Part shown: positions 1-64,000 of the stretch, piece by piece
How the letters are laid out: each line of letters begins with the position of its first letter
How positions within the stretch are numbered: position 1 is the first letter of the stretch
The notes under the pieces: generated by a model
What the model was told of the DNA's origin: nothing
Databases searched by the model: none
The model's input: only the letters and a program-made list of their open reading frames with translations
Made by a program: the position numbers and the translations under genes
DNA from: Pedobacter cryoconitis
Lineage (GTDB): Bacteria; Bacteroidota; Bacteroidia; Sphingobacteriales; Sphingobacteriaceae
Length of the DNA: 64,000 nucleotides
Reading direction: 5' to 3'
Assembly: GCF_014200595.1 (NCBI RefSeq)
Contig: NZ_JACHCG010000003.1
Coordinates: 472,084 to 536,083 of the forward strand

Positions 1-22
1 ACTTATAGATGAGCGTTTCCAT
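1..22 (-). CDS. Possible start of a further downstream gene (7 codons only)
   Basis: An ATG at 22 on the minus strand, 25 bases after the stop of the barrel-protein gene, opens a frame reading METLIYK that runs off the window. An A-rich stretch lies just before it. The spacing would suit another gene of the same operon, but seven codons cannot establish that it is real or what it encodes. Confidence 0.25.
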
Positions 23-47
23 AGTTTTCTTTTTGCTTAAGCGCAGG

Positions 48-2510
48 CTACAATTTTGGACTGGCCCTTCTGTTCAGGTCCTCAGCACCTGTCCCTCTTG
101 ATTTCGAAGATTTTACTGTTTGTTTTCCAAAGCTATAGCTAAAGGTTAAAGTTGCCTTCCGGCTTACCCACCGGTTATAAATGGCAAGATCCAGGTTTTG
201 ATATTTAAGAGATCCTGTGTATTGAGAATTCAGGAAAATGTCACTTACATTCAATTTCAGTTTGGCTCTCTTTTCTGCAAATGTTTTTTGGATTCCCGCA
301 TCAAAATTATACCGGGGTTTAATAGCCCTTTCTATGCCATAGACATAAGGTGAAACATAAGCGAAGTTCAATTCAGCACTCCAGGTATCTGAAATTTTAA
401 TCGCATTATAAATATTAATATTGTAGGCCAGTTTACCCGCATAAAAATTTCCGCCCAGTAAGCCCATATCCGTAAATTTATTATAATACAGATTAAACTG
501 GTTCTGCATCGACCACCACGGCCTGATGTTTAACGGGAAGGAAAGGTTAGCAGAGTAATTCTTAAAATTACCCAGGTTACCTTGTATGGCTTTAATTACC
601 TTGGTAGAATCATTTTGTTCGGTTAGCTGAACGATATAATCTTTAGTATTTGAATACCCAAGAGATAGCGTTGCCAGGCCTTTATAAGTATAACTGATTT
701 CAAAGTTATCTGTAAACTGCGGCTTTAGAAACGGGTTCCCCTGATCTAAAGTATAAGGATCCTGGAAAAACACGAAAGGATTGAGCTGCTGATAGTTCGG
801 GCGGTCAATCCTCCTGCTGTAGGAGTACCTGATCGAATTGTCAGCATCAATGGTCTGACTCACAAATACCGAAGGAAATAAAGACAGGTAATTGCTGTCT
901 ACTACCTTGTTATCTGTGATAGAATTTCCATTTGAATGTGTCAATTCTGCACGCATACCTGCCTGAACGCTCCATTTATCCCATTTTTTATTAAAATTTA
1001 CATAAGCTGAATTGACGTTTTCTTTATAGATGAACTTATTGGATTGTAAAGGATCATTCTGCCAGTTCCCACTCAGCAGCCTTTCAAAACCATAATCATT
1101 TATCGTCTTTACATAATCACTTTTAAGTCCAGTTTCAAAAACAAGTCCTTCTTGTAGTGGCAGCGTCAAATCAACACGGCCAGTCAAAATATCTATTTTG
1201 GATTCCGTACTGTTCCGCTGTGTCTGATTATCAGTCAGCAGGTTATCAGCATCAAAAAAGTTAGTATTGAAATCCTGGTTCCTTTTATTGTTGTAACCAG
1301 AATAAGTTGCGTCAAAGCGTATACCAGCCCCTGTTTTATTAAAATCTCTTTTCAGGTTAAAGTTTGTCGTGATATACCTGCGTGGCGCATAAGTGGATGA
1401 ATTTTGTTGTAAGGAACTGGAAACACCAGATTCCCCGCCACTGATATGTGTATTGCTCACCCCGTTAATATCATCTTTAACTACCCCCCCATCCACTAAT
1501 ATGCCGATACTGGTCTTCTCTGAAGGAGAAAAGTCAACACCAAATTTCCCTGTTACTCCTTTTCCAACTTTAGGCTGGGTCAGGTACTGATCAAATACAC
1601 TGGTTTTATCGTTAAAATTCACATTCCTCTTGAGCGTGGTTTCATTATAATCTGCACTTCTGTACTGATTGACATTTCCATACACATTCCACTTTTCTGT
1701 CCTGTGGTTCAGGCTCAGGTTCGCAAATTCACGCCAGAGGTCTTTCGGGCCATAAGGAACGATTCCATTCCCCACACTTGTGGAAAAACTACCGTTGGTG
1801 CCGAATAATTTACTTTTCTTTAATTTGATGTCGATGATACCCGCGTTGCCGGAAGCATCGTATTTGGCCGAAGGATTAGCAATAATATCAATAGTAGCTA
1901 CCTGATCACTGGTCATACTTTTTAACAAATTGGCCAGGTCAGTACTTGATAGATAGTTCTTTCTTCCATCGATCATAACCAGCACCCCGCTTTTATTTTT
2001 AAGCTTGATCTCATCGTTCTGATGATTAACAATTACACCCGGAGCCTTTTCTAAAATTTCCAGCACAGTACTTCCCCCCGCCAGAATACTATTTTCGATA
2101 TTCAGTGTAGTTCTGTCTATCTTTTGTTCAATCAATGGTTTTTTTACTACAATATTAACCTGGGAAAGAGACTTGCTATCTGTCAATACGATCAAATCGT
2201 CTACTTTGACATGCAGATGCGTAGAATCCAGCACAAAATTATTGCTGCGTTTTTTCACATAACCGATCATGGATACCGAAATATAATAGGTTCCCGGTGC
2301 AACAGCAGGAAACAGGTAGTTTCCAGAAAAATCCGCTTGCGCTAATTTAACCTGCGTAGAATCCTGCGACCGGAGTAAACTGATGGTCGCAAGGCTTAAA
2401 GCACCTTTATGATCATCATAAACTGTTCCTGTAACTGTTCCCTGGGCATAACTTCCCGCAGAGATCAACAATAAAAAGAGCAGCGTATATATGTTTTTTG
2501 TAATCTTCAT
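48..2510 (-). CDS. TonB-receptor-like outer-membrane beta-barrel protein
   Basis: Probable outer-membrane protein of 820 residues. Residues 1-22 form a signal peptide ending in SYA before Gln, typical of Bacteroidota. Residues about 24-115 form a carboxypeptidase-regulatory-like beta-sandwich (GTVTGTVYDDHKGA). A plug-like domain follows to about 235, then a long beta-strand-rich barrel to the C-terminus. This order matches the Bacteroidota 'outer membrane beta-barrel family', relatives of TonB-dependent receptors that lack SusC features. No TonB box is obvious. It is the last full gene of the accessory operon, 77 bases after the cupin gene. Inferred roles are passage, re-uptake or sensing of the exported product, or self-protection. 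It could also be an unrelated neighbour, as such barrels are common in these genomes. Confidence 0.85.
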   Translation of the reverse strand: MKITKNIYTLLFLLLISAGSYAQGTVTGTVYDDHKGALSLATISLLRSQDSTQVKLAQADFSGNYLFPAVAPGTYYISVSMIGYVKKRSNNFVLDSTHLHVKVDDLIVLTDSKSLSQVNIVVKKPLIEQKIDRTTLNIENSILAGGSTVLEILEKAPGVIVNHQNDEIKLKNKSGVLVMIDGRKNYLSSTDLANLLKSMTSDQVATIDIIANPSAKYDASGNAGIIDIKLKKSKLFGTNGSFSTSVGNGIVPYGPKDLWREFANLSLNHRTEKWNVYGNVNQYRSADYNETTLKRNVNFNDKTSVFDQYLTQPKVGKGVTGKFGVDFSPSEKTSIGILVDGGVVKDDINGVSNTHISGGESGVSSSLQQNSSTYAPRRYITTNFNLKRDFNKTGAGIRFDATYSGYNNKRNQDFNTNFFDADNLLTDNQTQRNSTESKIDILTGRVDLTLPLQEGLVFETGLKSDYVKTINDYGFERLLSGNWQNDPLQSNKFIYKENVNSAYVNFNKKWDKWSVQAGMRAELTHSNGNSITDNKVVDSNYLSLFPSVFVSQTIDADNSIRYSYSRRIDRPNYQQLNPFVFFQDPYTLDQGNPFLKPQFTDNFEISYTYKGLATLSLGYSNTKDYIVQLTEQNDSTKVIKAIQGNLGNFKNYSANLSFPLNIRPWWSMQNQFNLYYNKFTDMGLLGGNFYAGKLAYNINIYNAIKISDTWSAELNFAYVSPYVYGIERAIKPRYNFDAGIQKTFAEKRAKLKLNVSDIFLNSQYTGSLKYQNLDLAIYNRWVSRKATLTFSYSFGKQTVKSSKSRGTGAEDLNRRASPKL

Positions 2511-2587
2511 TTCTTTAATTATAAGTAGAGGCAGAATAGATTGAATGGATAAAAGTACCGAACATAAATTCGCTGAAAGTATAAATT

Positions 2588-3553
2588 CTAGTGTATTTTA
2601 TAAAATACTTTTCTCATTAAATGCGACAAACCAGCATAAAAACCAATAAAAGGGAGTGCGATACTGATTTGACGGATTGGCCAGAGACCACGGCGGTATA
2701 AATTTCGTACAAAGTAATTGGAGAAATCACCAAGAATATGAATTGGACTTGCCCAGCAATAAGCCAGTGTAAAACCAATTTTACCATCAGTTGGCACCAC
2801 TCCATGATGCCAATAAGGAGGAATATACAGGGCATCTCCCTCTTCTACATCCGCAATAAAGGAATTCAATTTCAGCTCTTTGTCTAAAGCTTCCCCTTCC
2901 AGGTGCTTTTCTTTTTCTAAAAAATCTGTGATCTGTTTTACTTGTGGAATACCCGGTGGTAATAAAGCCACACGTTTACTTCCATTCACCTGGCACATCA
3001 ATGTTTCATCGGCATCGTGATAATGCCATGCAGTAGCCGCCCGGCGATAAATAAAAAAGCGTCTTTGGGAATATAATCTCGGTTTTTCTTCCGGATCTAA
3101 AAACTCAAATCCACCCAGATCTTTTATAATTCCTTTGAAACGGTTATTTGGTGAGATCACTTCCCCGGGAAGGCTTAATATTTTATCCTGGTTTTGAAAT
3201 AAACGTTCAATTGCATCATGAAACTGCATTTCCTCACGTCCATCTTTATGACGGACCTGGTTGTTGAAATTTTGATGCGGATAAACGTGCAGCTTAAAAT
3301 TTTCACAAGCGGAAAGCCAGTAGTCTTTATCTTTCCATTTCTTGACTGCGGGCCAGTGTTTAACTGCACCTTTAATCAGACATGGTTTATTCTGGGAAAC
3401 CCAGTCTCTTTTAAACGAACTTTCACAAAGATCGCTGGCATTGACAACATTCACTCCTGCTGCATTTTCGATTCCGGGGATTACAGAAAAGAACGAATTG
3501 CAAAGTTCATTCATCTCCAAATCTCCATTTATAGGATTAGCTAACGTACTCAT
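2588..3553 (-). CDS. Cupin/JmjC-like Fe(II)/2-oxoglutarate oxygenase (Cupin_8 type)
   Basis: This 321-residue protein resembles Cupin_8/JmjC-like hydroxylases, which use iron and 2-oxoglutarate to hydroxylate amino-acid side chains. The N-terminal part contains the family-like NKPCLIKGAVKHWPAVKKW segment (about 55-73). The metal region is WHYHDADE (176-183) followed by CQVNGSKRV (187-195), and the distal histidine lies in YIPPYWHHGV (about 243-252). Where relatives have H-x-D, this protein reads H-Y-H-D-A-D, so which residues bind iron is uncertain. The C-terminal 40 residues are hydrophobic and basic and may touch the membrane. It sits 35 bases after the racemase gene. I infer a tailoring role, hydroxylating either a carrier-bound residue or the finished peptide. 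The substrate cannot be read from sequence. Confidence 0.75.
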   Translation of the reverse strand: MSTLANPINGDLEMNELCNSFFSVIPGIENAAGVNVVNASDLCESSFKRDWVSQNKPCLIKGAVKHWPAVKKWKDKDYWLSACENFKLHVYPHQNFNNQVRHKDGREEMQFHDAIERLFQNQDKILSLPGEVISPNNRFKGIIKDLGGFEFLDPEEKPRLYSQRRFFIYRRAATAWHYHDADETLMCQVNGSKRVALLPPGIPQVKQITDFLEKEKHLEGEALDKELKLNSFIADVEEGDALYIPPYWHHGVVPTDGKIGFTLAYCWASPIHILGDFSNYFVRNLYRRGLWPIRQISIALPFIGFYAGLSHLMRKVFYKIH

Positions 3554-3588
3554 AATTAGGTAGGATTAATTTTCCGGATAAATATTTT

Positions 3589-4332
3589 TTAATTGGTCAC
3601 CTCTCTGATCAGTGCTTTAGCCAATACGGTTACAGAATCGATGATCAGGATGTTATCTTCTTCACTTTCTTTGATAATAAGTGATAACTCTGTGCATCCC
3701 AGGATGATCGCATCTACATTTTGCGCTTTAAAAAATGAAATTGCACGTCTGGATAAAAGTTCCGCCTCGGGAGTAATCACTGCATTTGATTTAATGCCGA
3801 TTTCAGGATCATAGATCATTTTATGAATAACATCATTCTGAAATTCAAACTCAGGTACCACCACTTCATACCCCAGCTGCAAGAGCAGGTCTTTATACAG
3901 TCCGGTTTTATAGGTACCATTGGTTGCCATAATACCAACTCTACGTACCTTTTTATGATAGTTTTGGATGTATTTGCAGGTTTCAAACGGCATATTCAGC
4001 AATTTAAGCTCACTGCTTAAAGCACTGGAGATGACATCAAAAATTTTCGGGGAGTGACAGGTATTACAAGCCAGTCCGATCACCGTAGCCCCAACTGCCT
4101 CCAGTTTTTTAATAATAGAAATGATATTATATGCAGGATTTGTAATCAGGTCGTTTTCTAAATATAAAGTTCTGTCGGTGATATCTTTGGGAAAAGACAT
4201 TAAAACGGCCGATAAATGCTGCTGGTCTGTCTTCGCTTTTGTTTCACATAAGATACTGTTAAACAATGCCACACCAGATTGAGGCCCCATCCCTCCTACA
4301 ATACCGATAACCTTTTCTTTAATCAGAGTCAT
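3589..4332 (-). CDS. Aspartate/glutamate racemase family protein
   Basis: This 247-residue protein is a cofactor-independent amino-acid racemase of the Asp/Glu/hydantoin racemase superfamily, near the usual size for the family. It opens with the family motif GIVGGMGPQSG (10-20). Both catalytic cysteines are present: C89 in LACNTC and C213 in LGCTELSL, so it should be active. The enzyme interconverts L- and D-forms in the cytoplasm, most often of Asp or Glu, although the YgeA branch acts on other amino acids. It lies between a secreted serine hydrolase (17-base gap) and the cupin gene (35-base gap). I infer that it supplies a D-amino acid to an adenylation domain, since only one epimerisation domain occurs in the window. 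A cell-wall role is also possible. Confidence 0.85.
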   Translation of the reverse strand: MTLIKEKVIGIVGGMGPQSGVALFNSILCETKAKTDQQHLSAVLMSFPKDITDRTLYLENDLITNPAYNIISIIKKLEAVGATVIGLACNTCHSPKIFDVISSALSSELKLLNMPFETCKYIQNYHKKVRRVGIMATNGTYKTGLYKDLLLQLGYEVVVPEFEFQNDVIHKMIYDPEIGIKSNAVITPEAELLSRRAISFFKAQNVDAIILGCTELSLIIKESEEDNILIIDSVTVLAKALIREVTN

Positions 4333-4349
4333 AATATAATGTTTAAGTA

Positions 4350-5789
4350 TTAATTGAGTCTTTTAAGGCATTCTTTGATCTGGCCTTCTACCTCAGTAGT
4401 ACCAGGATTAAGCAGCTTGCATTGTGTAAAATTTGCAAGGGCCGATTTATAGTCTTTCAGTCTGAAATCCAGCTTTCCTAATTCTAAGTAGGCTTCAGAT
4501 TTTTCAGGATGCCTCTTTCTGTTTTCTTCCATCAGCCTTTTCGCAACGGTTTTGTTATCCGAAGCAATGATCAGGGCAAGATTATTTAAGCTGGCGAAGG
4601 AGAGTTCTTTGTTTGAAGTATGTGCAACCTTATTAAACAGATTGTCTACGGGCCCAGTTCTGTAAATCCTTAATAAAGCAAGCGCAGGATCCGGGTAATG
4701 TTCGAAATCACTATCATCCAGTAGAGGATCAATATTCAGGTTGACAGATAATTCGTTTAGTTTATTCAGGATAGACATGCCCAGGCTGCTGTTGGTAAAG
4801 AACGCAACACCGCTTTTATTCTTTTTAGAATAGTATACCCAGGAACGGAAGCCGTCCTGAACACCATTCTGAAAAATAATAGTGTCACCCTGTGCGTATT
4901 GGAGACCAAATCCAGCTCCCCAATAGAGCAATTTCCCTTTATCACCCAAACCAATATCGCCATGTGTGATATCTTTTACGCGATCATCAGATAAGTATTT
5001 TCTATTAAAAATAGAAGTAATTAATGTCGCATAATCCTTGGCAGTGGTATGTATACCACCCGAAACCAGGACAGAATCATTTTTCCATTTTTTGATTTCT
5101 TTACCAAAAACAGTATATCCGGTTGCATAATTTTGAGGATAAGAGCCATCCTTTTCATATTTAGAGAAAGTCCGGTGCAATTGTAAAGGCTCATAAACCA
5201 ACTCTTTCAGATACGTATCAGCACTCTTTTTAAGGATAACTTCAATTACATTTCCAAGATAAACATAACCGGCGCTGGAGTAAACAAAGTCAGTACCGGG
5301 GGCAGCAACCAATTCCAGTACCTCCGCATTATTTTCTCTCTTATAATTTTCGATGCCAGAAGAATGACTTAAAATCATCCTTGCGGTAATCAATTTATAC
5401 CGGCTATCGTGCTGTAAAAGCGGATATTCAAGATATTCGTATAAGGGTTTATCCAGATCCAGTTTCTGCTGATCTGCCAGCTGCATAGCCACAAAAACCA
5501 GGAAGCTTTTGGATAAAGAACAGGCTTCAAATATAGTTTCAGGATCTGCCTGATCACTAACCAGCTGCGTTTTGCTTCCATACACATTGGAGAACACAAC
5601 CTGATCATTATTGATTATAGCCAGTGACAAACCGGGGATACCGATATCGGTAAGCATGTCATTCACCTGCTTATTAAATTGTTTAGTTTCGATAACCCTA
5701 TGGTTTGCTTTGAAAGTAGCCGTTTGCTGCGCATGTGCAGTGATGCAGCAAATTATAAGCGCAGCCAGCAAGAGATTAATTTTTTTCAT
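4350..5789 (-). CDS. Secreted serine hydrolase (class C beta-lactamase fold) with C-terminal TPR
   Basis: The start chosen is the ATG at 5789, giving 479 residues. It places a clean signal peptide (MKKINLLLAALIICCITAHA) first and lies 10 bases after the preceding stop; an in-frame ATG at 5831 would add 14 residues before that signal and overlap the upstream gene. The domain belongs to the beta-lactamase/D-aminopeptidase superfamily: nucleophile motif S91-L-S-K94, general-base motif Y170-S-S in FVYSSAGY, and a third motif reading QNGVQDGF where relatives usually have HxG. The C-terminal part (about 430-475) has TPR-like helices. It probably works in the periplasm. Paired with the peptidase-ABC fusion just upstream, it may trim or inactivate the product. 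A housekeeping peptidase role cannot be excluded. Confidence 0.82.
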   Translation of the reverse strand: MKKINLLLAALIICCITAHAQQTATFKANHRVIETKQFNKQVNDMLTDIGIPGLSLAIINNDQVVFSNVYGSKTQLVSDQADPETIFEACSLSKSFLVFVAMQLADQQKLDLDKPLYEYLEYPLLQHDSRYKLITARMILSHSSGIENYKRENNAEVLELVAAPGTDFVYSSAGYVYLGNVIEVILKKSADTYLKELVYEPLQLHRTFSKYEKDGSYPQNYATGYTVFGKEIKKWKNDSVLVSGGIHTTAKDYATLITSIFNRKYLSDDRVKDITHGDIGLGDKGKLLYWGAGFGLQYAQGDTIIFQNGVQDGFRSWVYYSKKNKSGVAFFTNSSLGMSILNKLNELSVNLNIDPLLDDSDFEHYPDPALALLRIYRTGPVDNLFNKVAHTSNKELSFASLNNLALIIASDNKTVAKRLMEENRKRHPEKSEAYLELGKLDFRLKDYKSALANFTQCKLLNPGTTEVEGQIKECLKRLN

Positions 5790-5799
5790 AACGATTGGA

Positions 5800-8700
5800 T
5801 TAAACCAGCTCAACGGCCGATAAATTTTCACTCACATATTTTTCTAACCGCCCTTGTTTCATTTTCATGATGTCATTGGCTACATCAAAATAATGGTCAT
5901 CATGCGTGATCGCTATGACGATTTTACCTAGTTTTTGCATATCAGGCAGTAATATTCTGTAGAAGAAGCTTCGGTAACCAGGATCCTGATCCGCAGCCCA
6001 TTCATCGAATAAATAAATTGGGGAATCTTCTAAATAACATTGCAGCAAGGCCAGTCTTTTTCTTTGTCCGCCGGATAAATCAATAGTACTATATCCTTTT
6101 TCACTGATTTCAACCTTTTCATCCAGGTTCAGGATCTTTAAATACTTGGCGATATCTGCCGCCTTATCATTAATGTTGATGTTGTATAACTTTTCAAACA
6201 GATAAGAAGGGCTGAACACAGTAGAAAAATATTCACCAAGCTGGCTGCCTGTTACCGGCTTATCATTGATCAGTATTCTTCCCTGATCCGGCTCATATAA
6301 ACCGGTGAGTAGTTTTGCCAGCGTAGTTTTACCACTTCCGTTAGCCCCTATGATAAATAATATCTCTCCTTTTTTAACTTCCAGTTCAATAGGGCCGACA
6401 CCAAAAGAATTCTTTTCATTTTTGTTTTTATGCTGATAGCTCACACCTTGCAGTTTGATGCTGTTCACTACTTTTTCCAGCGGTAATGGTTCTGCATAAA
6501 TGTCGAGCGTTGCCGGAATACCTGTCAGAAACTCCTGAACACGGTTCCATGCTATTTTCAATTGCATAATAGCAGGTACAGAACCCAGTAATTCATTGAT
6601 AGGCTTCATCAGGTACAGCAATATGATAACGAAGCTCATAATAGTAGAAGCATAAATTCCAGGGAAAATTTTAGGCAATGCAAACACAACTGTACCTAAT
6701 AACACCACCAGCAGAGACTCTCCGACCATACTTGCGTTGATAAACCGGACATTTGCAGTGGTCATTTTTTCCTTGAACTCATTGACAGTATGCGTTAAAT
6801 CTGCTTTATATTCCAGCTTTTTGTTCCGGTGCATACTAATTTCTTTGAAGCCATCCATTAAACCATTAATATGGTTCATAAAAACGTTACGTGTAGTCCA
6901 GGCTTCTTCAAAGTATTTGTTGGTGCTTTTACTCACCAGGTAGTAGAGCAGTGAAACGCAAAGAACCAGTACGATTGTCAGAATTGTAGCCCAGAAAGCA
7001 ATAGAAGCCAGGTAAATAAAGGTACCCAGAGCTGTAAATGTACTGGTAATCAGCATAACCAGCATATTGGTAGACTCACCAATCGTATTCACATTATCAT
7101 TAAGCGCAGTATAGATCTTTCCACGGTCTATTTTCTCAAAATTCTGATAATTGGTAGAAAAAAGTTTGTCAATAATCCGGATTCTCAATTCATAAACGAC
7201 ATTTCTGCTGATAGTCACCAGGTTAACCTGTACATACCTTCTTCCTAAAATATAGATGCAACAGGTTAATGCATAATAGAACAATAAATATTTCCACTGC
7301 GAATTGTCAACAGAAGAGGTAATTAACACAATGACCAGCATATTGGCTAAGCCAGAGAGGATACTCATCACTAAAATCTGAGGCAATTGATTTTTCAATT
7401 TGTCCTGTTCAGGAAACAGCAAACTGATGAAAAAAGCAAAAAAGCTAATGGCAATCGCACCCAAAACCAGTTGCGCCATTACCAGAAAACTAACTGGCGA
7501 CCATACTATAGCAGACTCCCAGGTGAAACCTGCCAAAGCCTTCGGCACCAGGTAGAGTGCAAAAAATATCGGAACAAGGCACAAAACAAAGAAGAAAAGC
7601 TGAGCAGATTTTTCACGGGTCAAGCCTTCAAATTTTCGCTTCTGTTTGAAAGCATCTATTCCTATTTTCCCCACAAATGCGACTACTAATAAGACATATC
7701 CTGCCAGCAGGAAAGTAACAAATGCATAAGTCTGATCACTCTTATCGACTTTTTCAAAATCTTTAGTTACTGGATCGCCTGCCAATATCCTGGTTACATT
7801 CTCCCCAATCAAAGTCGTAAAACTACTATTGGAATTTGCCAGTATCGCCAGTGCAGTATGCCCGGCGGTATTTAGGTTTACATAAGAAGTATAGTTTGGA
7901 TTTAACCCTTCATGATAAATATTACCTTTCCCATCCAGATTGACTTCCCAGCCCATTGCATAAGAAGACATTCCATGTAAGGGTACGGTCTGATCACGTT
8001 CATGGGTAGTATTAGCCAGTTCCTTTAATTCAGAATTTGTAGTGCCCAACTGAAATTCAAGCCATTTAGCCATATCAGTTGTATTGGAGATCACATAACC
8101 AGCTGCATTATTTCCTTTATAAACCGGTGCAGTATAAGGCCTTGCTTTATAGAATCCAATTTTATATCCTTTGGCCATCAACTCAGGGTCAGCAGGAATA
8201 CCAATCGAAGAATTAGCTAGCTGAAGCGTACCTATTACCTGGTTTTGGAGATAAGATTCAAAGGGCTGATGTGTTACTGTTTGTATAACACAGGCGAGAA
8301 TATCATAGTTGATCGTCGCATATTCAAATTTTTTGCCCGGTAAATTGCGCAAGTCCAGATCTACTGTTTTTCTAACAGTTTGTTCGAGCGAATTAGCAGT
8401 ATTACTTTCAGGGATGAGTGAAAGCGTTTGCCAGGAAATTCCACTGGTATGGTGTAACAACTGACGGATTGTAACTTTAGCCGCTTTGTCTTTATAGTTT
8501 ACTTTAAACCAGGGAATATAATCGGCTACATCAGCATCGAGCTTCAGTGAACCTGTTTTAGCGAGGTTTAAAACAGCGAGCGCAGTAAATGCCTTACTCG
8601 TAGACCCCAGCTGAAATAAAGTCTGTGCTGTAACCGGTATTTTTTTCTCCAGATCTGCATAGCCATAATTTCTGATGATCCGGTGCCCATCTTTCAGGAT

Positions 8701-8868
8701 GACCAGGCTCAGACCAGGAATTTTCCCGCGCTCCATCAGTGTAGTAACCTCCTGATCAATCTGATTGATCAGGACTTTATCTTCTTTTGTCTGAGCAAAA
8801 GAATAGCCAGGTATACCGCAGCTTAGCAGTATAGCAATAACAATACTTTTGACTTTAAAATTTCCCAT
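5800..8868 (-). CDS. Periplasmic serine peptidase fused to a peptide-export ABC transporter
   Basis: This 1022-residue fusion has a signal peptide (1-26, ending SFAQ) and a beta-lactamase-fold serine peptidase (about 30-360) with S89-T-S-K92, Y183-A-T and an H-E-G third motif. About three membrane helices follow (roughly 380-480), then a six-helix ABC transmembrane region (to about 780) and a nucleotide-binding domain. The latter has Walker A GANGSGKTTLAKLL, signature LSGGQRKRL, Walker B PIYLFDEWAADQD and the switch histidine in ITHDD. The ABC half resembles cyclic-peptide exporters (PvdE/SyrD type). Peptidase, three helices, then ABC half-transporter is the layout described for prodrug-activating peptidases such as ZmaM; ClbP and XcnG are simpler relatives. 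I infer that it exports the cluster product and cleaves it on the periplasmic side. Domain calls are firm; the prodrug role is a hypothesis. Confidence 0.9.
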   Translation of the reverse strand: MGNFKVKSIVIAILLSCGIPGYSFAQTKEDKVLINQIDQEVTTLMERGKIPGLSLVILKDGHRIIRNYGYADLEKKIPVTAQTLFQLGSTSKAFTALAVLNLAKTGSLKLDADVADYIPWFKVNYKDKAAKVTIRQLLHHTSGISWQTLSLIPESNTANSLEQTVRKTVDLDLRNLPGKKFEYATINYDILACVIQTVTHQPFESYLQNQVIGTLQLANSSIGIPADPELMAKGYKIGFYKARPYTAPVYKGNNAAGYVISNTTDMAKWLEFQLGTTNSELKELANTTHERDQTVPLHGMSSYAMGWEVNLDGKGNIYHEGLNPNYTSYVNLNTAGHTALAILANSNSSFTTLIGENVTRILAGDPVTKDFEKVDKSDQTYAFVTFLLAGYVLLVVAFVGKIGIDAFKQKRKFEGLTREKSAQLFFFVLCLVPIFFALYLVPKALAGFTWESAIVWSPVSFLVMAQLVLGAIAISFFAFFISLLFPEQDKLKNQLPQILVMSILSGLANMLVIVLITSSVDNSQWKYLLFYYALTCCIYILGRRYVQVNLVTISRNVVYELRIRIIDKLFSTNYQNFEKIDRGKIYTALNDNVNTIGESTNMLVMLITSTFTALGTFIYLASIAFWATILTIVLVLCVSLLYYLVSKSTNKYFEEAWTTRNVFMNHINGLMDGFKEISMHRNKKLEYKADLTHTVNEFKEKMTTANVRFINASMVGESLLVVLLGTVVFALPKIFPGIYASTIMSFVIILLYLMKPINELLGSVPAIMQLKIAWNRVQEFLTGIPATLDIYAEPLPLEKVVNSIKLQGVSYQHKNKNEKNSFGVGPIELEVKKGEILFIIGANGSGKTTLAKLLTGLYEPDQGRILINDKPVTGSQLGEYFSTVFSPSYLFEKLYNININDKAADIAKYLKILNLDEKVEISEKGYSTIDLSGGQRKRLALLQCYLEDSPIYLFDEWAADQDPGYRSFFYRILLPDMQKLGKIVIAITHDDHYFDVANDIMKMKQGRLEKYVSENLSAVELV

Positions 8869-8894
8869 TTGAATTGAATAACTTGTATTGATTA

Positions 8895-9806
8895 TTAAAA
8901 GGATAGTACGGCTTCTGCTTCGACAATGTCCATGATCTTCTCATAGGATGCAGGATGATATTTTTTCAGTTTGTAACTCACTTCATCACAAAAAGGCTGC
9001 ATCCCTTTGCAGCTGCCATATAGATGTGTTAACCCCGATTGAGGTGGTGTTTTACGGAAACGCTCCAGACCTTTCATCTCATCATCCACTAAATGTTCAC
9101 CGGTTGTATAGGTGTATAAGTTGACTGGTTTCTGATGGGTCTGCGCAAGGCTGTAAAATAAGACCTGCTCAAAAATTGTATTAAAGGGGCCTAATGCCAT
9201 GCGGGAAAAGTTTTGCTTATTCGCATTGATAAATTTGAAGGCCTCGATAGTATAAAGCCTGAAAAACTCCAGATCATGACCACCAGTAATTCCCATATTG
9301 TAAGCATTGATTGGCTCTATTCTGTGCCTTGCTTTGATACACTCTGGAATGTGCAGGTTTAAAGGAGCGACCTCTTCCATCAGGTTCTTGTAAAAAGCAT
9401 ATTCTTTTTCCAGGTGCTGTGCAACCAGCGGACTTTTAGTCATATCCGACCTGAGTTCTTCCCAGATAAATAAATCGGAATCGACATGCAAAAATGGTTC
9501 ATTCTGTAAGCCATACGCATATAATTTACCCAATGCCCAAAGGTCAGCAGGATAATCATTCAGATCATCAAGCCCAAGACGAACATTGGTATAAGGCAAT
9601 TCCAGTGTATCGATCAGAATTTTTTTCCCCAGACGGTCGGTAACGAGTTCAACATGATCGTAATAACGGCACAGCTGTAAGCAGCTTAATGCCCAGCTCA
9701 TATAATAATACTTTTTATCAATCCAACCGCCATGCAAACGGGTTTCGGCAGCATCTACAGCGGAATTAATATAAGGTTTGGACCAAAAAGACTGGACTAA
9801 CTTCAT
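8895..9806 (-). CDS. Putative GT-A-fold glycosyltransferase (DUF6734-like)
   Basis: This 303-residue soluble protein has no signal peptide. I take it to belong to the family labelled DUF6734, from memory and with moderate certainty. The sequence looks like a retaining GT-A glycosyltransferase of the GT8/GT32 kind: FLHVDSDLFIW (about 105-115) supplies a DxD-type metal/sugar-nucleotide motif, NMGITGG resembles the family's N-x-G segment, FEQVLFYSLA a later acidic motif, and HLYGSCK a possible metal-binding histidine. It starts 36 bases after the GT20 gene and ends 26 bases before the peptidase-exporter gene. The context suggests sugar transfer to the peptide or to a shared precursor. Donor and acceptor are unknown, and no experimental function for the family is known to me. 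Confidence 0.65.
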   Translation of the reverse strand: MKLVQSFWSKPYINSAVDAAETRLHGGWIDKKYYYMSWALSCLQLCRYYDHVELVTDRLGKKILIDTLELPYTNVRLGLDDLNDYPADLWALGKLYAYGLQNEPFLHVDSDLFIWEELRSDMTKSPLVAQHLEKEYAFYKNLMEEVAPLNLHIPECIKARHRIEPINAYNMGITGGHDLEFFRLYTIEAFKFINANKQNFSRMALGPFNTIFEQVLFYSLAQTHQKPVNLYTYTTGEHLVDDEMKGLERFRKTPPQSGLTHLYGSCKGMQPFCDEVSYKLKKYHPASYEKIMDIVEAEAVLSF

Positions 9807-9842
9807 AAGTTTAAGATTATAAGGTTTATAGATAGGTTTTGA

Positions 9843-11363
9843 TTATAGCACCGCTAAAACAGGCTCTGAATCCGCCCAGCGATATTGATCAATTTTAGCT
9901 TTACGGATCATTGCATTCAGGACTTTCTTCTTATTTCCGTATCTGTTTTCTACGGTTTTGGAGGTGGTTGTAAAGATGGTATCAGCCCATTTCAAGACAT
10001 CATAACTGCGAAGTCTTAAATGCATCTTTTTATTGCGGCGGTTTATTTCTTCTGCCGGCATGGCAAGCGCTGTAGTTAATGCGCTGACCAGTTCATCGGG
10101 ACAAAATGGGTTGACAGCGAGTGCTTCTGAAAGCTCATGAATGGCACCTGCCATTTCACTCAATATTAAGACACCCCGGTCCGTTTCATTCGAAGCAATA
10201 TATTCTTTAGCGATCAGGTTCATTCCATCACAAAACGGAGTAATCAAAGCCACATCACTTATCCCATAAAGCGCACATAATTCCAGAAAGGAATATTGTC
10301 TGTATTGATAAATGACCGGGCACCAGGTATGTGTTCCATAAGTGCCATTAATTCTGCCTACCCACTCATCGATGTTTCGCTTCATCTGTTTGTACGATTC
10401 GATCTGACCCCTGGAAGGTGCAACAATCAGCATCAGCACTACTTTTCCGGTTAATTCGGGATGAAGTTCCAGGAATTTATTAAAAGCAATCAGCCTGTTT
10501 AAGATTCCTTTGGTATAATCCAGCCGGTCAACGGAAAGAATAATTTTGCAGGCCGGAAGATCTTTGCGCACCTGCGCTTTGATACGGGTACAAGCTTCAC
10601 TTTTAGCAGTCTTTTTAATCTCCTGATAGTCTATTCCCATCGGAAAAACATCAACCTTGATTTTACGTTGCGCCTTCCTGATCGTTTGCTGACTGCAATC
10701 AATTTGAAGTACTTTAGACACACATTTCTTAAAGTCCTGCGTATAATCCTGGGTATGAAAACCAATCACATCGGCGCCCAATAGTCCATTCAACAATCCT
10801 TCCTGTTCCATCTTTGGCAAATGGTTGAACAAGTTGATCGGTGGAAAAGGGATATGCATAAAAAATGTAACCACCGCATTCGGAAAATCTTTCCGGATCA
10901 TTTGTGGCAAGAGCATCAACTGGTAATCATGTATCCAGATGACATCGCCATCTTTGATCTTATCTTTTAATTCCAGGTAAAAAATCTCATTGGCTTCCTG
11001 ATAGTATTTCCAGGAATTAGTATCATAAGTAATCCGATCAGGAAAACAATGAAATAATGGCCAGAGTACTTTATTACAGTAATCCTGATAAAAGCCTTCA
11101 ATTAACTTTTTACTTAAGTAAACAGGGTGATAACTATAACGCGCTATACATTCTTCGGTAATGGCTTCCCGCTTCTCCTTTTTAATGGAAGCGCCAGGCC
11201 ATCCAAACCATAAATACTCATCAAAGTCTGTTTGCGCAAGTTTAATACGTTTGATGTAAGAATCTATCCCTGTAGCCAATCCTCCAATACTCCTTTTATG
11301 ACCGGAGCCCGGAACATCGTCTATAGTTACAGGCAATCTGTTTGAAACAATGATTAGTCTCAT
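9843..11363 (-). CDS. otsA: Trehalose-6-phosphate synthase-like GT20 glycosyltransferase
   Basis: The protein has 506 residues, close to typical OtsA. The family reaction joins UDP-glucose and glucose-6-phosphate into trehalose-6-phosphate in the cytoplasm. Motifs seen in order: SNRLPV (7-12), [47 protein letters not shown] (near 275-285, holding the Arg and Lys that contact the nucleotide phosphates) and [14 protein letters not shown]. All look intact, so catalytic competence is likely. No OtsB-type phosphatase domain is fused and none is encoded in the window, so trehalose itself would need a partner elsewhere. The gene lies 31 bases after the terminal C-domain gene and before a second putative glycosyltransferase, unusual company for a housekeeping otsA. 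It may make a stress solute, supply a sugar for product decoration, or use an altered acceptor. Confidence 0.88.
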
Positions 11364-11394
11364 AATAATACGTTTTTAGTAAGGGTGTGTACAG

Positions 11395-13047
11395 CTATAC
11401 TGTTTTAATAAATGAAGAGAGCGGCAATTCACTGTACTGGAGTACTGAATCAATAAGTTTAAAGTAGATATTCAGCATCTCTTCTATTTTTTCTGCGGTA
11501 TAGATTTCCGTATTATATTGGATACTCAGAGAAACACAATTGGTATGTTCGCGGATCGTACATTTGAAATTAAAATGTCCGGAACCGAAATCGTCATGAT
11601 GAGGGGTAAGATCTTCTACTAAAAGATCTTGTGAGCTAATAAAGTTGAGTAAAACTGGCGATAAATCGTTCAGTTGAATATCCAGATCTTTCATGATCAT
11701 TTCATGCGCATAAAAACGATGATCGGCAGCTTCAAGCACGTTGTTGGTGACTGTTTTGACAAGATCTCTGATGGTCAGCTCCTCGTTCATCTCTACACAA
11801 GTAATGATTTCTGAGGTTAACCAGCCAATGATCGGTTCAAATTCTTTAAAGACCCTGGTGGTATAAGGCAGGCTGAACCTGACGCTTGCCAGCTCTTCAA
11901 CTTTGTGGAACAGTACTGCAAACAGCGCTGTAAAAGTCATATATAAACTGGATTCACATTGTGTAGAAAACTTCCGCAGCCGTTGCAATACAGGTGCCTG
12001 GATATAAGTCACAAATGAAGCACCTGGTTGCACATAGATATTGGTGATGGTACCTTCTGCTTCAAAAAACCGGTCTGTATCTGCTGTCAATAAGTATTTT
12101 TTAATTTCACTTTGCAGTTGTTGCCTGTAAGATTTTGCAGGACTTGAAATTAGCGCCGGATTTATGTTTTGGTGTTTAGCTTTACGTGCTTTATTCAGCT
12201 TGATACTTTCAGAGATCTTTTGGGTATAGAAGTTTTTAGATTTCAAGCCCTTCCCGCTTTGCAAAAAATCATTTACCCAGGCAGCATATTCTTTATATTG
12301 AAGTTTCAACGCAGGTAATGGATTGGGTTCTCCTTTTAGAAAGGCTTTATACAGCAGCTCAATTTCAGTTTTAAGTATTTTCACTGAAGCCTCATCTGCG
12401 ATGGTATGATGCAGGGTTACCGCTACGCCATGTATGTTTTCGGCATAGTCAACCATCGTGAAAGCCATTAATGGCTGCTTCTGAAAGTCAAATAAAATAT
12501 CGTAGGCCTGTGTACAAAGCTTTGCATTTTTAGCCTGTTCATCCTGTTCTTCCAACAGGTTCAGGTAACCAATTTCAAAATCGGCAGGGATCATATCATA
12601 TATTCCCTGATAGACCTTTCCATCAGACAAGACCATATAAGTTCTCAGGCTTTCATGACGTTCCACCAGGGTATTAATCACTTTGCGCATGATCTCAGTA
12701 TTTAATACTTCCACCTGAGTATAAAAATTCAGATTGTAAGCATATTTACCAATAATCAGGGAGCGTACATATTCCTTTCTTTGCTGATGTACAACTTCAT
12801 AAAAGTCCTTCTTATCTAATAAATTAAGCCCTGCTATTTCCTTTTTATCAAACCAGCAATCAGTTTGATCAGGATTATTACGGCCTTGTGCATTCTTTAT
12901 AAATGCAATCAGGGCTTCTTTATTCTGTCTGACCTCGGCCAGAATTTCAGTGCAGTCCAGCTGATGAGGCAGGTTTAATTTGAGCTGATCATCTACTACA
13001 TTGATTTCAATCTCCTTGCATTTCAGCTTATAAAGTAGTTTCTCCAT
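11395..13047 (-). CDS. Free-standing NRPS condensation domain with N-terminal docking domain
   Basis: This 550-residue protein has a TubC-like docking domain (about 1-52, with the INVVDDQLKLNLP strand pattern) and one condensation-family domain (about 80-540). The motif region reads VTLHHTIADEAS, so both histidines and the Asp of HHxxxDG are present but Gly is replaced by Glu. An insert rich in Lys and Ser lies around residues 270-330. There is no A or T domain. Its start overlaps the stop of the preceding synthase as ATGA, so the two are translationally coupled, and its docking domain fits the acidic tail of that protein. As the last synthase of the line, with no thioesterase in the window, it is the best candidate for chain release by attack of an amine or hydroxyl, possibly by cyclisation. 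It could instead be inactive or act in trans. Confidence 0.85.
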   Translation of the reverse strand: MEKLLYKLKCKEIEINVVDDQLKLNLPHQLDCTEILAEVRQNKEALIAFIKNAQGRNNPDQTDCWFDKKEIAGLNLLDKKDFYEVVHQQRKEYVRSLIIGKYAYNLNFYTQVEVLNTEIMRKVINTLVERHESLRTYMVLSDGKVYQGIYDMIPADFEIGYLNLLEEQDEQAKNAKLCTQAYDILFDFQKQPLMAFTMVDYAENIHGVAVTLHHTIADEASVKILKTEIELLYKAFLKGEPNPLPALKLQYKEYAAWVNDFLQSGKGLKSKNFYTQKISESIKLNKARKAKHQNINPALISSPAKSYRQQLQSEIKKYLLTADTDRFFEAEGTITNIYVQPGASFVTYIQAPVLQRLRKFSTQCESSLYMTFTALFAVLFHKVEELASVRFSLPYTTRVFKEFEPIIGWLTSEIITCVEMNEELTIRDLVKTVTNNVLEAADHRFYAHEMIMKDLDIQLNDLSPVLLNFISSQDLLVEDLTPHHDDFGSGHFNFKCTIREHTNCVSLSIQYNTEIYTAEKIEEMLNIYFKLIDSVLQYSELPLSSFIKTV

Positions 13048-16000
13048 CAGATAGTTACCTCCAATTTATCCGATCCATCAATTTCAATTTCATCTGCTTT
13101 ATTCAGCCATAGATTGACATCAATATACTCGGCCATCAACTTGATGTTTAGGCGCTTAAATACTTCTTTTAAGGGGAATTCCACATGCAGTTCTTTAAAG
13201 ATGCAATTGATCAGTTCGAGTGCTTTTAAAGAGTGTCCCCCAAGTTCAAAGAAATTTGAGGTGATGCCAATCCTTTCTTTCTCCAGTTTTAAGACCTCTG
13301 CCCATATTTCAACCAGTTTTTCTTCTGTGATACCCGAAGGTTTCTCGTAAGTATTAACTGTTGTAATTTCGGGATCAGGCAATGCTGCCCGGTTTAACTT
13401 GCCATTGGCTGTAACCGGCATCGCATCCAGGCGAATAAAATAAGCGGGAATCATATATTCCGGCAACTCTGCTGCTAAATAACCTTTCAGGTCTGAAATA
13501 TCATTTTTAGCTATATAGTAGGCTACTAAGTTTTTATCTCCCTCTTTTTCTTTAACAATTACGGCCGCTTTCTGAATCAATTCATGTTTAGAGAGTTGAT
13601 TTTCAATTTCCCCCAATTCAATACGGAATCCTCTGATCTTAACCTGATCATCAATACGGCCGAGATATTCAATATTACCGTCTTCAAGCCATCTGGCCAG
13701 GTCTCCGGTTTTATATAAACGCTCTGCTGCGTTTAATGGATTGATAATAAATTTTTCAGCAGTAAGCGCTGGGTTATTAACATAACCCCTGGCTAATCCT
13801 ACCCCTGAGATACATAACTCCCCAGCTATTCCAACTGGTAACAATTGATAGTTTTTATCCAGTACATGTAACTTGATATTATCAATAGGTTTACCAATCG
13901 GCACGCAGGTTAACTGCTCATCAGATTGACAATCAAAATAACTTACATCAACAGTCGCCTCTGTCGGGCCATATAAATTAACGAGTTTGGTATTAGTTTG
14001 CTGATAAACGATCTGATTGAACCTATTAGCTAGTTGTACTGGTAAAGCTTCTCCGCTGGCAAAAACATATTTTAAGGTTTTTAACCTGGTTATACTAAAG
14101 TCTTCTCTGTTTACATATCTCAGAAAGATATTCAGCATAGAAGGCACAAAGTGCATGACAGAAACTTTATTTGGCACAATCGCATCAACGATAGTCCATG
14201 GGTTCTTTTCTCCTTCAGGTTCCAGCATGATTAATTTAGCACCCATCATCAGCGGCCAGAAGAGTTCCCAGACAGAGACGTCAAATGTAAAAGGCGTTTT
14301 CTGTAAAATAACGTCTTCATTGGTAATCGGATAGGCTTTCTGCATCCAGTTGATCCTGTTGACCAGAGATTCGTGCGCAATAGCTACTCCTTTTGGACGT
14401 CCTGTTGATCCTGAGGTATAAATCACATAAGCGATATCCTTTGGAGTGGCCAGGTTCATGAATTCTACTGCTTCAGTATCCATATCCAGCTGTACAAGAT
14501 CAATAACCTCCGGTCCTTCTCTAAAGTTATAGACAAATACAGTTTCGGTGAGCAGCAGTTTTACAGCCGCATTTTCAAGAATATATTTATTTCTCTCTTC
14601 CGGATTGTTGGTATCAATTGGCAGATAAGCATGTCCTGCTTTCAGAATTCCCAAAATACCGATCATCATCTCGAAGGAGCGTAATACGGCAATACCAATC
14701 ACGGCATTCTGACCAGGTACTTTTTTCCGGAGATAATCAGCCAGTACCGTAGATTTCCTGTCCAGCTCTGCATAAGTCAATTCTTTAGCATCAGTTACTA
14801 CAGCCACGCGTTCAGGATATTTAATTACATTTTCCCTGAACAGGTCAATAATTGTTTTTTCAGCAGGAAAAACCGCATCTGTATGGTTAAACTCGTGGAT
14901 TAACCTGGCAGATTCCTGTGCACCAATCAAGCTTTCTGCTCTTAATTCAGTTTGATAGTTGTCCGTAAAGAAGTTTAAGATATTCAGATAAACTTCGTTG
15001 AATTTATGCACAAGCTCATTGCTGATGAATGAAGAGACATAGGCATAACTGATCGAACATCCTTCATGATCTTTTTTAATATTTACATCAAATAAAGTAT
15101 GTCCTCTGATATAGTTATCAACTTCAAGCGTTGATTCATCTTTACTTTCTTTTTGTAAGCGTAATTCATAAGAAGAGTGGAAATCAGTATAATTGAAGAG
15201 TATATCTGAAATCGGATTTTCTGTGTACTCAGCCGCACCCAGCGCCCTGTTAATATTAAACAGGGATGCTCTGTCATAAGGTTTGATTTCAAGCAATTTA
15301 CGCTCTACTGTATCGAGCAGATTTTGACTGGTCATGCCATTTTCAAACTTCAACCGCACTGGAATAGTGTTTAAGAAGTTACCAAACACTTTTTCACCAT
15401 CTTCTCCGATAGAACGGTTAAAGGTAACCATACCGGTCGTGATGTCACTTTCATAATTCAGTGTGCTCACTGTATAAGCAAAGGCTGCAAAAAACAGATT
15501 CTTTAAGCTGTTATTTCTCTTTTCGGCCAGCAGCTGAAGTTTATCATACAATACACTTTCTATTGGGCTGCGTAATGATCTGTATTCTTTTTTATTGCTG
15601 TTTATACCGAATGATACTTTTTTAAATCCTTCCAGTTCTTTGCTCCAGTAGTTGAGATTATCCGGGTTTTTCTCATAGACCAGTTCTTCAGTGATAAAGT
15701 TTCTGTAATTGCTTTGCAGCAATTCAGGTTTATACTGATGATCCTCAACAAGTTCGATATAAGTGTTGTTCAGCTCATTTAAGAAAGTGGAGATACTCCA
15801 TCCATCGCTGATCGCGTGGTGGTTATCAAAGGTCATAAAATGTTCATTATGGCCTAATTTATAAACCCCCATCTTCCAGAGCGGAGCAGTTGTCAGGTCA
15901 AAACTTTCGTTTCTCGCTGTGGTCATTGCTGCGCTGATCAGCTCTTGTTGCTCCTCTTTTGATAAGTCACTGAGATCTGAATAAGGCAAATGGATAGGTA

Positions 16001-19000
16001 CTTCTTTGTAAACAATATGGGCAAATTCATTCAGATCAAAAGCTGTTCTGAGTGCCGAGTGTTTTTCAGTAAGTAGTTGCAGGGCCTTTTTAACCAGTTC
16101 ATGGTTAAAGTTTTCATAATAGATTGGCCAGGCCAGTTGTTCATAGTACAACACATCTTCAGGATGTTTCATTTGCACAAAACACATTCCTTTTTCAATG
16201 TTGCTCATCGGGTAAACAGCCTCAATTCTTGCATCTGGATTTTTACCGAGGTAATTCTCCTGGAATGATTTAAGTTCTGCGTCTGCTTCCTGATAGTATT
16301 GTTTATCACTATCAGATTTAACACCAGCTACAAATTCTGATAGCTGTTTAATAGTTTGATGATTGTATAAATCAATTATTCTGATCCTGACCGCCAGTTC
16401 TTTATTAACCAGGTTGATTAAGCGTATTGCTTTGATAGAGTCTCCGCCAACGGCAAAGTAATTATCTGTAATTCCGATGCGGGAAAGATTAAGAATCCTC
16501 ATCCAGATTTCACTAAGCTTCATTTCATTCAGCGTGGTCGCTGGCACATAATCTTTTACCAGGTCAATTTGTGGTGCAGGTAATCTGGAAGTATCAATTT
16601 TACCGTTAACCGTGAGCGGCATTTGCGCAATCCTGATAAAGTAAGAAGGAATCATATACAGCGGAATACTTTCTGCCATAATACTTCTCAAATGTGCCGG
16701 GGCTATTTCTGTATCAGCAATGTAATAGGCAGTTAAATAAGGTTCCCCGTTATTTTCCTGATGTACTACTTTAGCCTCCCTGATAAACCTGTATTTGATC
16801 AGTGCATTTTCAATTTCCCCAAGTTCAATTCTGAAACCTTTCAGCTGAATCTGGTTATCCAGTCTGCCTTTATATTCCAGTTCTCCGGTAGCCATTAAAC
16901 GAACACCATCTCCGGATTTATAAAGCCTGTCGCCTTCCTGAAAAGGGTTATTGATAAAGCGCTGATGCGTGAGTTCGACATTATTGATATAACCTCTGGT
17001 TACTCCTTTACCACCAACATACAGTTCTCCCGAAAAACCTTCGGGCACTATATTCATATCCTTATCCAGAATATAACCGGACAGTGCTGGCAATGGTTTA
17101 CCCACATTACTGATCCCCGCAGCTATATCCTGTAAAGTGATTTCTTTATAAGTATTGTGAATGGTTGTTTCTGTAATGCCATACATATTGATCAGCTTTG
17201 CAGCCGGATATTTATTGGCCCAGTAAGCTAGTTTTCTGACATTTAACTGCTCACCTGCAAAGATGATATATCTGAGTTTTAGTTGTACATCATGTTCTTC
17301 CATTTCCTGTTGCATCAGGTTGTAAAAGGCAGTAGGCGTCTGGCATAAAACGGTAACTTCCTTTTCTTTAATGATATTCAGGAATGCTTCAGGATCGATA
17401 CTGTCTTGTTTAGATACAATGACCAGTTTACCACCATATAACAGCGAACCATACATTTCCCACACGCTGACATCAAAGCAATATCTATGGAACATGGTCC
17501 ATACATCGGTCGGATTAAAGTCAAACTGGAACTGTTCATTGGCCAGAATACTCATCAGGTTACCGTAGTTCACCATCACCCCTTTCGGCCTTCCGGTAGT
17601 ACCAGAAGTATAAATAATATAACACAAATTAGTATTGCTTCTTGCAATCAGCGGATTATAGCGGTCTGTTGATTTACCCAAAAATGTATTGGTGTAAATT
17701 CTTTCCACAGTAGTATCCAGCCTGTCTGACAAATCGGTTGTGGTGATCAGCAGTGAGGTTGCAGAGTCTTCCAGCAACAGTTTATTTCTTTCTTCGGGTG
17801 CATCAATATCCAGGGGCAGATAGGCTCCTCCTGCTTTGATGATGGCCAGAATACTGATGATCATATCTATTGAGCGATCAATAAACAGGGCAACTATCGT
17901 GTTAGCTTTAACGCCTTTATTGATTAAGTCGTGACTGAGCTGATTTGCTTTTGCATTCAGCTCTTTGTAAGTCAGGCTGGTTCCATAACAGTCTACAGCA
18001 ACAGCATCCGGAGTTTGACTCACCTGCGCTTCAAAAAGGTCTACTACTGTTTTATCCACAGGGTAATCCACATTTGTATAATTCAGTTGCTGTAGTAATT
18101 TTGCTTTCTCAGCTGCTTGCACAAATTCCAGCTTAGCAAGCTGCATTGCCGGGTTAACCGCCACTTGTGAAATCAGACATCTAAAGGCGTCAATAAATTT
18201 CAGTATGGTATCCGTACTAAAAAGACTGGTAGAATATTCAAATTGGAAAGATAGATTTTCCTGAGCCTGTACAGCAGTTAAGCTGATATCAAACTTGGAA
18301 ACAGGTCTGCTAAACTGATAAGGTTGTAATTCCATACCAGGTATTTTAAGTTCCGCTGCGCCGAAATTCTCAAAAGAAAATACTGCTTCAAACAGCATGT
18401 TATGACTGGTATTGCGATCAATCTTCAGGTCATCGACTAAGGAATCATAAGTATAATCCTGGTTATCAAAACAAGTCAGCACTTTATTTTTCACATTGGA
18501 CAGAAACTCCTTAAAGCTGAATGTGCCTTCCAGATTATTTCTTATCGGAACGATGTTAACAAACATTCCAATCAGGTTTTCCAGATCACTGTGTGTACGT
18601 CCTGCGGATGGAACTCCAACTACGACATCCTCCTGCCCGCTTAATTTACACAACAAGATATTGTATAAGGAAAGCAAGAGCATGAACATTGTACTGCCTT
18701 CTGCCTCTGCAATAGCTTTCAATTGAGCCGATTCACTACTGCTGATTTCAAAATGGATCACGTTACCATCATAATCTTTTACAGCCGGACGGGTATAGTC
18801 CGCTGGTAATTCAAGTGCTTTTACAGGTGTTGCAAATTCATTCAGCCAGAAATCTTTCTGTCTGGATATATTTTCTTTCTGCAAATCGCCATGCTGCCAT
18901 TCAGCAAAGTCTTTATATTGTATTTGTAAGGGTTGTAACTCTTCATCATTGTACAAGGACATAAAGTCTTTGATCAAAATACCCTGTGATACACCGTCCG

Positions 19001-22000
19001 AAATAATGTGGTGCATATCAAGCATCAGCAGATGACTATCCTGAGCCAATTCAATAATCCCTACCCTGATCAACAGGTCATTATTCAGGTCAAAAGGTTT
19101 TACAAATTCCTGAATCAGCTGGTCCGTAGTTTTTTCACCAGGCTGGAAATAGTCGACACCAAAGTTAACCTGCTCAGCAATTTGCTGCATAGGCTCTTCG
19201 TTAGTGAGCTGGAAAGTTGTTCTCAGACTTTCATGTCTTTCAATCAGTTTATTAAATACGCTGGTTAGTTTGTCTCTATCCAGCTTACCGTTAAGTGTAA
19301 CGGTCTGTAGCATATTATAAGCGAGTGAATTTTTATCAAATTCATAAAGGAAGTATAAACGTCTTTGTGCAGAACTTAAATGATAAAGGTCTTTTTCTGG
19401 TGATTTTGTAATCGCTGTATAACCGGTTTCTTCCTGCCCCTCTTTAAGCAGTTCAATATATTCAGCCAGTTTTTTGATAGTAGCATGATTGAAAAACTCT
19501 TTGATGGAAATATTTACCTGGTATACTTTGTGTAAACGGGCAACCATCGTTAATGCTTTCAGGGAATCACCTCCTATTTCAAAGAAATCGTCTGTTGCAA
19601 GGATATCATTTTTACCAAAAAAGTCTTTCCATATTTCTACCAGTTCTTCCAGCATTGGTTTGCTGGTTGTATGATTTTCTGTAGTCAGCAGAAGTTCCTG
19701 AGTAACAGCAGAAGCCTGTTCATCCGTATAGGCGGGTTGGTTCTCGTTAATCATTCCTGTTATCATTTTGAAAGCATCCACATTTACGGGATAAGCTATT
19801 TTATCAAATGAATAAGCAGGTAAGGCCATTTTTTGTCTTTGTTCATCCTGATAATAAGCTGCCCAGTCGATGTCTATTCCTTGCTGCCACAGTTCTCCCA
19901 TTCCTTTGAGCACTTGTTTCTGGTCCTGATGTACTTGTGCAGCGCTGCTGATCATACTGATCACTTTGTGCTGACGGGTGCGGCTCTGGTGAGAACGTAC
20001 AAAAGTAGAAAGTGCGTTTCCTGGCCCTAATTCGATAAAAACCGCCTGTTCCTGTTGCAGGATATGTCCGGCGCCTGCACTGAAGCGGACTTCATTTCTC
20101 AGGTGTTTCACCCAGTAAGCCGGGCTTCCCATTTCACTATCCTTTGCTGGCTCACCAGTCAGGTTAGAGATCACCGGAATTTGTTGCGGTTTAAAATTAA
20201 TGCCTTCAAATGCTTTTTCGAACTCCGCTAAAATCCCATCCATCATCCACGAATGAAAGGCATGGGAAGTATGCAATACTTTATTTTTATAACCTGATGT
20301 AGTGAGTTTAGTTGCAAAGGCCATCAAAGGTTCTTCTTCACCAGAAACCACACTTAAACTGCTGCTATTGACTGCCGCAAGAGAAATCGCAGGCTCGTCT
20401 TTTAACAAGTCTCTTAATTCCGGTTCTGAGATTGAGACACTTAACATCTGACCCTTTTTTACCTGCTGCATTAAAGCTCCACGCTTAATCACCAGTTTCA
20501 AAGCATCTTCCATGCTCAACACCCCACTGATACAGGCAGCTACATATTCACCTATGCTGTGTCCGATCAGCATTGCAGGTTTAATTCCCCAATGCAATAA
20601 CAAACAGCTCAATGCATACTCCATGATAAAAAGAGCAGGCTGAGCATAACAAGTATCATTGATATTCAATGCACTGGTTCCTTCCGGATAAATTACCGCC
20701 TTCAGATCCATGTTTGACTGTTTAGCCGCAATTGCGAAACACGCATCTGCTGCGGAACGAAAAACAGCTTCATTTTCGTAAAGCTCCTGGTACATTCCGG
20801 TATATTGTGAGCCCTGACCACTAAACATGAATACCAGTGGTTGTTTACCAGCGGAAACAGCCTGTAAATGAAGTTCATCTTCGTCTAAAGCTTCTAATGC
20901 TTCATCGGCTGTACTGCAAACCAGACTTTTACGGTAATTGAAATGCGAACGGCCTGTTTGAAGGGTATAAGATAGGTCCGCTAATTTAGCATCCGGGTGC
21001 TGTGTAAAGTAAGTTTTATATTTTTCAAGGTTGCGTTTCAACGCTTCCTCATTCTTTCCTGAAAATAATAATAAGTGTTGTTCACGTCCTGCATCCGAAG
21101 CCACAGCTTCAGGCGCCTCTTCCAGAATGATATGCGCATTCGTACCACCGATACCGAATGAGCTTACCCCTGCACGCAATGGATATTGAGTACTTTCCCA
21201 ATTCCTTAAAGTGGTATTCACATAGAAAGGACTTGCCTGGAAATCAATTTTAGGATTCGGAGTTTTATAATGAAGACTTGGAGGCAACTGACGATGTTTA
21301 ATCGACAATACAGCTTTGATTAATCCAGCAATCCCCGCAGCTGAATCCAGGTGACCAATATTTGTTTTTACAGAACCAATGGCACAATATTGACGTTTAT
21401 CGGTATTGAAGGCTTGTTTCAGGCCTTCTATTTCTATCGGATCACCCAAATTAGTTCCAGTACCGTGCGCTTCAATCATTCCGATACTTTCTGGTTCTAC
21501 TTTAGCCCATTTTTGAGCCATCATAATCACCTCAGTCTGGCCGTCAACAGAAGGTGCGGTATAGCTGACTTTATGATTGCCGTCGTTGTTAATACCGCCT
21601 CCTTTAATGATAGCCCAGATATGATCTCCATCTTTAATGGCATTCTTTAATGTTTTCAGGATCACTACACCTGCTCCTTCACCACTGATCGTTCCATTGG
21701 CATCCGCGTCAAACGCTTTGCAATGTCCGTCTTTAGAGTGGATCATTCCTTCGGTATATTTATATCCTTTTTCAGCTTTATTCGTGATTCTTACCCCACC
21801 TGCAATTGCAATATTACAGTCCGCAAATAATAAACTTCTACAGGCCTGATGAACGGCAACCAGTGAAGTCGAACAAGCGGTATCCAGAAAAACCGAAGGG
21901 CCTTTTGAATTCAGGAAATAAGATAATTTAGTGGTTAGAAACCGGGCGTTACTTACTTGTGAAGCCGTATAGTCATCTACCAGGCCTTCTTTATTAATCA

Positions 22001-22406
22001 GCTCTGAATAGACCTGCCAGTTCACATTGGTCGCTGCCCCGGCAAAAATGCCAACTTTGTTCTTTTCATCATTTACATTAACCGCAGCATCTTCCAGCGC
22101 TTCCCAAACACATTCATGAAAAATCCGCAGTTGCGGATCCATCATTCTGGCTTCATTAGGTCTGTAATTAAAAAACGAGGAATCAAAGTGGTTTTTGTCC
22201 TTGATAAAGCTATTTGCTTTTACATACAATGGGTCGTCTATAACGGACTGATCTTCACCGGAATTTTTCAGTTGCTCATCAGTAAAAAAGCTTACTGATT
22301 CCACTCCATTTTTCAGATTATTCCAAAAAGTTTCCAGATCATTTGCTCCGGGAAATCTGCCAGACATTCCTATAATAGCGATTTCTAATCCTGTGTACTC
22401 TTTCAT
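13047..22406 (-). CDS. Hybrid PKS-NRPS synthase, KS-AT-ACP-C-A-T-C-A-T
   Basis: This 3119-residue trimodular synthase has KS (5-430; C178 in DTACSTSLVA, EAHGTGT, NIGHLD), AT (about 525-830; S617 in GHSIGE, HAFH motif typical of malonyl-CoA), ACP (S948) and no ketoreductase. Then come C (about 985-1420, HHIISDG), A (about 1465-1940), T (near 1989), a divergent C (about 2040-2500, NHHAISDG, opening YPMSNIEKGM), A (about 2530-3010) and T (near 3059). The first A code reads DVWCIAMIHK, Thr-like except for Cys where Thr domains have Asn, so its substrate is uncertain. The second reads DVWHFSLVDK, a Ser code. The PKS module should add a C2 unit left as a beta-ketone. The start is one base after the preceding stop. 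The tail (DEIEIDGSDKLEVTI) is acidic and suits the docking domain of the next protein. Confidence 0.95.
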   Translation of the reverse strand: MKEYTGLEIAIIGMSGRFPGANDLETFWNNLKNGVESVSFFTDEQLKNSGEDQSVIDDPLYVKANSFIKDKNHFDSSFFNYRPNEARMMDPQLRIFHECVWEALEDAAVNVNDEKNKVGIFAGAATNVNWQVYSELINKEGLVDDYTASQVSNARFLTTKLSYFLNSKGPSVFLDTACSTSLVAVHQACRSLLFADCNIAIAGGVRITNKAEKGYKYTEGMIHSKDGHCKAFDADANGTISGEGAGVVILKTLKNAIKDGDHIWAIIKGGGINNDGNHKVSYTAPSVDGQTEVIMMAQKWAKVEPESIGMIEAHGTGTNLGDPIEIEGLKQAFNTDKRQYCAIGSVKTNIGHLDSAAGIAGLIKAVLSIKHRQLPPSLHYKTPNPKIDFQASPFYVNTTLRNWESTQYPLRAGVSSFGIGGTNAHIILEEAPEAVASDAGREQHLLLFSGKNEEALKRNLEKYKTYFTQHPDAKLADLSYTLQTGRSHFNYRKSLVCSTADEALEALDEDELHLQAVSAGKQPLVFMFSGQGSQYTGMYQELYENEAVFRSAADACFAIAAKQSNMDLKAVIYPEGTSALNINDTCYAQPALFIMEYALSCLLLHWGIKPAMLIGHSIGEYVAACISGVLSMEDALKLVIKRGALMQQVKKGQMLSVSISEPELRDLLKDEPAISLAAVNSSSLSVVSGEEEPLMAFATKLTTSGYKNKVLHTSHAFHSWMMDGILAEFEKAFEGINFKPQQIPVISNLTGEPAKDSEMGSPAYWVKHLRNEVRFSAGAGHILQQEQAVFIELGPGNALSTFVRSHQSRTRQHKVISMISSAAQVHQDQKQVLKGMGELWQQGIDIDWAAYYQDEQRQKMALPAYSFDKIAYPVNVDAFKMITGMINENQPAYTDEQASAVTQELLLTTENHTTSKPMLEELVEIWKDFFGKNDILATDDFFEIGGDSLKALTMVARLHKVYQVNISIKEFFNHATIKKLAEYIELLKEGQEETGYTAITKSPEKDLYHLSSAQRRLYFLYEFDKNSLAYNMLQTVTLNGKLDRDKLTSVFNKLIERHESLRTTFQLTNEEPMQQIAEQVNFGVDYFQPGEKTTDQLIQEFVKPFDLNNDLLIRVGIIELAQDSHLLMLDMHHIISDGVSQGILIKDFMSLYNDEELQPLQIQYKDFAEWQHGDLQKENISRQKDFWLNEFATPVKALELPADYTRPAVKDYDGNVIHFEISSSESAQLKAIAEAEGSTMFMLLLSLYNILLCKLSGQEDVVVGVPSAGRTHSDLENLIGMFVNIVPIRNNLEGTFSFKEFLSNVKNKVLTCFDNQDYTYDSLVDDLKIDRNTSHNMLFEAVFSFENFGAAELKIPGMELQPYQFSRPVSKFDISLTAVQAQENLSFQFEYSTSLFSTDTILKFIDAFRCLISQVAVNPAMQLAKLEFVQAAEKAKLLQQLNYTNVDYPVDKTVVDLFEAQVSQTPDAVAVDCYGTSLTYKELNAKANQLSHDLINKGVKANTIVALFIDRSIDMIISILAIIKAGGAYLPLDIDAPEERNKLLLEDSATSLLITTTDLSDRLDTTVERIYTNTFLGKSTDRYNPLIARSNTNLCYIIYTSGTTGRPKGVMVNYGNLMSILANEQFQFDFNPTDVWTMFHRYCFDVSVWEMYGSLLYGGKLVIVSKQDSIDPEAFLNIIKEKEVTVLCQTPTAFYNLMQQEMEEHDVQLKLRYIIFAGEQLNVRKLAYWANKYPAAKLINMYGITETTIHNTYKEITLQDIAAGISNVGKPLPALSGYILDKDMNIVPEGFSGELYVGGKGVTRGYINNVELTHQRFINNPFQEGDRLYKSGDGVRLMATGELEYKGRLDNQIQLKGFRIELGEIENALIKYRFIREAKVVHQENNGEPYLTAYYIADTEIAPAHLRSIMAESIPLYMIPSYFIRIAQMPLTVNGKIDTSRLPAPQIDLVKDYVPATTLNEMKLSEIWMRILNLSRIGITDNYFAVGGDSIKAIRLINLVNKELAVRIRIIDLYNHQTIKQLSEFVAGVKSDSDKQYYQEADAELKSFQENYLGKNPDARIEAVYPMSNIEKGMCFVQMKHPEDVLYYEQLAWPIYYENFNHELVKKALQLLTEKHSALRTAFDLNEFAHIVYKEVPIHLPYSDLSDLSKEEQQELISAAMTTARNESFDLTTAPLWKMGVYKLGHNEHFMTFDNHHAISDGWSISTFLNELNNTYIELVEDHQYKPELLQSNYRNFITEELVYEKNPDNLNYWSKELEGFKKVSFGINSNKKEYRSLRSPIESVLYDKLQLLAEKRNNSLKNLFFAAFAYTVSTLNYESDITTGMVTFNRSIGEDGEKVFGNFLNTIPVRLKFENGMTSQNLLDTVERKLLEIKPYDRASLFNINRALGAAEYTENPISDILFNYTDFHSSYELRLQKESKDESTLEVDNYIRGHTLFDVNIKKDHEGCSISYAYVSSFISNELVHKFNEVYLNILNFFTDNYQTELRAESLIGAQESARLIHEFNHTDAVFPAEKTIIDLFRENVIKYPERVAVVTDAKELTYAELDRKSTVLADYLRKKVPGQNAVIGIAVLRSFEMMIGILGILKAGHAYLPIDTNNPEERNKYILENAAVKLLLTETVFVYNFREGPEVIDLVQLDMDTEAVEFMNLATPKDIAYVIYTSGSTGRPKGVAIAHESLVNRINWMQKAYPITNEDVILQKTPFTFDVSVWELFWPLMMGAKLIMLEPEGEKNPWTIVDAIVPNKVSVMHFVPSMLNIFLRYVNREDFSITRLKTLKYVFASGEALPVQLANRFNQIVYQQTNTKLVNLYGPTEATVDVSYFDCQSDEQLTCVPIGKPIDNIKLHVLDKNYQLLPVGIAGELCISGVGLARGYVNNPALTAEKFIINPLNAAERLYKTGDLARWLEDGNIEYLGRIDDQVKIRGFRIELGEIENQLSKHELIQKAAVIVKEKEGDKNLVAYYIAKNDISDLKGYLAAELPEYMIPAYFIRLDAMPVTANGKLNRAALPDPEITTVNTYEKPSGITEEKLVEIWAEVLKLEKERIGITSNFFELGGHSLKALELINCIFKELHVEFPLKEVFKRLNIKLMAEYIDVNLWLNKADEIEIDGSDKLEVTI
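19801..21500 (-). repeat. Near-identical KS(C-terminal half)-AT segment, copy 1
   Basis: About 1.7 kb of the 13047-22406 synthase, from the KS region after the EAHGTGT motif through the whole AT domain. It closely matches 61437-63120, with one small length difference in the linker before the AT. The KS N-terminal half outside this block is much less similar between the two genes. Confidence 0.85.
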
Positions 22407-22407
22407 C

Positions 22408-25400
22408 TTAGTTAATTAAATTATTTATCAGATCTAAATTAGCGTGTGCTTCATCTAGTGTTTTATCAATGTTTACGGCCATCTTTTTCACGTCTTGTTC
22501 ACCTTGTGCTATAAAAGCTTCTATACTTTTTATAGTCGGTAAGCCGAACATTTTTGCGACTGAGATATGGCATTTAAATTCTTCAGATACCACTCTGGAT
22601 AAGGTTAAAATATTAATGGAGTGACCACCGAGTTCAAAGAAATTAGCATGGATACTAATCAGGTTTTTATCAATTTTCAAGATACCAGACCAGATTTGTA
22701 TTAATTTCTCTTCTATTTCATTGGTGGCTGCTGTATATTCCTCTTTGAATTGAATTTGTGGTTGTGGTAATGCTTTTCTATCCAGTTTACCACTCGTGGT
22801 GAGTGGTAATTTATCCAGCTGTACATAGCATGACGGAATCATATAAGGGGGAACCTTTTCTGACAGATAGTTCACTAAAAGGCTTTGTTCAATTGCTGCT
22901 GATGACACATAATATGCGACCAGGTATTTTGTATCTCCATCTTCTTTGAGCAGGACTACGGGTTCCTGTAGTCCCGGATAGTTTTGCAGGTGACTTTCGA
23001 TCTCTCCGCAATCGATCCGGTAACCTCTGAGTTTGACCTGAAAATCGATCCTTCCGGTATAAGCAATTTCTCCCGTTTCCTGCCAGTAAGCGACATCACC
23101 TGTTCTATAAAGACGTGCTCCGGGTTCCCATGGGTTAGCGATGAATTTCTGTGCAGTCAGCTCTTCGCTGTTCAGATAACCTCTGGCCAGTCCAACTCCT
23201 GCAATACAGAGTTCACCATTTACACCTTTTGGAACCAGCTTGTTATATTGATCCACAATATATAAGCGGATATTATCAATTGGCCTGCCGATAGGGATGA
23301 GCGTATTGGTGGCCCCAAAATCTATTTCGTGATAACTAACATCAACTGTAGCTTCAGTAGGGCCATATAAATTGATCAGCCTGCTGCCATTGGCCTTATG
23401 CATTGTCTTTTTGAAACCTTGTACTTGTTCAGGTTTCAGCGCTTCTCCACTGGCAAATACTTTATTTACACTGGCTACTTTTTTAAGTATAGGCTCTTTG
23501 TCCAGAAATTGCAGAAATGCTTGCAACATGGGTGGTACAAAGTGAAGTACCGTAATCTTATTAGCTGCGATCTCTGAAATCAGTTCTTCTGGCTCTTTTT
23601 CTGCCCCGGGACGTAAAAGGCATAAAGAGGCTCCGGTAAATGACCACCAGAAAAGTTCCCAGACCGACACATCAAATACAACAGGGGTTTTCTGAAGCAG
23701 GACATCAGTTTCATTGATCGGGTACATCTTTTGCATCCATATCAGCCTGTTAACTACCGAATGATGTTCAATCATCACCCCTTTAGGTACGCCTGTTGAG
23801 CCAGAAGTATAAATTACATAGGCAAGACTGGTACTGCATTGCGGAGGTCTTACAGCGGCTGTTTGTTGGTTGATTTCAATTTCACGGTCATCCAGATCAA
23901 CTATTTTTCCTGCTATAACAATGTCTTTATCCTGATAATAACGACCACGGCTGATCAGCGCACTGATCCCCGAAACCGAAATAATGGCATTGATCCGGTC
24001 TGCGGGTGAGTGTGGGTCAATTGGCACATAGGCTGCACCCGCTTTCAATATCCCATAAATGGATAACATCAGGTATTCTTCTCTTTCCAATAAGATTCCG
24101 ACCAGTTCGCCGGGTTTTACCCCCGTAACACCACCCAAATACGTTGCAAACTGATCGGTTCTCTTACTAAATTCTTTATAACTCAGGGTACCCGAAGCAC
24201 AGCGCAGGGCGATATGGTCTGGTGTCTTCTCTGCTTGCTCCTGAAATAAATCGATCAGCGTTTTATCTTGCGGATACGGTACTGTAGTATGATTAAATAT
24301 TTCTAATTGTTCTTTTTCTTCTTCTTCACTCAGCAAGTTGATAGCGGAAAGCACCGTGTTTGTATCTGCCAGAACCGCAGCAGCGATCCGCTGAAAATAG
24401 GCGACATAACGGCTAATTCTTTCGTGGCTGTACAATGCAGTGCTATAATCAAATTGTAAGTGTAACATTCCATCTCCAGGGCGTGCCGACAAAGTCAGAT
24501 CGAACTTGGAAATATGATGCCCGCCATCAAGCCTGCTGATTTTCAGACCAGGCAGTTCCAACCCTTCGTTCTCAAAGTTCTCATAAGAGAACATCACATC
24601 GAATAAAGGATTACGGCTGGTATCGCGGTCAATTTTCAGGCTGCTCACCAGGTCTTCATACTGATATCCCTGGTTGTCAAAACATTGCAAAGCAACCTGT
24701 TTCACTTCTGACAGATAATCGCGGTAAGTCTTAGTTCCTTCGGGATAACTGCGCAGCGCAAGCGTATTGGCAAACATGCCCATAATTCCTTCCAGATCTG
24801 CATGTTCACGACCCGCAACCGGACTGCCAACAACCACATCGGCCGTATTGCCTAGTTTCCCTAACAGGATGTTATAAAATGATAACAGGATCATGTACAT
24901 CGTAGCTCCTTCAGATCCACCTAATTGATGTAATCCACTAGTTACTGTACTATCTAATGTAAAACTGATACAATCCCCTTCATGCTGTTTAACCTGTGGA
25001 CGCGGATAGTCTGAAGGCAAGTTCAATTGGTTAGTTTCTGCCGCATAAGCAGCTAACCAGAATTCTTTTTGAGTGGCCAGTACGTTCTGTCTGGCTTCAC
25101 TTTGCTGCCATTCCGAATAGTCTTTGTATTGAATAGCTAAAGCTGTAAGGTTCAGACCTTGATAAAGCTGCATAAAATCCTGAACCAGCAGGCCGTTGGA
25201 AACCCCATCGGTTACAATATGGTGCAGATCAATAGCCAGTACATGTTCGGTATTGCTGATGCTGATCAATTCTGCGCGTAAAAGCGGGCCGGACTGAAGA
25301 TCAAAAGGCTGAACAAAATCAGCCAGTCTTGTAGTTAATTCTCTTTTAGCTGATGCTTTGAGGTCCGTATAAATCAGTTCGAAATTACTTTCTTCCAGGA

Positions 25401-26943
25401 TATACTGAACAGGCTCATCCTGCTCCATCCCAAACACCGTACGCAAACTTTCATGACGTTTAACCAAAACTTTTAAGGCTTCACGCAAACGGTCCGTATC
25501 CAGTTCGCCTTCCAGCCTGATAAACTGCGGCATGTTATAAGCCACAGAACTTTGATCAAGCTCATATAAAAAATACATCCGCTTTTGTGCAGCTGATAAA
25601 ACATAGGCTCCTTTAACCGGGGCAGCCGGTATGCTGACAGCTTCCGATAGAACAGCATTGCTAATCAGCAAGCTCATTTTCCGGATCGTCTGATTTTTAA
25701 AAATATCTCTCAGTTTCAGTTGTGCACCAAGTTCTTTACTGACCCGGTTCACCAAAACTGCTGCTTTCAGCGAGTGACCGCCCAGTTCAAAAAAACTGTG
25801 GTTTACACCAATTGTTTCTTTATCTAATTTTAGGATAGATGCCCATAACCCTTGTAAACTTATTTCCAATGCATCTGATGGGGCTTCATACGGAAGATGA
25901 ATTGCTTCATTAACTGATAATAGAGACGCAATGTCTTCTTCAATAAGATTAAACTGCGCTTCACTTTTACCAGTGACCAATAGTGTTCCATCTTCCTTCC
26001 ACAGCGCCAGGTCCCCTGTTTTATAAATCAGTTCTGTTGGACGATAAGGATTATTGACCGGATCAGCATTGCTGATCATTTTTCTTTTATCAGATTTTGC
26101 TGTAAGCTCTTCTTCAACGTTATATAAATCACCAATGAGTCCTTTCGGTAATAACTCCCGGTCTCTACCTAAAATATAGGCTTGCAGTTGATTATTTAAT
26201 TGTTCGGATTCTTCTGTCTCGTTGATTAACCTGATACCAGCGATTGGATCAGCATTTTGTTTCACCAATTTAAGTAGTAAGCCGAAAAACAGCTCTACAA
26301 TGCTTTTGATCAGGTTTGAACTATATCTTTTGCTGTTATATTGAATACAAACAGAAAGTGGTCCACTTACGCTAAAATTAAAGAGCAAGTCTGCGGAAAG
26401 ATGATTGAAAGCCGATAGTTGCTGTATTTCATTAACCAGCATACCTAATACAGGCAGTTCGTGCAAATTTTTCTGTTTTAGCATATTTTCAACAGGATAA
26501 TCCGCATGATTAAAATCATTCAGCAGATCCTGTTTAAGATTCGTTAGAAATTCAGGAAAACGCTGATTCTCATACGTGTTGATCTTTACCGGAATTGCCT
26601 TATGCTCAATACCGGCTATTTTGTCACTATTAAACAAGGGCGTAAAAATGCAGCAGTCTGTTGAAAAGGAGGTTTTTCTAACTAATATCCCTAACACAGC
26701 CAGTAGTACAATATGTTGTGCTCTAGCTGAACCAGCTAATGATTTCAAGCACTGATCAGCTGCCGCTGGTGCAGAAACAATATATTCAGCATAGGTTTTA
26801 TCCTGTTTGCCTTCATCAATAAGCTCATTTTTAAAATAGGATTCTAATAACAAGTCACCAATGCGGTTCTTCCAGTAATTTCTGGTTTTGAAATTCCGGT
26901 TTGCATTAAATGTCCTGGGATCCAATGTTGATACCTGGGTCAT
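22408..26943 (-). CDS. NRPS with a decayed first module: (half C)-(gutted A)-T-C-A-T
   Basis: The protein has 1511 residues. Residues 1-215 resemble only the C-terminal lobe of a condensation domain; the N-lobe and HHxxxDG are missing. Residues about 250-345 are a stub of an adenylation domain keeping AYILGRDRELLPKG and LIYKTGDLALW, while the ATP-binding YTSG loop and the whole substrate pocket are gone. A normal-looking T domain follows (Ser near 388, FFELGGHSLKAA). The second module is complete: C (about 425-850, HHIVTDG), A (about 900-1400, code DVWHFSLVDK, Ser) and T (near 1440). The frame is open throughout, so this is remodelling within a maintained gene. It begins 48 bases after the A-T-C gene. 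The T1-C-A stretch is nearly identical to part of the 41711-49591 gene. The helical tail DLINNLIN precedes a KS-starting partner. Confidence 0.93.
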   Translation of the reverse strand: MTQVSTLDPRTFNANRNFKTRNYWKNRIGDLLLESYFKNELIDEGKQDKTYAEYIVSAPAAADQCLKSLAGSARAQHIVLLAVLGILVRKTSFSTDCCIFTPLFNSDKIAGIEHKAIPVKINTYENQRFPEFLTNLKQDLLNDFNHADYPVENMLKQKNLHELPVLGMLVNEIQQLSAFNHLSADLLFNFSVSGPLSVCIQYNSKRYSSNLIKSIVELFFGLLLKLVKQNADPIAGIRLINETEESEQLNNQLQAYILGRDRELLPKGLIGDLYNVEEELTAKSDKRKMISNADPVNNPYRPTELIYKTGDLALWKEDGTLLVTGKSEAQFNLIEEDIASLLSVNEAIHLPYEAPSDALEISLQGLWASILKLDKETIGVNHSFFELGGHSLKAAVLVNRVSKELGAQLKLRDIFKNQTIRKMSLLISNAVLSEAVSIPAAPVKGAYVLSAAQKRMYFLYELDQSSVAYNMPQFIRLEGELDTDRLREALKVLVKRHESLRTVFGMEQDEPVQYILEESNFELIYTDLKASAKRELTTRLADFVQPFDLQSGPLLRAELISISNTEHVLAIDLHHIVTDGVSNGLLVQDFMQLYQGLNLTALAIQYKDYSEWQQSEARQNVLATQKEFWLAAYAAETNQLNLPSDYPRPQVKQHEGDCISFTLDSTVTSGLHQLGGSEGATMYMILLSFYNILLGKLGNTADVVVGSPVAGREHADLEGIMGMFANTLALRSYPEGTKTYRDYLSEVKQVALQCFDNQGYQYEDLVSSLKIDRDTSRNPLFDVMFSYENFENEGLELPGLKISRLDGGHHISKFDLTLSARPGDGMLHLQFDYSTALYSHERISRYVAYFQRIAAAVLADTNTVLSAINLLSEEEEKEQLEIFNHTTVPYPQDKTLIDLFQEQAEKTPDHIALRCASGTLSYKEFSKRTDQFATYLGGVTGVKPGELVGILLEREEYLMLSIYGILKAGAAYVPIDPHSPADRINAIISVSGISALISRGRYYQDKDIVIAGKIVDLDDREIEINQQTAAVRPPQCSTSLAYVIYTSGSTGVPKGVMIEHHSVVNRLIWMQKMYPINETDVLLQKTPVVFDVSVWELFWWSFTGASLCLLRPGAEKEPEELISEIAANKITVLHFVPPMLQAFLQFLDKEPILKKVASVNKVFASGEALKPEQVQGFKKTMHKANGSRLINLYGPTEATVDVSYHEIDFGATNTLIPIGRPIDNIRLYIVDQYNKLVPKGVNGELCIAGVGLARGYLNSEELTAQKFIANPWEPGARLYRTGDVAYWQETGEIAYTGRIDFQVKLRGYRIDCGEIESHLQNYPGLQEPVVLLKEDGDTKYLVAYYVSSAAIEQSLLVNYLSEKVPPYMIPSCYVQLDKLPLTTSGKLDRKALPQPQIQFKEEYTAATNEIEEKLIQIWSGILKIDKNLISIHANFFELGGHSINILTLSRVVSEEFKCHISVAKMFGLPTIKSIEAFIAQGEQDVKKMAVNIDKTLDEAHANLDLINNLIN
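22770..25860 (-). repeat. Long near-identical copy (T-C-A stretch), copy 1
   Basis: About 3.1 kb inside the 22408-26943 synthase, from its first T domain through C and the Ser-coding A domain. It closely matches 42060-45130 in the same orientation, and in places (for example 24610-24790 against about 43910-44090) differs by only a few bases. Both copies stay in frame. Confidence 0.85.
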
Positions 26944-26991
26944 AACTGTTTATTTAAGGATAGTCTGAGCAGCTGTTGCGTGCAGAAATGA

Positions 26992-29900
26992 TTAGAAGTT
27001 GAAAGAAAAATCATCAGCGATGATTAAATCATTTTGTGCTGTACCGTCTATATATTCTATAATTCTGGAATTACTGTTTTCTGCAAATCTGGTAACCAGT
27101 GCTTTAAAATCAGCCACCATATTTTCCATAGCAGGCTGGCTAAAGGTATTTTTTGAGTAGTTGAACTGGAAGTTAAATGAGGATTCACTTTCACTGCAAT
27201 ACAAGCCCAAAGCATATTTAGAAGCTTGTTCACCGATATCATATCCGGAAAATTCAACAAAATCTGAAAGTACTTTGCTGTCCTCAAAATTCTGGAAGAC
27301 AAACATAACATCGAATAAATTCTCCAATGGTTCTTTCCTTGTTTTGTTTAACTGGCTGATCATATCTGCCAGATCATACACTTGTTTACTATTTGCCTGA
27401 ACCAGGTGAGAATTTATATCTTTTGATAGTTCATTAAAGGTCATATCAGCATTGATCTGATAACGGATAGGCATTGTTTTAATAAACATGCCGACCATAC
27501 CATCCAGTTCTTCCTGCATCCTGCCAGAGGTGGGCACACCAATAATGATATCATCCTGGCCGGTAAGCTGTGCTAAAAAGATAAAAAACAGGGAGAACAA
27601 GGAAGAGAAAGTAGTAACATCTTCTGCCTTCATTTTTTCAATAATTGGATTCAGTTCGCTTTTATCCAGCTGAAAAACAATTTTTCCTCCTTCGCCGGTT
27701 TCAATTTCCAACCTCTGATCTGTTACAGGCAGGTTCAATATTGGTAATTCTCCTTCAAAGGATTTCAACCAGAAATGTCTATGCGCTAAATATTCGTCCG
27801 TTTCTCTGAAACTATATTCCCATTCCGCATAATCTTTATATTGGATCGGCAGAGTTTTCAATTCAACTCCCTGGTATAGCTTCAGAAAGTCTTCGTATAA
27901 GCTCATTTGTGAAAGGCCATCGCATACAATATGATGTGTATCTACAATAATCGTATGCTCATCCTTTGCTGCTGAAATAATTCCACACCTGAATAAAGGA
28001 GCCTGGCTTAAGTCAAAAGGTCTGATAAAATTGCTGATCACTTCTGCTAAGTCTTGTCCGTTTGCATCAATTTCTTCCAGTTTAAAATCCACCGGTTCTT
28101 TAACAACCTGAACTATTTTATCATCCTCAATACTAAATTGAGTTCTTAAACTTTCATGTCTGCTGATCAGTTGGTTCAGGATATCCTGTACCTTACCAAT
28201 TTCAAAATCCCCTTTAATCTTCCAGGCTACTGGTAAGTTATAGGCTTTACTTTCTTTGTCCAGTTCATAACTATAAAATATTCTTTGCTGCGCCGAGGAA
28301 GTATTATAAGTCGTTTTGAATTCCGCTTTTTTGATAACTAGCCGGTCATCTTTGGTAGCCTGTTTGATAAAAGCGGTCTGTTTCTGAATGGTCAGGTTAC
28401 TGAATAACTGACTTAAAGAAAGCCGCACATTAAATTCTTTATAGATTCTGCCAATCAGGCGCATCATTCCAAGAGAATTTCCGCCAGCGATCAAAAAAGT
28501 ATCTGCTGTAGAGATTACTTTTTCTCCTAATATTTCTTTCCAGATGAGCAGGAGTTTGTTTTCAATTTCATTTACAGGAATAGTCACTGCGTTATTTTTA
28601 GCCGCCAGACTCGCTGTCAATAAATTGATCAATTCTTTATAGTTTATTTTTCCATTGCTTAACAGCGGAAATTCATTCGCCACAAGCAAGTTTGAAGGCA
28701 GCATATAAGGAGGTAAAATAACCGCCATGTGATCCTGTATCATTTGTTTCAGCGCCTCTCCATATTCACACTGTTCCTTTCTTAAAACAAAAGCAATTAG
28801 CGATTCTTCATTATTTTCTTCTATATGTTTGATAACAACCGCATTCTTAACCAGATCGGATTTGAAAATTACACGTTCAATTTCATCCAGTTCAATCCGG
28901 ATCCCCCGTAGTTTTACCTGCCTGTCTTCTCTGCCTAATAAATCTACCTGGCCGTCACTCAGCAGCCTGGCTTTGTCTCCTGTTTTAAAAGCTATTTTTT
29001 CATCGGCTGTTCCCTGGTTTATTTTCAGGAATTTCTGATGGGTGAGTTCTGGTAAGTTCAGATATCCTTTAGTTGTATATTTAGAAACAACATAAAGATC
29101 ACCCGGCATCAGTTTAGCGGTTGGTTTAAGGTCTTTATTGGCCACTAACAATTCAGTCTCCGCGATAGCCTCTCCGATTGGGATTTTTTCTTTCCGCACA
29201 TCAGCAGGAATAATTTTATAATAAGACCTGACCATAGTCGTCTCAGTTGGCCCATACAGGTTAACCAGTTGTATCCTTGCCTCAAAAGTATCATACCAGC
29301 CCACCAGTTCCGAAGGGAATATTTTTTCACCCGACATCAGGATCAGCTTCAAATGAAGGAAGTTTTCAGGAGTCAGCTCATCACTGTTAAAAACCCTGAA
29401 AAGACTGGGTACACAGTGAATAACAGATATTTCGTTAGTATCTATCCAGTCAATCAGGTTTTCAGGAATAAAAAAATCGTCTGCCACAGGGGTTAGACAA
29501 ATGGTTGCACCAGCAAATAGAGGGACAAAAATATCTCTTAAAAAAGCGTCAAAATAAGGGCTTACGAACTGACTGAAACGGCTATCTTCCTGAATATCGA
29601 AGGCAGAAAGCTCCCATTTTATAAATTGTAACAGACTGCTGTTTTTACCAATAATCCCTTTAGGAACACCAGTTGAGCCTGAGGTAAAATAAATATATAA
29701 GCTATCATCTGCTTCATAATCCGGAAAATCAACAATAGCTGAGCCCGGACTTTTTTCCAAAATATGCTCGTAGAAGAATTTCTGGATAGTGGCCTTGTTT
29801 TCAATAACAGCTGGCATAGTACGCCCGGCAGCACAGATGATATATTCTAAATTAAGTTCTTCCAGCAATAGCTTCAAGCGCTGTTCCGGGAGTGTTCCAT

Positions 29901-30144
29901 CAATCAGTACAAACGTACATCTGGCGTTAACTACTCCAATAACAGCAGCAATAACATCTACTTTATCAGTTAATTGTATTCCGATTACAGTTTCCTTCTC
30001 TATCTTTTGCTCCAGCAGGAAATTAGTTACACTGTTGGAAAGCGCGGATAAATGTGAGTAAGTAATGTGCTGACTGCCATTTTCAATTGCAGTGCTGTTG
30101 CTATGAAGCTGAAGACTTTGAATTAATTCTTTTTGAAAAATCAT
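26992..30144 (-). CDS. NRPS of architecture A-T-C (split modules on both sides)
   Basis: This 1050-residue synthase starts directly with an adenylation domain (about 10-500; YFTSGSTGVPKG near 157), then T (about 515-590, LIAGGNSLGMM) and a complete C domain (about 610-1030, THHIVCDG near 739). Its A domain lacks a C domain of its own, while the 32575-41703 synthase ends in an unpaired C, so the two form one split module. Likewise its terminal C faces the decayed module of the next protein. The A pocket has an uncommon A4 segment (YFDAFLRDIF) and reads roughly DARHLSLMVK, which I cannot assign. The gene follows asnB by 130 bases with no convincing terminator between. It may activate a product of that enzyme such as Asn, or a related amide. 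Confidence 0.93.
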   Translation of the reverse strand: MIFQKELIQSLQLHSNSTAIENGSQHITYSHLSALSNSVTNFLLEQKIEKETVIGIQLTDKVDVIAAVIGVVNARCTFVLIDGTLPEQRLKLLLEELNLEYIICAAGRTMPAVIENKATIQKFFYEHILEKSPGSAIVDFPDYEADDSLYIYFTSGSTGVPKGIIGKNSSLLQFIKWELSAFDIQEDSRFSQFVSPYFDAFLRDIFVPLFAGATICLTPVADDFFIPENLIDWIDTNEISVIHCVPSLFRVFNSDELTPENFLHLKLILMSGEKIFPSELVGWYDTFEARIQLVNLYGPTETTMVRSYYKIIPADVRKEKIPIGEAIAETELLVANKDLKPTAKLMPGDLYVVSKYTTKGYLNLPELTHQKFLKINQGTADEKIAFKTGDKARLLSDGQVDLLGREDRQVKLRGIRIELDEIERVIFKSDLVKNAVVIKHIEENNEESLIAFVLRKEQCEYGEALKQMIQDHMAVILPPYMLPSNLLVANEFPLLSNGKINYKELINLLTASLAAKNNAVTIPVNEIENKLLLIWKEILGEKVISTADTFLIAGGNSLGMMRLIGRIYKEFNVRLSLSQLFSNLTIQKQTAFIKQATKDDRLVIKKAEFKTTYNTSSAQQRIFYSYELDKESKAYNLPVAWKIKGDFEIGKVQDILNQLISRHESLRTQFSIEDDKIVQVVKEPVDFKLEEIDANGQDLAEVISNFIRPFDLSQAPLFRCGIISAAKDEHTIIVDTHHIVCDGLSQMSLYEDFLKLYQGVELKTLPIQYKDYAEWEYSFRETDEYLAHRHFWLKSFEGELPILNLPVTDQRLEIETGEGGKIVFQLDKSELNPIIEKMKAEDVTTFSSLFSLFFIFLAQLTGQDDIIIGVPTSGRMQEELDGMVGMFIKTMPIRYQINADMTFNELSKDINSHLVQANSKQVYDLADMISQLNKTRKEPLENLFDVMFVFQNFEDSKVLSDFVEFSGYDIGEQASKYALGLYCSESESSFNFQFNYSKNTFSQPAMENMVADFKALVTRFAENSNSRIIEYIDGTAQNDLIIADDFSFNF

Positions 30145-30274
30145 AATTTGCTGTTTATTGAATTTGAGCGGAAGAAAATAAAGGGCAAAGGCAGGCCTGA
30201 CCCCTCTTTATGCTGATGAGTTTTTGATGTTGATTCTGAAAATTATTGTGGGTTTTGCGGGGAGGTTTACAGGG

Positions 30275-32131
30275 TTAAAAGAATTCCTCCTGAAGTATTC
30301 CGAAAGTAAGTACCGTGATTAACAGGTCACTTTCAAAAGGGGCATTGATGCTAAAATCTTTTTGTTGATAGGTATTTTTAAGCTTTTCAATCTGTGCAGG
30401 ATTAAAATATCCTTGTTTTTTGATGGTATCCGACGAGAGGATATCATTGATATATTCAATATTCTTTTGCAATAAATATGGGCTTCCTGGTGCAACAAAG
30501 CCAAATTTCTCTCTTTCTATAATTTCTTTAGGGACGACTTTGGAAGCCATCTCTTTCAAAATATATTTTTCTGTAAAGTCTTTTAATTTAAGGTCTGATG
30601 GCACTTTAGTAGAGAATTCAACGAAATCCTTATCCAAAAACGGATACCTGACTTCTACAGAATTTGCCATGGACATCCGGTCACCGTGGTCAGAAATCAA
30701 ATGATCAACCAACCTGATCTTATAATCTACATAAGCTCTTTTATTTACCATATCGCGGTTATGCAATTTACTTTTATCAATTACGAAATGGTTTAAGCAA
30801 TTAATTTCATCAAAAGAGGCATTGACATCTGACGAGTAAAGACTCCTTTTCACAGCATCAAATTCCAGAAAATTCCTTTCATAGAAGAAGTTTTTATCCC
30901 CCCATAATTTTTCCCGTAATTGCTCTTCCAATGGATCTGAAGGATAATTTACCACATTCATGGCTCTCATTTTATCAAACCTGTAGCCTACATAACCTGC
31001 AAAAAGTTCGTCTGCCCCTTCACCAGATAAAATCACTTTAATCCCTTTTTGCCTTACCGTTTCCGATAGCGATAAAGAAGCTGTGTTATAAGTTTCTTTG
31101 ATCGGGCATTCACTGTGATAAACTGATTTTTGTAATCTGCTGCTGATATCATCATGAAAGAATACCTTTTGATTCAGATTAGCACCACACTTTTTTGCGA
31201 CTAGTTTCTGATAGGTGGATTCAGATAACTGAGAATCGATAAAATCTATAGAGAAAGCTTCTTTTTGAATACCTGGTGCAAATTCATGAATTTTCATAGC
31301 GATTAAGGAGGAATCCAGACCGCCACTTAAATAGAATCCTGAAGGTACATCTGCTCTTAAGCGTAATTTGATAGAATTATTAAATAATTCTTCCAGTTTC
31401 TCTATATAATAACCTTCTGATTTAACTTCTTTCAGTTCATCCTGCTCAGGATAAGTCAGGTCCCAATATTGTTTCTTCTCTAACCGGCCTTCGCTGTTAA
31501 TACTGATATAATGTCCGTTCTCTAAGCTATTTATATTTTTAAAAACTGTTCTCGGACTAATTAAGCCAGCGAAAGTAAAGATCTGATCTAAGCCAACCAG
31601 GTCAACTTCACGTTTCACATCTGGATGTTCAAGGATAGCTTTAATTTCTGAACCGAAGATAAAACTGTTATTGGCAAACGTATAAAAGAAAGGGATAATT
31701 CCCATATGATCACGAACGCAGAACATCATTTTTGTGCGTTTATCATATAAAGAGAAGGCAAACTGACCATTAAGTTTATGGAGAAAATCCATATGGTGTT
31801 CTTCATATAAATGGACGATAACTTCTACATCTGTACTTGTTTTAAATACATGCCCCTTCAGTTTTAATTCCTCTCTTAATTCTATGTAATTGAATATTTC
31901 ACCATTACAGACCACCAGAACAGAATCGTCTTCGTTAGAGATTGGCTGCATGCCATTGCCCAGTCCAATAATGCTTAAGCGGGTAAATCCCAGTGCAATG
32001 TTATCAAATAAGAGTGAATCCTGAGCATCAGGCCCTCTGTGTAATAGCTTATGATTCATGTTTTGAATAACATGTTTATCTTGCCCGGTAACCCCGTTAC
32101 CAAATTTTACGAAACCGCAAATGCCACACAT
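30275..32131 (-). CDS. asnB: Glutamine-hydrolysing asparagine synthetase
   Basis: This 618-residue cytoplasmic enzyme of the AsnB family transfers glutamine-derived ammonia to an adenylated carboxylate, classically Asp to Asn. After Met removal Cys2 (MCGICGF) is the glutaminase nucleophile; LHRGPD (30-35), CNGEIFN (75-81) and the Asp of TSTDVEV complete that site. The synthetase domain has the pyrophosphate loop SGGLDSS (269-275) and a complete C-terminal half, so both activities look intact. It sits between the synthase ending in an unpaired C and the one starting with an unpaired A, and opens a new transcription unit after a terminator. I infer that it supplies Asn to the line or amidates an intermediate. 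AsnB-like proteins in other natural-product clusters also form amide bonds, so a non-standard acceptor is possible. Confidence 0.95.
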   Translation of the reverse strand: MCGICGFVKFGNGVTGQDKHVIQNMNHKLLHRGPDAQDSLLFDNIALGFTRLSIIGLGNGMQPISNEDDSVLVVCNGEIFNYIELREELKLKGHVFKTSTDVEVIVHLYEEHHMDFLHKLNGQFAFSLYDKRTKMMFCVRDHMGIIPFFYTFANNSFIFGSEIKAILEHPDVKREVDLVGLDQIFTFAGLISPRTVFKNINSLENGHYISINSEGRLEKKQYWDLTYPEQDELKEVKSEGYYIEKLEELFNNSIKLRLRADVPSGFYLSGGLDSSLIAMKIHEFAPGIQKEAFSIDFIDSQLSESTYQKLVAKKCGANLNQKVFFHDDISSRLQKSVYHSECPIKETYNTASLSLSETVRQKGIKVILSGEGADELFAGYVGYRFDKMRAMNVVNYPSDPLEEQLREKLWGDKNFFYERNFLEFDAVKRSLYSSDVNASFDEINCLNHFVIDKSKLHNRDMVNKRAYVDYKIRLVDHLISDHGDRMSMANSVEVRYPFLDKDFVEFSTKVPSDLKLKDFTEKYILKEMASKVVPKEIIEREKFGFVAPGSPYLLQKNIEYINDILSSDTIKKQGYFNPAQIEKLKNTYQQKDFSINAPFESDLLITVLTFGILQEEFF

Positions 32132-32249
32132 AAATAAGGAAATTAATAAATATTACGGTTTCAGCCAGACATAATTAGTCCAAACCATAGATATTAAAAT
32201 GAAGAGAAATAGAGTTTTTGAATAAATCGTAAGATTTATCAGGGTTATT

Positions 32250-32378
32250 TTACAGTAAATTATAGTGCTGATTTATAGCTTCGCTAATCGCGCTCACAGA
32301 ACGCTTAGTTAACACAGGAGGAAGATGATTAAATTCTTCAGGAGAAGAATGTTTTATTTTTAATGGCCCACCTTCCAA
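32250..32378 (-). other. 42-codon open frame with TTG start, possible gene remnant or small protein
   Basis: After two consecutive TAA codons a minus-strand frame opens at TTG (32378) and runs 42 codons to TAA (32250). Its conceptual product, about LEGGPLKIKHSSPEEFNHLP and then a helix-like Ser/Ala/Ile-rich end, has a protein-like composition, unlike the low-complexity AT-rich DNA upstream. There is no ATG and no family I recognise. It could be the 3' end of a decayed gene, a small protein with a weak start, or chance. A 7-base inverted repeat (ATTCTTC...GAAGAAT, 32333-32350) lies within it. Confidence 0.25.
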
Positions 32379-32415
32379 TTATTAAGAACTAAAGTAGGAG
32401 ATATAAATTAACTTT

Positions 32416-32423
32416 CAAAATAA
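32416..32423 (-). promoter_or_regulatory. Weak candidate -7 element for the asnB transcription unit
   Basis: The minus strand reads TTATTTTG, seven of eight matches to the Bacteroidota sigma-70 -7 consensus TAnnTTTG, about 285 bases before the asnB start and downstream of a strong terminator, where a promoter is needed. The surroundings are so AT-rich that chance matches are likely, and I see no good -33 TTTG at the right distance. Confidence 0.25.
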
Positions 32424-32509
32424 AATAATAAAAAAGTTAAAATAAATATAAAACACTCTTTACGAGGCCAATAATTAAGTTTTTCACAGAAATCACTTGC
32501 ATAAAAGTC

Positions 32510-32552
32510 AAAAAAAAAGGGCTCCGGAGATTAAACCCGGAGCCCTTTTTTT
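32510..32552 (-). terminator. Strong intrinsic terminator, readable in both directions
   Basis: A perfect 9-base-pair GC-rich stem (GGGCTCCGG at 32519-32527, CCGGAGCCC at 32537-32545) with a 9-base loop. On the minus strand it is followed by nine T (32510-32518), and on the plus strand by seven T (32546-32552). It lies 22 bases past the stop codon of the 32575-41703 synthase and should end the upstream synthase operon, so asnB and the genes after it need their own promoter. Confidence 0.92.
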
Positions 32553-32574
32553 CAATAATTATGTCTGAATCTTC

Positions 32575-35500
32575 CTAACAAGCTTGTCCCAATACATTTT
32601 CCAGCTCAATTTCTTCTATGCTGATTTGAGTTTCATGCAAGACGGTGTTCAGGATATTACTATAATATTCCATCAGCAGTGAAATCACTTCTGCTGTGTA
32701 GAGTTCATCACTATAAATAAATGACAAGTAATATTTCCCTCCCTCTTCCCGCGCTTCAATTTTGAATTCAAACTGTGTAGATTCTTTTAAAGCAGTCTCA
32801 AAAGGAACAATGTCAAGCTCATTCTGCGTGGTTTGCTGATCGAAGTAATTTGCAAAAGCAAAATGAACATGGATTAACTTACCTTCGAGCCTTTCCTCCT
32901 GATTCAGCAATGATATAATCTGATCGTATTGATAATCCTGATTTTCAAAGGCGCCGAGCACACAATTTTTCACCTTTTCCAGAAACACCGTATAAGATTC
33001 TTCGGGCTGAAGTTGCAAGCGCAATGGTAATAAATTGATAAAGGTTCCAACCACATCCTGAAGTTCTGTTTGTGTTCTTCCAATCATATCAGTACCAATG
33101 ATAATATCAGTATCTCCTGAGATTTTTGCTAACAAAAGATAGTATACTGATAAGAAGAACATATAGTCAGTCACTTTCGAGGTAGCAATAAATTCCTTGA
33201 TCTGGTTATATTGTGTTCCGCTAATCTCCATAGATCCGGTAGCGGCAGATTGAATACTAACATATTCTCTGTCCTGACTTACAGGCAAGGATAGCTGAGG
33301 CAATTCACCCGCCAGCTGATTCATCCAGTACTGTTTCTGCTGTTCTTCTATGGCAGCAGTTTCTTTTTGCCATACTGCATAATCAACGTAGCTTAAATCA
33401 AGAGCTGGTAAATCATGACCGGTATACAACTGTTTGAAATCATTCATCAGGATGTTCAGGGAAATACCGTCACAAACAATATGATGGATATCAACAAATA
33501 GCAGCCTGGTTCCTTTGTAATTCAGCAGTGCGGCACGCAGCAGTGAATCTGCCGACAAGTCAAAAGGTTGAATAAAATCAGCAAATGCTTCTTTAATCCC
33601 CTGATATTTGTTGTCATCCAGATGAATTAAGTTGAATTCCACCCCCTCATTAATCCTTTGTAGTAAAGTATCCTCCTTTAAAAGGAAACTTGTACGCAGT
33701 GTATCATGCCTGTCTACCAGCTTTTGAAAAGCAGCAGCCAGTTTTTCTTCTTCTACTGCCCCTTTGATTTCATAGACTCCGTAAACATTATAGCTTACAT
33801 TATCTTTATTTAACATTTGCTCATAATAAAGCCTCTCCTGTGCATGTGAAACAGGATATAACTCTCTTTTAGCTGCTTTTGAAATCACCTTTAACTGGCC
33901 ATTGAGTGGCCTGTTCCCGGTAATCATTCCGGGCTGATCTGAATCTTGTACGTCCAGACTTATCTCAATTTCACTATGCTCCATCAATTCAGCAAGCTTT
34001 TCAACGGTTGAGTTTTCAAAGATCTTTCTTAGTTTAAGGTTAATGTGGAATTCCTGTCTGATGGTATTGATTAAATGAACCGCCAGGATAGAATGCCCGC
34101 CTAAAGTGAAGAAATCGTCTCTGACATCAATGGTCTGGCTGTCAATCTGTAAAAGATCTGCCCAGATCGTTGTTAATTTCTTCTGAATATAAGTTTTAGG
34201 TTTTTGTATATCTTCTCCTTTTGCAGCTTGTACAGGCAGTGGAAGCTGTTTCCTATCAATCTTCCCATTTTTAGTTACGGGTACACGTTCTATATGGACA
34301 AAGTATTTCGGGATCATATAAGGCGGCAGGTCTTTGCTCAGAAAAGAACGCATCTCATCTTCTGCTAAAGGTACTGCTGCTACATAATACACGCAGATCG
34401 ATTTGTCATACTTGCTTTTAGTAATGACCTGTGTCAGTACCTGCTTTACGCCTTCAAATTCAACAAGCTTTCTTTCAATCTCACCCAGCTCTATTCTGAA
34501 TCCCCTGATTTTAATTTGTGAATCATTACGTCCCAGGAATTCAATATTTCCATCCGGCAACCATCTCGCCATATCACCGGTTTCATAAAGCATTTCGCCT
34601 GCATCAAATGGGCTGGCTATAAATTTCTTATCACTCAGTTCTTTGTCATTGATATAGCCCTGTGCTAAACATTGACCACCAATATACAGATCGCCAGCCA
34701 GGCCTGCCGGACAAACATTCAGACTTTTATTCAGTACCAGGTATTTCGCGTTTTGAATAGGTTTGCCATAAGGAATACTTTTCCAGGCAGGATCAACCTG
34801 GTCAACTTCAAAAAAGTTAGACCAGACTGTCGCTTCAGTCGCCCCGCCTAATGCAATAAACCGCAGTTTAGCAAACAGTGATTTCATTTGAACAGGCATA
34901 GTCAAAGGAATCCAGTCTCCACTTAAAAAGGCAATTCGCAATTGACCTTTAGCACGCGCCTGAGTTTGACGATTTTCAAGGAATGGAATTACTTGCTGTA
35001 ACATAGCAGGTGCTGAATCCCAGAAAGTAATCCCTTCTTCTACCATAATTTCGGCCAGGGTATCCGGATCTTCCAGTTCTTTTCTGTTAGCGATCCTTAA
35101 CATTCCGCCCGCAGCCAGCATCCCAAAAATATCATATACCGAAAGGTCGAAACTAATAGAGCTTACAAAAAGCAATTTATCCTGTTCGCCAACGTGGTAG
35201 GTTTTGTTTACCCATTCAATCAGGTTAATTACAGGTTTATGTTGCACGGCAACACCTTTTGGATTTCCTGTCGATCCGGAAGTAAAGATGACATAAGCAA
35301 GGTCTTCACTCGAGTTGCAAACTGGTAAATTAGTAGCCGCATAAGCTGAAACATTCACAGGGTTCGCCGATCCGTTTTCAAACTGATGAACCGCTAAATC
35401 TCTTTTACTGTTCACATCAATAGCAATTACACTATTTACTTTAGGTGCTTCTTCTTTTAAGCTTCTTGCAGTTTCATAATAGTCGTAATCCGTCAGGATA

Positions 35501-38500
35501 TATCCGGCTTCCACTGATTCCAGGATAATTCCAATCCTGCTGGCAGGTAAATAAGGTTCAACTGGTACATATTTCCCGCCAGCTTTCAAGATGCCCAGCA
35601 AGGCAATGATCAGTTCCACTCTGCGTTCCATAATCACCACAACAGCATCTTCTCTTTTGACACCACTGGTTCTTAAAATATGTGCAACTTTATTCGCCGC
35701 TGTATTTAACCATTCATAAGAGAAAGTGATCCCATCTGCTAAAATAGCTGGTTTGTCCAGAGATTTTAAAACTTGCTCCTCGAACAACTCTGTCAGTAAT
35801 TTTTGTCCTTCGTAGCTTTCTTCTGTATCATTAAATTCTTTTAAAAGCTGATGTCTTTCTTTTTCGCCTATAAATTCAATATTGCCGATTTTAACCTCAG
35901 CATTGGCAAGAACAACAGCAATGATTTGTTTAAAATAAATAATAAAATTCTCAATCGTTTCTTTTCTGAATAAGCTGGTTGCATATTCAAAGGTCCCAAA
36001 AATACCGTCTTCACTTTCTACGGTAGTTAAGCGTAAATCAAACTTGGAGATTTTAGATCCGTTATCATAGTTCTCCATTTCCAGACCAGGGATCTTGAAT
36101 GCGGAGAAATCAAAGTTCTCATGAGAGAAAACCACATCAAATAGTGGATTACGCCCCATATCTCTTTCAATTTTCAGGGCCTCGATCAATTCCTCATATT
36201 GATAAGATTGATTGGCAAAGAAGTCCAGACAGTTTGTTTTTACCTGAGATAAAAATTCTTTAAAGCCTAATGTTGCATCCGCATGATTTCTTAGCGGAAT
36301 CATGTTGACAAACATTCCTGCCATATTTTCCAGGTCAGCATGTCCTCTTCCTGCTGTTGGCGTTCCGATCACAATATCATCCTGACTGGTAATTTTAGCC
36401 AGTAAAACATTATAAACTGCTAATAACAGCATAAATACGGATGTATTTTCAGCTTCGGCTATCGCTTTTAATTGTATGGTTTCTGCTTGTCCCAAAGCGA
36501 AGTTGATCGAATCTCCTGCATTACTTTTGATTAAGGGCCTTTCATTATCTATTGGCAATTGAAGTATAGCTGGTTCTTCTTCGAATTGTTTAAGCCAGAA
36601 ATCTTTCTGGTTCAGTATTTCCTGCTTTTGTGCAGCACTTTGCTGCCACTCTGCGTAATCTTTGTATTGCAGTTTTAATGCCGGCAATTGTTCCTCATTG
36701 TAAAGTGACATGAAGTCTTTAATCAGAATTCCCCTGGATACACCATCTGTAATAATATGGTGCATATCGATAATCACCAGAGTTTCTGCCGGATTATTTT
36801 CCAGCATCCCTACTCTCACCAGTGGCCCCGCAGCCAGATCAAACGGCTGGATGAAAGCAGTGATGGCCTCTTCAATAGCCGTCGAAGGTGCGGTAAGCTG
36901 TGCAACATTAAAATTGAAATTTTCCAGTATGACCTGTTTAGGTGTCTCATTTTCAAAGACAAATGAAGTTCTTAAGCTTTCGTGACGCGCAATCAATTTT
37001 CTGAAAGCATTTTCAAACTTAACAGTATTTAAATCTCCTTTCAACCAGAACAGAATGGTCTCGTTATAAACAATACTTTCCTTATCAAACATTTGCAGGA
37101 AGTACATTCTTTTTTGTGCCGAGGATAAAGAATAATTTTCTTTTAATTCCGCTTCAGGGATTTCAGCAAAACTGCTGTCCGGTTCATCACTTTCCAGTTT
37201 TGAGCGCAATAACCTTAATGTAGGATATTTAAAGACGTCTTTAACAGAATAATTAACGCCCAGTTTCTGGTTTACCCTGGCAATAAAGGTCATTCCACGT
37301 AACGAATCACCACCAAGTTCAAAGAAGTCATCATCCAGACCAATATCAGTTTTGCCGAAGAATTCCGCGAAAATTGCAGTCAGTTTTTCTTCCAGTGTAC
37401 CGCTCAGAGGCCCTGCTTTCTCAGCCACTGGTGCAACATTGACTAAATTTGCTTTAACCTCGCTGAATTCTGCCTGATAAGCCCGGATCGCAGCACCTAT
37501 ATTTTCTTTATAAATGGTAGATACCTGTACTTTGCTTTGCAGACAGTGGTGAAATATTTTTACGCCGTCTTCCGGATAAATCCCATCTGTAATTTGTGAA
37601 TTGATCAGGTCAACATCATTTGTATTTGCAGTTTTTAAACGTGCTTTAATAGTCATCCCTACATTCAACCAGTCACACCAGTTGATTGCAAAAGCATGTG
37701 TACCTGTCTTTTTCTTAATATAGTATGGATAGTTTTCCAGGAATTCATTGGCCGCATTGTAAGCGGTCTGCCCAAATTTAGACTGATACAAGACATTCCC
37801 AACAGAAGAGAAAAGCGAGATGAAGTCCAGATTTTTAAAGTTCAGGTATTTTTCAAATAACAGCAGTCCATGTACTTTCGAAGAAACCGATTGAATGAGT
37901 TCATTTTTATCCCTGTTTAACAGAATGCCGCCGTAGTCAATTTCTCCCGCAGCCCAGATCAGGCCGTTTAACCCGTATTGTTGAATTTCACTGGCCATTA
38001 TTTTCACCTGCTCTTCATTGGAAACATCCAGTTGGCGTAAGGTTACAGTACATCCGGTTGCTTCCATGTGCTGAAGCTCCATAATTTTTATACTGATGCG
38101 GTCTTGTTTGCCATTCGCAGCAATCCAGTTGCTCCATTGTCCTTTTCCAGGGAAATCTGAACGGTGTACAAGAATTACATTCGCCTGATGCTGATGCACA
38201 AGATTTGCTGCAATTGCAAAGCCCATTCCACCAAATCCACCTGTAATCAGGTAGGTACCACCGTTTACAATAGCAACATTAGAGCCGACTTTAGCATTGC
38301 TGTCAAAAGAATTGAAGGCACGTATCCATCTTTGTTTGTATCTGTAAGCCACAAACGGATCATTGGATTCATAAAGGATCTCGTTAATTAATTGAATACT
38401 GTACTCATGCAGTTGATTTTCATTTTTAAAAGGATATGGAATATCCAGTACCTTACATTTAATGTTCATCATCTCCAATGGAATTACCCTTGATGGCCCC

Positions 38501-41500
38501 TGAATACTCGCTTTTAAAGGATCAACCTGATCTCCTTCGGTCACATTGGCCAAACGGTTATTAATCACGGTTAACTGAACAGGCTCCGATCTACCTGCAA
38601 TAGAGAGTGATTTCGCCAGGCAGGATAAACCTATATAACCCGTAGAGAATTGTGTTTCAATAGCTTCATATTTTACAGTCAGTGGCTGGCTGCTCAATGC
38701 ACGACAATAAATGATATGATGAATAGTCAACTCTTGTGCCGCAAGGTCATTCCATAATTCGGCCAGTGCTTCGGTCTGTGTAAGATTCAATTCATAATGC
38801 TGATTATCTAATTTCCTGAAGACTGATCCATTTCTGATTTCAATTACATTTTGCCCATTGGATTGTAAGTCTTTGAGGATTGCACTGCTAAGAACTTCTG
38901 TTCCTGAAAATACCAGGAAGTTCATTTGTTTTTCTTTTAACTCCGCGGCCTCATTAGGGAGCGATGATAATTGCCAGCTATGGGCATGGATATAATTTTC
39001 CACGTGAGTTCCGCTTACCGGAGGAAGAGCTTTTAATTGACTTTGAACCAGTGTAAATGCATCAACATCGGTAGTAAAAGGAGTTTTATGGAATGCATAA
39101 GCTGGCAGAGAAACTTTTTGTCTTTGTTCATCGGTATAATAACTATCCCAATCCACTTTAACTCCCAGCAACCACAAGCGGCCTAGTTTTTCAATAAGAT
39201 ATTTCTGATCGTTGATTTGCTGGTTGAATTGACGGGTAGTATTCAGGATATGATGCCCCGCTGTTTTTAGTTTATTTTCTGAGAGATAATTGCTGAGTGC
39301 TCTGCCTGGCCCTATTTCTATAAACACAGCATCACCCTGATTCAGCAACCACTGGCTGCCTTTTAAGAAATTAACGGTACTGCGTAAATGTTTACTCCAA
39401 TAAGCAGGGGTTTTCAATTCTTCGCAGGTAACCAGTTCACCTGAAAGATTGGACACGTATGGAATTTGTGGTTGGTTAATTGTTACCAGAGAAACTTCCT
39501 GTTCAAATTTGCTGAGTATTTCATCCATCATGTGAGAATGAAAAGCATGCGAAGTATGGAGCAGTTTTGCTTCATATCCACTTAATTTAACATGAGCTTC
39601 GAAGGTTTCAATAGCTGCCGTTGTGCCTGCAACAACACAAGAGTTTTCGCTGTTAAGCGCAGCAACATCAATCCCTTCAAAATTCTCTTTTAACAAATTC
39701 AGCTCTTTTTCAGTACAGTTGATACTCAGCATCCCTCCTTGTTCTACTTCGCTCATTAACTGTCCGCGGCGCACCACCAAACGAATTGCATCGTTCAGGC
39801 TGAATACGCCGCTAATACAAGCTGCAACATACTCTCCCACGCTGTGCCCAATCATATATTCAGGCTTTACACACCATCTCATCAGTAATTTTGCCATTGC
39901 ATATTCCATTATAAATAACAATGGTTGTGCATATTGGGTATTATTTATAGTTTTATTTTGTCCGTCTTTATTGGTTAAAACTGCCTGCAAATCTGCATCG
40001 GTATAAGTCTTTGCAATTTCAAAGCAGGCATCAACCTGATCTTTGAAGAAGCCTTCCTTCTCATAAAGGTCCTGGTACATGTTGATGTACTGTGCACCCT
40101 GTCCTGAAAACATAAACACAATATTTTGAAGATCTTCCTGTGTTTCGGAAGCGTTATGATCAATGAATTTATGATCAGTTAAAATCTGAATAGCTTCTGC
40201 ACCGTTTGCCGCAATCAGCATTCTCCGGTATTTAAACTTGTCTCTTCCTTTTTGCAGCGTGTAAGCGATATCGGCCAGGGAAGCAGGATTTTCTTTCTTA
40301 AAGTAATCAGTCAGTCTGACTGTGTTTTCTTCCAGACTTGCCTGTGATTTTGCAGACAGGAAAATGAGTTGATGATCCCTGGTTTGTGGCTGAAGTTCAA
40401 GTTCCGGCGCTTCTTCCAATACGATATGCGCATTTGTGCCACCGATGCCAAATGAGCTCACTCCTGCTCTTAATGGCTCACCTGATTGCTGCTGCCAGCT
40501 GGTTAATTTATTGTTGACATAAAACGGGCCGTTAGTAAAGCTGATATTGGCATTCGGAGCCGTAAAATGTAAACTTGGCGGAAGCTGTTTATGCTTCAGG
40601 GTCAGGATCGTTTTAATAAAACCAGCTACACCCGCAGCTGTATCCAGGTGACCAATATTAGATTTAACAGATCCTATAGCACATTTGATAACTTTTTCGT
40701 TTCCGAAAGCTTCATTCAAAGCCTCAATTTCTATTGCATCTCCAAGCGCTGTTGCCGTTCCGTGAGTCTCTATATAAGTGATGCTGGATGAATCCACACC
40801 AGCCATTTTATGTGCTTTTTTGATCGCATCAACCTGCCCCTTTACGCTTGGTGCAGTATAACCGACTTTACTGTTACCATCATTGTTGATCGCAGTTCCT
40901 TTGATAATACCATAAATGTTATCTCTGTCTCTGATCGCGTCTTTAAGTTTTTTCAATACGATTACTCCTGCACCTTCTCCACCTACTGTACCATCAGAGT
41001 CTACATCAAAAGGTCTGCATTTACCATCCTTCGAGGTAATCATACCTTTCTCATAGAGATACCCTTTTTTTGAATAGTTATGGACAGCAATTCCTCCGGC
41101 CAATGCCATTCCACATTCCCCCAGCAATAAGCTATTGCAAGCTTCATGGATAGCGACCAGCGAAGAAGAACAGGCAGTTTGCAGGTAAACAGCAGGGCCT
41201 TTTAAATTAAATTTATAGGCGATCCTTGAACTTAGAAAAGAGACTTCTCTGAGATGTGATGCTGAAAAATCATCTACCAGCTGTTCTCTGTTTTTATGCA
41301 TGGAATACAAGACCCAGTTTACATTTGGTGTACCGGTTGCGAATACGCCTACTTTTTCTTTCAGCGCTGTGGTGCTATAACCGCTGTCTTCCAAAGCCTC
41401 CCAGCAGCATTCGTGAAAGATCCTTAATTGCGGATCCATCAATTCTGCTTCATCAGGTCTGTAACCAAAAAACTCTGCGTCAAAGTACTTTTTGTTTTCT

Positions 41501-41703
41501 AAATAAGAATTAGCCTTAACGTAGTCTTTATTTTTAAGCAGTTGTTCCGAGACGCCTTCTGCCAATAGTTCTGCATCACTCAACTCGCTGATACAGTCCT
41601 TACCATTTTTTAAGTTTTCCCAATATTGTTCAATCGTATCAGCCTGTGGAAATCTTCCGGCCAAACCAATAACAGCGACTTCTAAACCTGTATATTTTCT
41701 CAT
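32575..41703 (-). CDS. Hybrid PKS-NRPS synthase, KS-AT-KR-ACP-C-A-T-C
   Basis: This 3042-residue synthase has KS (5-430; Cys near 178 in QTACSSSLVA, ETHGTAT, NIGHLD), AT (Ser near 622 in GHSVGEY; HAFH, malonyl-type) and KR (about 920-1390) with NADPH motif TGGFGGMG near 1157, catalytic Ser in LFSSVGN and Tyr near 1314 in TAYNAANEF, so it looks active. Next are ACP (near 1467), C (HHIITDG near 1648), A (about 1900-2460), T (near 2537) and a final C (HHIVCDG near 2742) with no A-T after it. The A code reads about DLYDLGLVWK, with the LSGDW segment of Gly/Cys-type domains; Gly fits best, moderately. The PKS module should leave a beta-hydroxyl, making a statine-like unit from the preceding residue. 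The start is 7 bases after the previous stop. Confidence 0.95.
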   Translation of the reverse strand: MRKYTGLEVAVIGLAGRFPQADTIEQYWENLKNGKDCISELSDAELLAEGVSEQLLKNKDYVKANSYLENKKYFDAEFFGYRPDEAELMDPQLRIFHECCWEALEDSGYSTTALKEKVGVFATGTPNVNWVLYSMHKNREQLVDDFSASHLREVSFLSSRIAYKFNLKGPAVYLQTACSSSLVAIHEACNSLLLGECGMALAGGIAVHNYSKKGYLYEKGMITSKDGKCRPFDVDSDGTVGGEGAGVIVLKKLKDAIRDRDNIYGIIKGTAINNDGNSKVGYTAPSVKGQVDAIKKAHKMAGVDSSSITYIETHGTATALGDAIEIEALNEAFGNEKVIKCAIGSVKSNIGHLDTAAGVAGFIKTILTLKHKQLPPSLHFTAPNANISFTNGPFYVNNKLTSWQQQSGEPLRAGVSSFGIGGTNAHIVLEEAPELELQPQTRDHQLIFLSAKSQASLEENTVRLTDYFKKENPASLADIAYTLQKGRDKFKYRRMLIAANGAEAIQILTDHKFIDHNASETQEDLQNIVFMFSGQGAQYINMYQDLYEKEGFFKDQVDACFEIAKTYTDADLQAVLTNKDGQNKTINNTQYAQPLLFIMEYAMAKLLMRWCVKPEYMIGHSVGEYVAACISGVFSLNDAIRLVVRRGQLMSEVEQGGMLSINCTEKELNLLKENFEGIDVAALNSENSCVVAGTTAAIETFEAHVKLSGYEAKLLHTSHAFHSHMMDEILSKFEQEVSLVTINQPQIPYVSNLSGELVTCEELKTPAYWSKHLRSTVNFLKGSQWLLNQGDAVFIEIGPGRALSNYLSENKLKTAGHHILNTTRQFNQQINDQKYLIEKLGRLWLLGVKVDWDSYYTDEQRQKVSLPAYAFHKTPFTTDVDAFTLVQSQLKALPPVSGTHVENYIHAHSWQLSSLPNEAAELKEKQMNFLVFSGTEVLSSAILKDLQSNGQNVIEIRNGSVFRKLDNQHYELNLTQTEALAELWNDLAAQELTIHHIIYCRALSSQPLTVKYEAIETQFSTGYIGLSCLAKSLSIAGRSEPVQLTVINNRLANVTEGDQVDPLKASIQGPSRVIPLEMMNIKCKVLDIPYPFKNENQLHEYSIQLINEILYESNDPFVAYRYKQRWIRAFNSFDSNAKVGSNVAIVNGGTYLITGGFGGMGFAIAANLVHQHQANVILVHRSDFPGKGQWSNWIAANGKQDRISIKIMELQHMEATGCTVTLRQLDVSNEEQVKIMASEIQQYGLNGLIWAAGEIDYGGILLNRDKNELIQSVSSKVHGLLLFEKYLNFKNLDFISLFSSVGNVLYQSKFGQTAYNAANEFLENYPYYIKKKTGTHAFAINWCDWLNVGMTIKARLKTANTNDVDLINSQITDGIYPEDGVKIFHHCLQSKVQVSTIYKENIGAAIRAYQAEFSEVKANLVNVAPVAEKAGPLSGTLEEKLTAIFAEFFGKTDIGLDDDFFELGGDSLRGMTFIARVNQKLGVNYSVKDVFKYPTLRLLRSKLESDEPDSSFAEIPEAELKENYSLSSAQKRMYFLQMFDKESIVYNETILFWLKGDLNTVKFENAFRKLIARHESLRTSFVFENETPKQVILENFNFNVAQLTAPSTAIEEAITAFIQPFDLAAGPLVRVGMLENNPAETLVIIDMHHIITDGVSRGILIKDFMSLYNEEQLPALKLQYKDYAEWQQSAAQKQEILNQKDFWLKQFEEEPAILQLPIDNERPLIKSNAGDSINFALGQAETIQLKAIAEAENTSVFMLLLAVYNVLLAKITSQDDIVIGTPTAGRGHADLENMAGMFVNMIPLRNHADATLGFKEFLSQVKTNCLDFFANQSYQYEELIEALKIERDMGRNPLFDVVFSHENFDFSAFKIPGLEMENYDNGSKISKFDLRLTTVESEDGIFGTFEYATSLFRKETIENFIIYFKQIIAVVLANAEVKIGNIEFIGEKERHQLLKEFNDTEESYEGQKLLTELFEEQVLKSLDKPAILADGITFSYEWLNTAANKVAHILRTSGVKREDAVVVIMERRVELIIALLGILKAGGKYVPVEPYLPASRIGIILESVEAGYILTDYDYYETARSLKEEAPKVNSVIAIDVNSKRDLAVHQFENGSANPVNVSAYAATNLPVCNSSEDLAYVIFTSGSTGNPKGVAVQHKPVINLIEWVNKTYHVGEQDKLLFVSSISFDLSVYDIFGMLAAGGMLRIANRKELEDPDTLAEIMVEEGITFWDSAPAMLQQVIPFLENRQTQARAKGQLRIAFLSGDWIPLTMPVQMKSLFAKLRFIALGGATEATVWSNFFEVDQVDPAWKSIPYGKPIQNAKYLVLNKSLNVCPAGLAGDLYIGGQCLAQGYINDKELSDKKFIASPFDAGEMLYETGDMARWLPDGNIEFLGRNDSQIKIRGFRIELGEIERKLVEFEGVKQVLTQVITKSKYDKSICVYYVAAVPLAEDEMRSFLSKDLPPYMIPKYFVHIERVPVTKNGKIDRKQLPLPVQAAKGEDIQKPKTYIQKKLTTIWADLLQIDSQTIDVRDDFFTLGGHSILAVHLINTIRQEFHINLKLRKIFENSTVEKLAELMEHSEIEISLDVQDSDQPGMITGNRPLNGQLKVISKAAKRELYPVSHAQERLYYEQMLNKDNVSYNVYGVYEIKGAVEEEKLAAAFQKLVDRHDTLRTSFLLKEDTLLQRINEGVEFNLIHLDDNKYQGIKEAFADFIQPFDLSADSLLRAALLNYKGTRLLFVDIHHIVCDGISLNILMNDFKQLYTGHDLPALDLSYVDYAVWQKETAAIEEQQKQYWMNQLAGELPQLSLPVSQDREYVSIQSAATGSMEISGTQYNQIKEFIATSKVTDYMFFLSVYYLLLAKISGDTDIIIGTDMIGRTQTELQDVVGTFINLLPLRLQLQPEESYTVFLEKVKNCVLGAFENQDYQYDQIISLLNQEERLEGKLIHVHFAFANYFDQQTTQNELDIVPFETALKESTQFEFKIEAREEGGKYYLSFIYSDELYTAEVISLLMEYYSNILNTVLHETQISIEEIELENVLGQAC

Positions 41704-41710
41704 CTTGATA

Positions 41711-44700
41711 TTAATTATGATTTAATAATCCAATAACTTCATTCATTTGATCCAGATCATCCTGGATATCTGCTTCTATAGCTCCGAACTGTATATCCGG
41801 AACTGATAAAAATTCTGCGATCAGTGAGATCACCGGGTATCTGAACATATTCGCTACGGTTAGATTCGCATCAAAATGCTGATTGATCCGGTTAACGAGT
41901 TTCATCAGGCTCAGGGAATTTCCTCCAAGATCAAAGAAGTTCGCATTCGCAGAAATATCTGCTGTATTCTTGTTCAGCACTTCTGACCAGATGCTGACCA
42001 GATCTCTTTGTATTTGATTAATTGGTTTGATGTAAGTAATCTTCAAATGGAGTTGCGGGTCTGGTAAAGCCTTTCTGTCCACTTTACCACTGGTAGTGAG
42101 CGGTAATTTATCCAGCTGTACGTAATGTGCAGGGATCATATAAGCCGGGATCTTTTCTGACAAGAAATTGGTTAAAGCTTCTTCTGCAATCTCTGAAGGG
42201 GCAACATAATAGGCCGCCAGATATTTTGTGTCTCCATCTTCTTTGAGCAGTACTATGGGTTCCTGTAATCCCGGATAGTTTTGCAGGTGACTTTCGATCT
42301 CTCCGCAATCGATCCGGTAACCTCTGAGTTTAACCTGGAAGTCGATTCGTCCGGTATAAGCAATTTCACCTGTTTCCAACCAGTAAGCGACATCACCTGT
42401 TTTGTAAAGGCGTTCTCCGGGTTCCCATGGATTAGCGATGAATTTCTGTGCAGTTAGTTCCTCACTGTTCAGATAACCTCTGGCCAGTCCGGCTCCTGCA
42501 ATACACAGTTCACCATTTACGCCTTTTGGAACCAGCTTGTTATACTGGTCTACAATATATAAGCGGATATTATCAATTGGCTTGCCGATAGGGATGATCG
42601 TGTTGGCGGCTTCAAAATCTATTTCATGATAACTCACTTCCACCGTAGCTTCTGTAGGGCCATACATATTGATCAGCCTGCTGTTATGTGCGCTATACAT
42701 TGTTTTTTTGAAAGCTTGTACTTGTTCAGGCTTCAGCGCTTCTCCACTGGCAAATACTTTATCCACACCGGCTACTGCTTTAAGCATAGGATCACGTTCC
42801 AAAAACATCAGGAACGCTTGCAACATGGGTGGTACAAAGTGAAGTACCGTAATTTTATTGGCTGCGATTTCTGAAATCAGTTCTTCTGGTTCTTTTTCTG
42901 CGCCGGGACGTAAAAGGCATAACGAGGCTCCGGTAAATGACCACCAGAAAAGTTCCCAGACCGACACATCAAATACAACAGGGGTTTTCTGAAGCAGGAC
43001 ATCCGTTTCATTGATCGGGTACATTTTCTGCATCCAGACTAGCCTGTTAACTACCGAATGGTGTTCAACCATTACTCCTTTAGGGACTCCGGTTGAACCG
43101 GAAGTATAAATTACATAAGCAAGATCTGTACTGCGTGGTGCAGTTATTTTAACGATGGACTGTGTATGGATTGTTTCCTCACAATTGTCCAGATCAATCA
43201 GCATTCCTGCTATTACAAGATCTTTGTTCTGGTAATAACGGCTACGGCTGACCAGCGCACTGATTCCAGAAACTGAAATGATAGTGTTGATGCGATCTGC
43301 GGGTGAATGCGGGTCAATTGGCACATAAGCTGCACCTGCTTTCAATATCCCATAAATGGATAACATCAGGTATTCTTCTCTTTCCAGTAAAATTCCTACC
43401 AGTTCGCCGGGTTTTATATGGGCGACTGCCTTCAGATAAGAGGCAAACTGGTCTGCCTTTTTATTGAATTCTTTATAGCTCAGCGTGCCCGATGCGCAGC
43501 GCAGGGCAATATGATCTGGTGTTCTTGCAACTTGCGCTTCGAATAAATCGATCAGCGTTTTATCCTGCGGATACGGTACGGTCGTGTTATTGAATACTTC
43601 TAATTGTTCTTTTTCTTCCGCTTTGCTCAGTAAGTTAATAGCGGAAAGCGTTGTGTTTGTATCTGCCAGAACCGCAGCAGCGATCCGCTGGAAATAAGCC
43701 GCATAACGGCTAATCCTTTCGCGGCTGTATAAAGCAGTACTGTAATCAAATTGCAAATGCAGCATTCCATCGCCTTGCCGCGCCGACAAGGTCAGGTCAA
43801 ACTTGGAAATATGATGTACGCCGCTGAGCTGACTGATTTTCAGACCAGGCAATTCCAATCCTTCGTTCTCAAAATTATCATAAGAAAACATGACATCGAA
43901 TAATGGGTTACGGCTGGTATCGCGGTCAATTTTCAGGCTGCTCACCAGGTCTTCATACTGATATCCCTGGTTGTCAAAACATTGCAAAGCAACCTGTTTC
44001 ACTTCTGACAGATAATCGCGGTAAGTCTTAGTTCCTTCGGGATAACTGCGCAACGCAAGCGTATTGGCAAACATGCCCATAATTCCTTCCAGATCTGCAT
44101 GTTCACGGCCTGCAACCGGACTGCCAACAACCACATCGGCCGTATTGCCTAGTTTCCCTAACAGGATGTTGTAAAATGATAACAGGATCATGTACATCGT
44201 GGCACCTTCAGTACTGCCTAATTGCTGCAATCCACTGGTTATGCCGTGATCCAGTGTAAAACTGATACAGTCCCCGTCATGCTGTTTAACCTGTGGACGC
44301 GGATAGTCAGAAGGTAAGTTCAGCTGGTTGGTTTCTGCCGCATAAGCAGCTAACCAGAATTCTTTTTGAGTGGCCAGTACATGCTGCCTGGCTTCACTTT
44401 GCTGCCATTCTGCGTAATCTTTGTATTGAATATTTAGACTTGTAAGGTTCAAACCTTGATAAAGCTGCATAAAATCATGTACCAGCAGACCATTGGAAAC
44501 CCCATCAGTTACAATATGGTGCATATCTATAGCCAGCACATGTTCAGTATTGCCGATGCTGATCAATTCTGCACGCAGCAACGGGCCGGATTCAAGGTTG
44601 AAAGGTTTAACAAAATCAGCCAGTCTTGTAGTTACTTCCCTGGTTATAGTATGAACTAATTCAAAATTACTTTCTTTTAGTATATACTGAACAGGCTCAT

Positions 44701-47700
44701 CCTGCTCCATTCCAAATACTGTACGCAAACTTTCATGGCGTTCTACCAAAGCTTTTAAGGCTTTACGTAAACGAATGGTATCCAATTCACCTTCCATCCT
44801 GATAAACTGCGGCATGTTATAAGCAACAGAATTTTTATCCAGTTGATATAAGAAGTACATCCGCTTTTGTGCAGCAGATAAAACATAACATGCCTTAGCC
44901 AGAGCAGTTGGAATGCCAGCAGGCACCGGCTGAACCGAACTATTGATGAGTAAACTCATTTCCCGGATCGTCTGACTTCTGAAAATGTCTTTCAGTTTTA
45001 GCTGTACACCCAATTCTTTACTGATGCGGTTCACCAGAACTGCTGCTTTCAGCGAGTGACCACCCAGTTCAAAAAAGCTCCGGGTTACACTGATTGCCTC
45101 CTGATCTAATTTTAAAACAGCAGCCCATATACTTTGTAAATCTGCTTCCACTGCATTTGAAGCACCTTCATAGGCATGTACAATGGAACCATTTACTGAT
45201 GGCAGTGCTTTTTTATCTACTTTGCCATTCCCTGTTAATGGAATATGATCCATGCTGATAAAGTAGGCAGGCATCATGTAATCAGGTAATCTATCCAGCA
45301 GAAAACATCTGAGTTCGCTTACCGGAATTTCATCCGCCGACACGTAATAAGCAGCAATATATTTTTCACCTTCTCTTTCGCCAACAACAACTGTAGATTT
45401 TTTAATCTGATCATATTCCGATAACTGGAAAGCAATCTCATCAAGTTCAATTCTGAACCCTCTGATCTTAACCTGATCATCATTTCTACCCATATATTCC
45501 AGTTCTCCGTTTTCAAGCGCCCGAACCAGATCTCCTGATCTGTACAATCTTTCTTCGGGGCGGTAAGGATTTGTTATAAATTTCACTGCATTAAGTTCGT
45601 CTCTGCCCAGATATCCTCTGGCTACCCCAGCTCCGCCAACATACAATTCACCAATCACGCCCTGCGGAAGCAAGCGTTGGTTTTCATCGAAAATATAAAC
45701 GGATAAGGTTGGGATCGGAGTCCCGATATTACTAATGTTATGCTGGATCTCGAAAGCTCCAATCTCTTTATAAGTGACGTGAACAGTAGTTTCTGTAATC
45801 CCGAACATATTAATCAGTTTAACAGCAGGATACTGCTCATGCCAGCTTTTCAATTTGCCCGGGCTTAATGCTTCTCCCCCAAAGATCACATAACGTAAAT
45901 TTAATTCTTTCGTTATACAGGCTTCTTCTTCCTGAACCAGGTTGTAAAAAGCACCCGGAGTCTGATTAAGGATGGTCACTTTTTCATCCTTTAAAATCTG
46001 GAGATAAGCAGCAGTATTTGCCGATAGCTGTTTAGGGATGATGACCAGCTGACCGCCAAATAACAATGCACCATAGATTTCCCAGACACTAAAGTCAAAG
46101 CAGTGGCTATGGAACATGGTCCAGATATCTGAAGACCCGAAGTCAAACTGGAATTGTTCATTAAACAATAAACGGACTACATTCCGGTGTTCAATCATTA
46201 CCCCTTTAGGATTTCCTGTTGTTCCGGAAGTATAAATGATATAGCATAAATCACAAGGATCATTCTGATAAACCGGGCAAACAAGATCTTCAGGCAAAGC
46301 AGCCACCTCTTCAAAATAAATGAAGCTTAGTAAGGCTGCATTTTCTATTGCTGCCGAAGTGGTTTTCGAGGTTAAGACAATTTTTGTCCCACTATCTTTA
46401 ATCAGATAGTTTATTCTTTCTGACGGATAATCAATATCAATTGGTAAGTAAGCGCCTCCCGATTTAAGAATAGCCAGCATACCGGTGATGGTTTCAAAAG
46501 AACGGTCAGTTAATAAACCAATGATGTCATTCGCTTTTACTCCACTTTGCTGTAATAAATAAGCCAGACGGGTAGATTCACGATCCAGTTCCCGGTAAGT
46601 CATCGTCTGATCCGCAAATTTCAGTGCAAACTGATCTGGCGATTTTAGCACCTGCTCATTGAATAAATCTATCAGTGTTTTTTCAGCCGGATGTGCTACA
46701 GCAGTGTAATCATACGCTTTTAATACTATTTCTTTTTCCGTTTCCGTCAAAAATTCAATAGTAGAAAACCGGGCATCAGGGGTAGCTAATAAGTTGTTGA
46801 GCAGCGTTTCGTAATGCGTTACGAACCTGATCATTTTTGAAGGTTCGAAATAATCAAGGTTAAAGACCAGCTGACCAGCTATCTGAGCTTCGTTTTGTTG
46901 TAAAAACAAATTCAGATCATATTTTCCTAAACCTAAATTGGTCGTTTCCACGTTAAGTTCAAGTCCTTCGGCCTGAAGAGGCTCAAAGGTTTCATATTGG
47001 AACAAAACATCAAACAGCGCTGTTCTGCTCATGTCTTTTTCAGGAGCTAATTCCTTAACCAGTTTGTCGAATGGCATTTCACCGTATTTCAGTCCATCTG
47101 AATAAGTGATGCCGAGTTCAGCTAAATACTGGTTAAAGCAGGTATCAGAAGCGATCACACTTTTAAGTACGATCAAATTCGCAACCGGCCCCATAGTTGT
47201 TTCCAATATTTCCTGCCCTCTGTTATGGAAACTTGTTCCGATGATAATTTCATCCTGTTGTGCATATTTCTTCAATAGTATTTTGAAGGCAGCCATTAAC
47301 AGCAAATTCATTGCAACACCACTCTGGCGTTCATAAGTTATCAGCTTTGCACAAAGCTCTGGTGAAAGTGTTACTGGAAGGGCATCCGCAGTATAAGTAT
47401 GAATGGCTGCTCTTGGACGATCTAAAGGCAATTCCAATGCTTTTAATTTACCTGCAAGCTGAATCTTCCAATAAGCTAACAGGTAAGGTTCCATTGCGGA
47501 TAACTTCTCTTTCTGCCATAATGAAAAGCCCTGGTAGGATAGGCTGACGTTTTCTTTAGGTACAAAAGTCCCTTTAACCATAACCTGGTAAGTGGCAAAT
47601 ATTTCTTCAACCAGCGCAGATACAGTATAACTATCTGCAATGACATGGTGGAAAACCAGGACCAGCTTAAAGTCGTGAGCTGTCATTTTCACTAAAGATG

Positions 47701-49591
47701 CCCGGACAAGAAACTGATCAAGCTCAAAAGGGATATTGATCAATTCATGGATATAAGCTGTTGCCGATTGTACATCAGACAGCTCTTTGATGGATAAGTT
47801 AAGGGTATAATCGTTGCGTACCTGCTGAAATGCGGCTTCATCAATATTGATAATATTTGTTTGAAGTATAGCATATTGATTGATAACAGTCTGTATACTT
47901 TTTTCAAGTAACGCTGCATTCAGCGCTCCGCCGATACTAACGATCAGGGGAATATTATGATAAACGGGGCCAGCCTCATACAGATATCCGGATTCAAAGC
48001 GGTCAATAAACCACATTCTTTCCTGATGATAAGATGCCGGAACCAGGTTATTCTCATTTAAGGTGGTATAATTATTTAGTTCAGCTCTGATCTCTTGTAT
48101 CCTGCTTTCACTTTCAATACTTATCGCCGAGATTTTCTTTCCTTCCAAACTATCCAATGCGGAAATCAGGTGAACCAGTTGTTTCAGCATGGCCTCTGCG
48201 GTCTCCGCTAAAAATAGCCCTGCATCGTATTGCAACTGTAAGTTTGCTGTATTGTTATATTCAAAAATATTCAGTGTCAGGTCGAATCTTTTAGCAGAGG
48301 ATAAATGCGAATAAGTACCGGCAGGCTGATTTAAGAAATCAATTTCCTGATCAGCTCTTCCTACCATATTCAACATCACATCGAACATCGGGTTACGTCC
48401 ATCTTCACGTTTTATATTCAGCTTATTGACTAAATCATCAAATTGAAAATATTGATTATCGTAAGCCTGCAAGGTTGCAGTCCTTACTTCTGAGATAAAT
48501 TCTTCTATTGTTTTATCGTGAGCAGGAGAACTTTTCAAAGGCAGCGAATTGACAAATAACCCAATAATCTTTTCCAGATCAGGATGATTTCTGCCAGCTG
48601 CCGACAATCCTAATATAAGTTCTTCCTGTCCGCTTAGTTTTGATAACAGGATACTGAACAGGCTATAAAAAAGCATGCTTGCCGTGATATTACATTTTAC
48701 ACAAAATGCTTGTACACCAGTGTACTGTTCAGCAGTTAAATAAGTACTGATTAAGCCTCCTTCTTCACCGGAGCGTGTTACACGCTGAAAATCTGAGGGT
48801 AGATCCAGCACAGGTAAATTATGCTGCAACAAGCTCAACCAATATTTGCCTTGTTGGGCAATAGCGAATTGTTGTTGCTCAGAATTCTGCCATTCTGCAT
48901 AATCTTTATACTGTAATTTCAGCGGAGCCAATACTTTGCCTTCATACAGCGCATAAAATTCTTCCAGTAAAATCTCATTGGATAAGCCGTCCGAAATAAT
49001 ATGATGCATATCTACCAGCAGCATATATTCATCTGCGGTATTACTGATTACGCCAAGGCGGATCAGCGGCGCACGTGATAAGTCAAAAGGACAAACAAAG
49101 TTCTGAATAACGGCCGCAGTTTCTGCTTCATCTATGGCGTGAAAACAGGCGACATTCACAACCGGACTTGCTATGATCTGCTGATAAGGTTCTTCGTCCA
49201 CAATCACGAAAATGGTACGCAGGCTTTCATGTCTTTGCACCAGGCGTTCAAATGCTGTTTGTAGTCTGATCATATCAGGCTCGCCAGTCATTTTGATAGA
49301 CTGCGGCATATTATAGGCAGTCGATTCTTTCTCCAGATCGTACAAAAAGTACATTCTTTTCTGCGCAGATGATAACTTATAATAAGTCTTTTCTACAGCA
49401 GGGCTGATCACCTGGAGCTCTTCTTTTTGATATAGGTTAGTAATGAATTGGATCAGCTCGTCTTTATTTTGCTGAATGTCTGCAAGAATCTCCGGCGTAA
49501 CGACCCCTTTGGGAGCATTAATTTTAAGCTTGCCATCTACCACATTCAATGCAATCTGCAAACCTCTTAATTTTGTGATTAACGTATTCAT
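41711..49591 (-). CDS. NRPS of architecture docking-C-C-A-T-C-A-T
   Basis: The protein has 2626 residues. A TubC-like docking domain (1-55) is followed by C (68-480, MHHIISDG) and immediately by a second condensation-like domain (about 500-930) whose motif is FHHVIADSYT, Gly changed to Ser. Then A (960-1450), T (near 1513), C (1570-1990, HHIVTDG), A (about 2040-2510) and T (near 2560, LGGNSLSLM). The first A code reads DFWNIGMVHK, the classical Thr code. The second reads DVWHFSMVEK, close to Ser codes. The C-C tandem has no carrier protein between, so one of the pair is either spent or serves another purpose such as recruiting an enzyme. The tail (MNEVIGLLNHN) is helical and precedes a KS-starting protein. 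The gene starts 10 bases after the previous stop. Confidence 0.95.
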   Translation of the reverse strand: MNTLITKLRGLQIALNVVDGKLKINAPKGVVTPEILADIQQNKDELIQFITNLYQKEELQVISPAVEKTYYKLSSAQKRMYFLYDLEKESTAYNMPQSIKMTGEPDMIRLQTAFERLVQRHESLRTIFVIVDEEPYQQIIASPVVNVACFHAIDEAETAAVIQNFVCPFDLSRAPLIRLGVISNTADEYMLLVDMHHIISDGLSNEILLEEFYALYEGKVLAPLKLQYKDYAEWQNSEQQQFAIAQQGKYWLSLLQHNLPVLDLPSDFQRVTRSGEEGGLISTYLTAEQYTGVQAFCVKCNITASMLFYSLFSILLSKLSGQEELILGLSAAGRNHPDLEKIIGLFVNSLPLKSSPAHDKTIEEFISEVRTATLQAYDNQYFQFDDLVNKLNIKREDGRNPMFDVMLNMVGRADQEIDFLNQPAGTYSHLSSAKRFDLTLNIFEYNNTANLQLQYDAGLFLAETAEAMLKQLVHLISALDSLEGKKISAISIESESRIQEIRAELNNYTTLNENNLVPASYHQERMWFIDRFESGYLYEAGPVYHNIPLIVSIGGALNAALLEKSIQTVINQYAILQTNIINIDEAAFQQVRNDYTLNLSIKELSDVQSATAYIHELINIPFELDQFLVRASLVKMTAHDFKLVLVFHHVIADSYTVSALVEEIFATYQVMVKGTFVPKENVSLSYQGFSLWQKEKLSAMEPYLLAYWKIQLAGKLKALELPLDRPRAAIHTYTADALPVTLSPELCAKLITYERQSGVAMNLLLMAAFKILLKKYAQQDEIIIGTSFHNRGQEILETTMGPVANLIVLKSVIASDTCFNQYLAELGITYSDGLKYGEMPFDKLVKELAPEKDMSRTALFDVLFQYETFEPLQAEGLELNVETTNLGLGKYDLNLFLQQNEAQIAGQLVFNLDYFEPSKMIRFVTHYETLLNNLLATPDARFSTIEFLTETEKEIVLKAYDYTAVAHPAEKTLIDLFNEQVLKSPDQFALKFADQTMTYRELDRESTRLAYLLQQSGVKANDIIGLLTDRSFETITGMLAILKSGGAYLPIDIDYPSERINYLIKDSGTKIVLTSKTTSAAIENAALLSFIYFEEVAALPEDLVCPVYQNDPCDLCYIIYTSGTTGNPKGVMIEHRNVVRLLFNEQFQFDFGSSDIWTMFHSHCFDFSVWEIYGALLFGGQLVIIPKQLSANTAAYLQILKDEKVTILNQTPGAFYNLVQEEEACITKELNLRYVIFGGEALSPGKLKSWHEQYPAVKLINMFGITETTVHVTYKEIGAFEIQHNISNIGTPIPTLSVYIFDENQRLLPQGVIGELYVGGAGVARGYLGRDELNAVKFITNPYRPEERLYRSGDLVRALENGELEYMGRNDDQVKIRGFRIELDEIAFQLSEYDQIKKSTVVVGEREGEKYIAAYYVSADEIPVSELRCFLLDRLPDYMMPAYFISMDHIPLTGNGKVDKKALPSVNGSIVHAYEGASNAVEADLQSIWAAVLKLDQEAISVTRSFFELGGHSLKAAVLVNRISKELGVQLKLKDIFRSQTIREMSLLINSSVQPVPAGIPTALAKACYVLSAAQKRMYFLYQLDKNSVAYNMPQFIRMEGELDTIRLRKALKALVERHESLRTVFGMEQDEPVQYILKESNFELVHTITREVTTRLADFVKPFNLESGPLLRAELISIGNTEHVLAIDMHHIVTDGVSNGLLVHDFMQLYQGLNLTSLNIQYKDYAEWQQSEARQHVLATQKEFWLAAYAAETNQLNLPSDYPRPQVKQHDGDCISFTLDHGITSGLQQLGSTEGATMYMILLSFYNILLGKLGNTADVVVGSPVAGREHADLEGIMGMFANTLALRSYPEGTKTYRDYLSEVKQVALQCFDNQGYQYEDLVSSLKIDRDTSRNPLFDVMFSYDNFENEGLELPGLKISQLSGVHHISKFDLTLSARQGDGMLHLQFDYSTALYSRERISRYAAYFQRIAAAVLADTNTTLSAINLLSKAEEKEQLEVFNNTTVPYPQDKTLIDLFEAQVARTPDHIALRCASGTLSYKEFNKKADQFASYLKAVAHIKPGELVGILLEREEYLMLSIYGILKAGAAYVPIDPHSPADRINTIISVSGISALVSRSRYYQNKDLVIAGMLIDLDNCEETIHTQSIVKITAPRSTDLAYVIYTSGSTGVPKGVMVEHHSVVNRLVWMQKMYPINETDVLLQKTPVVFDVSVWELFWWSFTGASLCLLRPGAEKEPEELISEIAANKITVLHFVPPMLQAFLMFLERDPMLKAVAGVDKVFASGEALKPEQVQAFKKTMYSAHNSRLINMYGPTEATVEVSYHEIDFEAANTIIPIGKPIDNIRLYIVDQYNKLVPKGVNGELCIAGAGLARGYLNSEELTAQKFIANPWEPGERLYKTGDVAYWLETGEIAYTGRIDFQVKLRGYRIDCGEIESHLQNYPGLQEPIVLLKEDGDTKYLAAYYVAPSEIAEEALTNFLSEKIPAYMIPAHYVQLDKLPLTTSGKVDRKALPDPQLHLKITYIKPINQIQRDLVSIWSEVLNKNTADISANANFFDLGGNSLSLMKLVNRINQHFDANLTVANMFRYPVISLIAEFLSVPDIQFGAIEADIQDDLDQMNEVIGLLNHN
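42060..45130 (-). repeat. Long near-identical copy (T-C-A stretch), copy 2
   Basis: Partner of 22770-25860, inside the 41711-49591 synthase. The copies are about 19 kb apart in direct orientation, so recombination between them would remove or duplicate whole synthase genes. A short patch around 43120-43220 (against about 23820-23960) is less similar. Confidence 0.85.
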
Positions 49592-49601
49592 AAGTAAGAT
49601 T

Positions 49602-52600
49602 TTAGTCTAAAATAAATTCCTCATTCAAGGTGTGGTCCATGGTCGATTTTAACCAAAGTTCATTGGCTATATAATTGGAAATCTCCTGTATACTTGTCAT
49701 TTGAAAAATCTGTTTCAATGACACTTCAACATTCATCTGGCTTCTGATTTTGTTGACCATCGTCACTGCTTTTAAAGAATGGCCGCCGAGTTCAAAGAAG
49801 CTCTTATTGACACTGATCAATGCTGGTTCCAGTTGAAGTAGGGAAGACCAGATTTCTACCAGCTGCATTTCCGTTGGGTTAGCTGGTGCGACATAATCCT
49901 CTTTTAAATTCATGACAGGATCTGGTAAAGCTTTCTTGTCGATTTTCCCGTTTGCATTTAAAGGAATACTTTCCAGCCTGATAAAGCTTGCAGGAATCAT
50001 ATAATCAGGAATCTTGCTTCCCAGAAAACTTCTGAGTTCATAATCAGTCAGGACACCGGGTGATACGTAATAGGCTGCAAGGTATTTTTCATGGCCATTC
50101 GTGTACACTGTAACCACTGCATGTTGTATGTCTTCATGTTTTAACAACTGGCACTCAATCTCCCCCAGTTCTATTCTGAAACCTCTGATTTTTACCTGCT
50201 CATCATTTCTGCCCAGGTAAACCAGGTTCCCATCTTCCAGCCATCTAACCAGATCTCCTGTTTTATAGATCAGTTCTCCTGTTGCATAAGGGTTAGGAAT
50301 GAACCGCGCACTGGTCAGTGCTTCTGCATTAAAATATCCCTGAGTGAGCCCGTCGCCTCCGATATACAGTTCTCCTGTAACTCCTTTAGGTAATAGTTCT
50401 CTGTTTGCACCCAGAATATAGACTTTGGTATTACCCACCGGACGGCCTATAGGGACTTTATTATCCAATGCTATTTTTTCTTTAACCTCGTATTCTACCG
50501 CGGTTACAGTGGTTTCTGTAGGCCCGTATTCATTGTAGAATTTATAATCTTCACAAAATCTGTTTGCCAGATGTGGAGAACATTCTTCACCACCTGCAAT
50601 AATGCGTTTGATATGATTTGGCATTGGCAGATCCATTTGTTCAAGAAATGAGGGAGTAGCATGTAAATGGGTGATTTTGTGACGAATCAGATAAGCATTC
50701 CATTTCGCCTGATCCGTAATTACTGCGGTACTGATTAATACCAGTTTTGCCCCGGTATGCAGTGCCAGCCAGATTTGTTCTACAGAAGCGTCGAAACTGA
50801 GTGTTGCAAACTGTAGAATTGACTCTTCTGAATCTATGCCAAAAACTTGTTGCTGATAAGCCAGCAGGTTCACCACTGAACGGTGATTGACCAGCACACC
50901 ATTTGGTTTTCCAGTTGTACCGGAGGTATAAATAATGTAAGCTATAGCTTCCGGCGATAATGCTAAATTAAGATCCGCTGTACTTTGCTCCAGAATCAGG
51001 TCATCATCAATATTTAAGGTTTTAAGCTGCCGATAGTTTGCTGCTACGGCAGAAGAGCATAGTAAAAATTCAGATTTACTTTCTGCTATAATCTGCTGCT
51101 GATGGCTTAAAGGCTGATTATTGTGCAATGGGATATAGACTGCTCCTGCTTTCAATATCCCCAGCAGGCCAATGATCATTTCTACCGAACGTTCCACCAA
51201 AATGGCAACATGCGTAGCTGTTGAAACTCCTTTTGACCTGAGGTAATTTGCAAGCTGATTGGCACGTGCCTCTAGTTCCTGATAGCTTAATTCCGAGTTT
51301 TCATGAACGACTGCGATGTGACCCGGTGTACGTAAAACCTGTGCACTGAATAAATCAAGCAGCGTTTGTTCACGTGGATAGGCTATTGCGGTCATATTGA
51401 AAGTCTCCAATTGTTCTTCGACCTCTTCTTTACTCAACAGGTTGATCGCGGATATTTTCACGGTTACATCTTCCAGAACCGCAACTGCTATCTTTTGGAA
51501 ATAAGTGACATAACGGCTAATCCTTTCCTTGTTATACAGTGAAGTACTATAGTCGAATTGAAGGTGCAGTGTTTCACCTTGCTGGGAAGCTGATAAAGTC
51601 AGGTCAAACTTTGAAATATAATGATTGCTTTGATAAGGACTTATAATTAAACCAGGAAGTTCCAGACTATCATCTCCGAAGTTCTCATAAGAGAACATCA
51701 CGTCAAATAATGGGTTGCGGCTGGTATCACGGTCAATTTTTAAGTTGTTCACCAGCTCTTCATATTGATAGGACTGATTTTCAAAACATTGCAAAGAAAT
51801 CTGCTTTAATTCTGCCAGATAATCCTGATAAGTTTTAGCCCCTTCAGGATAACTGCGTATGGGGAGCGTATTGGCAAACATGCCTATAATTCCTTCCAGA
51901 TCTGTATGTTCACGGCCAGCAACCGGACTGCCTACAACCACATCGGCTGTATTAGCGAGCCTGCCCAGCAAAATCTTATAAAAAGATAACAGGATCATAT
52001 ACATCGTTACGCCTTGTTCTGCGCTTAATCGCAGTAAGCCAGCTGTTATGGTACTGTCCAGCGTAAATTTGACCGTGTCTCCTGCATGTTGTTTAAGCTG
52101 TGGACGTGGAAAGTCTGAGGGCAGATTCAACTGGTTAGTTTCTTCTGCATAAGCAGTTAACCAGAATTCTTTTTGAGCAGCCAGTACAGTTTGCCTGCCT
52201 TCACTTTGCTGCCATTCTGCATAATCCTTGTAATGTATAGTCAGCCCTTCAAGCTTTAAGCCCTGATAAAGCTGTATAAAATCACGAACCAGCAAAACAT
52301 TAGAAACTCCGTCGGTAACGATATGTGGCATATCGATAGCCAGTATATGTACTCCAGTACTGGTACTGATCAATTCTGCACGCAATAAAGGGCCAGTATG
52401 AAGATCAAATGGTTTGACAAAATTTGCCAGTACCGGATCTGCGTCTTCGGTCAGTGTATGTACCATTCCAAAGTCGCTTTCTTCCAGAATATATTGTACA
52501 GGTTCATCCTGTTCTATACGAAATATGGTACGCAAACTTTCGTGACGCTTTACCAGATTTCTTAAAGCTTCAGCCAGACGTGTCACATTAACTTTTCCTT

Positions 52601-52913
52601 CCAGCTTGATGAATTGTGGCATATTATAAGCCACAGAACTTTGATCAAGCTCATATAAAAAATACATGCGTTTCTGTGCAGCGGATAAAACATAAGAACT
52701 TTTAGTGGCCGCGGCAGGAATAGCAGACAGTTTATCGCCAGTATTAGCTTTGGAAAAAAATTCCAGGATCTCTGCTTTCCGAGCTTTGATCTCTTCAATA
52801 AGCTGTGGGGTTAACGCATGGTCAGGAGCTTTCAGCTTCAACACCTGGTCAACAACATGAATGGTGATTTGATTAACCTTCCTCAAATTGGTTATGTATT
52901 CGTCTATTCTCAT
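49602..52913 (-). CDS. NRPS module, docking-C-A-T
   Basis: This is a single module of 1103 residues: TubC-like docking domain (1-52), C (68-490), A (about 520-1010) and T (Ser near 1041, FFELGGHSLKAV). Two residues differ from the rule. The C motif reads MPHIVTDG, the first His of HHxxxDG replaced by Pro (codon CCA) while the catalytic second His stays. In the A domain the A3 loop reads YTSGTTGKPNG, with Asn (codon AAT) for the usual Lys. The A code reads roughly DAEHIGEVTK, which I cannot assign. The start overlaps the previous stop as ATGA, indicating coupled translation. The acidic tail (HTLNEEFILD) fits the docking domain of the following protein. I expect it to be functional, but the two changes leave some doubt. 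Confidence 0.94.
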   Translation of the reverse strand: MRIDEYITNLRKVNQITIHVVDQVLKLKAPDHALTPQLIEEIKARKAEILEFFSKANTGDKLSAIPAAATKSSYVLSAAQKRMYFLYELDQSSVAYNMPQFIKLEGKVNVTRLAEALRNLVKRHESLRTIFRIEQDEPVQYILEESDFGMVHTLTEDADPVLANFVKPFDLHTGPLLRAELISTSTGVHILAIDMPHIVTDGVSNVLLVRDFIQLYQGLKLEGLTIHYKDYAEWQQSEGRQTVLAAQKEFWLTAYAEETNQLNLPSDFPRPQLKQHAGDTVKFTLDSTITAGLLRLSAEQGVTMYMILLSFYKILLGRLANTADVVVGSPVAGREHTDLEGIIGMFANTLPIRSYPEGAKTYQDYLAELKQISLQCFENQSYQYEELVNNLKIDRDTSRNPLFDVMFSYENFGDDSLELPGLIISPYQSNHYISKFDLTLSASQQGETLHLQFDYSTSLYNKERISRYVTYFQKIAVAVLEDVTVKISAINLLSKEEVEEQLETFNMTAIAYPREQTLLDLFSAQVLRTPGHIAVVHENSELSYQELEARANQLANYLRSKGVSTATHVAILVERSVEMIIGLLGILKAGAVYIPLHNNQPLSHQQQIIAESKSEFLLCSSAVAANYRQLKTLNIDDDLILEQSTADLNLALSPEAIAYIIYTSGTTGKPNGVLVNHRSVVNLLAYQQQVFGIDSEESILQFATLSFDASVEQIWLALHTGAKLVLISTAVITDQAKWNAYLIRHKITHLHATPSFLEQMDLPMPNHIKRIIAGGEECSPHLANRFCEDYKFYNEYGPTETTVTAVEYEVKEKIALDNKVPIGRPVGNTKVYILGANRELLPKGVTGELYIGGDGLTQGYFNAEALTSARFIPNPYATGELIYKTGDLVRWLEDGNLVYLGRNDEQVKIRGFRIELGEIECQLLKHEDIQHAVVTVYTNGHEKYLAAYYVSPGVLTDYELRSFLGSKIPDYMIPASFIRLESIPLNANGKIDKKALPDPVMNLKEDYVAPANPTEMQLVEIWSSLLQLEPALISVNKSFFELGGHSLKAVTMVNKIRSQMNVEVSLKQIFQMTSIQEISNYIANELWLKSTMDHTLNEEFILD

Positions 52914-55900
52914 ATCGAAATTTCTGTAATGTTGCCCTCAAATTCCATTTCACATGGGATCTGCTGAACGGTGATTAAATAATCTGCTATATTTTCTATA
53001 CTCTGTTTCTGAAAGATTTCTTTCAATGGAACCTCGGCTCCAAAAAACTTGTGAATCTTATTTACCAGCGTGATCGCTTTTAAAGAATGTCCACCTAAAT
53101 CAAAGAAGTTGCTGCTGATATTCATCAGCTCTGGATCTATATTCAGAATTTCAGACCAGAACCCAATCAGCTTTTCTTCGACTGCATTGGCAGGCCTGAT
53201 ATCCTGATCGTTTTGTTTAATGCTGTAAGCAGGGAGTGCTTTCCGGTTTAACTTACCATTAGAGGTAACGGGCATTCTTTCCAGCTGCATGTAATAAGCA
53301 GGCACCATATAATCCGGCAGGGTCTGCAACAGGAAATCCTTTAATATTGCAGGGTCTATTTCCTGTTCTGCCTGGTAATAAGCAACCAGGTAGGTATCGT
53401 TATTCTTTTTGACTGCCAGAATGGTACTTGCCTGCACCAGTTCGTGTGCAGAAAGCCTGTTTTCAATTTCACCCAGTTCCATTCTCAGCCCACGGATCTT
53501 AACCTGATGGTCAATCCTTCCTAAGCAGATAATATCTCCTGTTGGGGTAAAGTATCCGATATCCCCTGTTTTATACAAGATATCATAACCACTGTTTTTC
53601 TCTTCTGCGAAAGGATTATTGATAAAAACCTTATTGGTTTTCTCTTCATCCTTATAGTATCCCAAACCAACGCCCAATCCCGCTACACAAATTTCGCCTT
53701 CAATCCCTACAGGACATAAACTCAGCTGTTTGCTTACGATATAGATTTTCATGTTCTGAATAGGTTTCCCAATAGAAATCAGCTGCTGGTTTTCTTCAGG
53801 ATAAGCCACCTCATGAACGGTAATATCGTCTGAGGCTTCAGTTGGCCCGTAAGCATTCAGCAGTTTGATATCCGGAAAATAGGTATACCATTTTCTCACT
53901 AAGGAGATCGTTAATGGTTCACCGGTTGGGATCATCCAGACCAGCTGTTTTAAAGAATTATCCTGATGGTCGGGCATTTCTTCTAAAAATGTAGTCATCA
54001 GGGATGGAACTGATTCAAAAATAGTAACCCCGCCTCTGTTTAACTCGCTGATCAGCTGTTTTGGTGAAGTCAGTATTTCCTTATCAATAATATGTGTCTT
54101 CCCGCCTACTAATAAAGCTGTTAAAAACTGCCATACTGAGATATCAAAACATGGTGACGCGCTTTGAGCGATAACTGTATGCTCGTCAAGTTTTAAGTCA
54201 TCTATTTTTGAATAGATATGATTGATCATTCCTAACTGATGAATCATCACACCTTTAGGCTTACCTGTAGTTCCGGAAGTATAAATAATATAAGCCAGAT
54301 CCTGCATGCCATACCCCTCCTGATCAATTTCTGCGTCCTCATCCGGATCAGCAAGTGTATCTATACAGATGACTTGTTCTAAATCAGGTAATGAAGTTCT
54401 TAATTCGTCAATTTCATCTGCTACGTCTGCGGTAACCAGTACAACCTGAGTTTCACTACCGGAAAGTATTTCCCGGATGCGTTCTTTAGGATAGTCGACA
54501 TCTATGGGCACATAACCACCGCCAGCCTGGAAAACGCCCAGTATTCCAACCAGCATTTCAATACTCCTTGGCATATAAAGTGCTACTTTCTGACCAGGTT
54601 TTACACCTGCTTTGATTAATTGCAGCGCCAGTACTTTTGACCTGTGATATAATTCCTCATAAGTCAAACTGGACAGGTTGTGTACTACAGCAATAGCTTC
54701 GGGAGTTTTGTTAACCTGATCTTTAAATAAGTCGATAAAGATTCTTTTGTCAAACTCTTTTGCTGTCGTATTGAATTCATGTAATAACTGATGTTTTTCT
54801 GAAGTGGTCACAAACTCCAGCGCTGTGATGTTGCTTTTATCTTCATCAGCAAGCTGTACGATAATATTGTTGAAGTGTCTGGCTGCTTGTTTGATGAGCT
54901 CCCCTTCATAAACGTCTGTGTTATAATCAAATTTGATTGTGATTTCATCGGCCGGAGCAATCATCACCGAGAGATCGTAATTGGTCTGTTCAAATAATTC
55001 TACATTTTTAACTGCGAATTCTGCATCAGCTCCCTGCACTTCCGCTGTCATCGGATAATCTTCAAAAATCAGGATGTGATCTAAAAGACCCGGCCCAAGA
55101 TCACTGAAGGACTGGATTAAGGCAAGGGAAACATATTGATGCGCTTCGTTATCCAGACAGGCATTTTGTACTTGCTGTAACAATGTCCTGATAGTTTCCT
55201 CTTTGTCGATTCTTAACCTGAACGGGATGGCATTGATAAATAATCCAACCATAGATTCTACTCCGGCTATTTCTGCCGGACGCCCTGAAACGATCGATCC
55301 AAACAGGACATCATCTGTATTGTTGTAGGCTGCCAGTAAAATACCCCATGCACTTTGTAAGATGGTATTGATAGTCACCCCATTTGCTGCGGATGCTTTT
55401 CTTAATTTCCCTGTAATTTCTTTATCCAGAATAAATTCTTCTGATGCAGGAACGAATGATTTAGCAGTTGATAGCGTTTCTTTTTTAGGTAATGAAGAAA
55501 GACTTTCATAACCTGACAAGTAATCTTTCCAATAGTTTACAGAGACTTCCTGATCTCTGTTTTCCAACCACTGGATATAATCAGCGTAAGGGCGCACTTT
55601 TGGCAAAGTGATTTCCTTTTGATTTTTATGATGCGAATAAAGTGTTCTGAATTCCCTGATGATAATTCCCATACACCAACCATCCATCAGGATATGGTGA
55701 TGACTCCATATAAATTCAAATTCATCAGTATCTGTCTGATAGATAGACAATCGCATCAATACATCTTCCGATAAATTAAATTTACGGGCTCTGTCTTCCA
55801 TTCTGTACTGAAGCATCATTTCATCTTTTGAAGTCAATAAAGACTCCATACGGATATCATGAAACTGGAAGCCGATCTTCCTTCCTTTCTGTACCAATTG

Positions 55901-58900
55901 CAATGGTCTTTCATAAGTGCCGTGTAAAAAGGTAGTACGCAATATTCCATACCTGGCAAACAGTTCATTCATACTGCGTTCTACAGCCTGAATATCCAGT
56001 TGCCCCGTTACCCGGTAAGTCATCTGTCCAAAATAATTATCCGAATCAGGTGCAATCAGGGCATGAAAAAGCATCCCTTCTTGTAGTGGTGATAGCGTGT
56101 AAATATTTTCTACCGCGTATTGAGTCTGAAGCTCTTCCAATTGATTAATGGTTAGCCCTTTATAAGTCAGATCAGATGGCGTAAGTTCTGTTTGCTCAAT
56201 GGCACTGCAATACGTAATGATTTCAACCAGATTTTGATTAAACAGCCCCATGAAAGAAGAGATTTCAGTTGTGGTATATTGGTCTTCAAAATATCCAAGA
56301 GCGATTTTCAATTGCCCTCCGGTTATGATTCCTGCAATATCCCAGTCGTAACCCATGGATTCCGTTCCAGCGATATCATTTCCTTTCTTTTCTGTAGCGA
56401 TAGTGTAAGCATTGCCTGCTGTATCTGTATCAAATTGTCCCAGGTAATTGAAACATATTTGTGAACGGGCAGAAAGGTCGTTACCAGCTGTAAGCTGTTT
56501 TAGTAGTAAGAAATCCAGTCCGTTATTCGGAATCTCCCTTAATGTTTCTTTAACTTGTTTTAAAACAGCAGATAGATCTTCATGAGTTATAGTTAATAAA
56601 ACAGGATACATACTGGTAAACCAGCCTATGGTACGTCCGAAGTTTGTATGCTGCGTGAGTTGTTCCCTGCCATGGCTTTCCAGATCGATCATCAGGCTTT
56701 CAACGCCGTATTGCTGACGGATACTTAACCCTAAGGCTGCCAGTAAAACATCATTGATCTGTGTTCCAAAGGCATGATTAACGCGGGACAATAAAGCAGA
56801 AGTTTCCTTTTTACTCAACACAAACTCTATCCTTTTAACATCCTGCAATTGATATGAATTTTCTTTTCCATCTTTTCTGATCGCCGCCTTATTTGTGTTC
56901 AGTATCGTATTCCAGTACTGTTTTGCTTTATGGAAGGTTGCTGATTTTACATATTCACCCAGCTGTGCTGACCAGGACTGGAAAGAATCTGTTTTAAGTG
57001 GCAGGACTAATTTTTCGCCTGCTATTAACTGTTTGTATAAGGTATCTATATCTTCAAATAAGATTCTCCAGGAAACGCCGTCGATAATCAAATGATGGAT
57101 TACGATCAATAAACGACTTCCATTTTTCATCTGGAATAAGCCTAGTTTCACTAACGGGCCATGCTCCAGCTCAATTCCCGTTTGCATTTGTTGTGCAAAT
57201 AGCAGGATTGAATTTTCAGGATCGTCAGCTGTGGAAAGATCTTCGACTAGTAGTGATAAGGGTAATCCTGGTTCCTGATATTCTTGTATAACCTGATTTT
57301 CACGCTGGCTGAATACCATTCTCAAAGCATCGTGATGCTCAAGCAATTTTGTGAAAATAGTATTCACCGATCCGGCCGTAATCCCATCTGCGAAATTCAG
57401 CATTACAGATTGATTGAAATGCTGTTTGTTGACAATTGATCCATCAAAAAACCATTGCTGTATAGGAGTTAATTCAACTTTCCCAAGTACTATAGCCTGA
57501 TCAGTGAGGATTTCTGTTTTCCTTATTTTTCTGCTCAGCTCTGTGATCGTCTGACTAATGAACATTTCTTTCACCGGCACTTCATAACCTAAAGCATGCA
57601 TTCTTGAACTGATCTGTATAGATTTGATAGAATCTCCACCCAAGGCAAAGAAATTATCTGTCACCCCAATCCGCTCTACACCAAGAACTTTGCTCCAAAC
57701 TTCTGAGAGTGCTTTTTCTTCTGTTGTTTGTGGGGCTACATAATCCAGTCCCGCCTGTATGGTGATCTCTGGCAATGCTTTCGTATCCAGTTTTCCTACC
57801 AATGTAATTGGCATCTGTTCCAGTGCCATAAAATAAGAAGGCACCATATAATTTGGCAGTTGAGCAGCCAGAAATGATCTGAGTTCATCAACTTCCACAG
57901 TGTAAAAAGTAGTATAATAAGCCACCAGCAGTTTTTCACCTTCAGCTTTTTCTTTAACAACAATCACACTTTCTTTAATTGCAGGGTGCAGCGTCAGCTG
58001 ACTCATAATTTCTTCCAGCTCTACGCGGAAACCTCTGATTTTGATCTGGTTATCAGATCTGCCCAGAAACTCGAGCTGTCCATCAGGAAGCCATTTGGCC
58101 TGATCTCCTGTTTTGTATATTTTCAAACCAGCGACGAAAGGGTTATCAATAAACTTCTCACTGGTTAATTTTTCATTGTTTACATACCCTTTAGCGATAC
58201 CTATTCCCGAAACACACAGTTCACCTGTGAAGCCAAGTGGCAGCAGCTCATTATTTTTACCCAGGATATAAATCAGGGTATTGGCAATTGGCTTACCGAT
58301 TATAGCGTTGTTATTTTCGTCCAGTATATCATTGTGTACCACTCCAACAGTAGATTCAGTTGGCCCGTACTCATTTTCAAGCAGTACATGCGGCAGGACT
58401 CTATTGCTGGTCTGAATTAAATTCCTGCTTGCTTTTTCACCAGCAAGGACAACAAATCTTAAGTCTCTAAAGTGATCACCTGCTGGTAATCCATTAATTA
58501 TAGCACCATATAATCCAGGTGTCATAGCAAAATTGGTTACCCTTTCCGTTTGAATAGCGTTAATGATATAATTCGCATTCAAGCGCTCTTCCTTCGGGAT
58601 AATGATAAACTTCCCGCCTCCAAGCAGACTTGGATAAATATCTGCGCCAAAACCATCAAAATGGTAAGAGACTAATTGCAGGGTGACATCTTTAGCAGTA
58701 AGTTTATGATTCGACATTCTCCAGGCCACATAATTCATCAGCCCTTTATGCCTGATTTCTACCCCCTTAGGCATCCCTGTAGTTCCAGAAGTATAAATGA
58801 TATAAACTGAATCATCCGGTAAAACATCAACAGCAGGATATTCCTGATAAGCCACCTGATCATATCCGGTGCTGATCAATTTAACGTTTGCCGTTGCTGC

Positions 58901-61900
58901 TGATAATAAATCAATATAGTCCTGATCAAATACAGCATCCTGAATCAGTAATAAGCCACAATCGCAATTAGACAGAATATAACTATTTCTGTCTGCCGGA
59001 GATTCAGGTGAAAGCGGAACATAAATACCGCCTAATCTTAAAACTGCCAATATACTTGCAATCATTTCGATAGATGGATCGAATAATAGTGCAATCTTTT
59101 TATTCTCTTTTTCAACCAGGTCAAAGCCTATTTTTTGTGCGATTGCATTGACTTTAGCGTTCAATTGCAGGTAGCTTATATTTTGATCTTTAAAAACCAG
59201 GGCAATAGCATCAGGCGTGGTTGCAACTTGTTTTTCGAACATCGAAATGATCGTCTCTTTATCCGGGTTATTCTCATCAAAAGTGTTGTTAAACTCATTC
59301 AGCAACAACTCTCTTTCTTCCATTGAAAGGATAGCGATATCAGCTATCTTTTGCTGCGGATCAGCGATAACTGCTGAAAGTATCTGATTAAAATACCCCG
59401 TGTATTTTTCAATAGTATCTCTGGTAAATAGTGCGGGCGAATAAATAAGATCCAGCAGCAGTTCTCCGTTCCTTTCACAGGCCAGTAAATTGAGGTCAAA
59501 TATGGAAGTGATATGCCCGGCAGAATATTCGGTTAATCGTAACCCATTTGCTGAAAGCTCAGATTTTTCGAAATTCTGATAAGCAAACATGACATCAAAT
59601 AATGGATTGCGCCCGGTACTTCTGACTACTCCTAAATCATCAATTAATTTCTCATAAGGGTATGCCTGATGCTCAAATGCTTTCAGAGTATGCTCTTTAA
59701 CCGATGCTAAAAACTCCTGGAAGTTCCATTCAGCTTTAACAGCGTTGCGCATAGGGAGCGTGTTCACAAACATGCCCATCATATTTTCCAGATCAGCATG
59801 CTGACGTCCGTTTGCAGGGGTGCCAACCACGATATCTGCCGAATTACTTAATTTACTTAGTAAGATATTATAAGCTGACAGCAAAAGCATAAACAAGGTA
59901 GCCCCCTGAGATTCAGCTATTAATTTTAATTGCTGTGTATCTTCTTTGCCAATAGAAAAGTTAAGGACATGCCCCTGATGCTCCTGCACCATTGGCCTGT
60001 TGAAATCAGCAGGGATTTCCAATACTGGTACCGCAGCGGCAAATTGATCCAGCCAGAATTGCTGATGTCCGCTTGCTTTCTCCTGCTGATCAGCTGACTG
60101 CTGCCATGCTGAAAAGTCTTTATATTGAAGTTTAAGAGGTTGCAGTACTTCATTATTGTATAACTGCATGAATTCTTTAATAAAGATTCCGTGCGAAACA
60201 CCATCTGTAATGATATGGTGCATATCGATCATTAAAAGCTGCTGCGCTTCTGTAGTAGCTACTGCAACCCGGATCAGCGCTTCATTATTCAGATCAAACG
60301 GTCTGATAAATGCTTTAATGACCGCCTGTAATTGTGCAGTGTTGCATTCCAGAGTCTCTATTGTGAAAGCCGGATCAGCTATAATTTGCTGAAATGGTGT
60401 ACCTTCTATTTCTACAAATCTTGTACGTAAACTTTCGTGTCGTTCAATAATCTGAGTAAAGGCATAGTTCAACTTTGAGTAATCAACTTCTCCTTCCATC
60501 ACAAAACAGTAAGGCAGGTTGTAGGATAAGGAGTTTTGATCAAATTTATATTGAAAGTATAAGCGCTGCTGTACCGAACTCAGCGTATAATATTCTTGTA
60601 CTGCTGCTGCCTTAAGGCCTTGATATTGGATAGCAGTACCTTCATTCTGATTGATCTTATTTTTAATATTTTCACTTAGCAATCTGACTGATGAACAGTT
60701 GAAAAACTCTGTAATGGAAATCTCAATGCCGAACAGCCTGTGAATTCTTCCAATCATAACCAGTGCTTTCAAAGAATCTCCACCCAGCTCAAAAAAGTCA
60801 TCAGCATACGTAATATCAGAAATACCAAAGAAGTTTTCCCATAAGGTGATCATTTGATTTTCAACCGTGTGGCTGACTTGTTTTTCTTCACCCGGCTTCA
60901 TTAAAGTTGAAGCTTCAATAGCGATGTCAATGCGCTGCTGTACTAATATTTCATACAGTTCACCCGTTAGAAAAGTAATTGGTACGACAGAAGAACTGTT
61001 TATTTTATGTGTCGATTTGATAATATGATTCACAAATTGTAAATCTGATGCAGTCATATCAAAATCTATGGTAGTTCGCTGCAAACCCAGTGTTTCTTTG
61101 ATTGCCCAGCCATATACAATACTTTTTAAGGCAATCTGTTTCGCATGTAAGCTGCTGAACAATTCTTCGTATCCTGCCGCCGATTCAGGATTCAGTTCGT
61201 ATTGATTGTTTCCTTTTTCAAGGTATGCTGTACCTTTTGTGACATAGATGAAATCTATATCTTCTTTATTAAAGCTTTCTGCAAGCAATTTACCTACACC
61301 ATATTCATCAGCAAATATCAGGTAGCTTAGCGCACTGTCTTTTAAATCTGGTGTATAGAACTGATCAACAATGCTGGTTTTTTGTTTACTGATTGACTGA
61401 ACGCTCTGCTGCAAACTTACAGGATAAGCCACCTGATCAAATGAATAAGCAGGCAGGGCTAGTTTTTGTCTTTGTTCGTCCTGATAATAAGTTTCCCAGT
61501 TAATCCTGACCCCGTTCTCCCATAATTCGCCAAGCCCTTTGAGTACTTGTCTCTGATCCTGATGTACCTGTGCAGCACTGCTGATCATACTGATCACTTT
61601 GTGCTGACGGGTACGGTTTTGATGAGAACGTACAAAAGTAGAAAGAGCATTTCCTGGCCCTAATTCGATAAAAACCACCTGTTCCTGTTGCAGGATATGT
61701 CCCGCACCAGCACTGAAGCGGACTTCATTTCTCAGGTGTTTCACCCAGTAAGCCGGGCTTCCTATTTCACTATCCTTTGCTGGCTCACCAGTCAGGTTAG
61801 AGATCACCGGAATTTGTTGCGGTTTAAAATTAATGCCTTCAAATGCTTTTTCGAACTCCGCTAAAATCCCATCCATCATCCATGAATGGAAGGCATGGGA

Positions 61901-64000
61901 AGTATGCAATACTTTATTTTTATAGCCTGATGTAGTGAGTTTAGTTGCAAAGGCCATCAAAGGTTCTTCTTCACCCGAAACCACACTTAAACTGTTGCTA
62001 TTGACTGCCGCAAGAGAAATCGCAGGCTCGCCTCTTAATAAATCTCTTAATTCCAGTTCTGAGATCGAGACACTTAACATCTGACCCTTTTTTACCTGCT
62101 GCATTAAAGCTCCACGCTTAATCACCAGTTTCAAAGCATCTTCCATACCCCATACCCCGCTGATACAGGCAGCTACATATTCACCTATGCTGTGTCCGAT
62201 CAGCATTGCAGGTTTAATTCCCCAATGCAATAACAAACAGCTCAATGCATACTCCATGATAAAAAGAGCAGGCTGGGCGTAACAAGTATCATTGATATTC
62301 AATGCACTGGCTCCTTCCGGATAAATCACGGCCTTCAGATCCATCCCTGACTGTTCAGCCACGATTGCAAAACATGCATCTGCTGCGGAACGAAAAACAG
62401 CTTCATTTTCATATAACTCCTGGTACATCCCAGTATATTGTGAGCCCTGACCGCTAAACATGAATACGATTGGTTGTTTACCTGACGCACTTTTTGAAAC
62501 TGGAGCTTGTTCTTTTAAAGCTTCCAATGCTTCATCAGCCGTACTGCAAACTAAACTTTGACGGTAATTGAAATGTGCACGCCCTGTTTGAAGGGTATAA
62601 GATACATCTGCCAGTTTAGCTGCTGGATTTTCAGTGAAATAGGTTTTATATTTTTCAAGGTTGCGTTTCAGTGCTTCCTCATTCTTTCCTGAGAATATTA
62701 ATAGATGTTGTTCGCGTCCTGCATCTGAAGTCACAGCTTCAGGCGCTTCTTCCAAAATCACATGTGCATTCGTACCACCGATACCGAATGAACTTACTCC
62801 TGCACGTAACGGGTATTGTGTATTTTCCCATTCTTTCAAAGTGGTATTCACATAGAACGGACTTGTTAAAAAGTTAATTTTAGGATTTGGGCTTTTGTAA
62901 TGAAGACTTGGAGGCAGCTGACGATATTTAATCGATAATACAGCTTTAATTAAACCAGCAATCCCCGCAGCTGCATCCAGGTGACCAATATTGGTTTTCA
63001 CTGAGCCAATGGCACAATATTGACGTTTATCGGTATTGAAAGCTTGTCTTAATCCCTCTATTTCTATCGGGTCGCCCAAGCTTGTTCCTGTTCCATGAGC
63101 CTCAATCATACCGATACTTTCGGCAGGTATCCTGGCTTTTCTGATCGCCGTATCAATCGCTTTAGCCTGCCCTTCAATACTAGGGGCAGTAAAACCAACT
63201 TTCCGGTTACCATCATTATTCGTCGCTGTAGCTTTAATAACCGCATGGATCACATCACCATCTCTTAGTGCACGTGCCAATCTTTTCAGCACAACCGTAC
63301 CTACTCCATTCCCACCTACAGTACCACCAGATTGCTCATCAAATGCTCTGCATTTACCATCAGGTGACCAGATCATACTTTTATGATACTTGTACCCATC
63401 ATTATCATGGGTTGTCACAGACACACCACCCGCAACTGCGATATCACATTTTTGTGAAAGTAATTCCTGACAGGCAGTATCTACTGCAACCAATGAAGTA
63501 GAGCAGGCAGTAGCAATATTTAAGCTTGGCCCTTTTAAGTTTAGTTTATAAGAAACCCTCGGACACATAAAATCTTTATCCGCGTAAGTGATCCCTTCCC
63601 ATTTTTCTATCCAGTTATGGTCATCAGCCTCGTTGATATTGATATTATACGAAGGATTAGTTGATGCGCCGCCATACAATCCAATGGCCCCTGTATAGTT
63701 GTATGGATTATATCCTGCATGCTCCAGAGATTCCCAGGTACATTCATGAAACAAACGGATCTGAGGATCCATTGAACCAGCCTCTGAAGGAATATAATTG
63801 AAAAATGCGGCATCAAACTTTTCATAGTTAGCTAATGTTCCTTTTGCATAGATCAGTGTACTATTTTCAGGTGTATCTTTTCGAACGATAGACTCTGTTC
63901 CTGATTGCAGGTTCTGCCAGTATTCTTCTATATTTCCGGCACCGGGAAAACGACAAGCCATCCCGATAATTGCAATGTCAGTATCCTTAATCAATTCATT
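52910..64000 (-). CDS. Hybrid PKS-NRPS synthase, KS-AT-(KR remnant)-ACP-C-A-T-E-C-A-T; 5' end cut by the window
   Basis: About 3700 residues are visible and the frame is still open at base 64000. The TTG at 63994 is not a credible start, since in-frame Asn-Glu precede it; the real start is probably a few codons upstream, because homologous synthases here begin about 8-10 residues before the same KS motif. Numbering from 63994: KS (Cys near 164, TACSTS), AT (Ser near 601, GHSIGE; HAFH, malonyl-type), a KR structural half without its catalytic half (865-1030), ACP (near 1072), C (HHIITDG near 1259), A (near 1737), T (near 2119), E (HHLIIDGVSW near 2302; GWFTSMYP near 2459), a C of the type that follows E domains (HHHILMDG near 2769), A (near 3241) and T (near 3636). 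Codes read about DGAAVAEVGK and DIWEITADDK, both unassigned. Confidence 0.93.
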   Translation of the reverse strand, partial: NELIKDTDIAIIGMACRFPGAGNIEEYWQNLQSGTESIVRKDTPENSTLIYAKGTLANYEKFDAAFFNYIPSEAGSMDPQIRLFHECTWESLEHAGYNPYNYTGAIGLYGGASTNPSYNININEADDHNWIEKWEGITYADKDFMCPRVSYKLNLKGPSLNIATACSTSLVAVDTACQELLSQKCDIAVAGGVSVTTHDNDGYKYHKSMIWSPDGKCRAFDEQSGGTVGGNGVGTVVLKRLARALRDGDVIHAVIKATATNNDGNRKVGFTAPSIEGQAKAIDTAIRKARIPAESIGMIEAHGTGTSLGDPIEIEGLRQAFNTDKRQYCAIGSVKTNIGHLDAAAGIAGLIKAVLSIKYRQLPPSLHYKSPNPKINFLTSPFYVNTTLKEWENTQYPLRAGVSSFGIGGTNAHVILEEAPEAVTSDAGREQHLLIFSGKNEEALKRNLEKYKTYFTENPAAKLADVSYTLQTGRAHFNYRQSLVCSTADEALEALKEQAPVSKSASGKQPIVFMFSGQGSQYTGMYQELYENEAVFRSAADACFAIVAEQSGMDLKAVIYPEGASALNINDTCYAQPALFIMEYALSCLLLHWGIKPAMLIGHSIGEYVAACISGVWGMEDALKLVIKRGALMQQVKKGQMLSVSISELELRDLLRGEPAISLAAVNSNSLSVVSGEEEPLMAFATKLTTSGYKNKVLHTSHAFHSWMMDGILAEFEKAFEGINFKPQQIPVISNLTGEPAKDSEIGSPAYWVKHLRNEVRFSAGAGHILQQEQVVFIELGPGNALSTFVRSHQNRTRQHKVISMISSAAQVHQDQRQVLKGLGELWENGVRINWETYYQDEQRQKLALPAYSFDQVAYPVSLQQSVQSISKQKTSIVDQFYTPDLKDSALSYLIFADEYGVGKLLAESFNKEDIDFIYVTKGTAYLEKGNNQYELNPESAAGYEELFSSLHAKQIALKSIVYGWAIKETLGLQRTTIDFDMTASDLQFVNHIIKSTHKINSSSVVPITFLTGELYEILVQQRIDIAIEASTLMKPGEEKQVSHTVENQMITLWENFFGISDITYADDFFELGGDSLKALVMIGRIHRLFGIEISITEFFNCSSVRLLSENIKNKINQNEGTAIQYQGLKAAAVQEYYTLSSVQQRLYFQYKFDQNSLSYNLPYCFVMEGEVDYSKLNYAFTQIIERHESLRTRFVEIEGTPFQQIIADPAFTIETLECNTAQLQAVIKAFIRPFDLNNEALIRVAVATTEAQQLLMIDMHHIITDGVSHGIFIKEFMQLYNNEVLQPLKLQYKDFSAWQQSADQQEKASGHQQFWLDQFAAAVPVLEIPADFNRPMVQEHQGHVLNFSIGKEDTQQLKLIAESQGATLFMLLLSAYNILLSKLSNSADIVVGTPANGRQHADLENMMGMFVNTLPMRNAVKAEWNFQEFLASVKEHTLKAFEHQAYPYEKLIDDLGVVRSTGRNPLFDVMFAYQNFEKSELSANGLRLTEYSAGHITSIFDLNLLACERNGELLLDLIYSPALFTRDTIEKYTGYFNQILSAVIADPQQKIADIAILSMEERELLLNEFNNTFDENNPDKETIISMFEKQVATTPDAIALVFKDQNISYLQLNAKVNAIAQKIGFDLVEKENKKIALLFDPSIEMIASILAVLRLGGIYVPLSPESPADRNSYILSNCDCGLLLIQDAVFDQDYIDLLSAATANVKLISTGYDQVAYQEYPAVDVLPDDSVYIIYTSGTTGMPKGVEIRHKGLMNYVAWRMSNHKLTAKDVTLQLVSYHFDGFGADIYPSLLGGGKFIIIPKEERLNANYIINAIQTERVTNFAMTPGLYGAIINGLPAGDHFRDLRFVVLAGEKASRNLIQTSNRVLPHVLLENEYGPTESTVGVVHNDILDENNNAIIGKPIANTLIYILGKNNELLPLGFTGELCVSGIGIAKGYVNNEKLTSEKFIDNPFVAGLKIYKTGDQAKWLPDGQLEFLGRSDNQIKIRGFRVELEEIMSQLTLHPAIKESVIVVKEKAEGEKLLVAYYTTFYTVEVDELRSFLAAQLPNYMVPSYFMALEQMPITLVGKLDTKALPEITIQAGLDYVAPQTTEEKALSEVWSKVLGVERIGVTDNFFALGGDSIKSIQISSRMHALGYEVPVKEMFISQTITELSRKIRKTEILTDQAIVLGKVELTPIQQWFFDGSIVNKQHFNQSVMLNFADGITAGSVNTIFTKLLEHHDALRMVFSQRENQVIQEYQEPGLPLSLLVEDLSTADDPENSILLFAQQMQTGIELEHGPLVKLGLFQMKNGSRLLIVIHHLIIDGVSWRILFEDIDTLYKQLIAGEKLVLPLKTDSFQSWSAQLGEYVKSATFHKAKQYWNTILNTNKAAIRKDGKENSYQLQDVKRIEFVLSKKETSALLSRVNHAFGTQINDVLLAALGLSIRQQYGVESLMIDLESHGREQLTQHTNFGRTIGWFTSMYPVLLTITHEDLSAVLKQVKETLREIPNNGLDFLLLKQLTAGNDLSARSQICFNYLGQFDTDTAGNAYTIATEKKGNDIAGTESMGYDWDIAGIITGGQLKIALGYFEDQYTTTEISSFMGLFNQNLVEIITYCSAIEQTELTPSDLTYKGLTINQLEELQTQYAVENIYTLSPLQEGMLFHALIAPDSDNYFGQMTYRVTGQLDIQAVERSMNELFARYGILRTTFLHGTYERPLQLVQKGRKIGFQFHDIRMESLLTSKDEMMLQYRMEDRARKFNLSEDVLMRLSIYQTDTDEFEFIWSHHHILMDGWCMGIIIREFRTLYSHHKNQKEITLPKVRPYADYIQWLENRDQEVSVNYWKDYLSGYESLSSLPKKETLSTAKSFVPASEEFILDKEITGKLRKASAANGVTINTILQSAWGILLAAYNNTDDVLFGSIVSGRPAEIAGVESMVGLFINAIPFRLRIDKEETIRTLLQQVQNACLDNEAHQYVSLALIQSFSDLGPGLLDHILIFEDYPMTAEVQGADAEFAVKNVELFEQTNYDLSVMIAPADEITIKFDYNTDVYEGELIKQAARHFNNIIVQLADEDKSNITALEFVTTSEKHQLLHEFNTTAKEFDKRIFIDLFKDQVNKTPEAIAVVHNLSSLTYEELYHRSKVLALQLIKAGVKPGQKVALYMPRSIEMLVGILGVFQAGGGYVPIDVDYPKERIREILSGSETQVVLVTADVADEIDELRTSLPDLEQVICIDTLADPDEDAEIDQEGYGMQDLAYIIYTSGTTGKPKGVMIHQLGMINHIYSKIDDLKLDEHTVIAQSASPCFDISVWQFLTALLVGGKTHIIDKEILTSPKQLISELNRGGVTIFESVPSLMTTFLEEMPDHQDNSLKQLVWMIPTGEPLTISLVRKWYTYFPDIKLLNAYGPTEASDDITVHEVAYPEENQQLISIGKPIQNMKIYIVSKQLSLCPVGIEGEICVAGLGVGLGYYKDEEKTNKVFINNPFAEEKNSGYDILYKTGDIGYFTPTGDIICLGRIDHQVKIRGLRMELGEIENRLSAHELVQASTILAVKKNNDTYLVAYYQAEQEIDPAILKDFLLQTLPDYMVPAYYMQLERMPVTSNGKLNRKALPAYSIKQNDQDIRPANAVEEKLIGFWSEILNIDPELMNISSNFFDLGGHSLKAITLVNKIHKFFGAEVPLKEIFQKQSIENIADYLITVQQIPCEMEFEGNITEISI
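61437..63120 (-). repeat. Near-identical KS(C-terminal half)-AT segment, copy 2
   Basis: Partner of 19801-21500, inside the 52910-64000 synthase. Similarity starts sharply near the ESIGMIEAHG segment and ends near the PAYSFD motif after the AT domain, as expected for gene conversion or a recent domain exchange. Confidence 0.85.

Follow-up and report, generated by a model that had tools for sequence, protein, structure and literature searches.

The stretch of Pedobacter cryoconitis DNA analyzed here (hereafter the window, 64,000 nucleotides) raises the question of whether the product of an NRPS/PKS cluster is made in a masked form and freed only as it leaves the cell. The gene prompting this question is a minus-strand ORF (5800..8868) with an ATG start, which has NRPS A and C domains encoded within 10 genes of it and codes for a 1022-aa fusion of a prodrug-type S12 peptidase and an ABC half-transporter. 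The original prediction had read an SxxK peptidase, about three membrane helices and a peptide-export ABC half-transporter into this single chain, and Pfam/NCBIfam profiles, hydropathy, AlphaFold and Foldseek agree on this layout: A hydrophobic N-terminal stretch (hydropathy and AlphaFold), a predicted signal peptide, is followed by a predicted periplasmic S12 peptidase domain (residues 37-349; 7822..8760, minus strand) that matches PF00144 at 200 bits against a cut-off of 27. Next comes a three-helix membrane domain (residues 376-484; 7417..7743, minus strand; hydropathy, AlphaFold and Foldseek) with helices at 376-407, 418-446 and 459-484, ahead of the ABC helices, and a short linker helix (450-456) bearing W450 and W456. 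The ABC half-transporter (residues 498-1010; 5839..7377, minus strand) matches TIGR01194 (cyclic peptide export ABC transporter) at 361 bits against a cut-off of 286, and lies C-terminal to the peptidase as the ZmaM-type subgroup requires. The AlphaFold model is of moderate quality (mean pLDDT 75, pTM 0.56).

The available part of PMC9889268 describes ZmaM, EdeA and PamJ, from the zwittermicin, edeine and paenilamicin pathways, as peptidase-ABC fusions of about 1,100 aa encoded in NRPS clusters. Compared by description, they too join in a single chain an S12 peptidase, complete with a membrane part resembling that of ClbP, to an ABC half-transporter; however, they are Firmicutes proteins with a Glu in the pocket, whereas the window fusion is from Bacteroidota and displays a Gln (Q86). 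Firmicutes fusions taken from genome contigs align with it almost end to end, with 34-40% identity in the best segment. In contrast, ClbP (colibactin) and XcnG/AmiB (xenocoumacin, amicoumacin) are devoid of the ABC domain.

Both sequence and structure comparisons link the peptidase to ClbP. Residues 43-475 align with the whole of ClbP, its membrane domain too (E 1e-48), and Foldseek ranks 1-6 for the model are all ClbP entries (TMt 0.84-0.89), the best being the full-length structure 7mdf (E 2e-26). In the alignment, the catalytic residues are S89, K92 and Y183, all inside the PF00144 domain, with S89 being the serine that had earlier been named as catalytic; the pocket residues Q86, T185, N253 and N323 correspond to ClbP positions 92, 188, 257 and 331, and W450 and W456 to W460 and W466. 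Thus, the two proteins align lengthwise across the peptidase and three-helix domains and have the triad, N331, S/T188, W460 and W466 in common, but differ in the substitution of E92 by Q and H257 by N. According to the accessible portion of PMC9889268, Asn331 is strictly conserved among prodrug peptidases, the further conserved positions include Ser/Thr 188, His/Asn 257, W460 and W466, and Glu92 is highly, though not strictly, conserved. T188, N257, N331, W460 and W466 are retained in each of the 120 best of 684 homologues, and this set recurs in none of the 14 alignable S12 paralogs of the source genome (18 were fetched, four of them without a BLAST match).

These 684 proteins match the fusion at E<=1e-10 (7994 candidates scored) and the 120 best all combine PF00144 with PF00005; hence, the fused architecture is not a product of chance. 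In a 60-row peptidase tree, which features 18 sampled S12 paralogs from the source genome and in which ClbP, ZmaM and XcnG are not rows, the domain falls among further fusions and prodrug-type relatives that are not fused (support 99/95) and apart from the paralogs, as the proposed kinship with prodrug peptidases had anticipated; branches are long for the Xenorhabdus row and for some of the paralogs. The fusions do not form one clade in this tree (four changes). On the strength of the domain's placement there and of the pocket residues, an unrelated esterase or a housekeeping S12 enzyme was rejected. Plasmid-borne spread was likewise rejected: a tblastn search of 72,556 plasmid records yielded 75 matches, none at 80% query coverage, and the 25 listed of these 75 cover the ABC half alone.

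Gln at the Glu92 position is found in 42 of the 120 best of the 684 homologues and in 7 of 35 distinct full-length fusions, all seven from Bacteroidota. The latter set comprises open frames >850 aa, with repeats from one genome counted once, and leaves out loci matching in the ABC part only, a fusion split over two frames (L066) and a Clostridia MAG locus with a 516-aa frame and Gly at 188 (L070). All 35 retain S, K, Y, S/T188, N257 and N331, and two Paenibacillus fusions (L059 and L061) show a Tyr at the W466 position. Shorter homologues number 222, and the 120 of them that are listed take in fragments and some truncated sequences. Among these 120, Asn occupies 188 in one, the catalytic Ser is missing from two (P0143 and P0220), and eight have W460 replaced while keeping W466.

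If the peptidase removes an acyl-D-Asn cap, the cluster should also encode an enzyme that installs it, and the original prediction placed a starter C-A-T-E leader upstream of 64000. The NRPS/PKS assembly line lies partly inside the window (11395..63994, minus strand), and its first gene continues to coordinate 67159 of the extended window, upstream of which are SbnB-like, SbnA, biopterin hydroxylase-like, leader and thioesterase genes. The leader gene, approximately 7 kb past the window end and upstream in the fusion's own minus-strand gene run, codes for a 2141-aa FAAL-T-C-A(Asn)-T-E protein (70889-77314 of the extended window; C3:542972-549397 = L010:6889-13314; minus strand). A D-Asn-type A-T-E module is thus where it was expected, but the anticipated starter C-A-T-E order did not hold up, since a FAAL-like domain and a carrier precede the C domain and a canonical N-terminal starter C is absent. 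The A-domain code is Asn-type, DLTKIGEVG(K), and the E domain motifs are present; judged by domain order and code, the enzyme is predicted to make acyl-D-Asn. Of the A-domain codes read across the cluster, the leader's is the one given a residue assignment. Structurally, the FAAL domain resembles McyG and 6ulw most closely and fatty-acid ligases less so, and the acid may therefore be other than a fatty acid; the match to the NCBIfam fatty acyl-AMP ligase model PRK09192 falls under its cut-off. An Asn-type code is seen in all 21 distinct full-length leaders (18 DLTKIGEVG, two DLTKVGEVG and one DLTKIGEIG), against none in the 13 FAAL-T-C-A starts of other proteins that were retrieved. The code is not rare in itself: DLTKIGEVG appears in 9 of 66 A-domain rows from two Chitinophaga genomes (G590 and G617), chosen for likeness and with some loci overlapping, and the available part of PMC12283262 also links it to Cya-3.

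The FAAL sets the Bacteroidota leaders (2084-2198 aa) apart from those of Firmicutes, which in six of the eight fusion genomes queried are C-A-T-E proteins of 1490-1526 aa without a FAAL, their "starter C" being assigned by position. As in FAAL-initiated lipopeptide synthetases, FAAL-T feeds a C-A-T module; however, in those systems the acyl group is retained on the product, whereas the present cluster is predicted to cleave it off.

Could the Gln86 pocket signify a different cap? A D-Asp leader tied to Gln86 was entertained as the main reading and dropped because Asn-type codes accompany both Gln-form and Glu-form partner peptidases. There is a smaller, rather doubtful chance of a variant compatible with the D-Asn cap, namely that a peptidase with Gln86 prefers, or accepts equally well, an acyl-D-Asp cap to which the amino acid racemase (3589..4332, minus strand; TIGR00035 above cut-off) and the Asn synthase-like gene within the NRPS/PKS run (30275-32131) of this cluster are related. 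It is favored by the presence of these two genes and by the ClbP E92Q mutant, which in the accessible text of PMC9889268 still acts on D-Asn and additionally cleaves D-Asp substrates; yet the leader code is Asn-type irrespective of the Gln or Glu partner, and racemase genes also adjoin Glu-type fusions (L048, L152, L156 and L160).

The fusion and the leader also travel together across genomes. In Pedobacter, both occur in the identical 7 of 145 genomes, one of which holds two of each; these seven take in both genomes that were positive in the class sample, and the pairing p = 4e-12 ignores kinship and is not relied on. In Chitinophaga, 12 of 79 genomes have the fusion, and the full leader is present in 10 of these versus none of the other 67. 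Both exceptions are consistent with the pairing: in one (G617) a C-A(Asn)-T-E ORF without FAAL adjoins the fusion, and in the other (G590) no leader is linked and S, K, Y, T188 and N331 are no longer present in the peptidase, with Asn C-A-T modules approximately 25-50 kb, and a stand-alone C-A(Asn)-T-E ORF >1 Mb, from the dead fusion. Three genomes (G570, G100 and G540) have leader and fusion on separate contigs. A Bacteroidales MAG (G108) bears an intact fusion on a 5.5-kb contig (L046), and no full leader was found in this assembly among the 31 of 34 candidates scored. Such absences are not exhaustive because few top candidates were scored per genome: two, five and ten for the fusion in the class sample, Pedobacter and Chitinophaga, respectively, and two, two and five for the leader. 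A Chitinophaga relative that lost the peptidase residues and kept the ABC part (L202) might suggest that in the window, too, the peptidase is a relic beside a functional transporter, but with its triad, pocket and tryptophans intact and the leader present, this is very improbable.

At the level of sequence, a cap-and-uncap system is supported by its component parts, by the residues of the catalytic site and the pocket, by the Asn-type code and E motifs of the leader, and by linkage and co-occurrence. We propose, with a probability of roughly 0.9, that the cluster makes an N-acyl-D-Asn-capped peptide-polyketide that is uncapped on export. The leader FAAL would activate a carboxylic acid, fatty or otherwise, and load it onto the adjacent carrier; the C-A-T-E module would couple it to Asn and epimerize the latter to yield acyl-D-Asn; and the downstream NRPS/PKS proteins would elongate this to the full inactive precursor. 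The ABC half-transporter, probably as a dimer, would then move or flip the precursor over the inner membrane, whereupon the S12 domain (S89/K92/Y183), gripping the cap with its pocket (T185, N323) on one side and W456 of the three-helix domain on the other, would cut after D-Asn to release the active product in the periplasm, away from the cytoplasm.

S12 peptidases in NRPS clusters can also destroy the finished product, as in the D-stereospecific resistance peptidase type, and one could see in the fusion such a self-resistance or clean-up enzyme. A second S12 hydrolase, SerH2 (4350..5831, minus strand; profile match, predicted secreted, no membrane domain seen), indeed adjoins the fusion, though it would suit that role better; the dedicated pairing with an Asn/E leader, the conserved acyl-D-Asn pocket and membrane tryptophans, and the fusion to an exporter render this improbable for the fusion.

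Export-linked uncapping is known from other bacterial groups, and, going by the sequences, it is the FAAL priming of the leader and the Gln for Glu92 that appear to differ here. Prodrug peptidases are named from Firmicutes, Proteobacteria and Actinobacteria, and not from Bacteroidota, in the available part of PMC9889268. We did not find the system in Bacteroidota in the literature searched, which is weak evidence of novelty because it consisted mostly of titles and abstracts, with subscription papers under-covered. A tentative, wider reading is that Bacteroidota possess, throughout the phylum, a prodrug branch of their own, which would combine a FAAL-primed leader, uncapping by a peptidase-pump, a relaxed Gln86 pocket and a second maturation or disarming cut by SerH2; one or more lineages would have lost the leader and kept the pump. 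Paired with FAAL-T-C-A(Asn)-T-E, the fusion offers a sequence handle for self-toxic, hence perhaps potent, Bacteroidota products, and both the natural variation between Glu and Gln and the relative with a dead peptidase lend themselves to testing how cap specificity and the need for a cap evolve. Acyl-D-Asn boronate inhibitors made for ClbP are reported, in the accessible portion of PMC9889270, to inhibit ZmaM too; they could expose capped precursors in Bacteroidota without genetics.

At its end, the assembly line features a free-standing condensation-like protein (11395-13047, minus strand). The true start of SerH2 is likely the ATG directly after the fusion stop. SerH2 recurs next to related fusions, and the racemase gene is also a recurrent fusion neighbor.

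The minus-strand ORF at 5800–8868 encodes a 1022-aa protein in which residues 37–349 form a beta-lactamase-fold S12 domain and residues 498–1010 a cyclic-peptide-export ABC half-transporter, the latter above the curated cut-off (Pfam/NCBIfam); three hydrophobic helices lie between them in both the hydropathy profile and an AlphaFold model. Domain matches and helices thus bear out the original prediction of a peptidase, about three helices and an ABC half-transporter in one chain. In a phmmer search against solved structures, full-length ClbP, membrane domain included, matches residues 43–475 (E 1e-48), and a soluble flp/FmtA-like protein (4gdn) scores slightly above it over the peptidase part alone. 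ClbP entries occupy Foldseek ranks 1–6 for the AlphaFold model (mean pLDDT 75, pTM 0.56, from an alignment of 20 rows), full-length ClbP coming ahead. Prodrug peptidases are set apart by S/T188, H/N257, N331, W460, W466 and, less strictly, E92 in ClbP numbering (PMC9889268); the window protein displays T185, N253, N323, W450 and W456 at the signature positions and Gln86 at that of E92. Among the best 120 listed homologues, the S, K and Y, T188, N257, N331 and both tryptophans are kept throughout, with position 92 being Glu in 78 and Gln in 42. None of the 14 S12 paralogs from this genome that could be aligned has the signature, the other four of the 18 fetched giving no BLAST match. A 60-row peptidase tree, which contains long branches, places the window protein among fusions, in a group of Bacteroidota plus one Aminicenantes MAG (100/97); the fusions join unfused relatives, one of them from Xenorhabdus, at 99/95, with an unfused Paenibacillus protein lacking the signature (L176) at the edge. 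All 18 paralogs fall outside, as does the neighboring second S12 hydrolase, SerH2, so that this tree of fusions, unfused relatives and same-genome paralogs sides with the prodrug-peptidase assignment.

The window edge falls within an NRPS gene, and in the continuation of the genome the minus-strand run extends to window-coordinate 78052. Its first NRPS gene (70889–77314 in extended window numbering, minus strand) codes for a 2141-aa protein with the order FAAL-T-C-A-T-E. The N-terminal domain resembles fatty acyl-AMP ligases (FAALs), its match to NCBIfam PRK09192 reaching 428 bits against a cut-off of 600; since its closest solved structures are McyG and 6ulw, with fatty-acid ligases ranking lower, the loaded acid may be a fatty or another carboxylic acid. 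The A domain has the code DLTKIGEVG(K), which a passage on Asp/Asn domains describes as also compatible with Cya-3 (PMC12283262), and the E domain carries the motifs HHLLVDGLSW and RTLGWFT. Judged from these domains, this protein is the predicted acyl-D-Asn module foreseen upstream: inspection of that sequence recovered the expected Asn-code A domain and E domain in the same run, but the acid would be loaded by a FAAL-T ahead of the C domain rather than by a starter C domain. Between the leader gene and the SbnA-type gene, the locus beyond the window (L010) also encodes a biopterin-dependent aromatic hydroxylase-like protein (5983–6798, minus) and a 246-aa protein (5233–5973, minus).

The distribution of the two genes was surveyed with leader searches that scored the best two candidates per genome in Pedobacter and the class sample and the best five in Chitinophaga; absences of leader or fusion are hence not exhaustive. 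Seven of 145 Pedobacter genomes have a full-length fusion and the identical seven a full-length leader, one having two of each; five further genomes show partial NRPS matches only. In the class sample both genes occur in 2/395 genomes, both belonging to these seven, and a third has a partial leader match only. In Chitinophaga the fusion is found in 12/79 genomes, the full leader in 10 of those 12 and in none of the other 67. Leader and fusion share contig and strand in 7/8 Pedobacter and 8/10 Chitinophaga pairs, the remaining three being split between contigs. Behind other fusion loci, eight genomes (G099–G105, G107) have a full leader, and the Aminicenantes MAG (G106) a FAAL-less C-A(Asn)-T-E protein (L132). 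No full leader appeared among the 31 of 34 candidates scored in a Bacteroidales MAG (G108), whose fusion, on a contig of 5.5 kb, is intact, and the match in Longitalea (G109) is limited to the ABC part.

All 21 distinct full-length FAAL-T-C-A-T-E leaders (eight from Pedobacter, ten from Chitinophaga, and one each from Fulvivirga, Aquimarina and a Rikenellaceae MAG) have an Asn-type code, as against 0/13 other FAAL-T-C-A starts fetched. An Asn code by itself is not unusual: DLTKIGEVG is seen in 9/66 A-domain rows from the two Chitinophaga genomes G590 and G617, drawn from overlapping loci chosen by likeness. Unlike these leaders, those of six of the eight Firmicutes fusion genomes queried are 1490–1526 aa C-A(DLTKIGEVGK)-T-E proteins without FAAL (L178–L181, L183, L185); the other two (G550, G557) and a Xenorhabdus genome gave no leader match at the cut-off. 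A Pseudoalteromonas genome yielded a match with a different code (L184), and a Tengunoibacter genome four matches, of which the one decoded (L188) is not Asn.

The two Chitinophaga fusion genomes without a full leader are informative. In G617 the fusion is more like the Firmicutes kind (35% identity), and an ORF of 1500 aa reading C-A(DLTKIGEVG)-T-E lies about 100 bases from it. In the G590 relative (L202) the frame is open and the ABC part conserved, and S, K, Y, T188 and N331 of the peptidase part are all replaced; a search of the surrounding 20 kb or so gave no Asn module. Asn C-A-T modules lacking E are present at a distance of about 25–50 kb, and the genome has a stand-alone C-A(Asn)-T-E ORF over 1 Mb from the fusion. 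Such cases count against a strict pairing of leader and fusion but leave the evidence from the window itself untouched.

Based on these sequence comparisons, export-coupled unmasking of a capped precursor appears the best reading of the fusion and leader cluster; in such a scheme the flipped precursor would pass directly from the fused transporter to the periplasmic cutter. Gln86 reproduces the ClbP E92Q change, which in vitro keeps D-Asn activity and gains D-Asp activity (PMC9889268). Since Gln-type and Glu-type peptidases pair with the same Asn-code leaders, Gln86 would mark a tolerated, perhaps relaxed, pocket rather than a switched cap. Already known are the protein family, its layout as a fusion and the logic of the acyl-D-Asn cap; as far as the literature was searched, the new elements are the phylum Bacteroidota, a leader primed by FAAL as the usual partner, and a natural example of a dead peptidase. 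PMC9889268 names Firmicutes, Proteobacteria and Actinobacteria for prodrug peptidases, and the string "Bacteroid" was not found in its main text, nor "prodrug" in the main texts of two Bacteroidota BGC papers.

SerH2 (4350–5831, minus) directly follows the fusion gene, and an amino acid racemase is encoded at 3589–4332 (minus; NCBIfam). Among 14 distinct Bacteroidota fusion loci, the window excluded, at least eight have a racemase close to the fusion and at least seven SerH2 (one piece cut at the locus edge), both being minimum figures as five of the loci are flanked by little sequence; a racemase is beside the fusion once in Paenibacillus (L060). SerH2 forms a separate clade (100/100) that is repeatedly found next to fusions in Pedobacter, Chitinophaga and Aquimarina; it is predicted to be secreted and keeps an EACSLSK-like motif, and its N331-like Asn is missing in the window copy and present in the other six aligned. 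An SbnA-type gene (over the NCBIfam cut-off) and an SbnB-type gene (under it) suggest 2,3-diaminopropionate; such genes also occur near other fusions (L044, L053, L073). At the assembly line end, a free-standing condensation-like protein (11395–13047, minus; motif HHTIADE) has no thioesterase in Pfam searches, and hence may release the product through condensation with an amine. The cluster also includes a DUF6734 gene (8895–9806, minus) and an OtsA-like glycosyltransferase family 20 gene (9843–11363, minus) below NCBIfam cut-offs. The source genome has a further NRPS locus at about 996–1044 kb of contig C1, where one open frame spans 11203 aa, and in a Rikenellaceae MAG (L066:9824–12957) the fusion is spread over two overlapping frames, for which a real split and a frameshift are both possible.
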